From the NCBI RefSeq assembly GCF_965363235.1, contig NC_134847.1, positions 75,956,268 through 76,020,267 of the forward strand: 64,000 nt of DNA, written 5' to 3'. Below, piece after piece: positions 1 to 64,000 of the stretch; positions within the stretch are counted from its first letter, which is position 1; every line of letters starts with the position of its first letter. Under the pieces are notes generated by a model. That model made no database searches. It worked only from the letters and a program-made list of their open reading frames with translations, and was not told the origin of the DNA. Made by a program: the position numbers and the translations under genes. Origin of the DNA: Mytilus galloprovincialis. Lineage: Eukaryota > Mollusca > Bivalvia > Mytilida > Mytilidae.

Positions 1-1186
1 ATGTTGGAGATGCACTGATTAACACTTAATCCGTGTTTATTTATTTTTTTCAGTTGAAATTGTGCTTTTAACTAGTTTCCATCAAAATGGTACTCTCAGA
101 TTGTAGTTTTTGTCTTTTTTAGTGTTTTCTTATTTATACTGATCTAATGAGGTAAACACTTTCCAACAACATTGTACAGTTTGTTTTTATGTTGTACGAT
201 AACACTACTATAACAGGTTAGGAAATGTTTAAGCGCTCACAAACATGTTTAACCTCGCAACATTTTACATGAGGCTGTTCCGTGCTAGTAGTCTGTTATC
301 CAGTAACTGGTAACTGTCACATCATAAATATTTTTAAATCTATTCTTTTCTAGAATAAATCAGGCCGTTGCTATTCACTCTTAAATTGTTTCATTATTGT
401 TTATGTCGGAGCTTTTATAGCTTACTATACGGTATGAGTTTCACTCGGTATGCATAATTTTCTATCATTAATGTAAGTGGCGTTAAGTTTGTCACATTCT
501 TTTATTTGTTTTGTGGATAGTTTACATACCACATCTCCATATTCTTATATCTAGGATACGGACAGACATTTATTTCTCATTACACCACATACAAACAAAA
601 AGAGTGTTTAAAAGATTTTTAACTTAAAAATGATGTGTCCCTGTTGTAGGAAACATTAAATTCAACGTCTCTATTCTTTCCGGATGTGACTCCGTACTTA
701 GAATTCAATTACAGCTTTACCATATGATGTATGGTTCGATACATATGGTACACACTTTTTGTTTTATTTCGTTTGGCGACCTCTAAATTTCTGAGTTGGT
801 TTTTTTTCCATTGCTATGATTATTTGATGCATCACCATTTATTATTGGCATATCAATTGAACCCGAACGCGTATTTTTCTCATGTTTTTCTTCTTGTTGT
901 CATTTTGGGTTATTTGCGTAGTGATATGTATTTTTTATTCTCTATTTTTTTAGACAGTTTTAAGTTTTCATCGCGCGTTATCTGTGGTATTTGAAGCCTA
1001 AACATGAAATTATTAGATATAAGAAGATGTGGTGGAAGTGCAAATGAGTTAAATCTGCATCCAAGTCATAATTTGTAAAAGTATTTGTTATAGGTCAAAG
1101 AACGATTTTCACATTCGTCATTGACTCACATCGAACATACTCCTAAAATTACCTCTGATTAATTTAAAAAAAAATCATGAACAAAC
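1..1186. other. Left edge, no exon recognised
   Basis: This stretch lies downstream of the last exon seen for bric-2 on the minus strand. I looked for a terminal exon like that of bric-1, with a second Cys and a short basic tail, and found none I could defend. Either it lies beyond the left edge or it is too diverged to see by eye. The short open frame at 731-994 on the plus strand is T-rich and hydrophobic only by composition. Confidence 0.4.
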
Positions 1187-4100
1187 CTCCATGTGATGCA
1201 ATCCGAGGCGATCCTGTATAGTTTGTATATCATCATGACTTAGCGGCATAACATAACAGTCTTTAGTGTAATGTGAGTCAAACGATATGATCAGCAAAGG
1301 CTTTATAAAAATAAAAGATAAGTGAAATGATCATCCATACAATAACGTAAGGACAAAAAATTGTGAATAAACATTATACATTTTTTGAATAATTTAAATA
1401 AGCCTTAAAATACCTTATTGTATTGACATTCTGTGCCAATATGCGCGCTTTTATTAACAAATTATGTAATATGGAAATGTTTTTTTCCAACGCCGCTTTT
1501 TATGAAGGACAATCTTTTTTATGACATAATTATGATGTTATTGAATTTAGATTTTTGAGGTTGTCGGTATTATTTTGGCGCATATTTGAAATAAGAATCA
1601 GATCCAGATTAAATAAATACTAGCATTCGAATCATAGTATTTTTTTCAGCTAAAATAATCTTGTTTGCTAGCCTATTTTCAGTGACAATATCGAAACGTT
1701 TCATAGACTTGTTTTTTTTGGAGTGTTTTCGAGACGTTTGGTTTTAATATAACATTTGATTACCTCTAATGACCTTGGGTTGTAGTGAAAGTACACCGCA
1801 TGGTTTACATCTGGCTCCCTGGTAGGCTTTGGAGTAGTTGGTGTTCTAGTTGTCACTGCTGTATTTACTGACTAAATAAATTTTGAAAATCTTCGTAAAA
1901 CTATTTCTCTAAATATAAATGTATGAAATGCTTATCCTCATTTACAAATTTGAATACATTAACTGTTATGTTAAGTATCTATCTCTGCATGGAAAAAAGA
2001 ACAATCTTTGGGTTATAAAATGAGATGATTAATACATGACAACACATATCCTCGTGCACTAGACAAGACTAAAATGTCCTTTGGGTTAAAAAAAAAAGTC
2101 TCTTTAGAATCATCATTCAGATATTAAGAATATGGCAATTTTAAAATCTTTATATTTGTGTCTCAATGTGCTATTAAATTGACAGTAATTATGATTATTC
2201 TCTAAAATTTCATACAGAAATCCTAAATAAACAACTTGAAAGAAAGCGTAACTATCTTATTCGTACATTATTGTACACGTTTTTTAAAACATCTGAAAGT
2301 TTAATTATAGTCATTTGAAGAGTGACATATCGCAGTCCACCTAACCTGAACATTATCATTCAATCTTAAAGCTGTACGTTGCGTACAGGTTCAAGATACG
2401 GGCAATTTCTTATCTGTCCTGTATTTTGAATTATTCTGACTGTATACTAAAGATATTTGTAAGAACCAAACGCATGACAACACTGGCATAATGTTGTTGT
2501 TCGTGGAGAAGTAACGTTTTTGAGATGTTCAGTTTTTTATATCCTGAAAGAAAACTCATAAAAGATACCAGTCCTAAAATTTTATTGGCCAAGCGCACGT
2601 TCCTTCTACAAAATACACATAAGCGATACTCGAATAGGGAAAAAAGTAAAAGGCCAAATAAAGAATGAACATTTAGAACCATACATTCCGAAAGTTTTTG
2701 TTTTATACTAAACCGCAAAAGAAACGTTGCAGTAATTTTAGGCAAAAATGATGTAAGAATAAATGCTATATTTTTTATTGAATGGGCGTTTAAATACCCT
2801 TGTTATTTAACAAATTCACATCATTTCAGTTCATTCACTGTTCATTGATAAAGTTTTTCACCACCAAAACACATATTTAACTAATAAAGGTTACCAGTCA
2901 GTAGCGTGTGTGTCCGCCATTAGCGTTGATTACGGCCGGTATATCCTGTACATGGAATGAATCATACGGCTGATAAAGTGCATAGAAATGCTAGCCCACA
3001 CTTGCAGCAAAGATGCCTGAAATTCCACAGCAGTTGTCGTACTTGGATGGACGTCATTCAGTTTTCTCTGAATCTCGTCCCATAAATGTTGTATTGGGCT
3101 TAAGTCCAGACTAAGAGCAGGCCAAGGTATAATTGTAATGCTGTTTTGCTGAAGAAATTCCCTTGTAGCTCTAACAGTATGCGCAAGTACATTGTCATGC
3201 TGGAAAGTGTTGCTTTGATAGCGTGCAAAATGTGGCACAACATGTGGTCGCAAGAACTTGTTCGGTATACCGGGCTGCATTACCACGATTTCCTCTTCCT
3301 GATCCAAGATTCTGGAAGACAACAGGCCCTAATTTATGGTTTAAGCCGATTCCGCCCCATACAATAATGCAATGACCTCTCCATGGATCTATTTGCATAA
3401 TACAGCTATCTGCCTACTTTTCGCCCTGTCTTTTCGAGATCCGTGTCCTGCCATCTCCGTCTGCATTTAAAATGCAGGAACGGCTTTCGTCTGAAAAGAT
3501 AACCGTTCTCCACTGCTGATGTCTGGAATTTTGTCGATGGGTGCAGTCGTTCACGGCGATGACGTGGTGTGAGAATATGTCCTCTGGCACGACGACGACA
3601 ACTCAGGTTACGTGATTTCAATCGACGTCTTACTATATCACTAATTGGTCTCTGGTTCATTCCTATTGTCTGACGAGCAGTATGAGTTACACAGAGGAAC
3701 CGGTTCTACAGATGTTGTCGTAAGATGAAGCCATCTTGACGCAATGTTGTTACTCTGGAGCAACCAGTACGTGGACGGTCATTTGTACTGTTTTTTGCAT
3801 TGTGTCGTTCACTTAGACGTTGGATGGTGCGTACATTGCAGTTAAATGCATTTGCAACGACTTGAGGTCGCTGTCCAGCATTCAAACGTCCGATTGCCTG
3901 TTTTCTTTGTCGTGGGTTAAGTCGTGGCATCAGTACAGCATCAAACAGATTATGATGACGCAGACTCTTCGCACATCTTAATTACCCTTATAGAGGCACG
4001 GATTCAACGTGCATCTCATCTTCATGAAATTTGACAACGAAACGTGTCCCACAGACCCAGCGAAACCACTATTAGGACAACCGAATTAATGAACGCAATC

Positions 4101-4797
4101 AGTCATAACGAAGATTTAAACATAATCATAGCACCAATTGAAGGTAATTTACCTAAACGAAAATAAATAAATATCTTTTTTTCAAGGTATTTGAAAATTT
4201 GAGTTTTCGTAAAATACAACGTTTCTTTTGCAGTTCAGTATATACAACTTACACAAAGGTAAACTATTTATGGGATAGAACATCCTTAGTATTTCAAACA
4301 TTAAATGTTTTGTAAACGATCAGTTCATAAATATATCAATGATAATTCATGTCAATGTTTAGATATAGCCTGTAATTTAAGACCTAAAAAGTAAAATCAC
4401 AAAAATACTGAACTTAGAGGAAAATCAATTCGGAAAGTCCATAATCACATGGCAAAATCAAATAACAAAACGCATCAAAAACGAATGGACAAGAACTGTC
4501 ATATTCCTGACTTGGTACAGGCATTTTCAGATGTAGAAAATGGTGGATTAAACCTGGTTCTATTGCGCTAACCCTCTCACTTTAATGACAGTCTCATCAA
4601 TTTCCGATATATTTACATTGATGCGTTAAATAAACAGACACAATAAATAAAATTGTCAAAATATGATTAAAAAAAAAGAGAAGACATTTTCAAATATATT
4701 AAGAATTGTTGATATATATATTAAAATTACAAACCTGTAAAATACAGAATAGAAATACGCTACATATTATCAAATCGCAAAAGGAAATGGTCTTCAT
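1187..4797 (-). CDS. bric-2: small secreted BRICHOS-like protein, partial
   Basis: Three exons read on the minus strand, all phase 0. Exon 1 (4797-4735, 21 codons) is a hydrophobic leader starting MKTISFCDLIIC, with donor GTTTGT. Exon 2 (1871-1764, 36 codons) has a Thr/Pro-rich stretch (TTRTPTTPKPTREP) and then DVNHAVYFHY, with donor GTAATC. Exon 3 (1300-1187, 38 codons) has LLIISFD and then KDCYVMPLSHDDIQTIQ, with donor GTTTGT. A hydrophobic strand, an Asp, and Cys-Tyr-Val-Met-Pro-Leu are what I expect of a BRICHOS domain, a chaperone-like domain of secretory-pathway precursors. Exons 2 and 3 match those of bric-1 in position, phase and sequence. The exon with the second BRICHOS Cys is missing from the window or unseen. 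A TATAAAA box lies about 65 bases upstream of the ATG. The gene could also be a non-BRICHOS mollusc family; the exon structure is surer than the domain name. Confidence 0.63.
2930..3930 (-). mobile_element. Tc1/mariner-type transposase, broken
   Basis: Minus-strand pieces in several frames give a whole but broken Tc1-like transposase. The N-terminal helix-turn-helix starts MPRLNPRQRKQAIGRLNAG (3930-3706). The middle starts NQRPISDIVRRRLKSRNL (3660-3406). A WGGIGLNHKL segment lies near 3340, and the C-terminal catalytic part (3322-2930) has QHDNVLAHT and LSLDLSPIQHLWDE. At least three frame changes separate the pieces. The spacing from the Asp in QHD to the residue after SPI is that of DD34E enzymes, but the expected Glu is Gln here. 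The copy should therefore be inactive even apart from the frameshifts. I found no convincing terminal inverted repeats; a short AAATACC match near 2792 and 4190 is too weak. It lies in intron 1 of bric-2. Confidence 0.85.
4385..4640 (-). repeat. Dispersed repeat family B
   Basis: Minus-strand copy of a repeat that reads on its forward strand as ACCAGGTTTAATCCACC, then a block like CATTCGTTTGATGTGTTT, then CCTCGGAGTTCAGTATTT. Other copies lie at 18030-18215, 18415-18600, 38130-38290 and 50190-50365 (plus) and at 25280-25455 and 49735-49990 (minus). Short open frames inside such copies are not genes. Confidence 0.75.
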
Positions 4798-4858
4798 GTT
4801 GTCGTTGATATATTCCTTATCAAATGTAAGACACAGAGATACTCACTGACCTCCTCTG

Positions 4859-4865
4859 TTTTATA
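4859..4865 (-). promoter_or_regulatory. TATA box of bric-2
   Basis: TATAAAA on the minus strand, 62-68 bases upstream of the bric-2 start codon. This would place transcription start about 30-35 bases before the ATG. bric-1 has a TATA-like sequence at a similar distance. Confidence 0.55.
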
Positions 4866-5060
4866 TGATGTACAACAGTATAGTTGTCAGCTGACATATA
4901 ACTTGTTCTAATGTCTCGCTTGATCCACATAGTTTGTACCGAACCTCCTGTTGGAATTAAATGTCAGCATAGTTACAATTCAATCAGAAGAAATCCAAAT
5001 ATGTATCAACAATTTTCAGTGCAAATGCCACTGTAGATTTAGAGAAAATAAATAATCATC

Positions 5061-5240
5061 CCAAGTTTGTGTTTGGGTACCTGTTGCTCACTTTTTAATT
5101 TTCTAAGTGGTGTTTTGTGTACTATTGCTTGTCTGTTGATCTTTTTGTTCTTTTTAGGGATGGTGTTGCATGTTTATTTTTGACTTCAGAGTTTATATGT
5201 TCTTTTGATATCTTTCGCCTCTCTTTTACAGTATTTTGTA
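5061..5240 (+). repeat. Dispersed repeat family A
   Basis: Copy of a repeat whose forward strand contains GTGTACTATTGCTTGTCTG and ends near GATATCTTTCGCCTCTCTTTT. Further copies or pieces lie at 7675-7855, 22745-22915 (minus), 23515-23580, 26640-26690 (minus), 27170-27800, 30825-31070 and 33535-33925. I recognise it as a common bivalve repeat but cannot assign its class. The rest of the bric-2/mex spacer (4866-6415) holds nothing else that I recognise. Confidence 0.7.
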
Positions 5241-6415
5241 GATGTTCATTTTTTTTTCATTCGGAATATAAAAATCTGTCTAGCTCAATGAAATATATGT
5301 AAAGTAATGGGGTTTTAATTGAAAGCCTATGAAAATGATTTGGAACAATGTCATAAAGTTTGAACTATATTTTCCGCTTCCATTTTTACAATTGTCTATT
5401 TAAAACTATTATTTTTTGTACGACTGCTGTGCAATGTGGATTCCTCATCTCTTCTGACTAGCAGGTAAAACGAATTGACAGAAAAAGTCGGAGATATCGA
5501 AAAGGTTATCAACAAAAGAAAATGAAGAAATATCAATTGTCAATACAAAGAGCCAGATAATGGGGTCAAATACTGAGCAAATAGCAATGAAACTAAAATA
5601 ATATTTTGACCGCTTCTTATTTTGATTCGTACCGATTCAAACAAAAATGTATAATATTTGTTTTTAGTGATGCAACATTTCATTCGAACAGACCCTTACT
5701 AAATTTTTAACTGAAACGCTCATATTATATTCCTTGGTTTTGAAAGACTTGTTAATGAATTTATATCAGACAGATATAGTTCCTTGGTATTTTACAAATG
5801 AAAAAGATTTTTTTTTACTCCAAAAACATATAACCACATTTACATTACAGTATACAAAAAAATGGCTTTCCAATGTTCAGACCGCGGTTCACTTTCCTCC
5901 CCATCGTACAAAATTTAGATTTTGTGATACTTTCTTCGAATGGTAACAAGTAATACTTTCATGAATTATCGATTAAAGTAAAAAAAACTTTAGTCATTGA
6001 ATACAAAATAGTGTCCCTTAGGAATCATATTACAGCCAAATCAGTAATTATTTTCAATCCTGATTAATTATTATTTAATAATTCAATCTCCCTTCACTTC
6101 ACTATTTCTTCTTGATACTTATGTTACGACGATTAATAAATTGTCAAATAGATAACTATTTAATAAGTTATCAAATGTACTAGGATTTAACATCAGCCCA
6201 AGTCTTAATTTGATTATGAGTACATTTTGATATGGTCTTAAATACAAGGTAACTGCAACATGCATGTTATCGGTTTAAAGCAGCTTTTATTTACAAATGT
6301 TTGACTTTCAAAAATAATTGAAGAATATTTTCCTCTTGTTAATTGTAGGTCACATTAAAATTGTCGGTAAATTGAACTGTCGAACGATAAAAGCGCTCCC
6401 ATGTAGAGCCTACTT

Positions 6416-6423
6416 TATAAATA
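6416..6423 (+). promoter_or_regulatory. TATA box of mex
   Basis: TATAAATA, about 80-88 bases upstream of the mex start codon. A second TATAATATAAG sequence near 6460 lies closer to the ATG than usual. Confidence 0.45.
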
Positions 6424-6503
6424 ATCATTTGAATCAAACTGTTTATCTATAGTTTTACTATAATATAAGACAACTTTTGATAAAGACTTATAGACCTTTC
6501 ATA

Positions 6504-6594
6504 ATGGCTTCACTGTTTCTAGCCCTGATTTCAAGTGTTTTGGTTTTAACAAATTCTAGCGGCCATTCCTTTGTAAAACGATTTCTTTTAGACA
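6504..6594 (+). CDS. mex exon 1: signal peptide
   Basis: Thirty codons plus one base. The peptide starts MASLFLALISSVLVL, a clear signal sequence, and continues to SFVKRFLLD, where Lys-Arg could be a propeptide cleavage site. The donor is GTACGT, leaving phase 1 as all later exons require. The intron start is duplicated just downstream. Confidence 0.75.
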
Positions 6595-9500
6595 GTACGT
6601 ATATTTATGATATATTTTTTTCTTGTGGAATAAATCTTAAAATGAAGATGTTCGATTTAATGGTATTTAAGTTTTATATGACCATAAGTTACTTATGACT
6701 TTGAGAAAATGAGATAAAGGATTATCTTAATTGTGATGGAGAATTGCTTGTTAAACGGTATTCATTAATCAGTACGTACATTCATGATATATCTTTTTCG
6801 TGTAAAATCTATCTTTAGATGAAAAGGATTTAATGGTATTTTCGTTTTATCTGATTATGTTTTAAAAAAAAATAAAAAAAATAAAAAATAGACGAGTATT
6901 ATCTTTTCGACCACCAATCAAATATATAAATTAGAATATCCATAAATGTAAGCAACAGTAGGTTACTAATTTTTAAATCTTAATTGATTACGGAGACAAA
7001 TCATGTTCATTCAAACTATTAATTAACGTCCATACCATACGGCAATCTTGAAATCAAATAAACACAACGCACAAAACTTCAAATTTACACTCAAATAGAC
7101 TTTTATTTAGAATATGAATAACATATAATGGATATATAGGGTATAATTTAATGGAAAAATCCAACAACATAAATTACCCCAAAAGTTAAGCATATAACAT
7201 TCAACACTATTCAGGTGCAATACGTAAATTTCTAAATCAACTCATAATATATACCATGCTTAAAATTGGTCTCAAAAGGTCAAATTAAGTGCAGTGCGAG
7301 GTTAAAGTCTAAATTATCTAAGAAATAGTTCTAAATAAGTCTAAAAGCCGGATTCGAATGTACAACCTCAGTGTTGACTGGCGAGTGATACAGTCGTTAG
7401 ACTACTAATAACACTCGGCCACCGAAGTCTCTGAAGTAAAGGTAGACACCTGCTCCATGCAGGATTCGAATGTACAACCTCAGTGTTGACTTGCGAGTGA
7501 TACAGTCGTTAGACTACTAATAACACTCGGCCACCAACATCTCTGCTGTAAATGTAGACACGATCTTGTGCAATGTTTAGATCAAATAATAAATGATTTC
7601 AGTGCCACAATAAAATACTTGCACAAATCTGCAAAAACAAACTTAATAGATGTTTTCCCAAAAAGCACCACCGAAGCACCTGAGAACGTCCCCAGTATTA
7701 GTGGGGGTCGTGTTGCTTTGGTTTTCTATATTGTGTTTTGTGTACCATTGCTTGTCTGCCTGCCTTTGGGTTCTTTTCTAATTTAGCCATGGCCTTGTCA
7801 GGGGCTTTTTTTCGACTTTGTTTGTCCATCTGGGATCTTTCGCCCCTCTTTTGATATGCTTAAATGTTATAAAAACATTTTCTAAGCTAAGCTAAATACA
7901 AACAAATATAAAGCTAAAAGTTGTATGCTTAATAGCACCTTTATAAAGAATTTCGAGAAGTTGAATCATTCTTCTAAAACAAATTCCTATGTCCCTAATA
8001 AATGTTGTTAAAAGAGTTGACCAATTCAGGATCTCTTAATAATTTCTGAATATAAATCAAATAAAACTTTTTTTAATTCAAAACGTCACTCCAAACGCGC
8101 ATATCGAACCATTTGAAAAATGTACACTCGACAAGGTACCACTAGAATACTACCATGTTTAATAAAGAGTACCACAGCAGATTGCCGAAACCTTTACATT
8201 ACCGAAAAGTTAGCACTTTTGAGGTTGTTTCACACATACATGTATTATATTAATAATTTTGCCATTAGAGCAGTTATAAACATATGTAAAATATATAATT
8301 TTCACCACAATCAAAATATTTTTCTATCAAAAAACGTATTTCTGTTGATCAAATTGTAATCTCTTCAGATCATCTAAATGTTATTTGACATCGTGACATA
8401 AGATAGTTAATGTTTTATTTTGTTGAAATTCAGATTTAGACAAACACGAATAATTTCGAAACTACCTAAAGGTCTGACTCAAGTATTGAAATATGCAAGT
8501 CGTTAGTGGAATATTGAATACTAATAATAAGAGTTGTTCTCTTAGTGGAAACACATGATTTCCTCAAAATCTGTAAATCAAAACAGAATCTATTTATTTT
8601 CTACGTCGATGCTAGTTTTATGTTTTATTTAGTACTTTTCCCGATACAAGTGAAGATCATTCAAGTATGTATGGAACTAACTTCCTGTATGAACGTTAAG
8701 GGGCAGTATATATGATAAGATTAGGTATGGAAAATTTTCCTCTTAATTGAATTTTTATATTATAATGGAAAAAAATCAATGGATATAATCAATACACAAT
8801 TGATTCAATATTTTAACAGATATCAGTAGAATAAAATATATATTAAACCTTTCACGTCTCTCTTAAAGAAAATTTTGAAATTTTGAAATGGAGGAGATAA
8901 AAACTATATGATAAAATATTTAAGATAAATTTGCTGTGAATCAAAAAGTAAAATGCTATAAAAGTGTTTTCCTTTACAGTGAATTCACAATGCAGCTCTC
9001 ATGATTTCCATCGTAAGTAAAATTTGCAGTATAAAAACTATTATCAATCTTGTGTACATTTAATATGCTTTCCAAACCAACTAATACTCATCATGCCTGA
9101 TTAAATTCTTTGTTTGAGAGATGGAAAATGTACATGCATCGTTATCTCTTTTTGACGGAGTCTCAAATATCTAGATTTAGGTGTCAGTTTCAGACTGCTA
9201 CGACATCCCCCTCGGGGCTAGCGTCCACAATGTATCAGTTTTTGATTATGTAAGTTTATGGGGAACCTCAAGATGTAGAGCAATGATATTTGGTTAGCAG
9301 TTGTATTGGTACATCTCATTGCCGAAGAATCCAGGTGGATCTGGCCCTGTCCCATTAGTCATGAATTTATTGAATTGTGGTCAGGTGATGTTGAATGATT
9401 TGCATAGTTCACATGTTAGAGTTTATGAGATTTCCAGTCTAAGAGGAACCGCTAATGTTAAATCAATGATAGCATGCGCAGGTATTCTTTTCCAATAATA

Positions 9501-12500
9501 TTAGTTAGCTCCACCCCTATAAAGTTTCATTGACTGAATCTTTTTCATTATTTATAAGTTAAAGTTTGTGTTTATGTTAATGTCTAGAACAACACTTAGA
9601 TAAGTCAATGGTATTTTGTATTCATTTTTTATAAGCATTAGCATGTCTCATATCGATCGACATTCGTTGTTCCTTCAATATTAGTCACAGTTCATTGTCT
9701 TTGAATGTTTGACATATTCTTTGTGTTTGAAATATTGCTTTTTATTTTTAACTTTAGTCATTTGTATTTTCAAAGTATTGTTGCACATCATACAATGATT
9801 TCGATTTTTTTTTCCTGTTTCTTTTTTATTTTATTTAACAAATAACATTTTAAGCATACTGATTACATCCACGTTTGTTCTTTGTTCTTTAAAAAAAACC
9901 AGAGAGGTGGTATGACTGGCAATGAGACACTAAACGACCAAATTCAAATGAAGCAAATCTAAGCAATTAAAGGCATATGTATCAATTAAAAGAAAAAAAA
10001 ATAGTTGGAGCAAACGATTCATTGGTGTTTTCGCAAAAAAAGAATGGTGACGAAATATGTCTTATTTTAACATAAGGTTAAGTACCAACGTTTTACCATT
10101 AAATCAACTGTTCACCCTGGGTAACCTGATAATGAGTTCAACCCGGATTAAAAGTTGAATCATGTTGCTGAAAGTTTATTGGAATATTGTACTTTCGTCG
10201 TGTTCTTTTGATTATAGAATTGTCTATAAATTCTAGACCTTAACTTTTTTATATTTCAGAAATCACATCCATGATGCAGGTTTGGATAACGTATGGATGT
10301 TTAGAAGGTAAATACGTGTATGCTACGCATGAGATTCTGAAGTGTATTTCTGAATCAACCTTCAAAGATGCACAAACTTTATAAAAGCGTAGAACACTAA
10401 CAAGCTTTATTACCAACTAGGACATAAAAGTAACCAAATTTTTTTTTCTAAAGTCAGAAAAATGGGTTATCATGCATGTCAGTACCATAGACCATGAGCT
10501 GATAATAAAATAATGGGAGATAATAAGAGAAACAACAGAAACAGAAGTTTCATAAGAAATGAAAACGAAAATCTGTATAAAACAACAGTTATACTATACG
10601 GAGTAAAACTTGTTAAAATCTTTTAATAAGTCCAAAAAACACCACCTTCATCCGGAATATAAGGAACCAACGGAATATTCCGGAGAGCAAGCGAATTTGA
10701 TAGAACTTCTTATCATAGCTATCTCGTTATTATTATAGCAAAGGCAACAAAATGTTAACAGAACATTGTTATGAGGTTAGAAATCTGTTAGATATACCAG
10801 TATCACTTTTTTTAAACTGTTTTACATATGAAATATCTTTTCAAGAAAACTAATTGTTTAATATTTGAAATAAAACTTAAAGTATGAAATATTTGAAATA
10901 CCAAGGATTTTTACAAAACTGAATTTTTCGAAAAACTAAGGATTTTCTTATCCCAGGCATAGATTCCTTTAATAGCCGTCTTTGGCACATTGTTTTGGAA
11001 TTTTGGATCCTCAATGCTCTTCAACTTGTCTGGCGTTATAAATATTTTGATATGAGCGTCACTGATGAGTCTTATGTAGACGAAACGCGCATCTGGCGTA
11101 CTAAATTATAATCCTGGTACCTTTGATAACTCTATTCAAGAAACTATTTATAAAAAAGGAAGAAGTGGTATGCTTGCCAATAAGACAACTCTTCACAAGA
11201 AACCAAAATGACACAGAAATTGATAACTATAGATCACCGTACGGCATTCAACAAAGACAAAACCCATACCGCATAGTCAGCTGTAAAAGGCCAATTGATT
11301 ATTTATATAGTTTTGTTTTCTTTTTTACAGCTGTAAAGGATTTTTACCACTCTGTAACACACAATCAGAACGAAGGTATGATTTGAACAATTTTGTTACA
11401 CAAGACAAGCTTAAGACAACACGCTTGTCCTTAATGGGATGTGTTCTGGTTTAAAAATACATTTAAAGTAAATAGAAAAGCGTTCTTCCACATAAATACA
11501 AGAGGAAAATACACCGAATGTTATTTGATGCACAATAAGACAATAACTAGGGGGGAAAGCATTTTGCCTGGCCAAAATTTATTAAAACATTGCCCTGAAG
11601 CATTGATGATTTACAACTTTTTACTGTAGTTTATCAAATATCTCAAACATTATACATTACAACTAAGACTCGAAACACGAGAGTCTTATTTTGACTAAAC
11701 ACTTATGAGCTAGAATACATATCCTCTATTGCATAAACGATAGATATAAACTATGAATTAAAAAAGTGATTTTATATATTGTTTTTTATCAGTACATTAT
11801 ATTTCAGAAAAGCGATACGACTGTTTAGATTCATCTGTGAACTATGCAAGTGGTAAGGTTATACAAGCAATACCTTTACAAAGTGAATGACATATGAAAA
11901 TAACAATTTAATACATCCGTAGCGTACCTTTATTACACAGAAACGAAAAAAAGACCAAGGGAAAAAAGGGGGAAAGATACACAAACAATAGTTAAAAACG
12001 CATAGAAAATTTTTTTTATATTTTATTATACAGAAAATAGAGGATAAGCGGCTTGCACCATTTTTTTCGGACATTCAAAACACAATACAAACAAAATGTC
12101 AGGTTAAATCAATTTCAATGATGATATTCGGAAATCAGCAGATATCATATAATATAACGAAGTTTTACATCACAGTTAAAATATAATAATGTAATTTTAA
12201 TGCAGGTAACATCTCCGAAGTCAAAAACAAAGCTAAACCTCATTCTTGTATATGCCTTCAGCAGAAACACAAAAAGTCTCGTAAAAGACCTGAATGACTA
12301 TAATGTTTAAATAGAAAGAACTGAACTGTGAACGTTAAATTGCATTGCTTGCTTCATTTTTAACTTAGGAAAAAAGAAAATTAGGCAACCAAAACGACGA
12401 TTTCATGAGAAATAAAAATAGTCATAGAGGAAAAAAACAGAACTAAAAAAGCATCCACAGAAATGATATTAACAATTTTCCACAAAATATTTACAAGAAT

Positions 12501-15500
12501 CCATAAGGCATAGCATGATAAAACTTGATGCAACAGTCATGGACTTAATTACAAACATTATGTTCAAGCTATTTTCACTCTTATTATACATGTAGCCTTT
12601 TGAATCTATTTTGTTTCTGTTTTTCTGATCGTTCCTCGCCATAGTGATACAGTCCATCAAGCTATTTTTCATTCTTATTACACATGTTGCATTTTTAATC
12701 TAATTTTATCTGATAGTTCGCCACCATAGTGATACTGTGCATCAAGCTATCAACAGTCATAACAATAAGTGGTATCCCGATGGTGAGTTATAAACATACG
12801 ACATTGTTATTGTTCCGAATATATTTTAACATACCACATTGATATTGTTCCGAATAGATTTAAACATACGACATTGTTCTTGTTCGGAATAGATTTTACC
12901 ATACGTCATTGTTATTGTTCCGAATAGATTTTAACATACACATTGTTATTGTTCCGAATAGATTTTAACATACGACATTGTTACTGTTCCAAAGATATTT
13001 TAACATATGTCATTGTTCTAGTTCCGAATAGATTTTTACATACGTCATTGTTATTGTTCCGAATAGATTTTATCATACCACATTGATATTGTTCCGAATA
13101 GATTTAAACATACGACATTGTTCTTGTTCCGAATAGATTTTACCATACGTCATTGTTATTGTTCCAAATAGATTTTAACATACGACATTGTTATTGTTCC
13201 GAATAGATTTTAAACATACGACATTGTTCTTGTTCCGAATAGATTTTAAGATACGTCATAGTTATTGTTCCAAATAGATTTTAACACACGTCATTGTTAT
13301 TGTTCCGAATAGATTTTAACATACGTCATTGTTGTTGTTCCGAATATTTAGTTCCTTCTTTGTCTGATTTGTTTTTTCACAGTAATTTTTTTTCATTCAC
13401 CTCAGAATTGAATGTTTTCACTTAGGTGATGAAAGCATGTTACCTTTACATATTGCTAGAATCGCTTCGGTGCTTGTTGCTAAAATGTACTCCTCACTTG
13501 CCGTAATTTTGAATACGTTCTAAAAACAAAACTTTTGTATGCCATTTATCTAGATTTACAAACCAGTAAACCTGTAGGTCAGGTTTCTATATATTTATTG
13601 AAAATAAACACTCAAAAATTGACAACCGTGTTTGTCGAAAGAGCTTATAAAATTACATCTTCGACGCATATGTATTTCTTCAGTATTTTGTTTATGATTA
13701 TTGCTTCTCAATATAAAGTTTCTGTCCGTTCGTCTCTTTTACATTTTTGTTAGGGTTGTGTCAATCTTTCGTGTATTATTTGCCTCGCTTTACTGTGCGT
13801 TGCAGAGCTATTAATTTCATACGATATTCAACCTATCTTGATATTATAAACTATCGGTTCTAATTGGTTGTGACATGACTTGTAAAAGATTCTATTGGCT
13901 AGAATGTGATATAGAATTTAGAACATGTCCTGCACCGGACAAGATATTTGAAAATACATAAAAAAATGACAGTATTGCAATCAAGATCCGATCAAATATC
14001 CAATCAATAAATAATATGCAGTTACTCGTTTGCCTTGCTATGCCATGTTGCGTCAAATTCATTTTCATAATTTTTTTTAATATTAAGGTTATTTTGATAT
14101 TATGAAGTACTCTGTATCTTTTAAGAAAGGTTAAACTTGTGATGTTTGTGTTCCCCTAGGTCTTATACCAATTTCTCATTCTGTTTTGTTTTACATATAT
14201 AACTTTGTAATGACTTTTATTTTAGTTCATCACGTGGTTTCAAGCGCACATCATCATGACTGCACTGAAGAAGTACTTCGTTGGGTAGAAAGTATGGTCA
14301 TACATAATTATTTTATACGTACAACATAAGGCGGTATGAATTTTATTGAGACAACTCTTCAAAAATTTCAAAAGGAAAGAATTTAAAGGATATAGATCAA
14401 CGTACGGCCTGCAAATTTGAACAGGAAATCCTAATTGTATAGTCAGCTATAAACGGCCCCTATACGAAAAAATCAACAGCTCGATTTAAGAAAGATGAAG
14501 GACAGCCACCAACTACAACCTGAATGACAGGATCATTTGACAATATAAAAGTTGTGTGTACCTTATACTTTTTATAATGCTTATCTTGTAAAAACCGATA
14601 TCATCTTCTTCACATCATATATTATCAAGAGTCAATTCACGGAGACAGTCATTAAACGAAGTGCAAAAGATTATCACAATATCATAAGATTATGCTTTAA
14701 ACCATTATTGAAAACATTTTCAGAATTTTTTTGTAACAAAGGTTCCATAATTGTAACGCTTACTTTGAATAATTTTGTTTAATGTATTTTAAAAGATCTA
14801 ATAAAGACAACTACTGCCAAAGCTACAACGATAAATGCTGTAACTACTATGACTACTGGTGGAATTAGTACAACTTCCCAATCAAGTGTGCCTGTTACCA
14901 ACACGAACAGTGGTAAACAACTTTTTACGCAAAAAAAAAATAAACAAAGGCGTCCATTGAAGAGAATTAATGATAGTCAATATAAAAAAGGAAACCTCAA
15001 TTTAAGAAAGATGATGTTTCTATACACACTACACAATAAGCGTGAAATTCTAATAAAATTGAGAATGGAAATAGGGAATGTGTCAAAGAGACAACAACCC
15101 GACCATAGAACAGACAACAGCAGAAGGTCACCAACAGGTCTTCAATGCAGCGAGAAATTCCCGCAGCCGGTGGCGTCCTTCAGCTGGCCCCTTAAAAAAT
15201 ATACTAGTTCAGTGATGAACGCCATACTAAACTCCAAATTGTACAAAAGAAACTAAAATTAAAAAAAGAACAAGACTAACAAGGGCCTGAGGCTCCTGAC
15301 TTAGGACAGGCGCGAAAAAGCGGCGGGGTTAAACATGTTTGTGAGATCTCAACCCTCCCCCTATACCTGTAGCCAATGCAGAAAAGTAAACGCATAACAA
15401 TACGCACATTAGCATGCAGTTAAAGAGAAGTCCGAGTCTGATGTCAGAAAAGTAACTAAAGAAAATAAACAAAATGACAATAATACACAAATAACAACAG

Positions 15501-18500
15501 ACTACTAGCAGTTAACTGACATGACAGCTCCAGACTTCAATTAAACTGATTGAAAGACTATGTCTTCATCATATGAATATCAGGCACAATCCCTCCCATT
15601 CGGGGTTTAGTATCATACCATCATAACACATATGAGAAGAACATTACCCGTGTCATGCCAACAACTGTTTGTTTTAAATAAATGTGTTTATCATATGTTT
15701 AGTAGTAAATACAGTAGTTTTGCATATGTGATAAATAGCCTGCTGTTTAATCCATATCTTGCAACTTTGATGCGCACCCTTTATCGCATACCCTTTATCA
15801 CACCCCTACCCTTCATCACACCCCTACTTGGTATGCGACGTCACGAACGTCAAGTTTTCATATTTTTTGGCACACTAAATGCAACTATAAAAAATACAAA
15901 ACACACAAAAAAATACAACAATAAACATAATATTTTTAAAAGAACAGCACGCAAATTGTAAGGTAACTCATGTGCTTCAGATAAATAATTGAGCAGTTCT
16001 TTTAAGGTTTTTGAAGCAAGATAAAAGTAGAACTGAAGGTAAACTAGTGCTATGGATCAGAAAATAGTTCATATAATATAATACTCTCCTGTTAAAATAT
16101 ATGATAAAGCGTATAAAACATAGCAAAATCCGTATCACACGCCGTATCTCCCTCGAGTCTCAAGGCCCTTGGGCTGATATTGGTGTCTCGGGATGATACA
16201 ACATATTATACGGATTTTGCCATGTATTATTCTCTATCTAGTTCCGATGCAAAAACCCTATAAGTGAATCAATATTAACGCCAAAATATGAAATCTTTAA
16301 TGACCTGACAGCAGTATCGTAACTATATCTCTTTTTATATTTAAAGGTTTTGTTAGCTTTATATATATAATAACTATATAAACAAAGAGCCAAAAAACGA
16401 AGGAGATTGTCACACTCCAATAATCGAAAATAGGCGACATCGTAACAAAAAAATACTATATCAGTACAGAAATACAACACTGTAACCTAACGATTGAGCA
16501 ACACAAACTTCAACTAAAACTTTTGTTGAACTCATGTGATCCGTAAGCGTAGGCATTACAAATGAAATAACGTCATGGACCTATAATGTATACAATTTAA
16601 TATAACAAAAAAATAGACTTGTCCTGTTATTTATTTTTATCATATGTTTAGTACAAAATACAGCAATTTTGTATATCCAATAAAGGTTCTTTTTTTCCCA
16701 GTTTGTATCACCTACCCTGTATCGCATACCCCGTATTGCATGGCTAAACCCGTATCGCATACCCTGTATGCATGCATAGAAAATTTGGAATAGAAGCCAA
16801 AAGATTAAAATATCGACTATGATTGGTTCTGGATAGTTCGCTAGTTCTTGCAGACCTGCACATTTTGATGTGCCTTTAATCCTAACTGTACCTATTATCA
16901 ATAATTGTCATTAGTATGTATATAGTATGACCAAAGACCGAATGGACGGCTCATTATAGAATTCATTTTACTTTCTTCACTGTGCTTAAACGGCTGTGGG
17001 TAACTTAAGTTACCCACAGCCAAAGATGGCGGACTCTAAACTCGTTGATATTTAATTCATACAAAATGTACCTTTTGCGACGTTTTTCATGCAGAATGTA
17101 AATATTTATAGGATTATTGAATAAAAAAATGACTAACAATTACCATAATTTTTTTAATATAGAGTTCACTAAAGCGCAAGGTCAACTTTAAAAAATGCAT
17201 AAGATGTCCGTAACTTTTTTATCGAAACTAAGCAGACTGTCCGTAACTTTATTTTTAGATGTGGGTAACTTTTGATTTAAAATTTTAAGAATTATAATTT
17301 CAACAATTAGAAGACAATTAACATCATATTTGTAACCTTCGCGGCCGTTCATACTACTCATTCACCACCAAATGTGATTTTATTAACGCATCATACTTAA
17401 ACCACAGAAGTTTTATGTGGGGTTTGTGGTACTCCATCCTGGTTATGGTTTGAACTTTTATTTACTGATGTGCGTCTTATCGACGTTTTTCGCTTGTCAG
17501 ACCAAGGCTTTTCCATACTCTTTAATGTTTTGAGTTTAATTATATGTTTGCGGTTTACCTTCACCTCTGCTTCTTTCTATGTGTATTTTGATGAATATTC
17601 TTTGACGCGGCTCGGTATTTATACATCCCACCAGTTAGTTATAGTGTTATGATTTTTTGAATAGGTTTCCTAGTATGTTTTTTTTTCTCTCTTTGTATGT
17701 TATCAGGGGTTGTTAGACTATTAAATTACCCTGTTGTCCTACGTAGTTATTTATATTTTTATATACTATGTCGAATTGTTACACTATGTTGACTGCTCTT
17801 TTCCTTTTATTGTCACTGACTTTTACCTATTGTGTCTTTTAGTTTTATTCAGTTTAATGAGATTTAATGCAACTTGCATACAAATGAAATATTCAGCTAG
17901 CTGTAAAACTAGGTTTATTCATTTATACAAAATGTCCTTTTTTTTTGTTTCTTGCAGCCAATCAGTGTGACCAAGTGACTAATAAAAATCGTGAGTGTTT
18001 CATATAAGTGAGAGGTTTAGAGCTAAAAAAAAGAGATTCAATCCACAATTTTCTACATTTAAAAATGCCATTACCTTTTCAGGAATATAAGAGTTGTTGT
18101 CCATTCGTTTGATGTGTTTTGTCATTTGATTTTGCCATTTGATTAGGGACTTTACGATTGAATTTTTCCTCGGAGTTCAGTATTTTTGTGATTTTACTTT
18201 TTTGTATTTTTTATGATATTTTTAAGAAAAAAAAGCAGTTTTTATAATTCATAGAATGAGCAGTATAATGCATTTTCTCAGTTTATGAATACATATATAT
18301 CTAATTATGTTGATTTTTGTGCACTTCTATTTATATTTTATCGCCTAAAACATAATTTTGATTATCGTTTTTTAATCATTCCATCAATATGGACTAAGAC
18401 AAGTCAACATTTACTTACCTATAAAACCAGGTTTAATCTACCATTTTCGACATAAGAAAATGCCTGTCCCAAGTTTAGAATATGACAGTTGTTACAAATA

Positions 18501-21500
18501 CGTTTCATTTGTTTGAGCTTTTGATTTCGTCATTTGATAAGGGACTTTCCATTTTGAATTTTCCTCGGAGTTCAGTATTTTTGATATTTTACTTTTTGGT
18601 AACTTGGCATATAGTATTTTAAAACTGTTTAAACTGATTTAAGTGTAATTATAAAAAAATCATGAAAGTCATCATGAAAAGTCATCATAATAAAATCATA
18701 AAAAAAAAAATCATAAAAAAAGTCATAAAAGTCAACATTAAAAAGGAGGCTGTGACATGATTGCCAATGCAATGAGACAATTCTACTAATCTTTGAAAAT
18801 CTTGCTTTATGGTATTGATATATTATATCTGAAACAGTTTAGAAGAGGTAGTATGTGTAACACAATAAATATCACTTCAATATTATCATTTTAGCAAAAA
18901 GGAATGTTGATATCCTAATACGTTTATAATTTTAATAGTTCGTGGATAGTCAGGTCAACAAAAAAAGAAATTGATAAATTAGTCGTGCACTAAGATAAGT
19001 TTTGTTTAAAATATGTCAACTTAATTGAACATTGATTCACATTGATTCATAAGTAGATTGTACACACGAACCACCCAATATTTATTGTTTCAATTTTTAA
19101 GAACTTCTGGCTTAACGGATCATCGTATTTATCGTTCCCATTCTCAACAGACGTGACTTCGTATGTATACATCCTTGTGAGTCCAAACTGATGTTTCTTT
19201 TTAGAATTTGTTATAATGTCGGATAAGAAAACCCAAGGTTAATATATACCTATATCCAATTCAACCCTTTTGTTGTTGTGCTAAAATAAATCTTATAGAA
19301 ATACCCAGCTTCATTTTATTGTAAATTAAAAAAAAAAGGAAAAACCATAAAAAAAAGTTAAAAATATTACCAATCCTTTAAACAGATAACAAATAAATGT
19401 CAAAATCCCGAATTAGTACAGACATTTTCCAAAGATAATATATGGTTAAAAGATATTGTATAAATATGGACCCTTTAAATAGTTATCAAAGGTACCAGGA
19501 TTATAATTTAATATGTCAGACGCACGTTTCGTCTACATAAAACTCATCAGTGACGCTCATATCCAAATATTAAAAGTATGACATTTAAATCATTATAATT
19601 TTACAGATATTGGTAAGTATAAAAATTGAAGTGTAACGCCTAGATTCTATTATATTTCTCTAATCTGAATAATTCCCTTTTTATGAAGCATAGCATGGTT
19701 TTGAATATTAAAACAACTGATTTCTGTTGTTAAGTTTATAACAAAATATATGAATTTTACTTTGAATTACTAATTATTATCCTAATTTGAAACATTGTTT
19801 TTTTTTCAAATGTTAGGTGAATTGCGATATGTGCGAGAAGGTATCGCATGCAATTTATGTGTAATGTTATTTCATTGACATAACATTAAGTGTCCCATCG
19901 TTTTCAAAATATTAAAAATGATTATATGAATGGTAACTAACGCGTTATCTGATAGACTTTTGTTAGATTTTCTTAAAGAAAAATTGATTAGATTTGAAAA
20001 CAAATTCTTTTTTTGACGAGTTTATGTTTTGATTTCTTTTCAATAAGTTAACTACCTTTATGACTATTTTAGATATTGGGATTAAAGTTGTCGGTAGTTT
20101 GATAGTTATTTGCTACTTTGAGATATGTGTGCTTGAAATAAAAGATGTGAAGAACAAAATCATAGCTTTACTCAACCCTAGATTAAAGAGAATTTGTCTC
20201 TTTTCCTGTTTACTCTTTAATCTTAATACACTTCTACCTATAACAATTGTTGTTGCTTTCTATCTTACAGATGCTATTGTATTGTTGAATGGACTTATCA
20301 GGCACACTCATTTTAGCGGTATGTTTTAAATCAGTAAGGATATCAGTGTTAATGAAGTCGACAGTAATTTTACCAATGTTCAAATATTCTTATAGGAAGA
20401 ATCAAGGAAGACTAAAAAAAACCTACAATAATCTGATGAACAGCAAAAAGAACGAGACCGAGTGTGTTGTCAAGAAAAACGTTTCCTTCTATCTATAACC
20501 ATTAAATATTGACAGTTATTTTTTTTAGAATCTTATCAGGCTGCCAACTCAAATATAAAATATAATCAATCCAAAGATATACCATACAAAACTTTTTTTT
20601 TCTTTGTTTTACATTTTTAGAAATAATTCGGTACACAATCCCACCCAAAACATTATTCTAAACAATAGTTTTTGGTTACATCAATCATCTTTTTCAATTA
20701 AACAAAGATGTTCAAGAAATTTTCTAATTTTTGACAAATTATTAGGCAAATCAACATGACATGATCTATTACATTTTTACAAACTAAAAATAAATACGCC
20801 TACAATCTGCTGATACCTGTATCTTGGCATTGCACAAGGTCATATTTTCCTCTAACTGTTTATGTCCATTGGATTTTGGATGTGTTCTGATTGATAATTT
20901 AGTCTTCGATGCACGATTTCTTTTATTAGTTGTAAGTGGTTTTGAACTAGCTGTCGGTAACTGTGAGTACTCTCAGAGTGTCTTTTTGTTGTCGTAAGTA
21001 CCCAAACACATCCACTCTGTGTGTTTGTTAGATATATTTCTATTTGTATCCATGTGATAAGTTGAGCCTTTTTCAAATGATGTTTATAGTTCGTTCATAT
21101 GTTGTACTGTTACAGCCCTCACTGTTCCAGGTTAGGGGATGATTGAGAGCCCGCTAACACATCTAACCCCGTCACATTCTGTATGTTTGTATGTGTCTGT
21201 TCCAATTCTGGAGCCTATAAATCAGTGGTTGTCGTTTGTTGATCTGTTTCATATTTGTTTTTCGTTCATTTATTGTACATTTATTATGTCGTTAGTTTTC
21301 TCGTTTGAATAGTTTTACATTTGCATTTTGGTATATTTTGACTTTGTCCTCTTCACTCATTCGTAAAAGTAGTGTTTTTCAATTAATTTAGATATCAAAT
21401 ACATTGTGTTGAATCTAATTCGTTTATGTCTCCTTGTTAAATTTTATTTAATAGACATTTTGGAACTCATTACATGACTTTTTTTCTAAATAATACATTG

Positions 21501-24500
21501 TGTGAAAAACAAATATTGCGTGCTGTTGATAGTGCAACATATTTCAAAGATTGCGAAGTACATGAATACTGTCTTGATACAGTGATAATTTATATAGTAC
21601 ATTAACAGGCAACCCAATGTAAAGCGTAATTATTGATGAAGAAAATTAAAACAGAAAACGGTAAAACATTTAGGTCACATTCGGCAATGATTTAATTTTG
21701 GATGTAACGCGTCTTCCGATTGGCTGACGTTATTTTGTTATCAGACCATAGACATAATTCAGTCAAGTGACCGTAACGTCATCAAAGTTTTTTCAAGGTT
21801 TATTACGGTTTAAAATGGAATTTAGAATTAAATTATAAGAAATGACTGTAATATTTTTTCTGTGTATTCGAAATAACATAACAAATGTGGTGCACACTGT
21901 TAAATAACCTACTACGAGCGTTATTCAGTGTGCAACACATTTTTTATGTTATTTCTTCATAGACAGAAAAAATATTACAGTCATTCCTTAAATGTCAAAA
22001 TTTCATCGGAAGTTGTTGAGATTCCTTCGATATATACAGTATATGTATTTTCCTACAAACAATAGAAATCATTGTTGACATTGTTTGATTTAGTAACAAA
22101 ATGTTTTATTTGTAGTGGTTGAGAAACTTTACTTAGAACTAGCTCTAGGCTTTTCAGAGCATACAGCGATTGGTCGGTGCCACACTCGTATGTTTATGTT
22201 TATGTCACATATTTTATAATAGAAAAATCTAAATTTACTATTTTATGTTGGGGAAGATGAAGGTGTCACACAAAACCATGATAACTTCAATCATAAAAAA
22301 CTTAATACAATATTCGTTATTTTCTGTTATGAATAAATTATTTCCAGCCTATATATAACCTAAGTGAACGAAGAGCATCTCGATTCGTCAGCAAAAACTA
22401 TTTAGAATAAAAAACACGTGAAATACACTTCGACATATGGTGATTTCAAAATTCGGCTATGAATAAGTTGAACTTTGTAAATGAACGAATGCAATACGTA
22501 ACGTTTAAAGATGTTAAAGATTTCACAGTGATACAATTAAAGCAAAAATTTCCTTTGCAGGTCAAACAGATGTATTTACAGAATGTAAGTTTAAAAGTGT
22601 ATTACTTTTGTAGATGGTTTACTTTTTATCATTGCAATTTATTGTTCATAAACAAATAAAGTTATTTTCGATAATCATAGAGTCATTTAGTATGTTTAGA
22701 ATACAATATTGCAAATCAAACGTGTTTTTGCAAACTTTTACACTAAAAGAGGGGTGAAAAATACCAGAAGGACAGTCAAACTCATAGATCGAATCTAAAC
22801 TGACAGCGCAACGACTAGACATGAAAAAGACAAACAGACAAATAATAGTACACATGACACAACATAGAAAACTAAAGACTAAGCAACACGAACCCCACCA
22901 AAAACTAAAAGTAGTTTAAACTTAAGAAAATTGAGCTGCATCTAAATGGAGATAAAAACATTATTTAAAATAGGATTTTGATTTTCGATGAGAGTGTCAT
23001 TTTTGTACTCATACTTGGTCAACAAAAGTCAAAATTTCAGACTCAGGACATTTGAAGACATCAATGATCTGTTCACATGTTCACAATTATGCTGTTAAAT
23101 TGAGTACAAATCTTATATTACTCATGTCACGCTGTGATACTGGTAATTTAAGTTAAGATTGTAATAAATGACCCTAGTTTGGAATAAATTCGAAATTGTT
23201 AACTCGTATTAATGAACAACTATTTGGTGTTATAGTCAACATTTAAACACTATGAAAGAGATTCTTGTCGTTACAAATTTGTAAAACTAACAACATAATC
23301 AAACACAACTGAGGGTCACTTTTTGAAATTACAATATGTTTCATTGCATGGGATAGACAGGATTGTTACTGGTATACATAAACAAGCGCACAAAAATCTC
23401 TTACCTTGAACTAAATCGACAGCAACACAAACACCTATAATGTTTGAAAGAAAATGACTGTAATAGAATAAATTAAGTACATACATTCTATTCTTTATTA
23501 TGCCATCCTTCTTAGTGTCGATTTATGAGTTTGACTGTCCCTCTTGTATATTTCGCCCCTATTTTACACTGGTGAAAGTTCTGACTTACAATTTTTCCAT
23601 AGTATATACCTAATATTCTCCTTCAGTTGAAAAAAAACACGTCTAACACCAACGATTTAATAAAAGTGTAGTTTGATCTTGAAATGAAATATTTTTTTTC
23701 AATAAGGTTTCGCTTTGATAAGAAGATGTAGATATAATAAGATCACCTGTATGTCGAGATATCACTTATAAGGAATGAGAAATCGGAAATATGTCAAAGA
23801 GACAACAACTGACAGAAAACAATGAGTAGGTTTAATTCGGAAGTTCTCGTTACGTTGAAAAAAATATTCTTATAAAATTCTGATAGCACTGTCATCTTGA
23901 ATTTTACCATTTGAGCCTAAGAATGAACATTGATGAGTACTCGGTAACAACTCCTTTTTGTATTGTGTTGACTTTGGGATTTAATGTAAAAAAAACTCTT
24001 TAAAATGTATTTGTTATAAAACATACTGCTATCGTTAAATATCCTTCCTATTTTATCACAGATAACAATATCAAAAATTACATACTAGGAAATATGAATG
24101 AGATTTGTCGCCAGGACATATATACATGGATAGAAGGTACTGTTTGAAAACAAAATAGGGAAACTATCATTTAGCGAGTCGATTTTTAAAAAGGGTGAGG
24201 TATGAAATTACATAATAAGAGGCAAAGCAAAGATAAGGATTAAGGTAAGCTTATCGATAAACTTAATCCCTTGCAATCATATTTTATAAACAATTATACT
24301 AAACATATGCACATATTATACAGAACCACTGTAAATTGTTTGGTCATTAAAAAAAACTACCTGTACGCAGACACACATCCTATTGTTAATAGAGGAAACG
24401 GGCGTTTTTATACCTGTTCTTATGTACATTATGAATTCACACACACACTTAATGTGATCTTTTAATCAACATCATCTTTATCATATAAATAACTGTTTTC

Positions 24501-24566
24501 TTAACAATGACTTATAGTTTTATGCTTTTTACAGGTCAAGCTAAGCTACATGGTGCCTCTGGATAA
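6504..24566 (+). CDS. mex: multi-microexon gene for a two-domain secreted protein
   Basis: Core model of 15 exons: 6504-6594, 8980-9012, 10260-10307, 11331-11375, 11808-11852, 12717-12782, 14226-14291, 14796-14912, 17958-17990, 20271-20318, 22116-22187, 22561-22584, 23041-23103, 24062-24136, 24535-24566. Every internal exon enters in phase 1 and leaves in phase 1, so the reading frame closes exactly: 858 nt, 285 residues plus stop. The product has a signal peptide with a downstream Lys-Arg, domain A (4 Cys), a Thr-rich linker, domain B (4 Cys) and a short tail ending HGASG. Both domains end in a Cys followed by Trp-(Val/Ile)-Glu. The start at 6504 has A at -3 and G at +4; an in-frame ATG at 6477 is less likely. 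I do not recognise the family. Secretion is inferred from the leader. Many short symmetrical exons resemble the layout of schistosome micro-exon genes, but no homology is claimed. The weakest exons are 22116-22187 and 23041-23103. Confidence 0.7.
6590..6865 (+). repeat. Tandem duplication over the mex exon 1 donor
   Basis: The sequence from the exon 1 donor (GTACGTATATTTATGATATA) through ATTTAATGGTATTT recurs about 180 bases downstream, starting near 6773 with GTACGTACATTCATGATATA. The second copy keeps a GTACGT donor but lacks the exon coding end. Confidence 0.6.
7350..7572 (-). repeat. Two tandem tRNA-like units (SINE head or tRNA pseudogene)
   Basis: Two copies of a unit of about 112 bp. 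Each holds a 74-nt core (7423-7350 and 7535-7462) that reads on the minus strand like a degenerate class II tRNA: GGTGGCCGAGTG, an A-box-like start, and CATTCGAATCC, a B-box-like end. The cores differ at about one position. The arms do not pair well enough for a functional tRNA, so a tRNA-derived SINE head is the better reading. Confidence 0.55.
7675..7855 (+). repeat. Dispersed repeat family A
   Basis: Contains GTGTACCATTGCTTGTCTG and ends in TCTTTCGCCCCTCTTTT, like the copies at 5061 and 33535. It accounts for the short open frame here. The intron from 7856 to 8979 shows nothing else that I recognise. Confidence 0.7.
8980..14291 (+). CDS. mex domain A, six microexons
   Basis: Exon sizes are 33, 48, 45, 45, 66 and 66 nt. 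8980-9012 reads NSQCSSHDFH (acceptor cctttacag, donor GTAAGT). 10260-10307 reads ITSMMQVWITYGCLE (atatttcag, GTAAAT). 11331-11375 reads VKDFYHSVTHNQNE (cttttttacag, GTATGA). 11808-11852 reads KRYDCLDSSVNYAS (tatatttcag, GTAAGG). 12717-12782 starts RHHSDTVHQAINSH and ends KWYPD (tctgatag, GTGAGT). 14226-14291 starts HHVVSSAHHHDC and ends EVLRWVE (ttttattttag, GTATGG). For the last exon a GTAGAA donor seven bases earlier would give phase 0 and is less likely. The four Cys could form two disulphides. No known family is recognised. Confidence 0.7.
9240..9505 (+). repeat. Possible degenerate repeat in mex intron 2
   Basis: Holds two loosely similar blocks, one with GGGGAACCTCAAGATGTAGA and one near 9437 with AGTCTAAGAGGAACCGCTAA. 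The short open frame 9301-9498 has no splice sites or leader that fit mex. Its nature is unknown to me. Confidence 0.25.
9895..9985 (+). repeat. Dispersed repeat family E fragment
   Basis: Recognised by GGTGGTATGACTGGCAATGA. Other members contain the motif GATTGCCAATGAGACAA or close variants (11150-11310, 14320-14480, 18740-18800, 24775-24900). Confidence 0.65.
10880..11310 (+). repeat. Repeat families D and E side by side
   Basis: Family D (10880-11135) contains TTTTCTTATCCCAGGCATAG and GTAGACGAAACGCGCATCTG, and matches 34040-34290 over its whole length. Family E follows at 11150-11310, with CCGCATAGTCAGCTGTAAAA, and ends only about 20 bases before the acceptor of mex exon 4. Confidence 0.75.
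12560..12755 (+). repeat. Tandem duplication of mex exon 6, first copy dead
   Basis: The segment of about 90-100 bp around exon 12717-12782 is duplicated just upstream. The exon copy at 12632-12663 keeps CGCCATAGTGATACAGTCCA but has GATCG where the live copy has the acceptor GATAG, and it breaks off early. Confidence 0.6.
12795..13350 (+). repeat. Minisatellite, 35-bp unit, 16 copies
   Basis: Sixteen head-to-tail units starting like CATACGACATTGTTATTGTT and continuing into a GAATAGATTTTAA end. Unit length is 34-36 bp. Units 2-4 (from 12830) reappear as units 9-11 (from 13074), a higher-order period of about 244 bp. The array begins 12 bases after the donor of mex exon 12717-12782. Confidence 0.9.
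14320..14480 (+). repeat. Dispersed repeat family E
   Basis: Diverged copy with GAGACAACTCTTCAAAAATT, ATCAACGTACGGCCTGCAAA and TAGTCAGCTATAAACGGCCC, in the intron before the Thr-rich exon of mex. Confidence 0.65.
14796..14912 (+). CDS. mex exon 8: Thr-rich linker
   Basis: 38 codons, entered and left in phase 1 (acceptor attttaaaag, donor GTAAAC). It reads LIKTTTAKATTINAVTTMTT and continues with more Thr/Ser, a mucin-like stretch likely to be O-glycosylated. It lies between domains A and B. The open frame continuing past 14912 enters repeat family C and is not coding. Confidence 0.65.
15050..16350 (+). repeat. Dispersed repeat family C, split by an insertion
   Basis: Family C starts with TTGAGAATGGAAATAGGGAA and includes GGTCACCAACAGGTCTTCAA and GGGGTTTAGTATCATACCAT. 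A second copy at 40312-41000 shows the undivided order. Here the repeat stops near 15690 and resumes near 16233 with GTTCCGATGCAAAAACCC, so about 540 bp was inserted. The insert holds TATCGCATACCC-type motifs and the inverted pair CAAAATCCGTAT / ATACGGATTTTG. A related piece lies at 16611-16770. Confidence 0.7.
16611..16770 (+). repeat. Second copy of the TATCGCATACCC element
   Basis: TATCATATGTTTAGTA with repeated GTATCGCATACCC-type motifs matches the left part of the insertion at 15690-15835. Class unknown. Confidence 0.5.
16992..17021. repeat. Perfect 30-bp palindrome
   Basis: The half site GGCTGTGGGTAACTT is followed at once by its exact reverse complement, with TTAA at the centre. The motif GTGGGTAACTT recurs near 17262. 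It could be two abutting transposon ends. The rest of 17022-17950 shows no gene. Confidence 0.85.
17958..24136 (+). CDS. mex domain B, six microexons
   Basis: Exon sizes are 33, 48, 72, 24, 63 and 75 nt, all phase 1-1. 17958-17990 reads NQCDQVTNKN (tttcttgcag, GTGAGT). 20271-20318 reads AIVLLNGLIRHTHFS (tatcttacag, GTATGT). 22116-22187 starts VEKLYLELALGFSEHTAI and ends GRCHT (tttatttgtag, GTATGT). 22561-22584 reads QTDVFTE (tcctttgcag, GTAAGT). 23041-23103 is SGHLKTSMICSHVHNYAVKL (aaaatttcag, GTACAA). 24062-24136 starts NNIKNYILGNMNEICRQD and ends YTWIE (ttttatcacag, GTACTG). Sizes follow domain A (33/48/90/132 against 33/48/96/138 after summing pairs), and matching positions hold N-x-C starts and C-x-W-(V/I)-E ends. 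This is an internal duplication. Confidence 0.63.
18030..18600 (+). repeat. Two direct copies of repeat family B
   Basis: Copies at 18030-18215 and 18415-18600, both ending in CTCGGAGTTCAGTATTTTTG. They lie in a mex intron. A short family E fragment follows at 18740-18800. Confidence 0.75.
18895..20093 (+). CDS. Candidate optional microexons of mex
   Basis: Four further phase 1-1 candidates between the 33- and 48-nt exons of domain B. 19205-19237 has a strong acceptor (cttttttag), reads FVIMSDKKTQ and has a weak donor GTTAAT. 19607-19612 is a 6-nt exon, ATATTG, between ttttacag and GTAAGT. 20073-20093 reads IGIKVV with a weak donor GTAGTT. 18895-18921 reads KRNVDILI with a weak donor GTTTAT. 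Any of them can be included or skipped without changing the frame. Only the 6-nt exon has two strong splice sites. They may be alternative exons, fossil exons or chance. Confidence 0.3.
19470..19570 (-). repeat. Repeat family D fragment
   Basis: Minus-strand piece: TATCAAAGGTACCAGGATTA on the plus strand is the complement of the family D end seen at 11120 and 34270. Confidence 0.65.
21673..21990. repeat. Fold-back element
   Basis: Arms of about 70 nt at 21839-21908 and 21920-21989 pair with each other. The left arm starts GAAATGACTGTAATATTTTT and the right arm ends with its complement. The small loop contains CTACTACGAGCG. The flank with GATGTAACGCGTCTTCCGAT probably belongs to the same element. 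It looks like a non-autonomous DNA element. Confidence 0.7.
22745..23580. repeat. Repeat family A copies in a mex intron
   Basis: 22745-22915 is a minus-strand copy, with AGAGGGGTGAAAAATACCAG and ACACGAACCCCACCAAAAAC. 23515-23580 is a plus-strand fragment with ATGAGTTTGACTGTCCCTCT. The 63-nt exon candidate 23041-23103 lies between them. Confidence 0.7.
24535..24566 (+). CDS. mex terminal exon
   Basis: After a strong acceptor (gctttttacag) the exon reads QAKLHGASG and a TAA stop, in phase with the GAA-G end of the previous exon. Confidence 0.65.
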
Positions 24567-24603
24567 TGTAATATAAATCAAGATGTTAGTAAAGAATCGA
24601 TTA

Positions 24604-24609
24604 AATAAA
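24604..24609 (+). terminator. Polyadenylation signal of mex
   Basis: AATAAA, 38 bases after the stop codon of the terminal exon. Confidence 0.5.
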
Positions 24610-24774
24610 TATGTATTGTGAACTTGTATGTTTCAGACTTTACAAAACTTTAGCTGTCTTGTTCACGTTTTCATACTCTCCGTCGTTGAAAATATTTGGC
24701 TTTACAATATTTTCATCTCCAGCGTTCCCGATTAAGGTCATTTTAGAATCGCTTTTAAGGCGCATTGATATAAA

Positions 24775-24900
24775 AATAAAAAGATATAGTATGATTGCCA
24801 ATGAGACAATTATTTACCAAAATTCGAATAAAGTAGATGTAAACAAGTATAAGCAATAATACGACCTTCAGCAATGAGTCGAGATAAAAACCATAAAATA
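24775..24900 (+). repeat. Dispersed repeat family E
   Basis: Contains TATGATTGCCAATGAGACAA and AATACGACCTTCAGCAATGA. The short open frame here is explained by it. Confidence 0.7.
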
Positions 24901-25279
24901 TGTTTCATATTCTTTTATATTATTCATTTTAGTTCAGTTAAAGTTATGTGTCTTTTATTTTATGCCTGGTTCAAAGTGTTGATATTTTTATCTGTTCTTT
25001 TTGTTTGTCTTCTTAAATTATAAATTTTGATTGGTGGATTTTTTTAAACCGTGTCTACTATGTCACGTGTTGAATACTTGTCTTTGAACTTGGGGGCATT
25101 TTTTGTTCATGGCATATCTGTAAAGATTTTCTTAATTCATTGACATCTCTAATTTTTGGACTCGAAAAGATATGATTGTTTAGATATTGATCTGTTGTTG
25201 AAACCTGTATTTCAACTCTAGTTTGTTATAAATAAGACGTTGAAAGGGGTGATTTGTTTGTCTTTTTATATCGTTTATC

Positions 25280-25960
25280 TGTGATAAAAAGGAAAATCAC
25301 AAGGAAAATTCCGAGGAAAATCAAAGAAAAGTTCCGAATCAAATGGTGGATTAAACCTGGTTAAACAGCTAGCTAAATCTCGCACTTGTATGACAGTTGC
25401 ATCAAACTCTATTGTATTGACAAAGATGCGTAAACAAAACAAACAGACACAATAGGTTACAATGTCAAAAAAAGGGGTACAGCAGTCAATATTATGTTAT
25501 AATCGGAATCACTATAAAAACACACAAATGTAACAAAGAAGCACAAAAGGTCATACATCAAATTTAACAACCACTCATTGTTTTTTATGCGATTTTATTT
25601 ATCTATGTAAAATCCATTAAAAAAAGAAATATAAAGTTTAAAGAACTGAGTGTTCTTGCGTGTGTTCGCGCTGTATTTCTGTCACGTAGTGTTGTCATTT
25701 TAGCAATACTATTTTTTTTAAATGTCATATACATTTGTAAGAGGGAGGTTTGGCTAGACATAAAACAAGGTTCAACCGACCATTTTCCTCTTAAAATGTC
25801 CTGTACCAAGTCAGAAATATTGCAGTTGTTATCAAGTAGTTCGTTTCTATGTATTTTTCGTTTGTTTTTGTTGCACCCCAGTGTTTCTGTTGTTCCTTTG
25901 TTTTCCTCGTATAGTTGATGTATTGCCATCTGTTTTGGTTTGTAACCCGAATTTGTTTTC
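25280..25960. repeat. Family B (minus) and a related repeat B2 (plus)
   Basis: 25280-25455 is a family B copy on the minus strand, with GGTGGATTAAACCTGG. 25745-25960 is a related repeat reading TCAACCGACCATTTTCCTC and TGTCCTGTACCAAGTC. A minus-strand copy of B2 lies at 31430-31680. The 108-codon frame at 25603-25929 is a reading of this repeat. Confidence 0.65.
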
Positions 25961-28887
25961 TTTCAATTGATCAATTTCTTTTAAACACCGGTATATTTTT
26001 GTTACATTATTTTAACGCGCAAGTACACAACGCAAGATGCTTTTATGTAAAGCATAAACCTATATGACCATGATCAACTGATATTATCCATATTAGGACA
26101 CTTTTCTATAAGTCAGTAACATATATTACCATTATAAAATTATATTCACCATATTATTTTTTAGGGCAATTGCAATCTCCATGTATCAGTTTTAATATTC
26201 ATAAACCTATCACATATTCATCCATTTACACTAACAAATCTTACGACAAACCAGACTCAAAAATGGTTTGATTCAAATCATACGTACAGTAGCTTTGACT
26301 GAACGCCACAAAAATTTACTTTTACATGATGATGTAAAACTAAAAACATACATATTTCTATTTTGAATTATCTCATTTGGTTAAGTTTCGTGGTTAGAAC
26401 AGTTGTTTTGTTCTTAACCGATGGCTAATTTATTTGGTAATGTTAAGGGTAAAGCATGAATCAATTTACAGTCCACTATCCATTATTGTTTGATGCATAA
26501 TCATTTAATTTACTGACATCATCGAGAAAAATGTAAAATTAAAAAAAAACGAACTCTAAGGAATATTTAAAACAAAAGGTCCCTCATAAAATGGCAAAAT
26601 AATGTTTTAAGTTTTAATTTTATCCTGTTTAGACTCTATTAGAGAGGGGCGTAAGATACCAGAGGGATATGTCATGGAACGATCGATGAGAAGTCAAGGT
26701 TTTGTTCATTTAGGTAACATAAAGATGAATCCACAGTGACAATAAGTTTGTTACTTTTGGATGATGTGTTTTACAACAATCAATCGATATAAGCAGTAAA
26801 GGCTGACTTAATACATGAGCTTCTTATGAAGGTTGAAACAAAAAGATTCCATTATCAGACTAGTTTCAACGTGTCCTACCCATCAAACTTGAACTAAAAG
26901 GATACAACATATACAGTTAACTTGATTAAAACAAGAAATTGTCATGCAGGGTCGATTGGAAACAAATCTATTCGACAACAAAAATTGTAAATTTAACAAT
27001 TCTATATAGCAAATTTTCTGTAGCGCCTGCATACTGAGTATAACTATCCAATTTTATATTGTATTCCAAAGCTTGTATTCTTATAATGATTTTCTAAATA
27101 GAGGCCTGCTGCTAACAAGGAAGCTGTTAAACACAAGTGGTAAAATTGAATCATCTCTTTGAACACTTTACTGAAGCAATAAGAGATTGATTGACCGTTA
27201 TTGCACCACATTGGTTTCATAAATGACGATGGATATGTGCCACATGTGGAGCATTATCGGCTTTTCCTGCTTGATGACATACTTTCACCCTAGTTTGGTT
27301 CACAAGGGGTATGTGTTGCTCTTGTTAAGTGTTGTTCTCTGTACTTGTTTTAATTTTCAATATCTGTGATATGTATATCGGTAACAATCTCGTCTATCTT
27401 TTGTCATGAAATACATGATTCATTTTCAACTTTTCACATTCTGGTCAGCTAGAACATTTATATGACCGATGGTTCATTAGGGTTTTTTCTATGTTTTGGG
27501 GTCAGATGAGACAACTACCAATCTGCTATAAGTTAAATCTTAAACACTTGATTTAACAAATCAACGTTTTATAGGATTAAATCGGCGGATGTCGTATGCG
27601 GTTTAACATCTGCTCACCCTTCCAGAGCGACTGACTCTAATTATTGGTGTTGTTACCTAGTCTTCGGTTTTTTATGTTGTGTAATGTGTTTTGTGCTTTG
27701 TAGTTTTTTGGGGTTTTTTTTGTCGTTTTTTGTTTTATAATACATTTGTCAGTTGGTTTCCACCTTATGAGTTTGACTATACATTCGTTATATATATGCT
27801 CTCAAGGGATTAGAAAAAATTATAAATCATATGATCACTTAAAACAAGAAGACTAAAAAAAGGTAGCTGTAGTATACTGATGTTCAGAACTTGTTAATGT
27901 GTTATATCATACCAATCAAAAACGAAAATTAATGAATTGACTTTAAATTGGAATTTTTTTTGCTGTTCGTACATGTACATATAATATAACAGTTTATATA
28001 TTGTTCACTGAGTTCTTTGTTTTGCAAAATATTAATTAGGTCAGGAGCAAGTACAAGACTTTTAGAAGCACTAAATTTGACATTTGGCCTATTTGATAAG
28101 TACAATTATAAGTACATGTATTACACAACTGAATAGTGTATACAAACTTAGCATGTCTTTATTTTTATCTTCTATGGGTTACTAGGTTTAAGAATGAAGA
28201 CATGCCGTGAAATGTTATAATTAGAAAGTTCTATACCTAAAGTTGTTGCTCCATAAACCGTGCCTGACAGAGGTTAACCACTTCCAAAACGATTAAGATT
28301 TGTAGATGATATTCACTAACACAATTTGTTGGAGAATTAAAACGTCCTTGTCAATCTTGATACAATATTAAGGAGGCTCGAGGGTACAAAAATTTCATCA
28401 CAAATTTAAACAATTTTTTTTCATTGCAAATTTTATTTATTACTTTATTTGTTGTTACTTTAACATATGGTACAAAAATTAACCAAAACAATCAGTTTTT
28501 TTTTGCCCCAGATGACTTTTCAAACGTATATGTCATTGAAAAAGCTCCAAATCATTTCCCTTTGGTGCAAAAATGCCAAATCTAACTTTCCTAGCAGATA
28601 TTTTTATTACATGTAACTGATCATTTCTATCATTTTTTGAAACTTTATAAATGTTTGCCCTGGTTTTATCTGTCATGGTAATAGAACTTACCGAAATTTA
28701 ATTGTACATACTAGAAAAAATATTTGATATATTTTCTCAATGTTATTATAAAAACACTGCAAATTCTTAAAAATATAAGACCAGATATTAAATGTATTAT
28801 TCAAGTTTAAATTTCTATAACATCAAAATAAGCAGCCTTTCGTGATATTGTCAGAGAAATACATAAAACTATCTGCATTAAACTCTT
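25961..28887. other. Intergenic, no gene seen
   Basis: No exon with credible splice sites was found. A family A fragment lies at 26640-26690 (minus). A diverged longer copy covers about 27170-27800, starting GATTGATTGACCGTTATTGC and including TTATGAGTTTGACTATACAT. The DNA from 28730 to 28887 matches 34920-35100 and is the duplicated flank of bric-3. Confidence 0.5.
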
Positions 28888-29099
28888 TCAGATCGTCAGC
28901 TGACCATAAATAGTAATTGTGAGTCCCTACCTAACCAAGCATTAAAGTCTGAAATTTGAAAAAAAATAGTGCTACGGTTATATTTTTCTAAATATTCAGA
29001 AAATGACAGAAAGCCCTGAAATGAGAAATGTAAAACAATTCAAACTACAAAACTAACCGCCTGAATTGTGTACTAAAGAATAAATGAAAATAAATATGA

Positions 29100-29530
29100 C
29101 TTACAGCAAAAGACTATAACCCCTGGATTACAAGCTATTGATTTGGTATAGTCACTCACATAATGTGGTGGGGTTTAACTTGTTAGATGGCGGCAAATCC
29201 TCAACCTACCCCTGACATGGGACAGTGGTGCAACATCATTAATCAAGAAACAATAAACAAACAAAATATGATAAAATGTAAAAAATGGTAACCACTCAAA
29301 TGCAGACGTCTAACTTAGGATAAGCACATATAGAATGTGGCGGTGTTTAACTAGCTTCAAGCCAACCCTCCTGTACCCTGGATAATGGAGAAGCATTATA
29401 ACATAATAAAAAACTATAACAATCTGCGGAAAGTTCTGAACTCTTCAGATGTATAATAAGCAAAATATATCTTACACAAACACAGATGGACATGACAGTG
29501 GACTTATGTAACCTAAAATATTATCCCCAA
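29100..29530. repeat. Diverged repeat blocks related to family C
   Basis: Two similar blocks, AATGTGGTGGGGTTTAACTT near 29162 and AATGTGGCGGTGTTTAACTA near 29335, each followed by a 'cctcaacctacccctgac'-type stretch. They resemble the middle of family C (15320 and 40480). Confidence 0.5.
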
Positions 29531-29790
29531 TAAAATATTGTCCATCGGACAAAATTCCATATAAAATATTGTCCGCGGACACTTTTCATAATGAAATACT
29601 CTCCTCTCTTAAAAAAAAATTGTATCCTTATCCATGAAATTTTGTCACCTTTTTCGGATCAATATTTCACTATGAAATTTTTCAATATGTGAAAAATATA
29701 AAAATAAAATCGTCCCATGGACAATATTCCATTGAGAAAAATATGTTCACTATGAAAAACTGTCCATGAAAAATCAATTTCTCAATCAAA
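29521..29790. repeat. Cluster of degenerate TGTCC / GGACA motifs
   Basis: Repeated short motifs such as AAAATATTGTCC, GGACAATATTCCAT and ACTGTCCATGAAAAAT in both orientations over 270 bases. No gene reading fits. Confidence 0.35.
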
Positions 29791-29985
29791 TTATAAAAAA
29801 AATCAACAGAGTTCACAGGCATGCAGCATACACATTTTATATTGATACAACTGAAATCATTCTGTAAAGCATCTATACTTAACTTTTTCAATGAATTTAA
29901 TCATTTTTATAACCTTAATGATATAACTCCGCATCTAGGCTTGCGCTTCCTATCATAATTTTTCATGCAAAGTAGTTGCTGTGGA

Positions 29986-30814
29986 TGTGTTCCAGACCGT
30001 AGGAGTATTTGGACCGTACGCGTACTTGTTTAAAATACTCATACGGTCATACCGTACGCGTACGGTCTGATTTATAGAAGAAGTTTGTCAAGTTTACTAG
30101 ATACAAATGCATATTATAACAGATCAACATAACTTAACTCTCAAATTGATATAAAAAAAAGTTCAATTGTAATTGAAATAAAAACTATATATTTTAATTA
30201 TTAAAAAACAATTACGCTAATTAAAGTTCAACTCTTGTATTTAGCGTGTCGATCAGTAATACTTTAATTGAATTATGACAATCATGCTCTCTGAAATTGA
30301 AGATATCGGAAATAAACATAATGTGGAAGGTCAACTGTTTTATAATATTTGTATTTAGCAACTTTACAAAAAAATGCAAATGCAAAGGAACATGCATGAA
30401 GGACGCCTCCGAGTTCGGGAATGTCTCGCTGCATTGAAGACCTGTTGGTGACCTTCTGCTGTTGACTGCTTTATGATCGGGTGGTTGTCTCTTTGACACA
30501 TTCCCCATTTCCATTCTCAATTTTATGAACTGCAAACATGTAAATTTTAAAAATATTACATTTCTTGTGGTAGGAAGTGTCACCCTCGGCGAGAGTACCG
30601 AAATAGGATTCAGATATGCAATTAAACAAATATTCAATATAACGTTTTTATCAATCTAATTGTAATAATAACAATTTGTAAAACTAAACAATAAAGATTG
30701 TGATAATTGTTTGTTTAAATTTACCCCATATGATCAAAAAACATGTATGGTCAGCTGGTACTGATCCATACGCGTATACTCATACGGTCAGAATACTCAT
30801 ATGGTCTGGAACAG
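29986..30814. mobile_element. Element with GACCGTATGAGTATT-type inverted ends
   Basis: The left end reads TGTTCCAGACCGTAGGAGTA. The right end, on the opposite strand, reads TGTTCCAGACCATATGAGTA. Both ends carry extra copies of the motif and the CpG-rich TACGCGTA core, for example CCGTACGCGTACGG at 30053-30066. A minus-strand family C fragment (30380-30530) lies inside. Probably a non-autonomous DNA element; superfamily unknown. Confidence 0.5.
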
Positions 30815-30824
30815 ATGCATATAA

Positions 30825-31070
30825 TCCATGGGAAGCTGGATCTGCGAACCCTTCCGGAGCACCTTATATCAACCAAGTTTTGGGTTGGGTTTGTGTTGCA
30901 TAGTCCTTAGTTTTCTGGTTGTGTTTTGTGTACTATTGATTGTCTGTGTGTATTGTCTTCTTTCATTTTTAGCCATGTCGTTGTAAGTTTATTTTCGACT
31001 GATGAGTTTGAATGACCCTCTGGTATATTTCGCCCCTCTGGTATATTTCGACCCTCTGTTGCTGATTGCT
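30825..31070 (+). repeat. Dispersed repeat family A
   Basis: Contains CCCTTCCGGAGCACCTTATA and ends in a local duplication of TCTGGTATATTTCG. A family A start-like fragment lies at 31130-31215. Confidence 0.7.
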
Positions 31071-31429
31071 AAGAAGATCATAAAACCAGGGTTCCTAATG
31101 ATAATTTTGAAGTTAACACGCCTAACTTTTTATAGACCATATAATGATCTAGCAGAGCGTTATGGAATACCTGCTTCATAGACGACCAAAAGCTATGACT
31201 ATAGTTTGTAGGTATAACAAGCTGTGGTATGAGAGAACTCTCTATTCAAGTAATAAACAGTGAAAAGTTATTACAGGTCATATCACAGCCTTCAACACGG
31301 AGTCTTGGCTACAACGAACATGTATTTGTATATATATCAATTGTTACAATTCAACAAGATGCTGTGTTTTATGTGAACTATTTCTGATGTTGAGGAGACT
31401 GAACAGAGAAGAGATTATATTACTTTAAT

Positions 31430-31680
31430 AAATGCAACAGTAGTATACCGCTGTTCGAAACTCATACATCGATAGAGAAATAAAAACAAATCCGGGTTAC
31501 AAACTAAAACTGAGGGAAACGCATCAAATATAAGAGAACAACGACACAACAGAAACGCAACATTTAGATGTATCACACATAGAAACGGACTATAATATAA
31601 CAATGGTCATTTTCCCGACTTGGTCCAGGACATTTTAAGAAAAAAATAGTGGGTTGAACCTGGTTTTGTGGCATGCCAAA
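31430..31680 (-). repeat. Repeat B2
   Basis: On the plus strand: GCAACAGTAGTATACCGCTG, then CCGACTTGGTCCAGGACATT. It matches 25745-25960 in the opposite orientation. Confidence 0.65.
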
Positions 31681-32576
31681 CATCCCCTTTTATTGCAATG
31701 TTAAAGATAATATTAAAATGACATGATTTTCAATTTCGTGTCAATTTCACGATTAAGGCAGTACAAATGTGTCAATTTTCACTGAATCTCTGTTGCGGAT
31801 GACATCCCATGCATGTGTCACAACTATACCCCTCATGACTTGTTCATACTGTTATAAGTGACAAAAACAAATGAAAAATTTGAAACAACTCATTAGCTGT
31901 GTTTCCTTTCATAATCTAACTGCGTTTTGTGTTTCAGTTTGTTGTTGCATTCAGTGTTCGGTTTTTATTTTCATTTATAGAACATACGTTTGTGTTTTTT
32001 CATATTGATTCGCTTGGAAATTTGCAATATGTATGCTCTTCTTTTAAGACAAATATATGGGCAATGCTGTATCCATGAAACTTGCAAACGTATTTTATTC
32101 ATATACATATATATATATTTATTTATTTTTATTTGATGCATGCGTAAAGAAACAATAAAATAAATCCCTTGTATCAATTACGTGTAAAGAAGAAGAAAAT
32201 TAACACTATATGGTATACCATCGACGAGTATCAACAATTTCGTATATTCTCAACACGTTTTGTATACTTTACCTCAAATTTGGTTAAGCCAATATTCAAA
32301 GCTATTTTTAAATAGTTTGAATGTCAGTTTCAGACAATGGCATTTATGAGAAACCACTGCGATCAAAAAATGCTCTTTTTATGTCAAGAGAATGCAGATG
32401 ATCCAACATGTAAATATTGCTAAAACCTCGAAATATTGACGTAAGCTTGGACACAACATTCGATAACGAATTCTAGTATGGTTGAATGCGTGCTTGTCAA
32501 AAAAAGAGTTGGAGGATTAATGATAGCGGATTGAATAGTATTTTTGATTTTTTTCTTACATAATGTGATTATTGTG

Positions 32577-33494
32577 AGTCCAGTATATCTAGCATAGATT
32601 TGACCCTAACCTTGAAGTAATTGCAACCGAAGATTTTTAAGTTTTAATCTTTAGCATTATACCCAAAATATACCCAGTAAAAAGTCCCATGAAATCTAAC
32701 TTGAGGAAAACAAAAAAAAAACATGATTTTGAAATTCTTATGAAGATTTGCATTCATATTGGAGATAACTCTGCAAAAAAGGTTGAAACGTAAATCAAAC
32801 TTGATACAAAATTATATTTTTGTCGCTTCTATTTAACAGAATGTATTGATTCTTGATATTTCAGGCGTCTATAGAGTATAACAAATAACGCTATAATTGT
32901 TTCATATCTAAATCTTTTATCAAGATACAACCTAGATTTTATAATTCATTAGTTGACCATTTATTGGATTTTTTAGTTTGTCAAGGTAAATAATCTCAAA
33001 TTGAAAAAAAATAATTAAGCTTATATATTCTTCTTTTTTTGGTTAAAACTTTCTTTAAAAAAGGTAGAAGCTGAACAGATATAATTTACAATTATAAACA
33101 ATTCCAAATATTCACATTATTTTAAAAATGGTCACAAAGCCATAAATAAGCAATTTCTTTAATGAAACATGTGTAAACAAAAAATAGAGAAATACCCATA
33201 ACGCATAGGTTTTGTACATTTCATGAGCAGAAGATAATATAATATATTCAAATACGAACTTACAAAGCATCATATTTTACAAGAATTTTTAGAAAATCAA
33301 CCAAAGACTGACAAAAAATACTCATTTTTGCAGAGTTATCTCCCTTTCCGATGTTAATTTCCATAAGAAATTAAAAATGTTGGTTTTGAGTTTTCCTCAA
33401 GTTAAATTGTATTGGACTGTATATATTTGGGGCTTAATTCTATAGATTAGAACTATGCAATTAGTTTGAAGTTCAAACTTAGTTTGACTGGACG
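32577..33494. mobile_element. Non-autonomous element with long imperfect inverted repeats
   Basis: The left arm runs from GTCCAGT near 32579 to GGAGATAACTCTGCAAAAA at 32761. The right arm is its reverse complement, from TTTTTGCAGAGTTATCTCC at 33325 to ACTGGAC near 33494. The arms are diverged, with indels, over roughly 200 bases. The centre is AT-rich with no open frame. Confidence 0.6.
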
Positions 33495-33534
33495 AACTGT
33501 TTTTGCTGAGGCGTAATCATATACATTGTGACGC

Positions 33535-33925
33535 CATCACGAGTTGGTTGACCGTTATGGAATAACCGTTTCACAAATGATATCGGATATGTTCCTTAAG
33601 TCGTAACTACAATCCCCTTCCCTTTCATGAATGTGACCTACCGAATTAGACCATTTACCGGATTTGTAATCACATAAGCAACACGACGGGTGCCGCATGT
33701 GGAGCAGGATCTGCTTACCCTTCCGGAGCACCTGAGATCACCCCTAGTTTTTTGGTGGGGTTCGTGTTGTTTATTCTTTAGTTTTCTATGTTGTGTCGTG
33801 TGTGCTGTTGTTTGTTTGTCTTTTTCATTTTTAGCCATGGCGTTGTCGGTTTGTTTTAGATTTATGAGTTTGACTGTCCCTTTGGTATCTTTCGTCCCTC
33901 TTGTATTACCATTTCGTTGATGGTA
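33535..33925 (+). repeat. Best preserved copy of repeat family A
   Basis: Starts GTTGGTTGACCGTTATGG, includes GAGCAGGATCTGCTTACCCT and ends TTTGGTATCTTTCGTCCCTC. Open frames on both strands here come from the repeat and not from a gene. Confidence 0.75.
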
Positions 33926-34039
33926 GTAGATGAATGATAGTATTATAACTTGTATTAAACCTTTCATTTGACATTGTTGCATGCTTTGTCAAAACAATCA
34001 CATCCCTCCGTGTGTTTTAAAATTTGTGTTTTTCTGTGT

Positions 34040-34600
34040 AAATAATATTTGGTAGAACGATTTTTTCGAAAAACTAAGGATTTTCTTATCCCAGGCATAG
34101 ATTACCTTAGTCGTATTTGGCACAACTTTTTGGAATTTTGGATCCTCAATGCTCTTCAACTTTGTACTTGTTTGGCTTTATATATATATATATTGATATG
34201 AGCGTCACTTGTGAGTCTTATGTAGACGAAATGCGCGTCTGGCGTACTAAATTATAATCCTGGTACCTTTGGTAACTATTTTGTAAGTGTTGTTTTTTAC
34301 GCTTACTATAGTAATTAACTATAGACATACACATGCAAGAAAGAATACAATGTGGTTTTTGCAGCTCTATTTCATCACTAATATTGGAGGTTAATCGAGT
34401 TTTACCATAAAAACGCTTCCACTGTCCACGTATTTGACATAAAACACAATCGCGCACATAAAACTAGATACACATAGTTCCCACGTGTTCCCTTTTAACC
34501 CATTAATAATAACAAAATGGTAAATAAACTCATCAGCAGATACTAGGATTGAAATTTCATATTTGCGGTTCGTCTACAAAAGACTCATCAGTAACGTTCT
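34040..34600. repeat. Repeat family D, plus copy and minus fragment
   Basis: 34040-34290 matches 10880-11135, sharing TTTGGATCCTCAATGCTCTT up to small changes. 34538-34600 is a minus-strand fragment with TTCGTCTACAAAAGACTCAT. 34601-35092 is bric-1 downstream DNA; a diverged TTAAGGTGATACCCAACAC at 34726 resembles the end of the MITE at 36447. Confidence 0.65.
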
Positions 34601-35092
34601 AAAATGATATAAGATAATATTCGATATGCAATGCTGCTAGAACGCTGTTCAGACAAGCATTGAAATCTGTGAGAAAAAAATTTTGATTCGGGGCATTATT
34701 AAAAAGGTATCATTTTCTGTTACTTAAGGTGATACCCAACACTATACCCCAAAACAAACTGTCGTTTAATTTTTCTTGTTTCTCTCTCATTGATAAACTA
34801 GGGTCAGCTTAACATCGTATTTACTTTTATATATTCTCTCTGATTTGGAATCGGGAAAACTTGTGTAAATGGCACATAAATCAAGAGTTTTTATACAAGT
34901 CCACTAGGAGACGAAATTACATTGTTCATACTTAAAAAGATTTTTGGTATATTTAATAAATGTTATTATTCAAACACTGAGATTAATTAAAAAGATGAGA
35001 CCAACCATTACCATTCGAATTAAGATTGTAATAACTATAACACCAAAATAAGAAGCGTTTCATCATATATTCAGAAGAATGAATAATTTTCT

Positions 35093-38000
35093 CTAAACTG
35101 CGTAAACTCTGTACACCTTCCCGCCGGCTTTTCTACATTGCTGTCCCCATGACTGGATTCGAACTTCAAGATCGTCAGCTGACCATAGATAGTAATTGTT
35201 GCTTCTTATTTGACCAAGCATAAAAATCTGAAATTAAAACAAAGGACAGTGCTCTGATAAGTGCTTGCTACATATTCATTTAAATGAATTAACAAAAAAA
35301 ATAATTGAGATTTATATATTTTATATCAACATCAGGATTGAAATGCAATGACTCACATTGGTTGGTATGAAATTGTCACAGCAGGTATATTTTTATACCT
35401 CTTTTGCTATTACTTTTATGACAATTTGTTTCTATATTCATTCAGTGAGACCATTACAGCAGTTGTCAAACTAATTCCAAATAATTTCCTTTAATGATTT
35501 CTTCCTTCGGCTTTACAAATTCGTGATTGATGATTGTACTGTGCAAAAAAGCGATATTTTACATTTCCTTTTATCTAAAGTTGTCCGGAGTATAACATTT
35601 TTTTTTATCACGAAGTAAGCACCATTTTCATTTACTTTAGCGAAGTTTGTCTCTCTCTTATATTTCCTATCATTTTTTCTCATTTTTTTTTTTTTGCTTA
35701 TTAAAGGTAGACTACAAAACCAAGGGTTCTTGTGGTTAAGCTAATAATATCTATTCTTATATTTTCGAACCTTATCATTGATTGGTGGACCTTTATGGAA
35801 TATACGTTTGATAGATGACCACAGATTATATTCCACATCTTTCTTTACAACTATCTTATTTATACAAATTCATTGGAAATTCAAAATATGTGTGTTTTTC
35901 TTATGAATAAATACTAGTATATGGATAGTGCTGTATTTTTTTCGTACGTTGTTTTTTTCAAAACATATTATATTTCAAAGATATTCATCTATTTTCCATG
36001 TGTACCGAAAAAATATAATCCCTTATACGAACACAAAAAAAACTCTAGAGAAGAGTAAAACATGATGGTATACCATCATCGAGTATTAATAATTAGGAAT
36101 ATTTGTTAACCTGTTTTTTTATTGATTCTTTACCTCAAATTTGGTTAAACCATCTGTTGTTTGAATAGTTTGTATGTCAGTTTCAGACAATGGCATTGCG
36201 TAACAATCCTTATGGTGAAACCATGCGATCAGTAAATGCTGTAAAGGAAACAATATTTCATTTAAAAGAGAACGTTTTTGTATTCAATCACTGTATATAC
36301 TCCACCAATCTATCATTTCTTATTTTGTAACTGTTTATACTTTTTTCAATCCGCTTGTATTATCTGATTGTTGACTGCATGTCACCTTTCTATGTTTGGG
36401 CAAATTTGAAATTATTGCTTGTCGAATTGGTCACATCAAATCCGAATTAAGGTGGTACCTAACACTACAGGATGATAACTCTTTAAAATCAGCAGAACGT
36501 TTTAGTAACGTTGTGTTCTCGTGGGAATATTAGGCTTCTCAATGATCAAAATAAGTGTTTGTCAAACTGCTATATGACCAGTGTATTTTTTCTGATTAAG
36601 GTGGTACCTAACACTACAGGGAGATAACTCTGTAAAATCAGCTAAACGTTTTAATTACGTTGTGTTGTTAAGGGGATATTAAGCTTTGCAATGATCAAAA
36701 TAAGTGTTTGTCAAACTGCTATATAACCAGTGTAATTTTTCTGATAAAACGGTTGGTTCAAATTTTTTGATTTTTTTATATTTTTGTAAAAGGATCAATG
36801 TAAATACTTTGTCAAAATTTTAAGAAAATTAAACGAGCCAAATTAATTTTAGTTAAAGTGTTCGGTACCACCTTAAACGGTTTGTTCAAATTTTTTGAAA
36901 TTTTTATATTTTTGTCAAAGGTTCAAAGCAAATACCGTTTGTCAAAATTTTAAGAAAATTAAACGAGCCAAATTAATTTTAGTTAAGGTGTTAGGTACCA
37001 CCTTAAAGTTGTCATGTTCTCATCACGCTCAAAGATAACCTGTAAGAATTGTGATGGTTGAATGTTCTTATCCCTTCAAAAATAGATTTTTCCAAAGTAA
37101 GTCCTAGAGCGAATCTAATGTTGATTACTGTACACTAACTTATTTTACCACCGGTTTATTTTCGAGAGTAGAAAAATAATGCGATCATGTCAAAATTGAA
37201 TCATTCCTTATCAAATTACGTGAAGTATTTGAAAATTGAGAAATAAAATTGCCGCAAAATGGGCTACACACGTAAATAAGTTGCTTAACAGTATACCGAG
37301 CCACACTATACAGAATCTGTAAAATGATTTTTGGAAACGAAAACAGAAATTGTGCATAGTCATATGTCAGAGGTGGCTGTAAGCGTTTCTTAGATTTTAA
37401 GAATCATGACAAATTGAAATCAGCAGACTTTTAACCATTTTTTCATTAATTTTGACCATTCTTTGATACGGTATTGTCCATTCATGGTTTTTCTTGTTCG
37501 GATATTTTTAACAGCTTTTTTATAAAATGATATTTATTGATACTCATATGTCCCTGTTGTTATTTCAGTGTTTTTGTTACCATAAAAGAATCTTTGTTGG
37601 TCTTCAGTAGGGTTTATTAGGGAATTTTATTCTCAACCTATTTTACATTCAAAAAGTTCTTTTAAATATTTGATTTTAAGATTATTAGCCGAGTAATACC
37701 TCTGCTGACCATTTGGAGTACGTGAAATAAATATCGTCATACAGTTGAGGTTCTGGAGTAGGCCTAGGCTTACGGGTGGTGGGATGCGTCAAGGTACTCT
37801 TCAATGTAGTCTGTGTTGTTGCAGAGGAGGAAACATACTATAAAATAAATAAATATTATTCTAAAAGTTTCTTCCTTTTCATAATTTCTCATAACATTCG
37901 CCTTATTGTGCGTTGCTAAAATTGCTAAATACCATAAGGGGATTTTACTCAAGGAAGTGTAGCAATAATCGATTTGTTTTTGTCATATCTAAAACTCGAA

Positions 38001-40180
38001 GGTAAAATTATAAGCCATGTAGTCAGGACATCGGTTTTGGCATGCTTTTTAATACATGTACATTATGTCTGTAAAATTCGAGTTCATTGAATTTTACAAT
38101 TTTGCTTATACTCATGTTGTCAACTCCCTCAGGAGAAAATAACATTTGAAAATACCTGTACCAAGGTAGGAATATGACAGTTGTTGTCCATTCGTTTGAT
38201 GTGTTTTATCATTTGATTTTGCCATTTGATTATGGACTTTCCGTTTTGAATTTTCCTCGGAGTTCAGTATTTTTGTGATTTTACTTTTTGAACATGTGTA
38301 CATATCAAGTTTTCCAACAAGGATATAAAAATAGAAAGTAAAATTATTTAAACCAATGTATACAAAGAAAAAAACATTATATAAATAACACATAGCTGAG
38401 AGGGTGATAGAGCAGATTGTTACCCCGAGAAAACATTGTCAACTGAGGCGAAGCCGAGGTTGACAATGTCTTTTCGAGGGGTAACAATCTGCTCTATCAC
38501 CCTCTCAGATATGTGTTATTTACTTTATTATACTGAATGTTCTGTTATTAATGTCGATTAAATTTAAAATTCAAAGTAATAAACTATTACATCTTGTCCA
38601 TAACCATCCGTATTTAATAAAGCGCACACTTGATCAAACGTCTCCGTGAAGGGTAATAGAGTATTTGACATAAGATAAGAGTTGTATTTAATAAAGCGCA
38701 CACTTGATCAAGCGTCTCTGTGAAGGGTGATAGAGTATTTGTCATAGGATAGAGTCGTGTTTAATAAAGCGCACACTTGATCAAGCGTCTCCATGAAGGG
38801 TAACACAGTAAATTGACACCCTCGTATTAGCCAATCAAAATCTGGCATTTTGACATGAAGTATAATAAAATAAATTGCTTCACGTAGTAATCATTTACAT
38901 TGACTTTGTTTTTAATTAATTTTATTGTTTTATGTGTCAACAAATAATTATCATTCTGATTCTATTGGTTACTTCTTATTTTTTTTTAATGTAAAATAGA
39001 CATTGAATATGAATCTAAATTTTAATATTTTATACATTTTCCATTTCCTTTCTATGCATGACCGTGTAAATCTTCTGGTACGTAAAAGAATACTTATGAA
39101 ATGCATAAAGATCCATAAACAAATATCTTCTTTCATTATTTGCCCATTTTTATCAGCTTTAAATTAGTTTGCCGGTATAAATGACAATATGTTTGCAATT
39201 TATGACAGGTATATTCTTTTCTTTTTTTTTTTACTTTAATTTTGAACCATCTGTTAACAAGTGGAAGTCTTGAACGGTTTTCCCGAGACAATTGTAACGG
39301 CCAAAAACATTAAAACATTCGAACGAAGAGTAAATAAATATTGGAAAGAACATCCTATGATTTCTGACTACACAGTAGATTACAACTTCACGATCGGAGG
39401 TAGTAGCACAGTAATTAAAGGTGATAGTGACAGTAAAATAGAGCCAATATAGAGCAAGCTGATCTCTAGCTGCGTTTGGATACACTTAGGTAGACTTAGG
39501 TAGGTAGGTAGTTAACAAATAACACTAAACGAATTATGGATACGCTGTTGTTGATTCGGTGAGCCTATATATAAGTTGTAAAAAAAACTGTGAAAAACCG
39601 AAGTTAGTTAGTTGAGACAAATTGAATGTTCGTGTGTGAAGGAGCTGATAAGATTTGGTTTACATCAAGAAAATCCAGCAAAAATAATGATATTCAACTT
39701 CAACTTAATTGATAATTTATTGTTCTGATAAAAAATCAACTGCATGTTTCTATTGATTCGGTATCGACGATGCTTTTATCAATCATTATGCCAGTAAATT
39801 TCCAGTATATAAAATTATGTAGCATTAAGGTGACACCATCTACAATTTAATCGTTCAAAACATCTTTATAACAACGCTTCTTATTACATTCAGTGTGTAT
39901 ATATGCAGCAGTGATCGAGTAATAAGACATAGAATAAATAACAATGCGACAACCAGTTACAAAATACCATAGGACAAAGATGTAAACAACCACAGGCCAC
40001 CACGACCTTCATAATTTGGTCATTATAACGACCAAAACTAAAACCATATCATTAGCTATAAAATAAAACAAAAAATGAAGATAATGTATATCAGACGACA
40101 TATATACCTCTAATTTGTAAATCTCATACCTGTATTAATAAAATTACAAATGTTAATCCAAACAAATATTTGGTTGTCAT
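35093..40180 (-). CDS. bric-1: complete small secreted BRICHOS-like protein
   Basis: Four phase 0 exons give 142 codons. Exon 1 (40180-40130) is the leader MTTKYLFGLTFVILLIQ, donor GTATGA. Exon 2 (37837-37700) is Thr/Pro-rich (TTQTTLKSTLTHPTTRKPRP) and then YDDIYFTY, donor GTATTA. Exon 3 (36238-36134) starts HLLIAWFHHKDCYAMPL and continues DIQTIQ, donor GTAAAG. Exon 4 (35227-35093) starts IFMLGQIRSNNYYLWSADDL, then SWGQQC, and ends in a basic tail GGKVYRVYAV before TAG. The layout (signal or anchor, linker, then about 90 residues with two Cys some 55 apart) is that of BRICHOS precursors, whose domain chaperones a hydrophobic or amyloid-prone segment in the secretory pathway. The Asp expected before the first Cys is present in bric-2 but not obvious here. 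Only about 13 residues follow the second Cys, so no separate C-terminal peptide is evident. The exon structure is well supported; the domain name is likely. Confidence 0.72.
36447..37006. mobile_element. MITE nested inside a copy of itself, TTAA target
   Basis: Both copies have ends TTAAGGTGGTACCTAACAC and the reverse complement. The inner copy occupies 36596-36876 (281 bp). The outer copy is split into 36447-36595 and 36877-37006 (279 bp in all). The outer copy reads CTGA-TTAA-ACGGTTTGTTC across the join, and TTAA stands on both sides of the inner copy, so the 4-bp target duplication is directly visible. TTAA use suggests a piggyBac- or Kolobok-mobilised family; the GG start after TTAA fits Kolobok better. 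It lies in intron 2 of bric-1. Confidence 0.9.
38130..38290 (+). repeat. Dispersed repeat family B
   Basis: CATTCGTTTGATGTGTTTTA and CCTCGGAGTTCAGTATTTTT; one of the best preserved copies. In intron 1 of bric-1. Confidence 0.75.
38386..38830. repeat. Long hairpin followed by three 73-bp tandem units
   Basis: 38386-38518 is a near-perfect palindrome with arms of about 60 nt (CTGAGAGGGTGATAGAGCAG on one side) around GAGGCGAAGCCGAGG. Tandem units start at 38611, 38685 and 38758, each beginning like TATTTAATAAAGCGCACACT. The units share GGGTAATAGAG/GGGTGATAGAG motifs with the hairpin, so both are probably parts of one element ending near 38880. Confidence 0.75.
39225..39452 (+). mobile_element. 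LINE reverse-transcriptase C-terminal remnant
   Basis: The plus strand reads LNGFPETIVTAKNIKTFERR and then NKYWKEHP, the pattern seen at the C-terminal end of many LINE ORF2 proteins (a 'W-N-x-L-P' block, then 'SFK-x-x-L-D-x-x-W'). The expected block before it is in a different frame (VNKWKS). No other LINE part is seen nearby. It lies in intron 1 of bric-1. Confidence 0.55.
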
Positions 40181-40233
40181 TGTATGGAACTATGTTTCAC
40201 GTTTAGTCTAGCTTATCTCATGGACCGCATACA

Positions 40234-40240
40234 CCTTATA
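40234..40240 (-). promoter_or_regulatory. TATA-like box of bric-1
   Basis: TATAAGG on the minus strand, preceded by ATATAAT, about 55-60 bases upstream of the bric-1 ATG. This is close to the distance seen in bric-2. Confidence 0.4.
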
Positions 40241-40311
40241 ATTATATGTAAATATACTGCTTATCTAACACAATCTGACGTCTATAGTCTATAAGTACTC
40301 TCTCTCAATGG

Positions 40312-41000
40312 GTCTTCAACTCAGAGAGAAAACCCCACAGCTGGCTTCTTAAACATATTGTACTAGCTCAGTGAAAATGGACGTCATACTAAACTCCAAA
40401 ACATATAAATGAACTAAAACTTTTAAAAAATACAAGACTAACAAAGACCAGAGGCTCAAGACTTGGATCAGGCGCAAACATGCGGCGGAGTTAAACATGT
40501 TTTGTGAGATCTCAACTCTCCTCCTATACCTCTAGCAAATGTAGAATAAAAAACACAAACAGCAATGCGCACAGTAAAACTCAGTTTAAAAGAAGTTACA
40601 GTCCGAATGGATAACAATAGAAACTTAGCAAAATGTCAATGATACATAAATTAACAAAGGGATACTGGCAGTTAATGACATGCCAGCTCCAGACCTCCAT
40701 TAAACTGACTGAAATATTATGTCTTCATCCTATGAACATCAAGCATAATCCCTCCTGTTAGGGGTTTAGTATCATACCATCATAAAATATATGAGAACAG
40801 CAACTGGTTTTATAATAAAAATGATGATATCCGATGCAACGCGCGACCCACGAGTGAATCAATATTGATTCCAAAGTATGCAATCCTTAATGACAATAGT
40901 ATTGTAACTATAATATCCCTTCTGAAGAAGTCGGTTTAAAGGTTTGGCTATCTTTTGAGGTGAATGCCGATATTTTTGTGCGTTTGTAAAGAATATTACC
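40312..41000 (+). repeat. Dispersed repeat family C, undivided copy
   Basis: Matches 15120-15690 and then 16233-16350 without interruption. It includes GGGGTTTAGTATCATACCAT and GAGTGAATCAATATTGATTC. Confidence 0.75.
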
Positions 41001-41052
41001 ATAAAAGATTGGATGTGAAATACCTGACTGCATAAGATGTCTGCATGTTGAT

Positions 41053-41222
41053 TTATATTTCATATTCAGTAAAATATGTATGAAATAACAAAATGCTTCC
41101 TTGGGGAGATAACCTAAAATACTATTCTTTTGAATAAAGACTTTTTGAAACCAAAAAGCGATTATCTCCCCTTCCTACAAACATATTGCAATTTCAAATA
41201 TTTTACTGAATATGAAATGTTT
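41053..41222. repeat. Short fold-back element
   Basis: The left arm ATTTCATATTCAGTAAAATA near 41057 and the right arm TATTTTACTGAATATGAAAT near 41200 are reverse complements. The inner ends GGGGAGATAAC / TTATCTCCCC also pair. About 170 bp. The remainder, 41223-42136, has no gene. Confidence 0.65.
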
Positions 41223-42472
41223 TTATTCACATAGTGTGTGATTCTTATAAATATAGAATACTTTTCGAAAGAAAAACTCTATAAAAGCTTAGTTTTGACA
41301 TTTTTATAGCAATTCAAAATAAAACAGTTCACCTTTAGTATGGTAATGGCAATAATATAACTATACAGATTGATAGACTGATTTAGGAAATACATCAATA
41401 CAGTGGAGTTACAGACTTATAGGATTGTAAGTATGATTTATTTTATCACTTTGCACTTTCACATTTTGGCTGAACAGTTTGTTCAAATTTTTGACCAGTT
41501 GAACAATTTGATTTAATAAAACAAATTGCAATTGGGTCAAAATTTTGAATGAGTTGCAATTGGTGAATAGCAACACTAACAGTCAAGTCACTGTAAGAGA
41601 TAATGATGTCTATCGTTTTTTTTTTTTTGGAAATAGAAATTAGGTCCTAAATATTTGTATTGTTCGTACGAAATTTTCTTTGATTGTGATGTTATTTTAC
41701 ATGTGAATTTATTACAGCAATGCAAGGACCCCAACCTTCATTATTACATTTAGAAAGAAAAAAAAGAACATATCGTATAAATATCTGTATATCATGCAAT
41801 GTTTGTATTTGTCTATTCGTGAAATTAACCGTAAATTTCATATTTCGATGACAGCAAACAAATCTAAAATACATGGGACACGGTTAATCACTTTCAGAAT
41901 TCTAATATCTTAGCAGAGTACAATTGATTGATGTTTGCTTAGAGTCCAGTGGAAAATAATTCATCATGTCCAATACAATTTTATCTCCAGAAGATTATAA
42001 TTAAACATAATCAATGAAAATCGGGAAGGCGGCGGGGCGGGGCTTCATTCCGATCCAGGCCATTTTATATATATATTTGTTTGAATTTAAAAAAATTGCA
42101 TGGGGTGGGATCAATATACCATTACCATGATTACTTAAATATTCAAATTTTAAAGTAAATTTGGATTTTATTAGATAAATACTTACCATCATAAATTCTG
42201 AGTGTAACCCCAATTGCGTCATAGGTCAGATGGAAAATCCCAACTAAAAATAAACGTACTCTCACTGGTCCGGACATATACCCCTGTTTGCCCATATTCT
42301 TCCATTCAATTTCCTCAAGACAGAAACATAAGGAAAGGGGATGAAGGGGAGGTGGGTGGGACCTATAATTTATGATGGTAAGTATTTATCTAATAAAATC
42401 CAAATTTACTTTAAAATTTGAATATTTTATAGCTATAAATACGTTACCATCATAAATTCTGAGTAACAGAAT

Positions 42473-45400
42473 CTAACGTAAAGCTGAATCCCCTGTAACA
42501 GAAGAAACAGGAGGAAAGTTCAATCTTTGTGCTGAAACTATAGGTCCAAGAGAGTATAAACTTTCGGCAAAAGTAGCCATAGATTGGAGGTAGTGAGATA
42601 TAAAAGAGTTCTCATTTCTCCAGAAACCTGCAGACAGTACCTCTTCTAAAGATGCACTGTTAAACAGAGCCCAGGATGTAGAGATACCCCTAACATCATG
42701 AGCTTTAACATTAAAACTATTTAAAAGTTCTGCCTTAGAAGAACCATAAGCTAAAGATATGCATTTGCATATCCAAGTAGAAATAGTTTTAACAGAAAGA
42801 TCTGAGATTCCTTTTTTAATAGGAATAAAGAGTCTTGAGTTAGAAACAGAACGTAAACTACACGTTCTTTCCAGATAAATAGATAGGATTCTTACTGGAC
42901 ATAAAAGTACAGAAATAGAATCGCTAGGGAGTGCAGGAATCACAACTGGTTCTGCACCCTTATCTGGAATCTGATTCTTTGCCAAAAAAGCAGGATCCGT
43001 TAAAAGAGTAACAGAAGATTTATCCCTGTTAAATCGAAGGCAAGCATCAGAAATAGAGAAGGCATGGATTTCACTCCTTCTCCGTCCAGAAGCCAAAGCT
43101 AAAAGAAAACAGCATTTATAGGAAAGAAACCTTAAATCTATTGTTTCTGCTGGTTCAAAAGGAGGAAGTTTTAAAAAGGATAAAACTAGTCCAAGGTCCC
43201 ACTTAGGAACTAAAGTTTTTTGTCTTGGTCTTTCAAGACTAAAACTACGAACCAAAAGAGAAATATGCTCATTGATTCCAAAATCTGGGCCACCAGAAAT
43301 ATGAATAGTTCTTGAGATAGCTGATCTATATCCCTTAATAGTAGAGGGACATAATCCTTTGGATTCAAAAAGAAAAACTAGAAAGTCTGCTAATTGTTGT
43401 ACAGTGACTTGGAAAGGATCAATTTCCCGCTCACTACACCAATCTGAGAAGATTGACCATTTTGCATCATAGACAATGCTAGTGGAGTCTCTGACAGACT
43501 TTGTGAGATGCTTGGTTGCTCCTTCAGAAAAACCTCTCTTTCTGAGGCTAACCCTGAGAGAAGCCAGGCGTGTAGATGAAGTTTTTCTGGATTTTGATAA
43601 AGAACCTTGCCCTTGATTTGAGACAGAAGGTCTGGTCTCAGAGGTAGAACTAGAGGACAAGCACATGATAGGCGCAGAAGGTCTGGAAACCAAGACTGTT
43701 TTGGCCATGCTGGAGCAATAACTATGATCTTGCAATTTTCCCCTGCTATTTTCTGAAGTACTGGGGAGAGAAACCTGAAAGGAGGGAAGGCGTACCCGAA
43801 CATTCCTTTCCAAGATAGGCTCATTGCGTCTACCGCAAAAGATTTTGGATCTGGAACCGGAGACACAAATGTTAGAAGTTTGTGATTGAGACTGGTCGCA
43901 AACAGATCTATCTGAGGTGACCCCCAATGAAGAGTCACAGCTTTGAAAACTACTTGAAGTAGTTCCCACTCCGTGTTTACTGGAGCAAGGGATCTGGATA
44001 GAGTGTCGGCTAGAATATTGAGGTGCCCCGCAATATGTCTCACCACTAGATGAACCTGGAGTTGAAAACACAGAAGGAGAATGTCTCTGGCTATCTGATA
44101 AAGAGAAGGTGAATGAGTTCCTCCCTGATTCTTGAGATAAGCTACAACTGTTGTGTTGTCCGTGGCCAGAATGACAGACTGATTCTTTAGAGACATTTGG
44201 AAATGATTCAGTGCAAACAGAACTGCTTTCATTTCCAATACATTGATATGCTCTTCCAAAAGATCTGGACTCCAGACTCCCGAGATTGTAAGCCCCTCCA
44301 GATATGCTCCCCAACCGAGGGTGGAGGCATCTGTGAATAATGTTAGACTGGGAACTTGAGGGGACAGACATAGGCCCCTCATTACATTTTCCCGTACTAA
44401 CCACCATTGAAGGTGTGGAAATAAAGGCTGAGTGATTGGAATCAATGCTTCCCATTCTTGTGAAGCTGCAATCCATAACTTGTGCAGATAAAACTGAAGC
44501 GGACGAATGTGAAGTCGTCCCAATGGAATTACATCTGCCAGAGAGTTCAATAGACCCAGAAGTTGCAAAAATTGACGTGCTGTGACTGATTGAACCGTCA
44601 GGAATAAATGTATTTTCTGACATAGTTTTGTAAATTTCTCCTCTGGTGGGAGGACTAGGCCTACACTGGTTAGGAAATGTTCTCCCAGGAAAACAAAGTC
44701 TTGAGACGGAATTATCTCTGACTTTTTCCAAGAGATAAGGAAGCCTAGGGACAGAAAACAATTGATGACCAAGTCTGTCTGAACCCTCAATTTGATTGGG
44801 CAAAATTCCTTGAGAAGGGAATCGTCCAGATAGGAATGAATCTGAATAGACAGGGAATGTAGGTGAGCTATAGCTGCCTGCATGATTTTGGTAAAAGCCA
44901 AAGGGGCTGTAGACAGGCCAAAAGGGAGAGCCTTGAACTGGAAAACTTTGTTGTTCCAAACGAAGCGAAGGTATTTCCTGTAAGTTTTGGAAATGGGAAT
45001 GTGGAAATACGCGTCTGAAAGATCCAGAGAAGTAGTCCACATTACTGGTAGGATTGAAGCCCTGATGGATCTGTTTGTTTCCATTTTGAAGTGGGGAACA
45101 ATAAGAAATTTGTTCAGAATAGATAGGTCTATGACTGGCCTCATTCCTCCAGTCTTCTTTGGAACCAGAAAAAGACGGGAATAAAATCCCGGAGACAGAG
45201 TTAAGATCGACACCTCCTCTATTGCAGCTTTTTGTAACATAGTGTCCACTTCTACTGATAGAAGTTGACACTTGACTGGGTCTTGTGTATGAGACAAACT
45301 TATTGGAACTGCAGATAGAGGAGGTGGGTTCTTGAACTGAAGTGTTAATCCCCCTCGAATTATTGACAGCACATAACAGTCTGAGGTAATTTTCTTCCAC
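42473..45400 (-). CDS. DIRS tyrosine recombinase frame (part of element)
   Basis: The recombinase is the C-terminal third of a 975-codon open frame. It begins with an N-terminal helical part near DSTSIVYDAKWSIFSDWC. The catalytic pattern follows, with Arg in SGRRRSEIHAF, His-x-x-Arg in KAHDVRG, and Tyr in ENSFISHYL. In this family the enzyme integrates a circular DNA copy. The first two thirds overlap the RT frame in another phase, as is usual in DIRS elements, and are probably not an independent protein. Confidence 0.8.
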   Translation of the reverse strand: MEENYLRLLCAVNNSRGINTSVQEPTSSICSSNKFVSYTRPSQVSTSISRSGHYVTKSCNRGGVDLNSVSGILFPSFSGSKEDWRNEASHRPIYSEQISYCSPLQNGNKQIHQGFNPTSNVDYFSGSFRRVFPHSHFQNLQEIPSLRLEQQSFPVQGSPFWPVYSPFGFYQNHAGSYSSPTFPVYSDSFLSGRFPSQGILPNQIEGSDRLGHQLFSVPRLPYLLEKVRDNSVSRLCFPGRTFPNQCRPSPPTRGEIYKTMSENTFIPDGSISHSTSIFATSGSIELSGRCNSIGTTSHSSASVLSAQVMDCSFTRMGSIDSNHSAFISTPSMVVSTGKCNEGPMSVPSSSQSNIIHRCLHPRLGSISGGAYNLGSLESRSFGRAYQCIGNESSSVCTESFPNVSKESVCHSGHGQHNSCSLSQESGRNSFTFSLSDSQRHSPSVFSTPGSSSGETYCGAPQYSSRHSIQIPCSSKHGVGTTSSSFQSCDSSLGVTSDRSVCDQSQSQTSNICVSGSRSKIFCGRRNEPILERNVRVRLPSFQVSLPSTSENSRGKLQDHSYCSSMAKTVLVSRPSAPIMCLSSSSTSETRPSVSNQGQGSLSKSRKTSSTRLASLRVSLRKRGFSEGATKHLTKSVRDSTSIVYDAKWSIFSDWCSEREIDPFQVTVQQLADFLVFLFESKGLCPSTIKGYRSAISRTIHISGGPDFGINEHISLLVRSFSLERPRQKTLVPKWDLGLVLSFLKLPPFEPAETIDLRFLSYKCCFLLALASGRRRSEIHAFSISDACLRFNRDKSSVTLLTDPAFLAKNQIPDKGAEPVVIPALPSDSISVLLCPVRILSIYLERTCSLRSVSNSRLFIPIKKGISDLSVKTISTWICKCISLAYGSSKAELLNSFNVKAHDVRGISTSWALFNSASLEEVLSAGFWRNENSFISHYLQSMATFAESLYSLGPIVSAQRLNFPPVSSVTGDSALR

Positions 45401-45777
45401 TGATTTAGGACAAAACTTAACCTCCCCCCTACTGGTATTGATTTTTGAGGAACTTGTTGTAAATTTTCCCCTGGGGAAGCTGTCAATAACGTACGAGGGG
45501 GCAAGAACCTAGGTACTAGACCCAGGTTTCTTGGAACCCTTAAAACCACCAGAAGGCTTACCTGAGCTTTTTCCTGAGTTATTGGGTTTGTTCTGCGGTT
45601 TGCCGTAGTTATTCTTCCTTTTCTTAGCAGAAGAAGGAGGACCACCTGAAGCAGAAGTACTATTAGAACTAGATGTAGCATTAACCGACCTCTTGCCATT
45701 AGTAACTTGTACACTAACTTTGACTGGAGGAGGGTTTTTGCTGAGTTCCTCTTGAACCCGCTGTAAGGGTAAACCAA
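43390..45777 (-). CDS. DIRS reverse transcriptase, RNase H and methyltransferase-like frame
   Basis: A 795-codon open frame. The reverse transcriptase shows SLDLSDAYFHIPI and the YLDD box in HSYLDDSLL. RNase H follows, with FTDASTLGWGAYLEG, LEMKAVLFAL and ATDNTTVVAYL. The C-terminal part contains IDLFATSLNHKLLTFVS and FPPFRFLSPVLQK, like the DIRS methyltransferase-type domain. Confidence 0.88.
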   Translation of the reverse strand: MVYPYSGFKRNSAKTLLQSKLVYKLLMARGRLMLHLVLIVLLLQVVLLLLLRKGRITTANRRTNPITQEKAQVSLLVVLRVPRNLGLVPRFLPPRTLLTASPGENLQQVPQKSIPVGGRLSFVLNQWKKITSDCYVLSIIRGGLTLQFKNPPPLSAVPISLSHTQDPVKCQLLSVEVDTMLQKAAIEEVSILTLSPGFYSRLFLVPKKTGGMRPVIDLSILNKFLIVPHFKMETNRSIRASILPVMWTTSLDLSDAYFHIPISKTYRKYLRFVWNNKVFQFKALPFGLSTAPLAFTKIMQAAIAHLHSLSIQIHSYLDDSLLKEFCPIKLRVQTDLVINCFLSLGFLISWKKSEIIPSQDFVFLGEHFLTSVGLVLPPEEKFTKLCQKIHLFLTVQSVTARQFLQLLGLLNSLADVIPLGRLHIRPLQFYLHKLWIAASQEWEALIPITQPLFPHLQWWLVRENVMRGLCLSPQVPSLTLFTDASTLGWGAYLEGLTISGVWSPDLLEEHINVLEMKAVLFALNHFQMSLKNQSVILATDNTTVVAYLKNQGGTHSPSLYQIARDILLLCFQLQVHLVVRHIAGHLNILADTLSRSLAPVNTEWELLQVVFKAVTLHWGSPQIDLFATSLNHKLLTFVSPVPDPKSFAVDAMSLSWKGMFGYAFPPFRFLSPVLQKIAGENCKIIVIAPAWPKQSWFPDLLRLSCACPLVLPLRPDLLSQIKGKVLYQNPEKLHLHAWLLSGLASEREVFLKEQPSISQSLSETPLALSMMQNGQSSQIGVVSGKLILSKSLYNN

Positions 45778-47245
45778 ACATCTTGTCAGAGAGTGGAGAT
45801 TTCAGTAAAGAATCTTTCAAAGGCTCAGCGATAGAAATGTTTTCAAGAAACTCTGCTCTTTTAGATAGGGTGCAATTAGCAATAGAACCCATTAAAAGCA
45901 ACTGAGATGAACCTAAAGCTTTATCCAGTTGAAGTAAGAAGGATCGTACTTCTGCTGGAACAACCGAATCTTCGCTGTTAAGCAAATGTCCGGTTGCAGC
46001 TAGAAAATGTTCGGCTGTGCCAAGAACTTGAGAAGCACTACGAAGGAGATTCTCAGTCTTTGACCAAACAGGTTGAGTGAGACGAAGACCATCTACTGGC
46101 TTTTTTCCCAATAAAGATGACATAGATTTGTCACAACTGGGAACAAGTCTACCCAGTGAAGAATCAAAGATATCAAAATCCTTGTACTTAACCTGATCAG
46201 AAAAGGATGACATTCCAAATCCTGAGATATTGTTATTAGCAACCTTTTCACTAGCAGAATTAGCGATACCTTCATTAATAAATTGTAAAGCAAAAGTCAT
46301 ATGGCCAGATTCAGGAAAAGAATTGTGAGAAGTCACAGTATCCTGAGAAATACCACAGGAAGCTTCAAAAGTTGAAGAAGGTTTCTTCGGCTTGGAAGGA
46401 GAGAGAAAAGGGATATGTGCTTCATCCCTCATCAAGGTATACACCTTATCCCTAAGATCCTTCAAGGAAGGAGGATCCTCAGTCTCCTTGGTGGGAGGTT
46501 GTTGAGCTGACTTAGAAGAAGGCTCAGGGGCCGTCTTCGATACCTTGGGAGAAGAAGAACTTTCAACATCCTCATCAGTGAGGAAAGCCCTTTCATGACT
46601 CCCAGGGGAAACAGAAAGCTCGTCATCCTCCCTCTCATCACATTCTACAGACTTAGCTGGAGAAGGTTGATGAGAAGAAACTCTATTTTCCAGTAGAGTC
46701 ATACGACTGGATAGAGTACTAAATTCAGCCTTGAAAGACTCACCAAAGTCTAAAAGTAACTTCTGTAAACCATCCAAAGGTGATGCATGATCAGAAACCT
46801 GAGTACCATGAGAAGAACTAGAAGCTTGAGAGTCAGGTACGGTGGTAGAAGGAGCTACTGCAGAAGTCAAAGATACTGCTACGGGTAGAGCAGGAGCTAA
46901 AGGTGGTGCAGTAACTACCCCAGAAGGGGGACCATAGAAATTGTCCCTATAAGGCCAAAAACCAGGTTGGTTTGGCATAAACCCACCATAAGGGTAAGAC
47001 TGTGGCCAAGGTGGCTGAGACCATGAGGGTAAAGGTTGTGTGCCCGTGTTGGGAAGCATATACCCACAATAGGATAATGGGGGTCTAGAACCTGGCAAGT
47101 TCAAGCCCATAGCTGTACCTGGGACAGAACTAATAGTACCCGCTGAATTAACAGACCTAGATAAAGTATGAGTCACCGAAGTTGACGTAGGTACCCCCCC
47201 CAAAATGCATGGCCGAACCTTGTGAAAGGGTCGGATAGGTAGCAA
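45509..47245 (-). CDS. DIRS first frame, gag-like
   Basis: A 578-codon open frame at the 5' end of the element. It is Pro/Ser-rich at the start (LPSWSQPPWPQSYPYGGF), has a helical middle (LRDKVYTLMRDEA) and ends in a Lys/Ser/Gly-rich basic tail. Position and composition fit a DIRS gag-like protein. Confidence 0.75.
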   Translation of the reverse strand: MLPIRPFHKVRPCILGGVPTSTSVTHTLSRSVNSAGTISSVPGTAMGLNLPGSRPPLSYCGYMLPNTGTQPLPSWSQPPWPQSYPYGGFMPNQPGFWPYRDNFYGPPSGVVTAPPLAPALPVAVSLTSAVAPSTTVPDSQASSSSHGTQVSDHASPLDGLQKLLLDFGESFKAEFSTLSSRMTLLENRVSSHQPSPAKSVECDEREDDELSVSPGSHERAFLTDEDVESSSSPKVSKTAPEPSSKSAQQPPTKETEDPPSLKDLRDKVYTLMRDEAHIPFLSPSKPKKPSSTFEASCGISQDTVTSHNSFPESGHMTFALQFINEGIANSASEKVANNNISGFGMSSFSDQVKYKDFDIFDSSLGRLVPSCDKSMSSLLGKKPVDGLRLTQPVWSKTENLLRSASQVLGTAEHFLAATGHLLNSEDSVVPAEVRSFLLQLDKALGSSQLLLMGSIANCTLSKRAEFLENISIAEPLKDSLLKSPLSDKMFGLPLQRVQEELSKNPPPVKVSVQVTNGKRSVNATSSSNSTSASGGPPSSAKKRKNNYGKPQNKPNNSGKSSGKPSGGFKGSKKPGSST

Positions 47246-47707
47246 TACCAGACACCGTTGTCGAAACTCCGGTCAATGTACTGGTAGTTTGGGGGGGACT
47301 TAAGGGTAGTGACCCATCTAAGAGATAGTCCGAACCAGGAATACTTACATACGGACTATTCAAATTAAAGTCCATAATAAATTTTACTTTAGTCAAAAAC
47401 ACAAATAATTTGTTTAGAAATTTAAACAAAACAAGGGAATATATTTCCAATAAAATACACAATATATATGAAAAGCAATTAAGCTATTCAAAAAACTAAA
47501 CACTTCTCTGTTGAATCTGTAAAACTTGATGTGCACGTGTGACCGATGTCGCAGATGGAAATTGAATGGAAGAATATGGGCAAACAGGGGTATATGTCCG
47601 GACCAGTGAGAGTACGTTTATTTTTAGTTGGGATTTTCCATCTGACCTATGACGCAATTGGGGTTACACTCAGAATTTATGATGGTAACGTATTTATAGC
47701 TATAAAA

Positions 47708-49734
47708 CTTCAAACCTTACTGGTTACCGGAATGTTGGATACAACAAACCAGGTATGTTATATTAGTAGGGTGTCCAATCAACAAATTTTATCGATTTGC
47801 CTTAACGGAATAACACACGGCTATATTACAATTATAACAAAACTACAACAAAAAATCAATTAAAGGTATAAAAAACAACAAAAATATTTCCTAAAACAAA
47901 ACAACGATTTTCCAATCAACTGGACTATTCAAAAAATACAAATCGACCATACAACATGCCAAAAAGAGTTTATGTTAGTGACAGTTTTCCTATTTAATGA
48001 CCTGATAGTGTATTTAAAGCTACAAAACGATTAACGGCACGAGAAAGGCGTGTTTGAATCCAGGCAGAATTATCACTAAATTTGTGTTTTAAATTGCTAT
48101 TTTCTTCTCACTGATTAGCATTACACGAAAGATATTTGGCACACATATGAAACATGTCTTATTGGTGTAATCAGAGTAACAGTCCCGTGAAAGTAACACG
48201 CAATAAATTTTCTTTCGTTCAAAATGTGGTAAATTTCAGCTAAAAAAATAAAATCATGAAATACTTATACTTAAATTATATAAATCTCTTAAGCTTTCGT
48301 TATATGATAAATTTAATGTTTAAGCTAAATGATAAGTATCATTTGAACAAATAACTCAGAAAGCAATAATTATAAAAAATTTTCGTGTTGAAGAAGGCCT
48401 GTATGAGGAGGTATTTTAGGGTACCCTAAGAAACCACAAAATTTTCGACGACATTCATGATTGGAAAATATAATGATTTTCCAATAATTTGCATATAACA
48501 ATAGCCGTGTGTTATCCGTTAACTTAAACTCGTTAACTAGACGTCTTTTTCGATACTGGGCACCCTTCTAAATGTGCCACCCGAGAATATAAGTATAAAA
48601 ACGTTAAAAATTGAATATTTTATAGGACTAGCTTGATTAGTGTGTGTCAGACAACCAGTTTTGCTCAAATGAACTTTTTACTGCACGGAAATTGGAAAAG
48701 ACAAATTTATCTCTAGAGTTGTCTCCCATTTATGCCTAACAGTCACTTCACGTTACCACCACTTTAAATAAATCTTTTACCGTCGACAGTCATTCCTTCT
48801 AAAGTTTTACGGACGAAATCATGAAATGGTTGACTGTTGTGGTTTACTCTGCATCACAGAAATAAAAACCACATAGGGCAATTACCGTTGCCAGGTTCTT
48901 TTTTCAATTGGCACTGGCTACGGTTTATACATGGATTCCGAAATGTAACAATAAAAAAAATATTGTTACATTGGAGACTAATTGCCGGAATACAGGGTTG
49001 GTAAGGGTCCGATTAATTACTGATGCATCAATATTATGTGTGTCTATGGTTATATTGCGTTATCAAACTTTAAAGCTTCTATAGTTTTGTTATTTAACTC
49101 TTTTTTTTTTGAAGAAATAAGAACGGAATTACGATCACCAAATGCAAAAAAACGGATTCAACCAGTTTCAACATGTCGGCAAATGTTAAAATCAAATGCC
49201 TTCACAATTGACTTTTAAAATAAAATTTCTAAGCTATGCTGGTTGGATATTGAAATCGGAGGTGAACATACAATCAGTATGAACGGCAATAAAATTGTCT
49301 TATTACAACCACGCATGCTTTCAACAAAATATCAACATCGTAAGAGTAAATAAATATTTAAAACCTGAGGCATGACAAACATTGAACATTCTTTTAACTT
49401 CAAAAAGGGATAGTGCAGAATAGAATTGTATAGTATGCAATACAGACTTGCAGATTGCTGCCGCGATCACTCATTTCCGTCAGACTAAATCATGCTCCCA
49501 ACAAAACATACTGGATTCGTAGGAAAAATGCGTCGGACTTTTAAACATGCTCCCAAAACAACATATTGGATTTGAAGAAACTGTCACTGTAAATAAAATA
49601 AAAATTGCATGCAACGAACAATACCTCTAACATAAAGCTATAAAGGAGCCCTCCTTGCAGATCAGACGGATATGAACACCCGTTATGGTAAAAAAAGTTT
49701 TTTTTATTATCTTGGAACGGTCTTCTAAAAAAAA
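47708..49734. other. Intergenic, no gene seen
   Basis: No convincing exon. A small hairpin, ATGTAACAATA / TATTGTTACAT, lies near 48950. Two similar blocks starting CATGCTCCCA lie at about 49490 and 49548. Confidence 0.5.
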
Positions 49735-50365
49735 AAGTAAAAACACAAAAATACTGAACTCCGAGGAAAATTCAAAAAGGAAAATCAAAAATCAACAGGC
49801 AAAATCAAAAGTCCAAACACATCAAACGAATGGATAACAACTGTCATATTCCTGACTTGGTACAGGCATTTTCTAATGTAGAAAATGGTGGATTGAACCT
49901 GGTTTTATAGCTAGCTAAACCTCTCACTTGTATGACAGTCGCATCAAATTCCATTACATTGTCAACGATGCATGAACAAAACAAACATACTCAATTTCAA
50001 GACTGAAAATGATTTTTCAACTTTTTGAATAAGTCTTGTTTAGTCCTGGAATTGTTTGGAGTTTTGTTATGTGTAGGTTGATTTGGACTAGTATTGATGT
50101 ATATGTCTTCATGAATTTTTATATATTTATCTAAAATTTCCAGATCTCTAATCATATAATCTAGTTCCAACCTTTGTGAGAGGATAAGCGATATAAAACC
50201 AGGTTTAATCCAACATTTTTTTACATTTGAAAATGCCTGTACCAAAGTCAGGAATATGACAGTTGTCCATTCGTTCCATGTGTTTTATCATTTTTTTCCA
50301 TTTGATTAGGGACTTTCTGTTTTGAATTTTCCTCTGAGCTCAGTATTTTTGTGATTTTACTTTTA
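49735..50365. repeat. Inverted pair of family B copies around a short unique core
   Basis: Family B copies in opposite orientation (49735-49990 minus, 50190-50365 plus) flank about 200 bases. A minus-strand frame of 82 codons spans the core, reading DLEILDKYIKIHEDIYI, but it starts inside the repeat and has no support as a gene. Confidence 0.65.
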
Positions 50366-50767
50366 CTTCATTCTTTTGCTAGTATTTGTATTGTGTGCGA
50401 AATTCAACATTGTATTAACATATTATTGTTTAATTTTTTAAGACTAGGATTATATTATGTACCCTTGTGTTGATTCAATGCTAAACATATGGAAATTTTA
50501 TAGAAAATCCACAGCCTTTATCCTTGTACTTTCATATTTGACAATGTGATGACTGATAGATATAGGATTATGGCATGCAGTGCTAGCATTGATTCTCTGA
50601 AAACAAGTTTATTAATGTAGTTATTGGTTAAAACAAATAAAAATATGAACCAAATCAAGTACACCTATTAGGGTGCTCTCGACTTTAGTGACTCAGCACG
50701 AGGTATTTTGGAATTTACAGGTTGGTTAGAACATTTAGTAGAAAATGAACACTAGCACATCATAGAA

Positions 50768-53573
50768 CCAGATGCTCCGCAGAGCGTAGCTTTATACGAC
50801 CGCAGAGGTTGAACCCTGAACAGTTGGGGCAAGTATGGACACAACATTCAAGCTGGATTCAGATCTAAATTTGGATTGTGATTAAATAGTGGACACAGCA
50901 TAGGTTTCTGACACAGAATGAATGTGTTCTAATGAACTTAAAATTTTTGTTTTCTCTTAGAGCAATTCACTATGCTGTTGAATATTAATCCTCTCAAAAA
51001 AATGTTTGAAGAAATTTTCTTTTTTATTTATGAAATTTCAAATGAGAAAAATTGAACCCAATTTTTTTAATCACATCCCCCTTTCCCTTATTCCAAAACT
51101 AATCTCAATTAAAATTTCTAATGGAGTTTGCAACAATAACTACTCATTTAAATACATCATAAAATATTAAGATGTAAAAAAACTGCTTGTTATCACTGAA
51201 TGGTAAAGATTATTTTAATTTATCAGTTGGTAGTAAAAAGTGAATATACATTGTATATTGTATATAACAAAGATTTAAATTGATTCTGGACAAAGAAAGA
51301 TAACTCCAATTAAAAAAAAATCTTGCTATTGCACAATATTTTGCAATTAGATATTTCTTGCTTACTATTCTGGACAAAGAAAGATAACTCTAATTAAAAA
51401 AAAATTTGCTATTTCATAATATTGTGCAATTAGATATTTCTTGCCATTGCGCAATACTGTGCAATTGAAAAGACTTGCTATTGCACAATACTTAATATAA
51501 TAATTTTGGATCCTGATTTGGACCAACTTGAAAACTGGGCCCATAATAAAAAATATAAGTACATTTTTGGATTCAGCATATCAAAAACCCCAAGATTTCA
51601 ATTTTTGTTAAAATCAGACTAAGTTTAATTTTGGACCCTTTGGACTTTAGTGTAGACCAATTTGAAAACAGGACCAACCAGATGCTCCGCAGGGCGTAGC
51701 TTTATACGACCGCAGAGGTTGAACCCTGAACAGTTGGGGCAAGTATGGACACAACATTCAAGCTGGATTCAGCTCTAAATTTGGATTGTGATTAAATAGT
51801 TGACACAGCATAGGTTTCTGACACAGAATGAATGTGTTCTAATGAACTTAAAATTTTTGTTTTCTCTTAGAGCAATTCACTATGCTGTTGAATATTAATC
51901 CTCTCAAAAAAATGTTTGAAGAAATTTTCTTTTTTATTTATGAAATTTCAAATGAGAAAAATTGAACCCAATTTTTTTAATCACATTCCCCTTTCCCTTA
52001 TTCCAAAACTAATCTCAATTAAAATTTCTAATGGAGTTTGCAACAATAACTACTCATTTAAATACATCATAAAATATTAAGATGTAAAAAAACTGCTTGT
52101 TATCACTGAATGGTAAAGATTATTTTAATTTATCAGTTGGTAGTAAAAAGTGAATATACATTGTATATTGTATATAACAAAGATTTAAGTTGATTCTGGA
52201 CAAAGAAAGATAACTCCAATTAAAAAAAATCTTGCTATTGCACAATATTTTGCAATTAGATATTTCTTGCTTACTATTCTGGACAAAGAAAGATAACTCT
52301 AATTAAAAAAAATTTGCTATTTCACAATATTGTGCAATTAGATATTTCTTGCCATTGCGCAATACTGTGCAATTGAAAAGACTTGCTATTGCACAATACT
52401 TAATATAATAATTTTGGATCCTGATTTGGACCAACTTGAAAACTGGGCCCATAATAAAAAAATCTAAGAACATTTTTGGATTCAGCATATCAAAGAACCC
52501 CAAGATTTCAATTTTTGTTAAAATCAGACTAAGTTTAATTTTGGACCCTTTGGACTTTAGTGTAGACCAATTTGAAAACAGGACCAAAAATGAAGAATCT
52601 ACATACACAGTTAGATTTGGTATATCAAAGAACCCCATTTATTCAATTTTTGATGAAATCAAACAAAGTTTAATTTTGGACCCCGATTTGGACCAACTTG
52701 AAAACTGGGCCAATAATCAAGAATCTAAGTACATTTTTAGATTCAGCATATCAAGAACCTAACTGATTCATTTTTTGTCAAAATCAAACTAAGTTTAATT
52801 TTGGACCCTTTGGACCTTAATGTAGACTAATTTGAAAACGGGACCAAAGGTTAAGAATCTACATACACAGTCATGACAGTTAGATTCGGCTTATCAAAGA
52901 ACCCCAATTATTCAATTTTGATGAAATCAAACAAAGTTTAATTTTGGACCCTTTGGGCCCCTTATTCTGTTGGGACCAAAACTCCCAAAATCAATACCAA
53001 CCTTCCTTTTATGGTCAAAAACCTTGTGTTTAAATTTCATAGATTTCTATTTACTTATACTAACGTTATGGAGCGAAAACCAAGAAAAATGCTTATTTGG
53101 GTCCCTTTTTGGCCCCTAATTCCTAAACTGTTGGGACCTAAACTCCCAAAATCAATACCAACCTTCCTTTTGTAGTCATTAACATTGTGTTTAAATTTCA
53201 TTGATTTCTATTTACTTAAACTAAAGTTATTGTGCGAAAACCAAGAATAATGCTTATTTGGGCCCTTTTTTGGCCCCTAATTCCTTAACTGTTGAAACCA
53301 AAACTCCCAAAATCAATCCCAACCGTTCTTTTGTGGTCATAAACCTTGTGTCAAAATTTCATAGATTTCTATTAACTGAAACTAAAGTTATAGTGCGAAA
53401 ACCAAGAAAATGCTTATTTGGGGCCTTTTTGGCCCCTAATTCCTAAAATGTTGGGACCAAAACTCCCAAAATCAATACCAACCTTCCTTTTGTGGTCATA
53501 AACCTTGTGTTAAAATTTCATAGATTTCCATTCACTTTTACTAAAGTTAGAGTGCGAAAACTAAAAGTATTCG

Positions 53574-53606
<33 letters not shown>

Positions 53607-54763
53607 AGCAATATACGACGAAAAATTTTTCAAATTTTGCGGTCGTATAAAAATCTAAGTACATGTTTAGATTCAGCGTATCACAGAGGCCCAATAATTC
53701 AATTTTTGTTAAAATCAACCTTAGTTTAATTTTGGACCCTTTGGACGTTAATGTAAACCAATTTTAAAACGGGACCAAAAATTAAGAATCTACATACACA
53801 GTTAGATTTGGCATATCAAAGAACCCCAATTATTCAATTTTTGATGAAATCAAACAAAGTTTAATTTTGGACCCCGATTTGGACCAACTTGAAAACTGGG
53901 CCCATAATAAAAAATCTAAGTACATTTTTAGATTCAGCATATCAAAGAACCCCAAGGATTCAATTTTTGTTAAAATCAAACTAAGTTTAATTTTGGACCC
54001 TTTGGACCTTAATGTAGACCAATTTGAAAACGGGACCAAAAATTAAGAATCTACATACACAGTTAGATTCGGCATATCAAAGAACCCCAATTATTCAATT
54101 TTTGATAAAATCAAACAAAGTTTAAATCTGGACCCTTTGGGCCCTTTATTCCTAAACTGTTGGGACCAAAACTCCCAAAATCAATACCAACCTTCCTTCT
54201 ATGGTCATAAACCTTGTGTTTAAATTTCATAGATTTCTATTTACTTATACTAAAGTTCTGGTGCGAAAACCAAAAAAAATGCTTATTTGGGTCCCTTTTT
54301 GGCCCCCAATTCCTAAACTATTGGGACCTAAACTCCCAAAATCAATACCAACCTTCCTTTTGTGGTCATAAACATTGTGTTTAAATTTCATTGATTTCTG
54401 TTTACTTAAACTAAAGTTATTGTGCGAAAACCAAGAATAATGCTTATTTGGGCCCTTTTTTGGCCCCTAATTCCTAAACTGTTGAAACCAAAACTCCCAA
54501 AATCAATCCCAACCTTTCTTTTGTGGTCATAAACCTTATGTCAAAATTTCATAGATTTCTATTTACTTAAACTAAAGTTATAGTGCGAAAACCAAGAAAA
54601 TGCTTATTTGGGGCCTTTTTGGCCCCTAATTCCTAAAATGTTGGGACCAAAACTCCCAAAATCAATCCCAACCTTCCTTTTGTGGTCATAAACCTAGTGT
54701 TAAAATTTCAAAGATTTCCATTCACTTTTACTAAAGTTAGAGTGCGAAAACTAAAAGTATTCG

Positions 54764-54798
<35 letters not shown>

Positions 54799-54852
54799 CA
54801 ACGTGATAGCAATATACGACGAAAATTTTTTCAAATTTTGCGGTCGTATAAA
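50768..54852 (+). mobile_element. Long repeat with TTTATACGACCGCA ends, apparently nested
   Basis: Starts with CCAGATGCTCCGCAG and TTTATACGACCGCA (at 50791 and again at 51701) are matched by two ends with TGCGGTCGTATAAA (53638 and 54839). One complete unit runs from about 51676 to 53651. The flanks 50768-51675 and 53652-54852 together make a second unit of similar length. The first 900 bases of the two units differ at only a few positions. The units contain internal tandem blocks of TTTTGGACCC... and GGGACCAAAACTCCCAAAATC type and end in GAC-triplet tracts. I know it as a common bivalve repeat. Open frames inside are readings of the blocks. Confidence 0.85.
53573..53606 (+). repeat. (GAC)n microsatellite in the repeat end
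   Basis: About 11 GAC triplets just before the element end. A second tract lies at 54763-54797 in the same position of the outer unit. Confidence 0.9.
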
Positions 54853-55813
54853 AAGCAAGTGAGTAATCTATGTTCCAAATTTTCTAACGAAAATCTCTGT
54901 ATTAAAGTCTGTGGATTTTCTATAAAAATCTTGGTTTATTTGCCACACAGTACTCCTTTTCTAGTAAATGCAATGAAACATTAAATAATTATGCTTTCCA
55001 TCAAGTTTCCGTTTAGTATATGTACTATATGGCCTATCTCTATTATTCATTATATCTGTAGTTTTGATACAATTGAAGTTTGAAAAATTCGTACAAAAAT
55101 GGCTACAGAAGGGCTCATAAACCTTAAGTATATGTTTTTATATTCCACCAAAAGCGCATTAGAACTTCAGTTGTTTATTTAACTTATGCAGAATCAAAAT
55201 ATATTTTTCTTATCTCATCTTCCTCTAATTTTTTAATGAAGCTCTGATTTCTGTTTCCAGAGAAAGAAGCGGGGAAAAGCATTACATAATCATTGTGTGT
55301 TGGCGAATAAAAGTACATTCTGTAAAACAGTTGATTGAAGGATGGATGTGAAAATTCTTCACATGGTTATGCATGACTTAATCATTTCAAAGGACAGATG
55401 GACTGAATAAAAGGTTAAGCAGTATTTCTCCTTCGTGGCGACGACATGAAAAAACAGATACATTTTCATATTTTTTTATTTTTCTCTTTTTTAATTGAAA
55501 AATGGTTGCACCAGAACCATTTTGTTGCAGTAGGTCGGTTTCCATTTAACAACAATAAATAATCATTCTTGTTAACAAGTGAAAAAAATAATAATAGAAA
55601 AATATCACACAATATTTTGGGTCTAGACAAAGAACATATAAAATGCTGCTATAAGAATGCCCACAAGGAGCAAGATCTATGTTAGGAAAAGGGTCCAATA
55701 ATCCTCGTCGTTGTATTGGATTCTGAGATTGGAACATTATATCACTCATGACTAGCCCATTAATAACACACTATGGATGAAAAACAGTATGGAGGGACTA
55801 AAGTTCGTTTTCT
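54853..55813. other. Downstream region of arginine kinase
   Basis: No other gene seen. AATAAA-type signals on the minus strand occur near 55477-55490 and could end the arginine kinase transcript. GTCTGTGGATTTTCTATAAA near 54908 is the inverted match of a segment near 50500. Confidence 0.35.
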
Positions 55814-55956
55814 TTACAAGGATTTCTCCTTCTTAATGATCTCTTCTACTCCTTTTCTCATTTCCTGGATGGCTTCATATTCAGTGAGACCCAAACGACG
55901 TTTGTTGGAAATGTCAAATACACCACCTACACTTTCTGTGTGTTCACCGTGGATAC
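55814..55956 (-). CDS. AK: Arginine kinase exon 6
   Basis: Residues 306-352 and TAA. Acceptor ttactgcag. Contains [20 protein letters not shown] and ends EIIKKEKSL. Confidence 0.95.
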
Positions 55957-58900
55957 CTGCAGTAAAAAAAAATAATTAATTCATGATCCAACAAAAATGC
56001 AACCAAAAAATGAAGGATAATGAATCCTGATAGTTGTTTTGCTTAATTAATGTTCTTTCTTAGTTTTGATATGAGTGACAGTTTTTTTTTTATATTTTGG
56101 AACAAAACCTTTTATATTTTGGAACAAAACCTTTTATATTTTGGAACAAAACCTAAGATCAAGGTGGTGTGCTAATATATCAATGAAATTGAGTGTGGTC
56201 TCAAAACAGTAAAATCAAGTTAGACTTTTTTTTATCTTCCACACAAAGATTTTATAATCTCGATATGTTTTGGTGCAAGCTTGTCATGTATTGAAAATAA
56301 ACAAGAATCAATTTTTCGTCTGAAGTGTCAAATTAAGATAACCATGGCAACAGAAAAAGATAGACCAATCAATATAAATGTGGGCTTCCATATTTAAGTA
56401 TAGGTATGTATCATCCATTAAGTTATCAAACCTACCTCTGGGTTGGAGATTGAGTTTTTCACAGAATTCTTTAAACTCTGGTAACTTTGAGAGTTTTGGA
56501 ATTCTAATGTGTACACTGGCTCTGCATGTTGTTCCTAAGTTAGTTGGACAGAAGGTCAAGTAACCATAACCATCCTTCTTTGCAAAGGTCAGCTTCTTTT
56601 CTAATTCTTGAATGCCCTGAAAAACAATACATATTTGATTATTTGATTTTTTTAGAGAGACAAAAAAAATAAACACCCAGACACCCATTATAGATATACT
56701 GGCACATTATGTAAACTACTTCTTTTAAAAGAAATGTCAATAGATTTCAATAAGAATGTTTTTGAAAGTTAACTGAATACTTATTGCATATCATGAATTT
56801 TTAATAATATGTGGCTACTAACGTTTTAAACTAACTTGGATCATTTTGTCATTTTATCCCCTGGTTTTAACACTTCTAAATATAGGACTGCATGAACACT
56901 TACGCTGACTAATCGTTTGTAAACTTCACCGAGGTTACCACCCATCTGCATGGAAATGAAACGTAAATGGTCCTCCTCGTTAACCCACACTAAGAATGTT
57001 TTCTTGGGGTTGTGGAAGATACCTCTACCAATAGGCCAGTCTGCATAGCCTCCAGCATCACCCAACATTCTGAAACATAATTACATCATTAAGTACTCAT
57101 TAACATTACATAAAAAACTTAATTATGCAATCAATGCTTGTTTGGTTGTATTTTTTTTCCATTTGCGATTGAATGAATGAATAGAAAACAAATTATTCAA
57201 ATAGATTTTTTTGACATTTTATTTAAGAGAAAATGTATTTTATATAGCTAATTTTAGTGTAAATACTGTATATACTTTTTAGATAGTCTCTCATAACTCT
57301 TTTTAGAGTGGCTCTTGTATGTCTTATGATTTTGTTTTATCAACTGTTTGTATGTTTTATATAATGAAGAGGTGAGACTTAAATAAAATATTGTCTTGTC
57401 TTGTCGTCATAACCCAAGACCGAAGCTGTAAAAGGTAACAAATATATTTGTAAATCATGTTATCAAATTATCCACTTAAAATTGGGTACCAATTCCGAAG
57501 CCCCAAATGTATATCCACTATTGACAGGTTTCAGAACGTCCATACACTAGGTCACTGATCTGCACGATTTCACAATCCATATCATTTACATGGTAATCAG
57601 AAACGTAGACAGAATCTGCTTTTACCAGCAGTTAAATCAATAGTTTATTTATGAATTGAATGACTGCTATAAATCAAATGACAATTCAGTAACCTACCTG
57701 TCGTCATTTTTAAACAGAAAGTGATCATCAATAAGTTGTTGTTCGTCGGTCTTTGACATGCCTTCTAGACGGTACATTTTGCCGGCCAGCTCACCTGGGA
57801 GTGTAGCACAAGCTTCCTCAGTCTTTTTCAACATATCAATTCTTGCCTAAAGGGTAAAGAAGTGATATTGAAATACAGAAAAAGTAAAGGAATAAATTTT
57901 TTGCGACATTTAGTTACACGTTCTAGCTTCATGATTATGTACCTCGTTTTTTTCAATGCCGAACATGCGAATTTTATATAATAAAAAAAGCACAAGTCTT
58001 TCGTAATGATGTTATACGAGCCTAAACTCAGCCCGGTTATATTAACACAATCGGTGCCATTGGGAATACAACTCAAAGTTAAGAAAACTTATTCCATCTA
58101 CTCACATTTGGTTTTGACAGCTTTAAATGAAAACTTACCTCTTTGTTTGAGCATGGAGGGAATGAGTAACCATCGTGACTTCTGCCGACACGGACTCTGG
58201 TGGATACGATCATTTCACCGCTGGGGTCGATATCTCCGAAGTCAAGTTTTGAGATGTCTCCAAAGTCGGGTTTTGGATGGTTAATGGTGTCAACCTTGTG
58301 GTACATCTTGATGACGGCATCGAACAATGGTTTAAATGTGGTGTATGCCTCTGGATCACATGCATACAGTCCGACCCCGCTGTCCAAATTCTTGGCTCCT
58401 GTAAATACATGAAATATTTAATGAATTTCCAATTTATTGATTGATTAATTGACTGATGCTTGTTTAAAGCCACCTTCAGCGCGGTTGTGCTATTTCGTGG
58501 CGATCAGTTTTTATTTGTGGGGGAAGTCGGAATGACTTGCGAGAATCGCCTATTTCGGCAGAAAATTTCAATCAAAGTCTATATAAAAGTTTAAGATCGA
58601 AGTCGAGCGAACCTGTTCCTTACGTCGGGTTCAGACTAGTGATGTTTGGACACCCAAACCCCCCCCCCCTCCCCATTGTTAACAGACTAGTGATATAGCT
58701 GTTTGTCTGCTTAAACTCCTCGGCCACCGTTGCCCCTAAAAATCAGAAGACCCATTCATTATAGTTTGTTCACAATTTTTTGAAAATGTAAATGTGTTAT
58801 TGTGAAGTCAGAAAGTTACGAGGTTAAAGTTTTTGACTAAGGCAAGTGTTCATGCACGTGCATTGTTGTATATTTGACAACAGGACAGTAATAGAAGTTT

Positions 58901-60961
58901 CTCAGAGTGGTGCAAACTCGTCTGATGAAATAGATTAGTTATTCATAGGTTTCCAATAATTGACATCTATCAACAGTATAGTTCACATTATTCTCGTTCT
59001 GAAATGCATGAACAAAATTTGCCAATAAATATATATGTTTATATAATGTAAACGAATACACAAACAGAAATGTCAAATAGCTCATACCAAAAGTCAGAAA
59101 AAGATGACATCTTTCTATCTAGCCTTGTCCTGAACATGTATGAAATATTTGCCACTGGACGTTAAGCAACCAACAATCAATCAATACTTATAATTATGTA
59201 TGTAGCTAGCACTGATTTAATATATATCTTTTTTTTTAATAAAACCTTTATCTATGTAGGATTGATAAATTGATAATTGCTTGACGTCCAGTGGCAAATA
59301 TTCCATTCATGTTCAGGACGAGTCTAGAGAGGAAGATGTCATCGTTTTCTGGCTTTAGATGCAAGCAATTTGGTATTTCTATTTGTGTATTCTTTTTAAA
59401 TGATATAGACATATAGGAGGGGGAGGACAGGGGTAAGGGAGACAGGGAGAAAGGGGTTGGGAGAAAGGAGAAAGGGGGTAGGAGAAAGGAGAGGAAGGCT
59501 CGGAGAAAGGAGAGGGAGGCTCAGAGAAAGGAGAAAAAGTTGAAGAAAGGAGAAAAACTAAAATCTCTCCTTTTAAAAAATGATCTAATATTTCAAGAAA
59601 AAATATCTCAAAAGGAGATGTTTTATTCTAATAGGAGAAAGGAGAACGGGGGTAAGAGAAAGGAGAAGAGGGGTGGGAGAAGGGACCCCCTGTCCTCCCC
59701 CCCCTCATATAGTATATTTAAATGTGCCTATGTTTATTGGCTAAACGTTATGGCATACATCAAATCATAACCTTGCTTTGATTGCCTCCCCTAACAAATA
59801 CAATGTTTGTGAAAAATAAGTGGGGTTACTTCGTGCAGCAGATCAAGTAGAAAACATCTCGAACACCTGTGATATTTACAAATTAAATGGTCGTTTTGGA
59901 ATAAAAAAAAGTTATTCGGCCGGTGGTTTCGTTTCGAGGTTTCTTTCAAAAACAAAATGATGCATTCCACGTGTCAATCGCTTCATTGCATCTTCAGCAC
60001 CACCCTTTTTTTTTAACATTTTTCTTATTTCCACATTGTTAGATAATCAATAGTAAAAAAACAAGAGCTAAAAGGACAATGACGGATGCCGGTTGGACGT
60101 AGAGGTCGTTCATCTCTTCGACCATACACTTTCGAGCATACACTACAAAACATCACTTTTTGTCACAAGATCAAAGACAGATTTTCGACTCGCAACGCTC
60201 AGTCTAATTTTCACAATAACGAAGGTTTATGCCTCCTTTTGATGGGGCATAGTTTACAATTGTGTAATTGTTCCAACAAAAACAACAACCCTCCCCTCCC
60301 CCTCCTCCTACCCCCCCCCCCCAAAAAAAAAAATAACCAAACATTCACTCTTTTTCCTCTCAAAACTTACAATTTGTGTGTACATTATTTTCTAAATAGA
60401 GAAAGAGAGTTTTGCATTATGAATATAGGTAAAATAAAGTATGTCCTTGAATGTGCCCCTCAAGGTGATAACTCTCAATAAAGTAATAATAATTAAAATA
60501 TATATCGTAATGAAGAATATATACAAAAATTAAAATGCTCTTGTTCTTTTGTTGTTAATTTTAAACAATTATAGACATTTTTGTAAAATTTTCTTTCCTG
60601 ATGAAAGACTGGCCCATTGTTTCATGTTTGACATAACTTTCGCCGGTTTTTAAATAGCCTTCAAATTTTAAATAGTCTATCGAACATTATTGGTCGATAA
60701 TGCTACTTGTCCCTTCGTATGTATAATGTATCATGGCAACTTAGCTAGCTTTCAGTGAAAAATGAACTAATTGAAAAAAATGAAATGATAAAATGTCTTA
60801 CCTGAACGAATGCAGTCTGCTAAAGTTCCATTTAGTGAAGTTTTCTTATCCTTCAATTGATCAAACAATTCCTGTGTTAAACATTGTTTAAGTAGAGATT
60901 TGCATTCATCTGGATATTTGGCTCCACTCAATTTCTTCCACAATTCGGCGAGGTCGGACAT
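55814..60961 (-). CDS. AK: Arginine kinase
   Basis: Six exons give 352 residues, the normal length for a monomeric arginine kinase: 60961-60802, 58398-58139, 57846-57698, 57069-56904, 56616-56436, 55956-55814. The enzyme transfers phosphate between ATP and arginine in the cytosol and buffers ATP in muscle and other tissues. Visible family marks are the N-terminal domain ([11 protein letters not shown]), the substrate-specificity loop SGVGLYACD (near residue 60), STRVRVGRS, the NEEDH motif (about 220-224) and the signature CPTNLGTT with the reactive Cys near residue 268. RASVHI and GEHTE in the flexible loop also fit. The residue before GEHTE is His (GIHGEHTE) where arthropod enzymes have Arg (GTRGEHTE); I believe several molluscan enzymes share this. 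The ATG at 60961 is chosen by homology; an in-frame ATG 19 codons upstream would add a Gln-rich extension. Confidence 0.97.
56089..56154 (+). repeat. Three 22-bp tandem units
   Basis: TTTATATTTTGGAACAAAAC-type unit repeated three times in the last arginine kinase intron. Confidence 0.85.
56436..56616 (-). CDS. AK: Arginine kinase exon 5
   Basis: Residues 246-305 plus one base. Acceptor gttttttcag, hmm-type polypyrimidine tract, donor GTAGGT. Contains the guanidino kinase signature CPTNLGTT and [11 protein letters not shown]. Confidence 0.95.
56904..57069 (-). CDS. AK: Arginine kinase exon 4
   Basis: Residues 190-245. Acceptor tatgtttcag, donor GTAAGT. Contains [22 protein letters not shown] and SMQMGG. 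Confidence 0.95.
57698..57846 (-). CDS. AK: Arginine kinase exon 3
   Basis: Residues 141-189 plus two bases. Acceptor accctttag, donor GTAGGT. Contains LIDDHFLFK. Confidence 0.95.
58139..58398 (-). CDS. AK: Arginine kinase exon 2
   Basis: Residues 54-140. Acceptor tatttacag, donor GTAAGT. Holds the SGVGLYACD specificity loop and STRVRVGRS, whose Arg residues bind ATP phosphates in the family. Confidence 0.95.
59052..59395. repeat. Fold-back element in arginine kinase intron 1
   Basis: The left arm contains AAATATTTGCCACTGGACGT and the right arm ACGTCCAGTGGCAAATATT. The arms of about 130 nt pair with some mismatches, out to GAATACACAAA on the left and TTTGTGTATTC on the right. Confidence 0.75.
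59411..59711 (+). repeat. Homopurine GGAGAAA repeat with inverted ends
   Basis: Almost pure purine on the plus strand, built of GGAGAAAGGAGA-like blocks. It is flanked by AGGAGGGGGAGGACAGGGG and, at the far end, the complement ACCCCCTGTCCTCCCC. The ends suggest a mobile element and not a simple microsatellite. The 76-codon frame here is compositional. Confidence 0.75.
59712..60801. other. Remainder of arginine kinase intron 1
   Basis: No gene. Pyrimidine-rich tract with a run of C and then A at about 60289-60331. The plus-strand frame 60086-60481 spans this tract and has no family features. Confidence 0.5.
60802..60961 (-). CDS. AK: Arginine kinase exon 1
   Basis: Residues 1-53 plus one base. 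All-helical N-terminal domain; donor GTAAGA. Confidence 0.93.
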
Positions 60962-61120
60962 TTTTTCTTGCTGAGGTTGTTTCTGCTGTTCCAACTGATT
61001 ACAATAATTTTTATACATTATATATAGCAGTTGCCCTGGATTTCCTGTGCAGATCGTGCGACACCGATTGGCTGGCTTTACTCAAGTATTTCGATCGTTT
61101 CGGTGGTGTACACGGTCGTG

Positions 61121-61130
61121 TGTATATAAA
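61121..61130 (-). promoter_or_regulatory. TATA-like element upstream of arginine kinase
   Basis: TTTATATACA on the minus strand, 160-170 bases upstream of the ATG. The same bases read TATATAAA on the plus strand, so direction is not settled. Confidence 0.35.
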
Positions 61131-62980
61131 CGCCGTTAGTAACGTTCACCTTTTATATGAGAACTGGAGACGTGCCCATTCAAATCGAACCGAGGATTAT
61201 TTTTAAATTATCAATTGCAATGATTTTTGGATTTTAAAAACCCTATCGTCTGAGTTTAAATGCGACAATTTATGGATTTGGTGTATATTGAAAAAATAAT
61301 ATATATATCGATACTAAGTATGTGTAAAAATGGATTTTAATTAATTGAAAATTTATTTGCTTGTTTACAAAAGCGATCAAAAGCATATGATTTGTATAAA
61401 TATTTCAAAAAGATCTGATATTACAAGTGATAGGTATTGATCTTTTGTATACATGTCTACATATGGTTTATGTTATAGGCGAAATCAATAGATATTATAG
61501 GATTTTATGCTTTTGAATTATTCAAAATGGTTGGCGTTAAAAAAAATATTTCATTAACCGAACACAGCACTACAAAGCATCGACAGTTTTCAATAAAAGT
61601 GAGATTACGTGAGCGTTGAAGTTTATCTTGAAAAAAGTTGAAAGAGTTTGCATCCAGACCCTCAAATAATTTATTATTTCGAAATACACTTACATTTTTT
61701 CATCATGTTTCACCTGAACTCTAGCCGACCTTTGGTATGTCAATATTTTAATCAAGGTGTACACCACACAGTATACGTTTGAATGTCAAGTTACACACAA
61801 ACGTTTACTAGTTATTATTTCACAATTTCACAATTTTTTTTGGTTTTATTGTGGCCTCCAAAGTAAAGGTAAAAAGTAGTAAATTGTAATTCTCAAACAC
61901 TAAAGGTCAAACACCGGGATATATATAAAGGGTAAAATATGCTTAAAATTATGGCTAAATAGACCAACCATATAGATCCATATACACAAGGAAGCACAAA
62001 AAACAAACATGATTTAGATTGAGGCGCGAATCCAGGATTCTGAAAAGAGGGGGACGTTAGAAAGCTACCGTTTGGAGTGATGCTTGTAAAAAGTTTAACC
62101 ATTTATCATATATATATATATATAGGTCTCCATAAAAGGGACCTAGGCCCTGAGCCTAGGCCTATATCGACTTCTGTGTCTCCTTTAAAAATTGATGTAG
62201 GGAGGAGGTAATTCTATTTAATGATCGTACTGGAATAAAAGGTCTGAATCAGATTAAAAATAACAATAATTGCACTTTTTTCATTGGAGAATATGATAAT
62301 TCGGTTCTAAAACAAGACGTAATAATCGAAAATTAAAGGAAAGTACATTTCCAAACTCAAGTGTGTGTTTTCGTTTGGTTGCTGTCTCAATTGCAACCAA
62401 AATTGACCACAATGTAGGGTTGCTATTGCCGGTTTCCGCTAAACGACCGCCGAATATCCACCAATCAAAACTCTAAAGCTCCATTCCTTGTAGACTCAAA
62501 TCAAATGCAAGTAATGTCTGATATATATATTCAATTAACCGTTTTAGATTATAAAAATCTTAAAAAGACAAAAATGTTGTGTATGTTTCGATTAACTACT
62601 ATAAAAGTTTGACAAAATCGTCAGATGGTTCAATAACTAAGAATTAGATAATGGTTTGAATAACGATTTTAGCCATTCATGTTGCGTTCTTTGATATCAT
62701 CTTGAAAACAATAATAGAAAGAGAGAAACTTGGAATAGCGCAAAATTAATGATTGGAAGAAACGCCGATCTTTACGAGATTTATTTTTGATTAAACGTGT
62801 TTTACTTTTTCTCAATTGAACGGTGTTATAGATAGAGTCTTTACCCAGCAAACATGATTGTTCAGTCAAAAAATGAAAACAACACGTTATACATTTCATG
62901 CGTCCGAAGTGGTTACTGGATTTACCTTCTTATCATCAGGAACGAGTAGAGCCGACAGCTAACAATTTTTCCATACAACA
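61131..62980. other. Intergenic, no gene seen
   Basis: AT-rich. Short frames at 61893-62102 and 62669-62899 (minus) lack recognisable features. A (TA)n run lies near 62109-62124. Confidence 0.45.
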
Positions 62981-62984
62981 AATA

Positions 62985-64000
62985 TTGTTGACCTATTGCA
63001 TTTAGTAATTGAAAAAAAAAACACCTCAAAAACTGAACTTTGACCACTGAACCATGAAAATGAGACCAAAGTCAGATGTCACCTACCAGCTAGACATGTA
63101 CACCTTACAATCATTCCATACACCAAATGTAGTAGACACATTGCATATACAGTATAAGAAAAAAAAGACAAAAAAGACAAAAACTTAACTATAACCACTG
63201 AGCCATGAAAATGAGGTCAAAGTCAGATGACACATGCCAGTTAAACCCTGCTAATCAGTAATAGTAAGTAAATGCAAAATGTATTGTTGGCCCTTGACCT
63301 ATATACTTACTCTTCTAAGACAGACAGCAAAAATCCTAAAATATCCCTGGTCCTGAAGTTTGCCTTTTTACTTATGATATCCTGGATATGTACCTCCAAG
63401 GGACATAACTCTATCTCTATGGTCAAGAGATTCTTCAGACGACCTAGTTGAGGTGGTAGCTATAATAGATAGCAAGGTCTAATAGAAGAATAACTAACCT
63501 ATATTTGCATATGATGAAGTCATTCAAACAATGCATGAACACAAAAACTATCTTTTTTTTTAGAAATTGTAACAATATAAACTTTTCTCTCATTTCTTTT
63601 CAAAAGAAGGGTGCAAAAAATGGCTTTATGTAGCCTTCTTGTTACTGAAAAGAAAGGTTAAACATGACACCTTACAGTCCTGCCATACACCGAATATACT
63701 AGACCTATTGCTTATAGTATCTGAGATATGGACTTAACCACCAAAACTTAACCTTGTTCACTGATACATGAAATGAGTTCGAGGCCAAGTGAAACTGTGA
63801 CTGTCTGACGGGCATGAGGACCTTGCAAGGTACGCACATACCAAACATAGTTATCCTATTACTTATAATAAGAGAGAAATTAACATTACAAAAAATCTTT
63901 TTTTCAAGTAGTCACTGAACCATGAAAATGGGGGTCAAGGACATTGGACATGTGACTTACGGAAACTTCGTAACATGAGGCATATATATACAAGCTTCCA
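62985..64000 (+). repeat. Dispersed tandem-type repeat, runs off the window
   Basis: Repeated blocks with CCACTGAACCATGAAAATGA (near 63044), CCACTGAGCCATGAAAATGA (near 63194, period about 150) and related blocks near 63755 and 63915, alternating with CATACACCAAATGTAGTAGA-type blocks. I recognise it as a common bivalve repeat. It is split by the insertion at 63245-63657. Confidence 0.75.
63245..63657. mobile_element. Small insertion flanked by TTAA(A)
   Basis: About 410 bp interrupts the repeat between GCCAG-TTAAA and TTAAA-CATGACACC. The ends CCCTGCTAATCAGTAA and, on the other strand, CCTTTCTTTTCAGTAA are imperfect inverted repeats. TTAA target and CC-starting ends fit a piggyBac-type non-autonomous element. 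No open frame. Confidence 0.65.

What the first reader, a model, noticed from the sequence alone, without database searches (positions are those of the whole stretch)
6504..24566. A mollusc gene built from at least 15 tiny, symmetrical phase 1 exons for a secreted protein
Thirteen internal exons of 24-117 nt all start and end in phase 1. They are spread over 18 kb between a signal-peptide exon and a 32-nt terminal exon, and the frame closes exactly at 285 residues. Any exon could be skipped or added without a frameshift, which suits protein diversification by splicing. The layout resembles schistosome micro-exon genes, yet I recognise no family. A standard ORF search shows almost none of it.
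Basis: partly seen in the sequence, partly recalled or inferred. Interest (0 to 1): 0.85.

Follow-up and report, generated by a model that had tools for sequence, protein, structure and literature searches.

The report
Mussel-like gene of tiny phase-1 exons
This stretch very probably holds a real animal gene for a small secreted protein whose coding sequence is cut into about fifteen tiny exons that all break codons at the same place, a layout so far best known from blood-fluke and aphid secreted proteins; no RNA was available to prove how it is spliced.

Summary
On the + strand, 6504-24566, I recover 15 coding exons: a signal-peptide-like exon, 13 internal exons of 24-117 nt, each phase 1 at both ends, and a 32-nt terminal exon. 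They encode 259 residues, not the 285 claimed. Nine internal exons have splice scores of 6 or more; exons 7, 8, 10 and 11 are weaker, and 8, 10 or 11 may be wrong. Symmetric splice pairs with an open phase-1 frame are enriched: 10 of 28, against 0 of 16, 0 of 7 and 1 of 16 in three controls. TATAAA and a poly(A) signal frame the model. The scoring also ranks exons of a neighbouring arginine kinase gene first. The protein reads as two modules joined by a Thr/Ser linker, both ending in C-x3-[VI]-x2-W-[VI]-E at an exon border. No Pfam or PDB relative was found. The layout resembles schistosome micro-exon genes and, more closely, aphid bicycle genes, whose internal exons mostly start at codon position 2. 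Membership in neither is shown: 5 of 13 internal exons are under 36 nt, and there is no CYC motif. Expression, alternative splicing and species are untested.

The parts
6416..6421 (+). TATAAA, likely TATA box, 88 nt upstream of the start codon
   Evidence: motif scan; role is inference
6504..6594 (+). exon 1 (91 nt): ATG, signal-peptide-like MASLFLALISSVLVLTNSSG and a KR pair
   Evidence: hydrophobic N-terminus (no signal-peptide program on hand); A at -3 and G at +4 around the ATG
8980..9012 (+). exon 2 (33 nt), first Cys of module A
   Evidence: splice score 6.6
10260..10307 (+). exon 3 (48 nt)
   Evidence: splice score 7.3
11331..11375 (+). exon 4 (45 nt)
   Evidence: splice score 12.5
11808..11852 (+). 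exon 5 (45 nt; an in-frame alternative acceptor at 11793 gives 60 nt)
   Evidence: scores 7.0 and 10.7
12717..12782 (+). exon 6 (66 nt), His-rich
   Evidence: score 7.0
14226..14291 (+). exon 7 (66 nt), ends module A with CTEEVLRWVE
   Evidence: score 3.9; similar to exon 14
14796..14912 (+). exon 8 (117 nt), Thr/Ser-rich linker, splice sites weak
   Evidence: splice score 0.5; phase-1 frame open
17958..17990 (+). exon 9 (33 nt), first Cys of module B
   Evidence: score 10.3
19205..19237 (+). exon 10 (33 nt), uncertain
   Evidence: score 4.2
19817..19840 (+). exon 11 (24 nt), uncertain
   Evidence: score 1.8
20271..20318 (+). exon 12 (48 nt)
   Evidence: score 10.0
22561..22584 (+). exon 13 (24 nt)
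   Evidence: score 7.5
24062..24136 (+). exon 14 (75 nt), ends module B with CRQDIYTWIE
   Evidence: score 6.0; similar to exon 7
24535..24566 (+). exon 15 (32 nt), terminal exon with TAA
24600..24609 (+). ATTAAATAAA, likely poly(A) signal, starting 34 nt past the stop codon
12620..12665 (+). imperfect copy (85%) of the exon 6 acceptor and exon start, 85 nt upstream; the acceptor AG reads CG, so probably a dead partial exon duplicate
   Evidence: repeat family D8; sequences printed

Best explanation
A real, intact protein-coding gene of about 18 kb that makes a small secreted protein. The signal peptide is removed on secretion and a KR site may trim a short propeptide (inferred). The mature protein is two modules, probably helical, joined by a Thr/Ser-rich, probably O-glycosylated linker (inferred). 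Module A (exons 2-7) has four Cys; module B (exons 9-14) has two, in the positions of A's first and last, so the likely pairing is C1-C4 and C2-C3 in A and C1-C4 in B (inferred). The modules probably arose by duplication inside the gene. Because every internal exon of the model is symmetric phase 1, an exon can be lost, duplicated or skipped in frame, so the gene can diversify in evolution and, possibly, by splicing. Shown here: exon chain, phases, enrichment, start and end signals, similarity of exons 7 and 14. Inferred: expression, secretion, fold, disulfides, any use of exon skipping.
For: Exact frame over 15 exons with a stop in the last. Symmetric splice pairs with an open phase-1 frame, score 6 or more: 10 of 28 pairs in the region, against 0 of 16 on the opposite strand, 0 of 7 and 1 of 16 on the two strands of 24.6-42.3 kb; 9 non-overlapping exons against a Markov mean of 0.67 and maximum of 3 in 30. 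The same matrices, with lengths 60-400 nt allowed, put arginine kinase exons at the top of the open-frame pairs of 55-60 kb on the minus strand; two of these frames are confirmed by Pfam. TATAAA at 6416, A at -3 and G at +4 of the ATG, ATTAAATAAA at 24600. Exon G+C 0.38, intron 0.31. Exons 7 and 14 share C-x3-[VI]-x2-W-[VI]-E at the exon end: ungapped score 32, reached by 9 of 20,000 shuffles. Modules A and B aligned end to end beat all 2000 shuffles; without the uncertain exons 10 and 11, 3 of 2000 shuffles do as well.
Against: No transcript evidence. Exons 7, 8, 10 and 11 have weak splice scores, and unlisted phase-1 candidates such as 21116-21130 (15 nt, 7.9) and 19607-19612 (6 nt, 6.4) score as well as accepted exons. 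The best local alignment of A with B is reached by 104 of 2000 shuffles, exon 2 with 9 by 448 and exon 3 with 12 by 1910 of 2000, so only the exon 7/14 match stands out; it is the best of 66 pairs among 12 exons, about 0.03 after correction. Open frames and intact AG/GT were search conditions, so they are not independent proof of an intact gene. No homologue found, so conservation is untested. Splice matrices are approximate, recalled frequencies, loosened once.
Confidence: 0.82

Rival explanations
1. An ordinary constitutively spliced secreted-protein gene. Phase-1 symmetry is the usual class 1-1 signature of extracellular genes that grew by exon duplication, and no exon is skipped in practice. 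(This rival concerns splicing only and can be true together with the best explanation.)
For: Symmetric phase-1 exons are common in extracellular proteins (recalled, from no call). Exons 7 and 14 suggest module duplication. An 85-nt-offset partial copy of exon 6 shows that exon pieces are duplicated. The six Cys lie one each in exons 2, 3, 5, 7, 9 and 14, so dropping one of these would leave an odd Cys.
Against: Thirteen internal exons of median 45 nt is unusual for a plain secreted protein (inference); the in-frame alternative acceptor of exon 5 at 11793 scores better than the one at 11808.
Confidence: 0.5
2. Only part of the chain is right: the nine strong exons plus exon 7 belong to the gene, while one or more of 8, 10 and 11 are decoys and true exons may be missed.
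For: Scores 0.5, 4.2 and 1.8 for exons 8, 10 and 11; unlisted candidates score 4.4-7.9, for example 13554-13577, 20930-20962, 9301-9384, 19607-19612 and 21116-21130.
Against: Each of the three keeps the frame (but was searched for on that condition); exon 8 is Thr/Ser-rich like a linker; module B aligns better with A when exons 10 and 11 are kept.
Confidence: 0.4
3. A chance chain or a dead gene.
For: No transcript or homologue; introns full of repeats.
Against: Enrichment over shuffles, other strand and another stretch; start and end signals; exon 7/14 similarity.
Confidence: 0.08

Closest known systems
Aphid bicycle genes (Hormaphis cornu and relatives; PMC9168663, passages seen)
   Same: Many unusually small internal exons, almost all starting at codon position 2, which is the phase found here; N-terminal signal sequence in many; no sequence homology to described proteins; a Cys-bearing unit that can be multimerised. 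The published structure-only classifier, computed here from its printed coefficients, gives 0.77 for the 13-internal-exon model against its cut-off of 0.72.
   Different: No CYC motif here; one gene seen, family size unknown; the classifier value runs from 0.43 to 0.94 with the exon choice, 4 of 8 variants above the cut-off, and in the passages I saw it was applied to aphids and related insects only. Similar layout is not homology.
Schistosome micro-exon genes (PMC4671649 passages; PMC4350168 passages)
   Same: Signal peptide mostly in the 5' exon, much of the coding region in small symmetric exons, small secreted product without known family; O-glycosylation predicted there for some, inferred here.
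   Different: There the central coding portion is mostly micro-exons under 36 bp between long flanking exons; here 5 of 13 internal exons are under 36 nt, coding 147 of 780 nt, and the coding parts of the end exons are 91 and 32 nt. Described as apparently restricted to platyhelminths. No isoform evidence here.

Membership tests
Schistosome micro-exon genes | central coding portion mostly of micro-exons under 36 bp | tested here: not met
   5 of 13 internal exons, 147 of 780 coding nt; definition from a passage
Schistosome micro-exon genes | most internal exons of length divisible by 3 | tested here: met
   13 of 13 in the model, 9 of them with splice score 6 or more. The model was searched for under this condition, but the class is enriched over the others
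Schistosome micro-exon genes | signal peptide in the 5' exon | tested here: met
   by hydrophobicity of residues 1-15 only; no signal-peptide program on hand
Schistosome micro-exon genes | two long flanking exons | tested here: inconclusive
   coding parts 91 and 32 nt; close promoter and poly(A) signals suggest short UTRs, but transcript ends are unknown
Schistosome micro-exon genes | alternative splicing gives several protein variants | not testable with these tools
   no RNA data
Schistosome micro-exon genes | sequence similarity to a known micro-exon gene family | not tested
   no such sequence was fetched
Aphid bicycle genes | many small internal exons that start at codon position 2 | tested here: met
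   13 of 13 in the model; feature
Aphid bicycle genes | published structure classifier above 0.72 | tested here: inconclusive
   0.77 for the main model; 4 of 8 variants above the cut-off, range 0.43-0.94
Aphid bicycle genes | CYC motif | tested here: not met
   no CYC in the 259-residue product; the paper reports homologues without it
Aphid bicycle genes | shared intron positions in structure-aware alignment | not tested
   no bicycle sequence was fetched

The most novel reading that the evidence does not exclude
Molluscs have their own, independently evolved class of multi-micro-exon genes for secreted proteins, with the same phase-1 layout as schistosome micro-exon genes and aphid bicycle genes, so this architecture is a recurrent way to build fast-evolving secreted proteins and not a mark of parasite or gall effectors.
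Probability: 0.35. Interest if true: 0.72.

Novelty: new variant of a known kind. Interest (0 to 1): 0.55.

Why it matters
In the papers that my searches listed, micro-exon secreted genes come from flatworms and sap-feeding insects, where they are tied to the host interface. A free-living animal with the same layout would let one ask whether the layout is driven by conflict with hosts or microbes, or simply by exon duplication in secreted proteins. Such genes are nearly invisible to ORF searches and probably easily lost by annotation pipelines, so a structure-based scan of bivalve genomes could uncover a hidden family.

Tried and rejected
Paralogues inside the window, by tblastn of the spliced protein (best 40 rows shown): its own exons, the partial exon 6 copy at 12631, a short exon-5-like peptide at 25159-25185 (E 1.5), and otherwise weak hits that I judge chance. 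Missing exons of module B with a [YFW]-x-C-L-[ED] motif like exons 3 and 5: none between 17990 and 24062 on either strand. Homology of exon 3 with 12 and of exon 2 with 9: not supported by shuffles. A run of minus-strand phase-1 pairs at 40-56 kb is mostly the long open frames of a retroelement, except two pairs at 49512-49724 that I cannot explain. Pfam hits at E 0.028-1.3 are below the curated cut-offs; PDB hits for modules A and B at E 0.22-2.2 are judged chance. One scan of viral contigs with 25 bases of exon 7: 0 matches. An alignment meant to show the exon 6 duplicate laid the overlapping stretch on itself and is useless; replace it. Rfam: 0 matches at gathering score.

Papers. 'micro-exon' + Mytilus 0; 'micro-exon genes' + mollusc 5, on schistosomes, a tapeworm or parasites by title; 'symmetrical exons' + 'micro-exon gene' 4, on schistosomes by title; 'microexons' + bivalve 0; a broader search 9, none on molluscs by title; 'microexon-rich'/secreted/phase 1 swamped by unrelated papers, 15 of 20,251 listed; bivalve/lineage-restricted/secreted 9, none on such genes by title; 'microexon' + mussel 1, on another subject by title. 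For these searches I saw listings only, except that passages of two papers were then read; the library holds open-licence papers only. The idea that this is the mussel vdg3 gene was a guess: 7 papers were listed, none was read and no sequence compared.

Full report
The observation. Reading 5500-26000 and listing phase-1-to-phase-1 stretches between AG and GT brings out a chain of small exons on the + strand. Joined, they give 780 coding nt and 259 residues with one stop, at the end of the last exon: exon lengths 91, 33, 48, 45, 45, 66, 66, 117, 33, 33, 24, 48, 24, 75, 32. The 13 internal exons are each symmetric and phase 1.

Is it more than chance? With approximate splice matrices (recalled frequencies), nine internal exons score 6 or more (exons 2-6, 9, 12-14), and four score less: exon 7 3.9, exon 8 0.5, exon 10 4.2, exon 11 1.8. 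At a combined score of 6, non-overlapping open (1,1) exons number 9 in the region; the other eight phase classes on the same strand have 0-4, the same class on the opposite strand 0, and in 24.6-42.3 kb 0 (+) and 1 (-). Thirty first-order Markov copies have a mean of 0.67 and a maximum of 3. At score 4 the contrast is smaller: 16 against 4-10 in the other classes of the same strand. Counting splice pairs without removing overlaps, 10 of 28 are symmetric with an open phase-1 frame, against 0 of 16, 0 of 7 and 1 of 16 in the three controls. An earlier, stricter matrix left few candidates: 3 pairs in the region, readable as (1,1), and, on the minus strand of 24.7-64 kb, 9 pairs with 3 of the (1,1) class.

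Positive control. The same matrices, with exon lengths of 60-400 nt, applied to the minus strand at 55-60 kb put exons of an arginine kinase gene at the top of the open-frame pairs listed (5.5-11.4). Two of the frames match the ATP:guanido phosphotransferase families at 3.5e-21 and 6.1e-12; the other exons are assigned by recall of arginine kinase sequence. A sliding count over the window shows the plus-strand phase-1 run in the windows that cover 4-28 kb; a minus-strand run at 40-56 kb lies mostly in the long frames of a retroelement, but two pairs at 49512-49724 do not.

Start and end. TATAAA lies at 6416, 88 nt before the ATG at 6504, which has A at -3 and G at +4; ATTAAATAAA starts at 24600, 34 nt past the stop. 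Exon G+C is 0.38, intron G+C 0.31. Introns run from 398 to 3045 nt.

The protein. Exon 1 encodes a hydrophobic signal-like stretch followed by a KR pair. Exons 2-7 form module A with four of the six Cys and 13 of the 17 His; exon 8 is a Thr/Ser-rich linker; exons 9-14 form module B with two Cys; the last exon adds ten residues. Exons 7 and 14 both end in C-x3-[VI]-x2-W-[VI]-E; a slightly looser form of this pattern occurs nowhere else in the six frames of the window, though the pattern was drawn from these two. Their ungapped score of 32 was reached by 9 of 20,000 shuffles and by 0 of 2000 in gapped tests; as the best of 66 pairs among 12 exons this is about 0.03 after correction. Modules A and B aligned end to end beat all 2000 shuffles; without exons 10 and 11, 3 of 2000 shuffles do as well. 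The best local alignment is reached by 104 of 2000, and the other proposed exon pairs (2 with 9, 3 with 12) fail. An internal duplication is therefore likely but rests mainly on one exon pair. That B keeps only two Cys, near its ends, suggests C1-C4 and C2-C3 pairing in A (inference).

Exon duplication. A 46-nt stretch at 12620-12665 is 85% like 12705-12750, which spans the acceptor and start of exon 6. In the upstream copy the acceptor AG reads CG, so it is probably a dead partial exon copy. This fits a gene that gains and loses small exons.

Relatives. Pfam gives nothing above cut-off for the whole protein, either module or variant models, and PDB sequences give nothing below E 0.2 for the two modules. 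No eukaryotic genome or transcript collection was on hand, so conservation and family size are unknown. The window's own genome is not held.

Comparison. Passages of PMC4671649 describe micro-exon genes as long end exons around a central coding part mostly of exons under 36 bp, with the signal peptide mostly or wholly in the 5' exon; passages of PMC4350168 say most of the coding region is very small symmetrical exons, that products bear signal peptides, and that the genes appear restricted to platyhelminths. Here 5 of 13 internal exons are under 36 nt, so the size criterion fails. [quoted passage not shown] Applied here, it gives 0.77 for the main model (cut-off 0.72) and 0.43-0.94 over eight variants, four of them above the cut-off. 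There is no CYC motif. The gene is thus built like these genes, without evidence of common origin.

Verdict. A real small-exon secreted-protein gene is the best reading (0.82). That its exons are used combinatorially is open. My paper searches found no micro-exon gene in a mollusc (listings only, open-licence papers only).

Noticed in passing
window 55818-60994, minus strand: Arginine kinase gene with exons in mixed phases (Pfam ATP-gua_Ptrans and ATP-gua_PtransN in two frames; the outer exons, with a first coding exon near 60802-60994, are assigned by recall); used as positive control.
   Followed up: partly
window 42187-47752, mostly minus strand: Retroelement with a reverse transcriptase frame (RVT_1), other long overlapping frames and the same peptide encoded in opposite orientation at both ends (42187-42313 minus, from 47555 plus), so inverted ends; looks DIRS-like by recall.
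   Followed up: partly
window 12793-13346: Array of about 16 copies of a 35-nt unit in intron 6, starting 11 nt past the end of exon 6.
   Followed up: no
window 25159-25185, plus strand: Peptide DSKRYDCLD resembles EEKRYDCLD of exon 5, 0.6 kb past the gene (E 1.5; DNA printed); chance or a remnant exon copy.
   Followed up: no
window 2930-3328, minus strand: Transposase remnant, DDE_3 below its curated cut-off (24.6 against 28.6 bits).
   Followed up: no
window 49512-49724, minus strand: Two symmetric phase-1 splice pairs of score 7.9 and 8.6 outside any long frame; unexplained.
   Followed up: no
window 11041-11131 and 19481-19571: A 91-nt inverted repeat pair (92%) in introns of the gene, probably copies of a dispersed element.
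   Followed up: no
window 19607-19612: Possible 6-nt micro-exon (ATATTG, score 6.4) between exons 10 and 11, in phase 1; could be chance.
   Followed up: no
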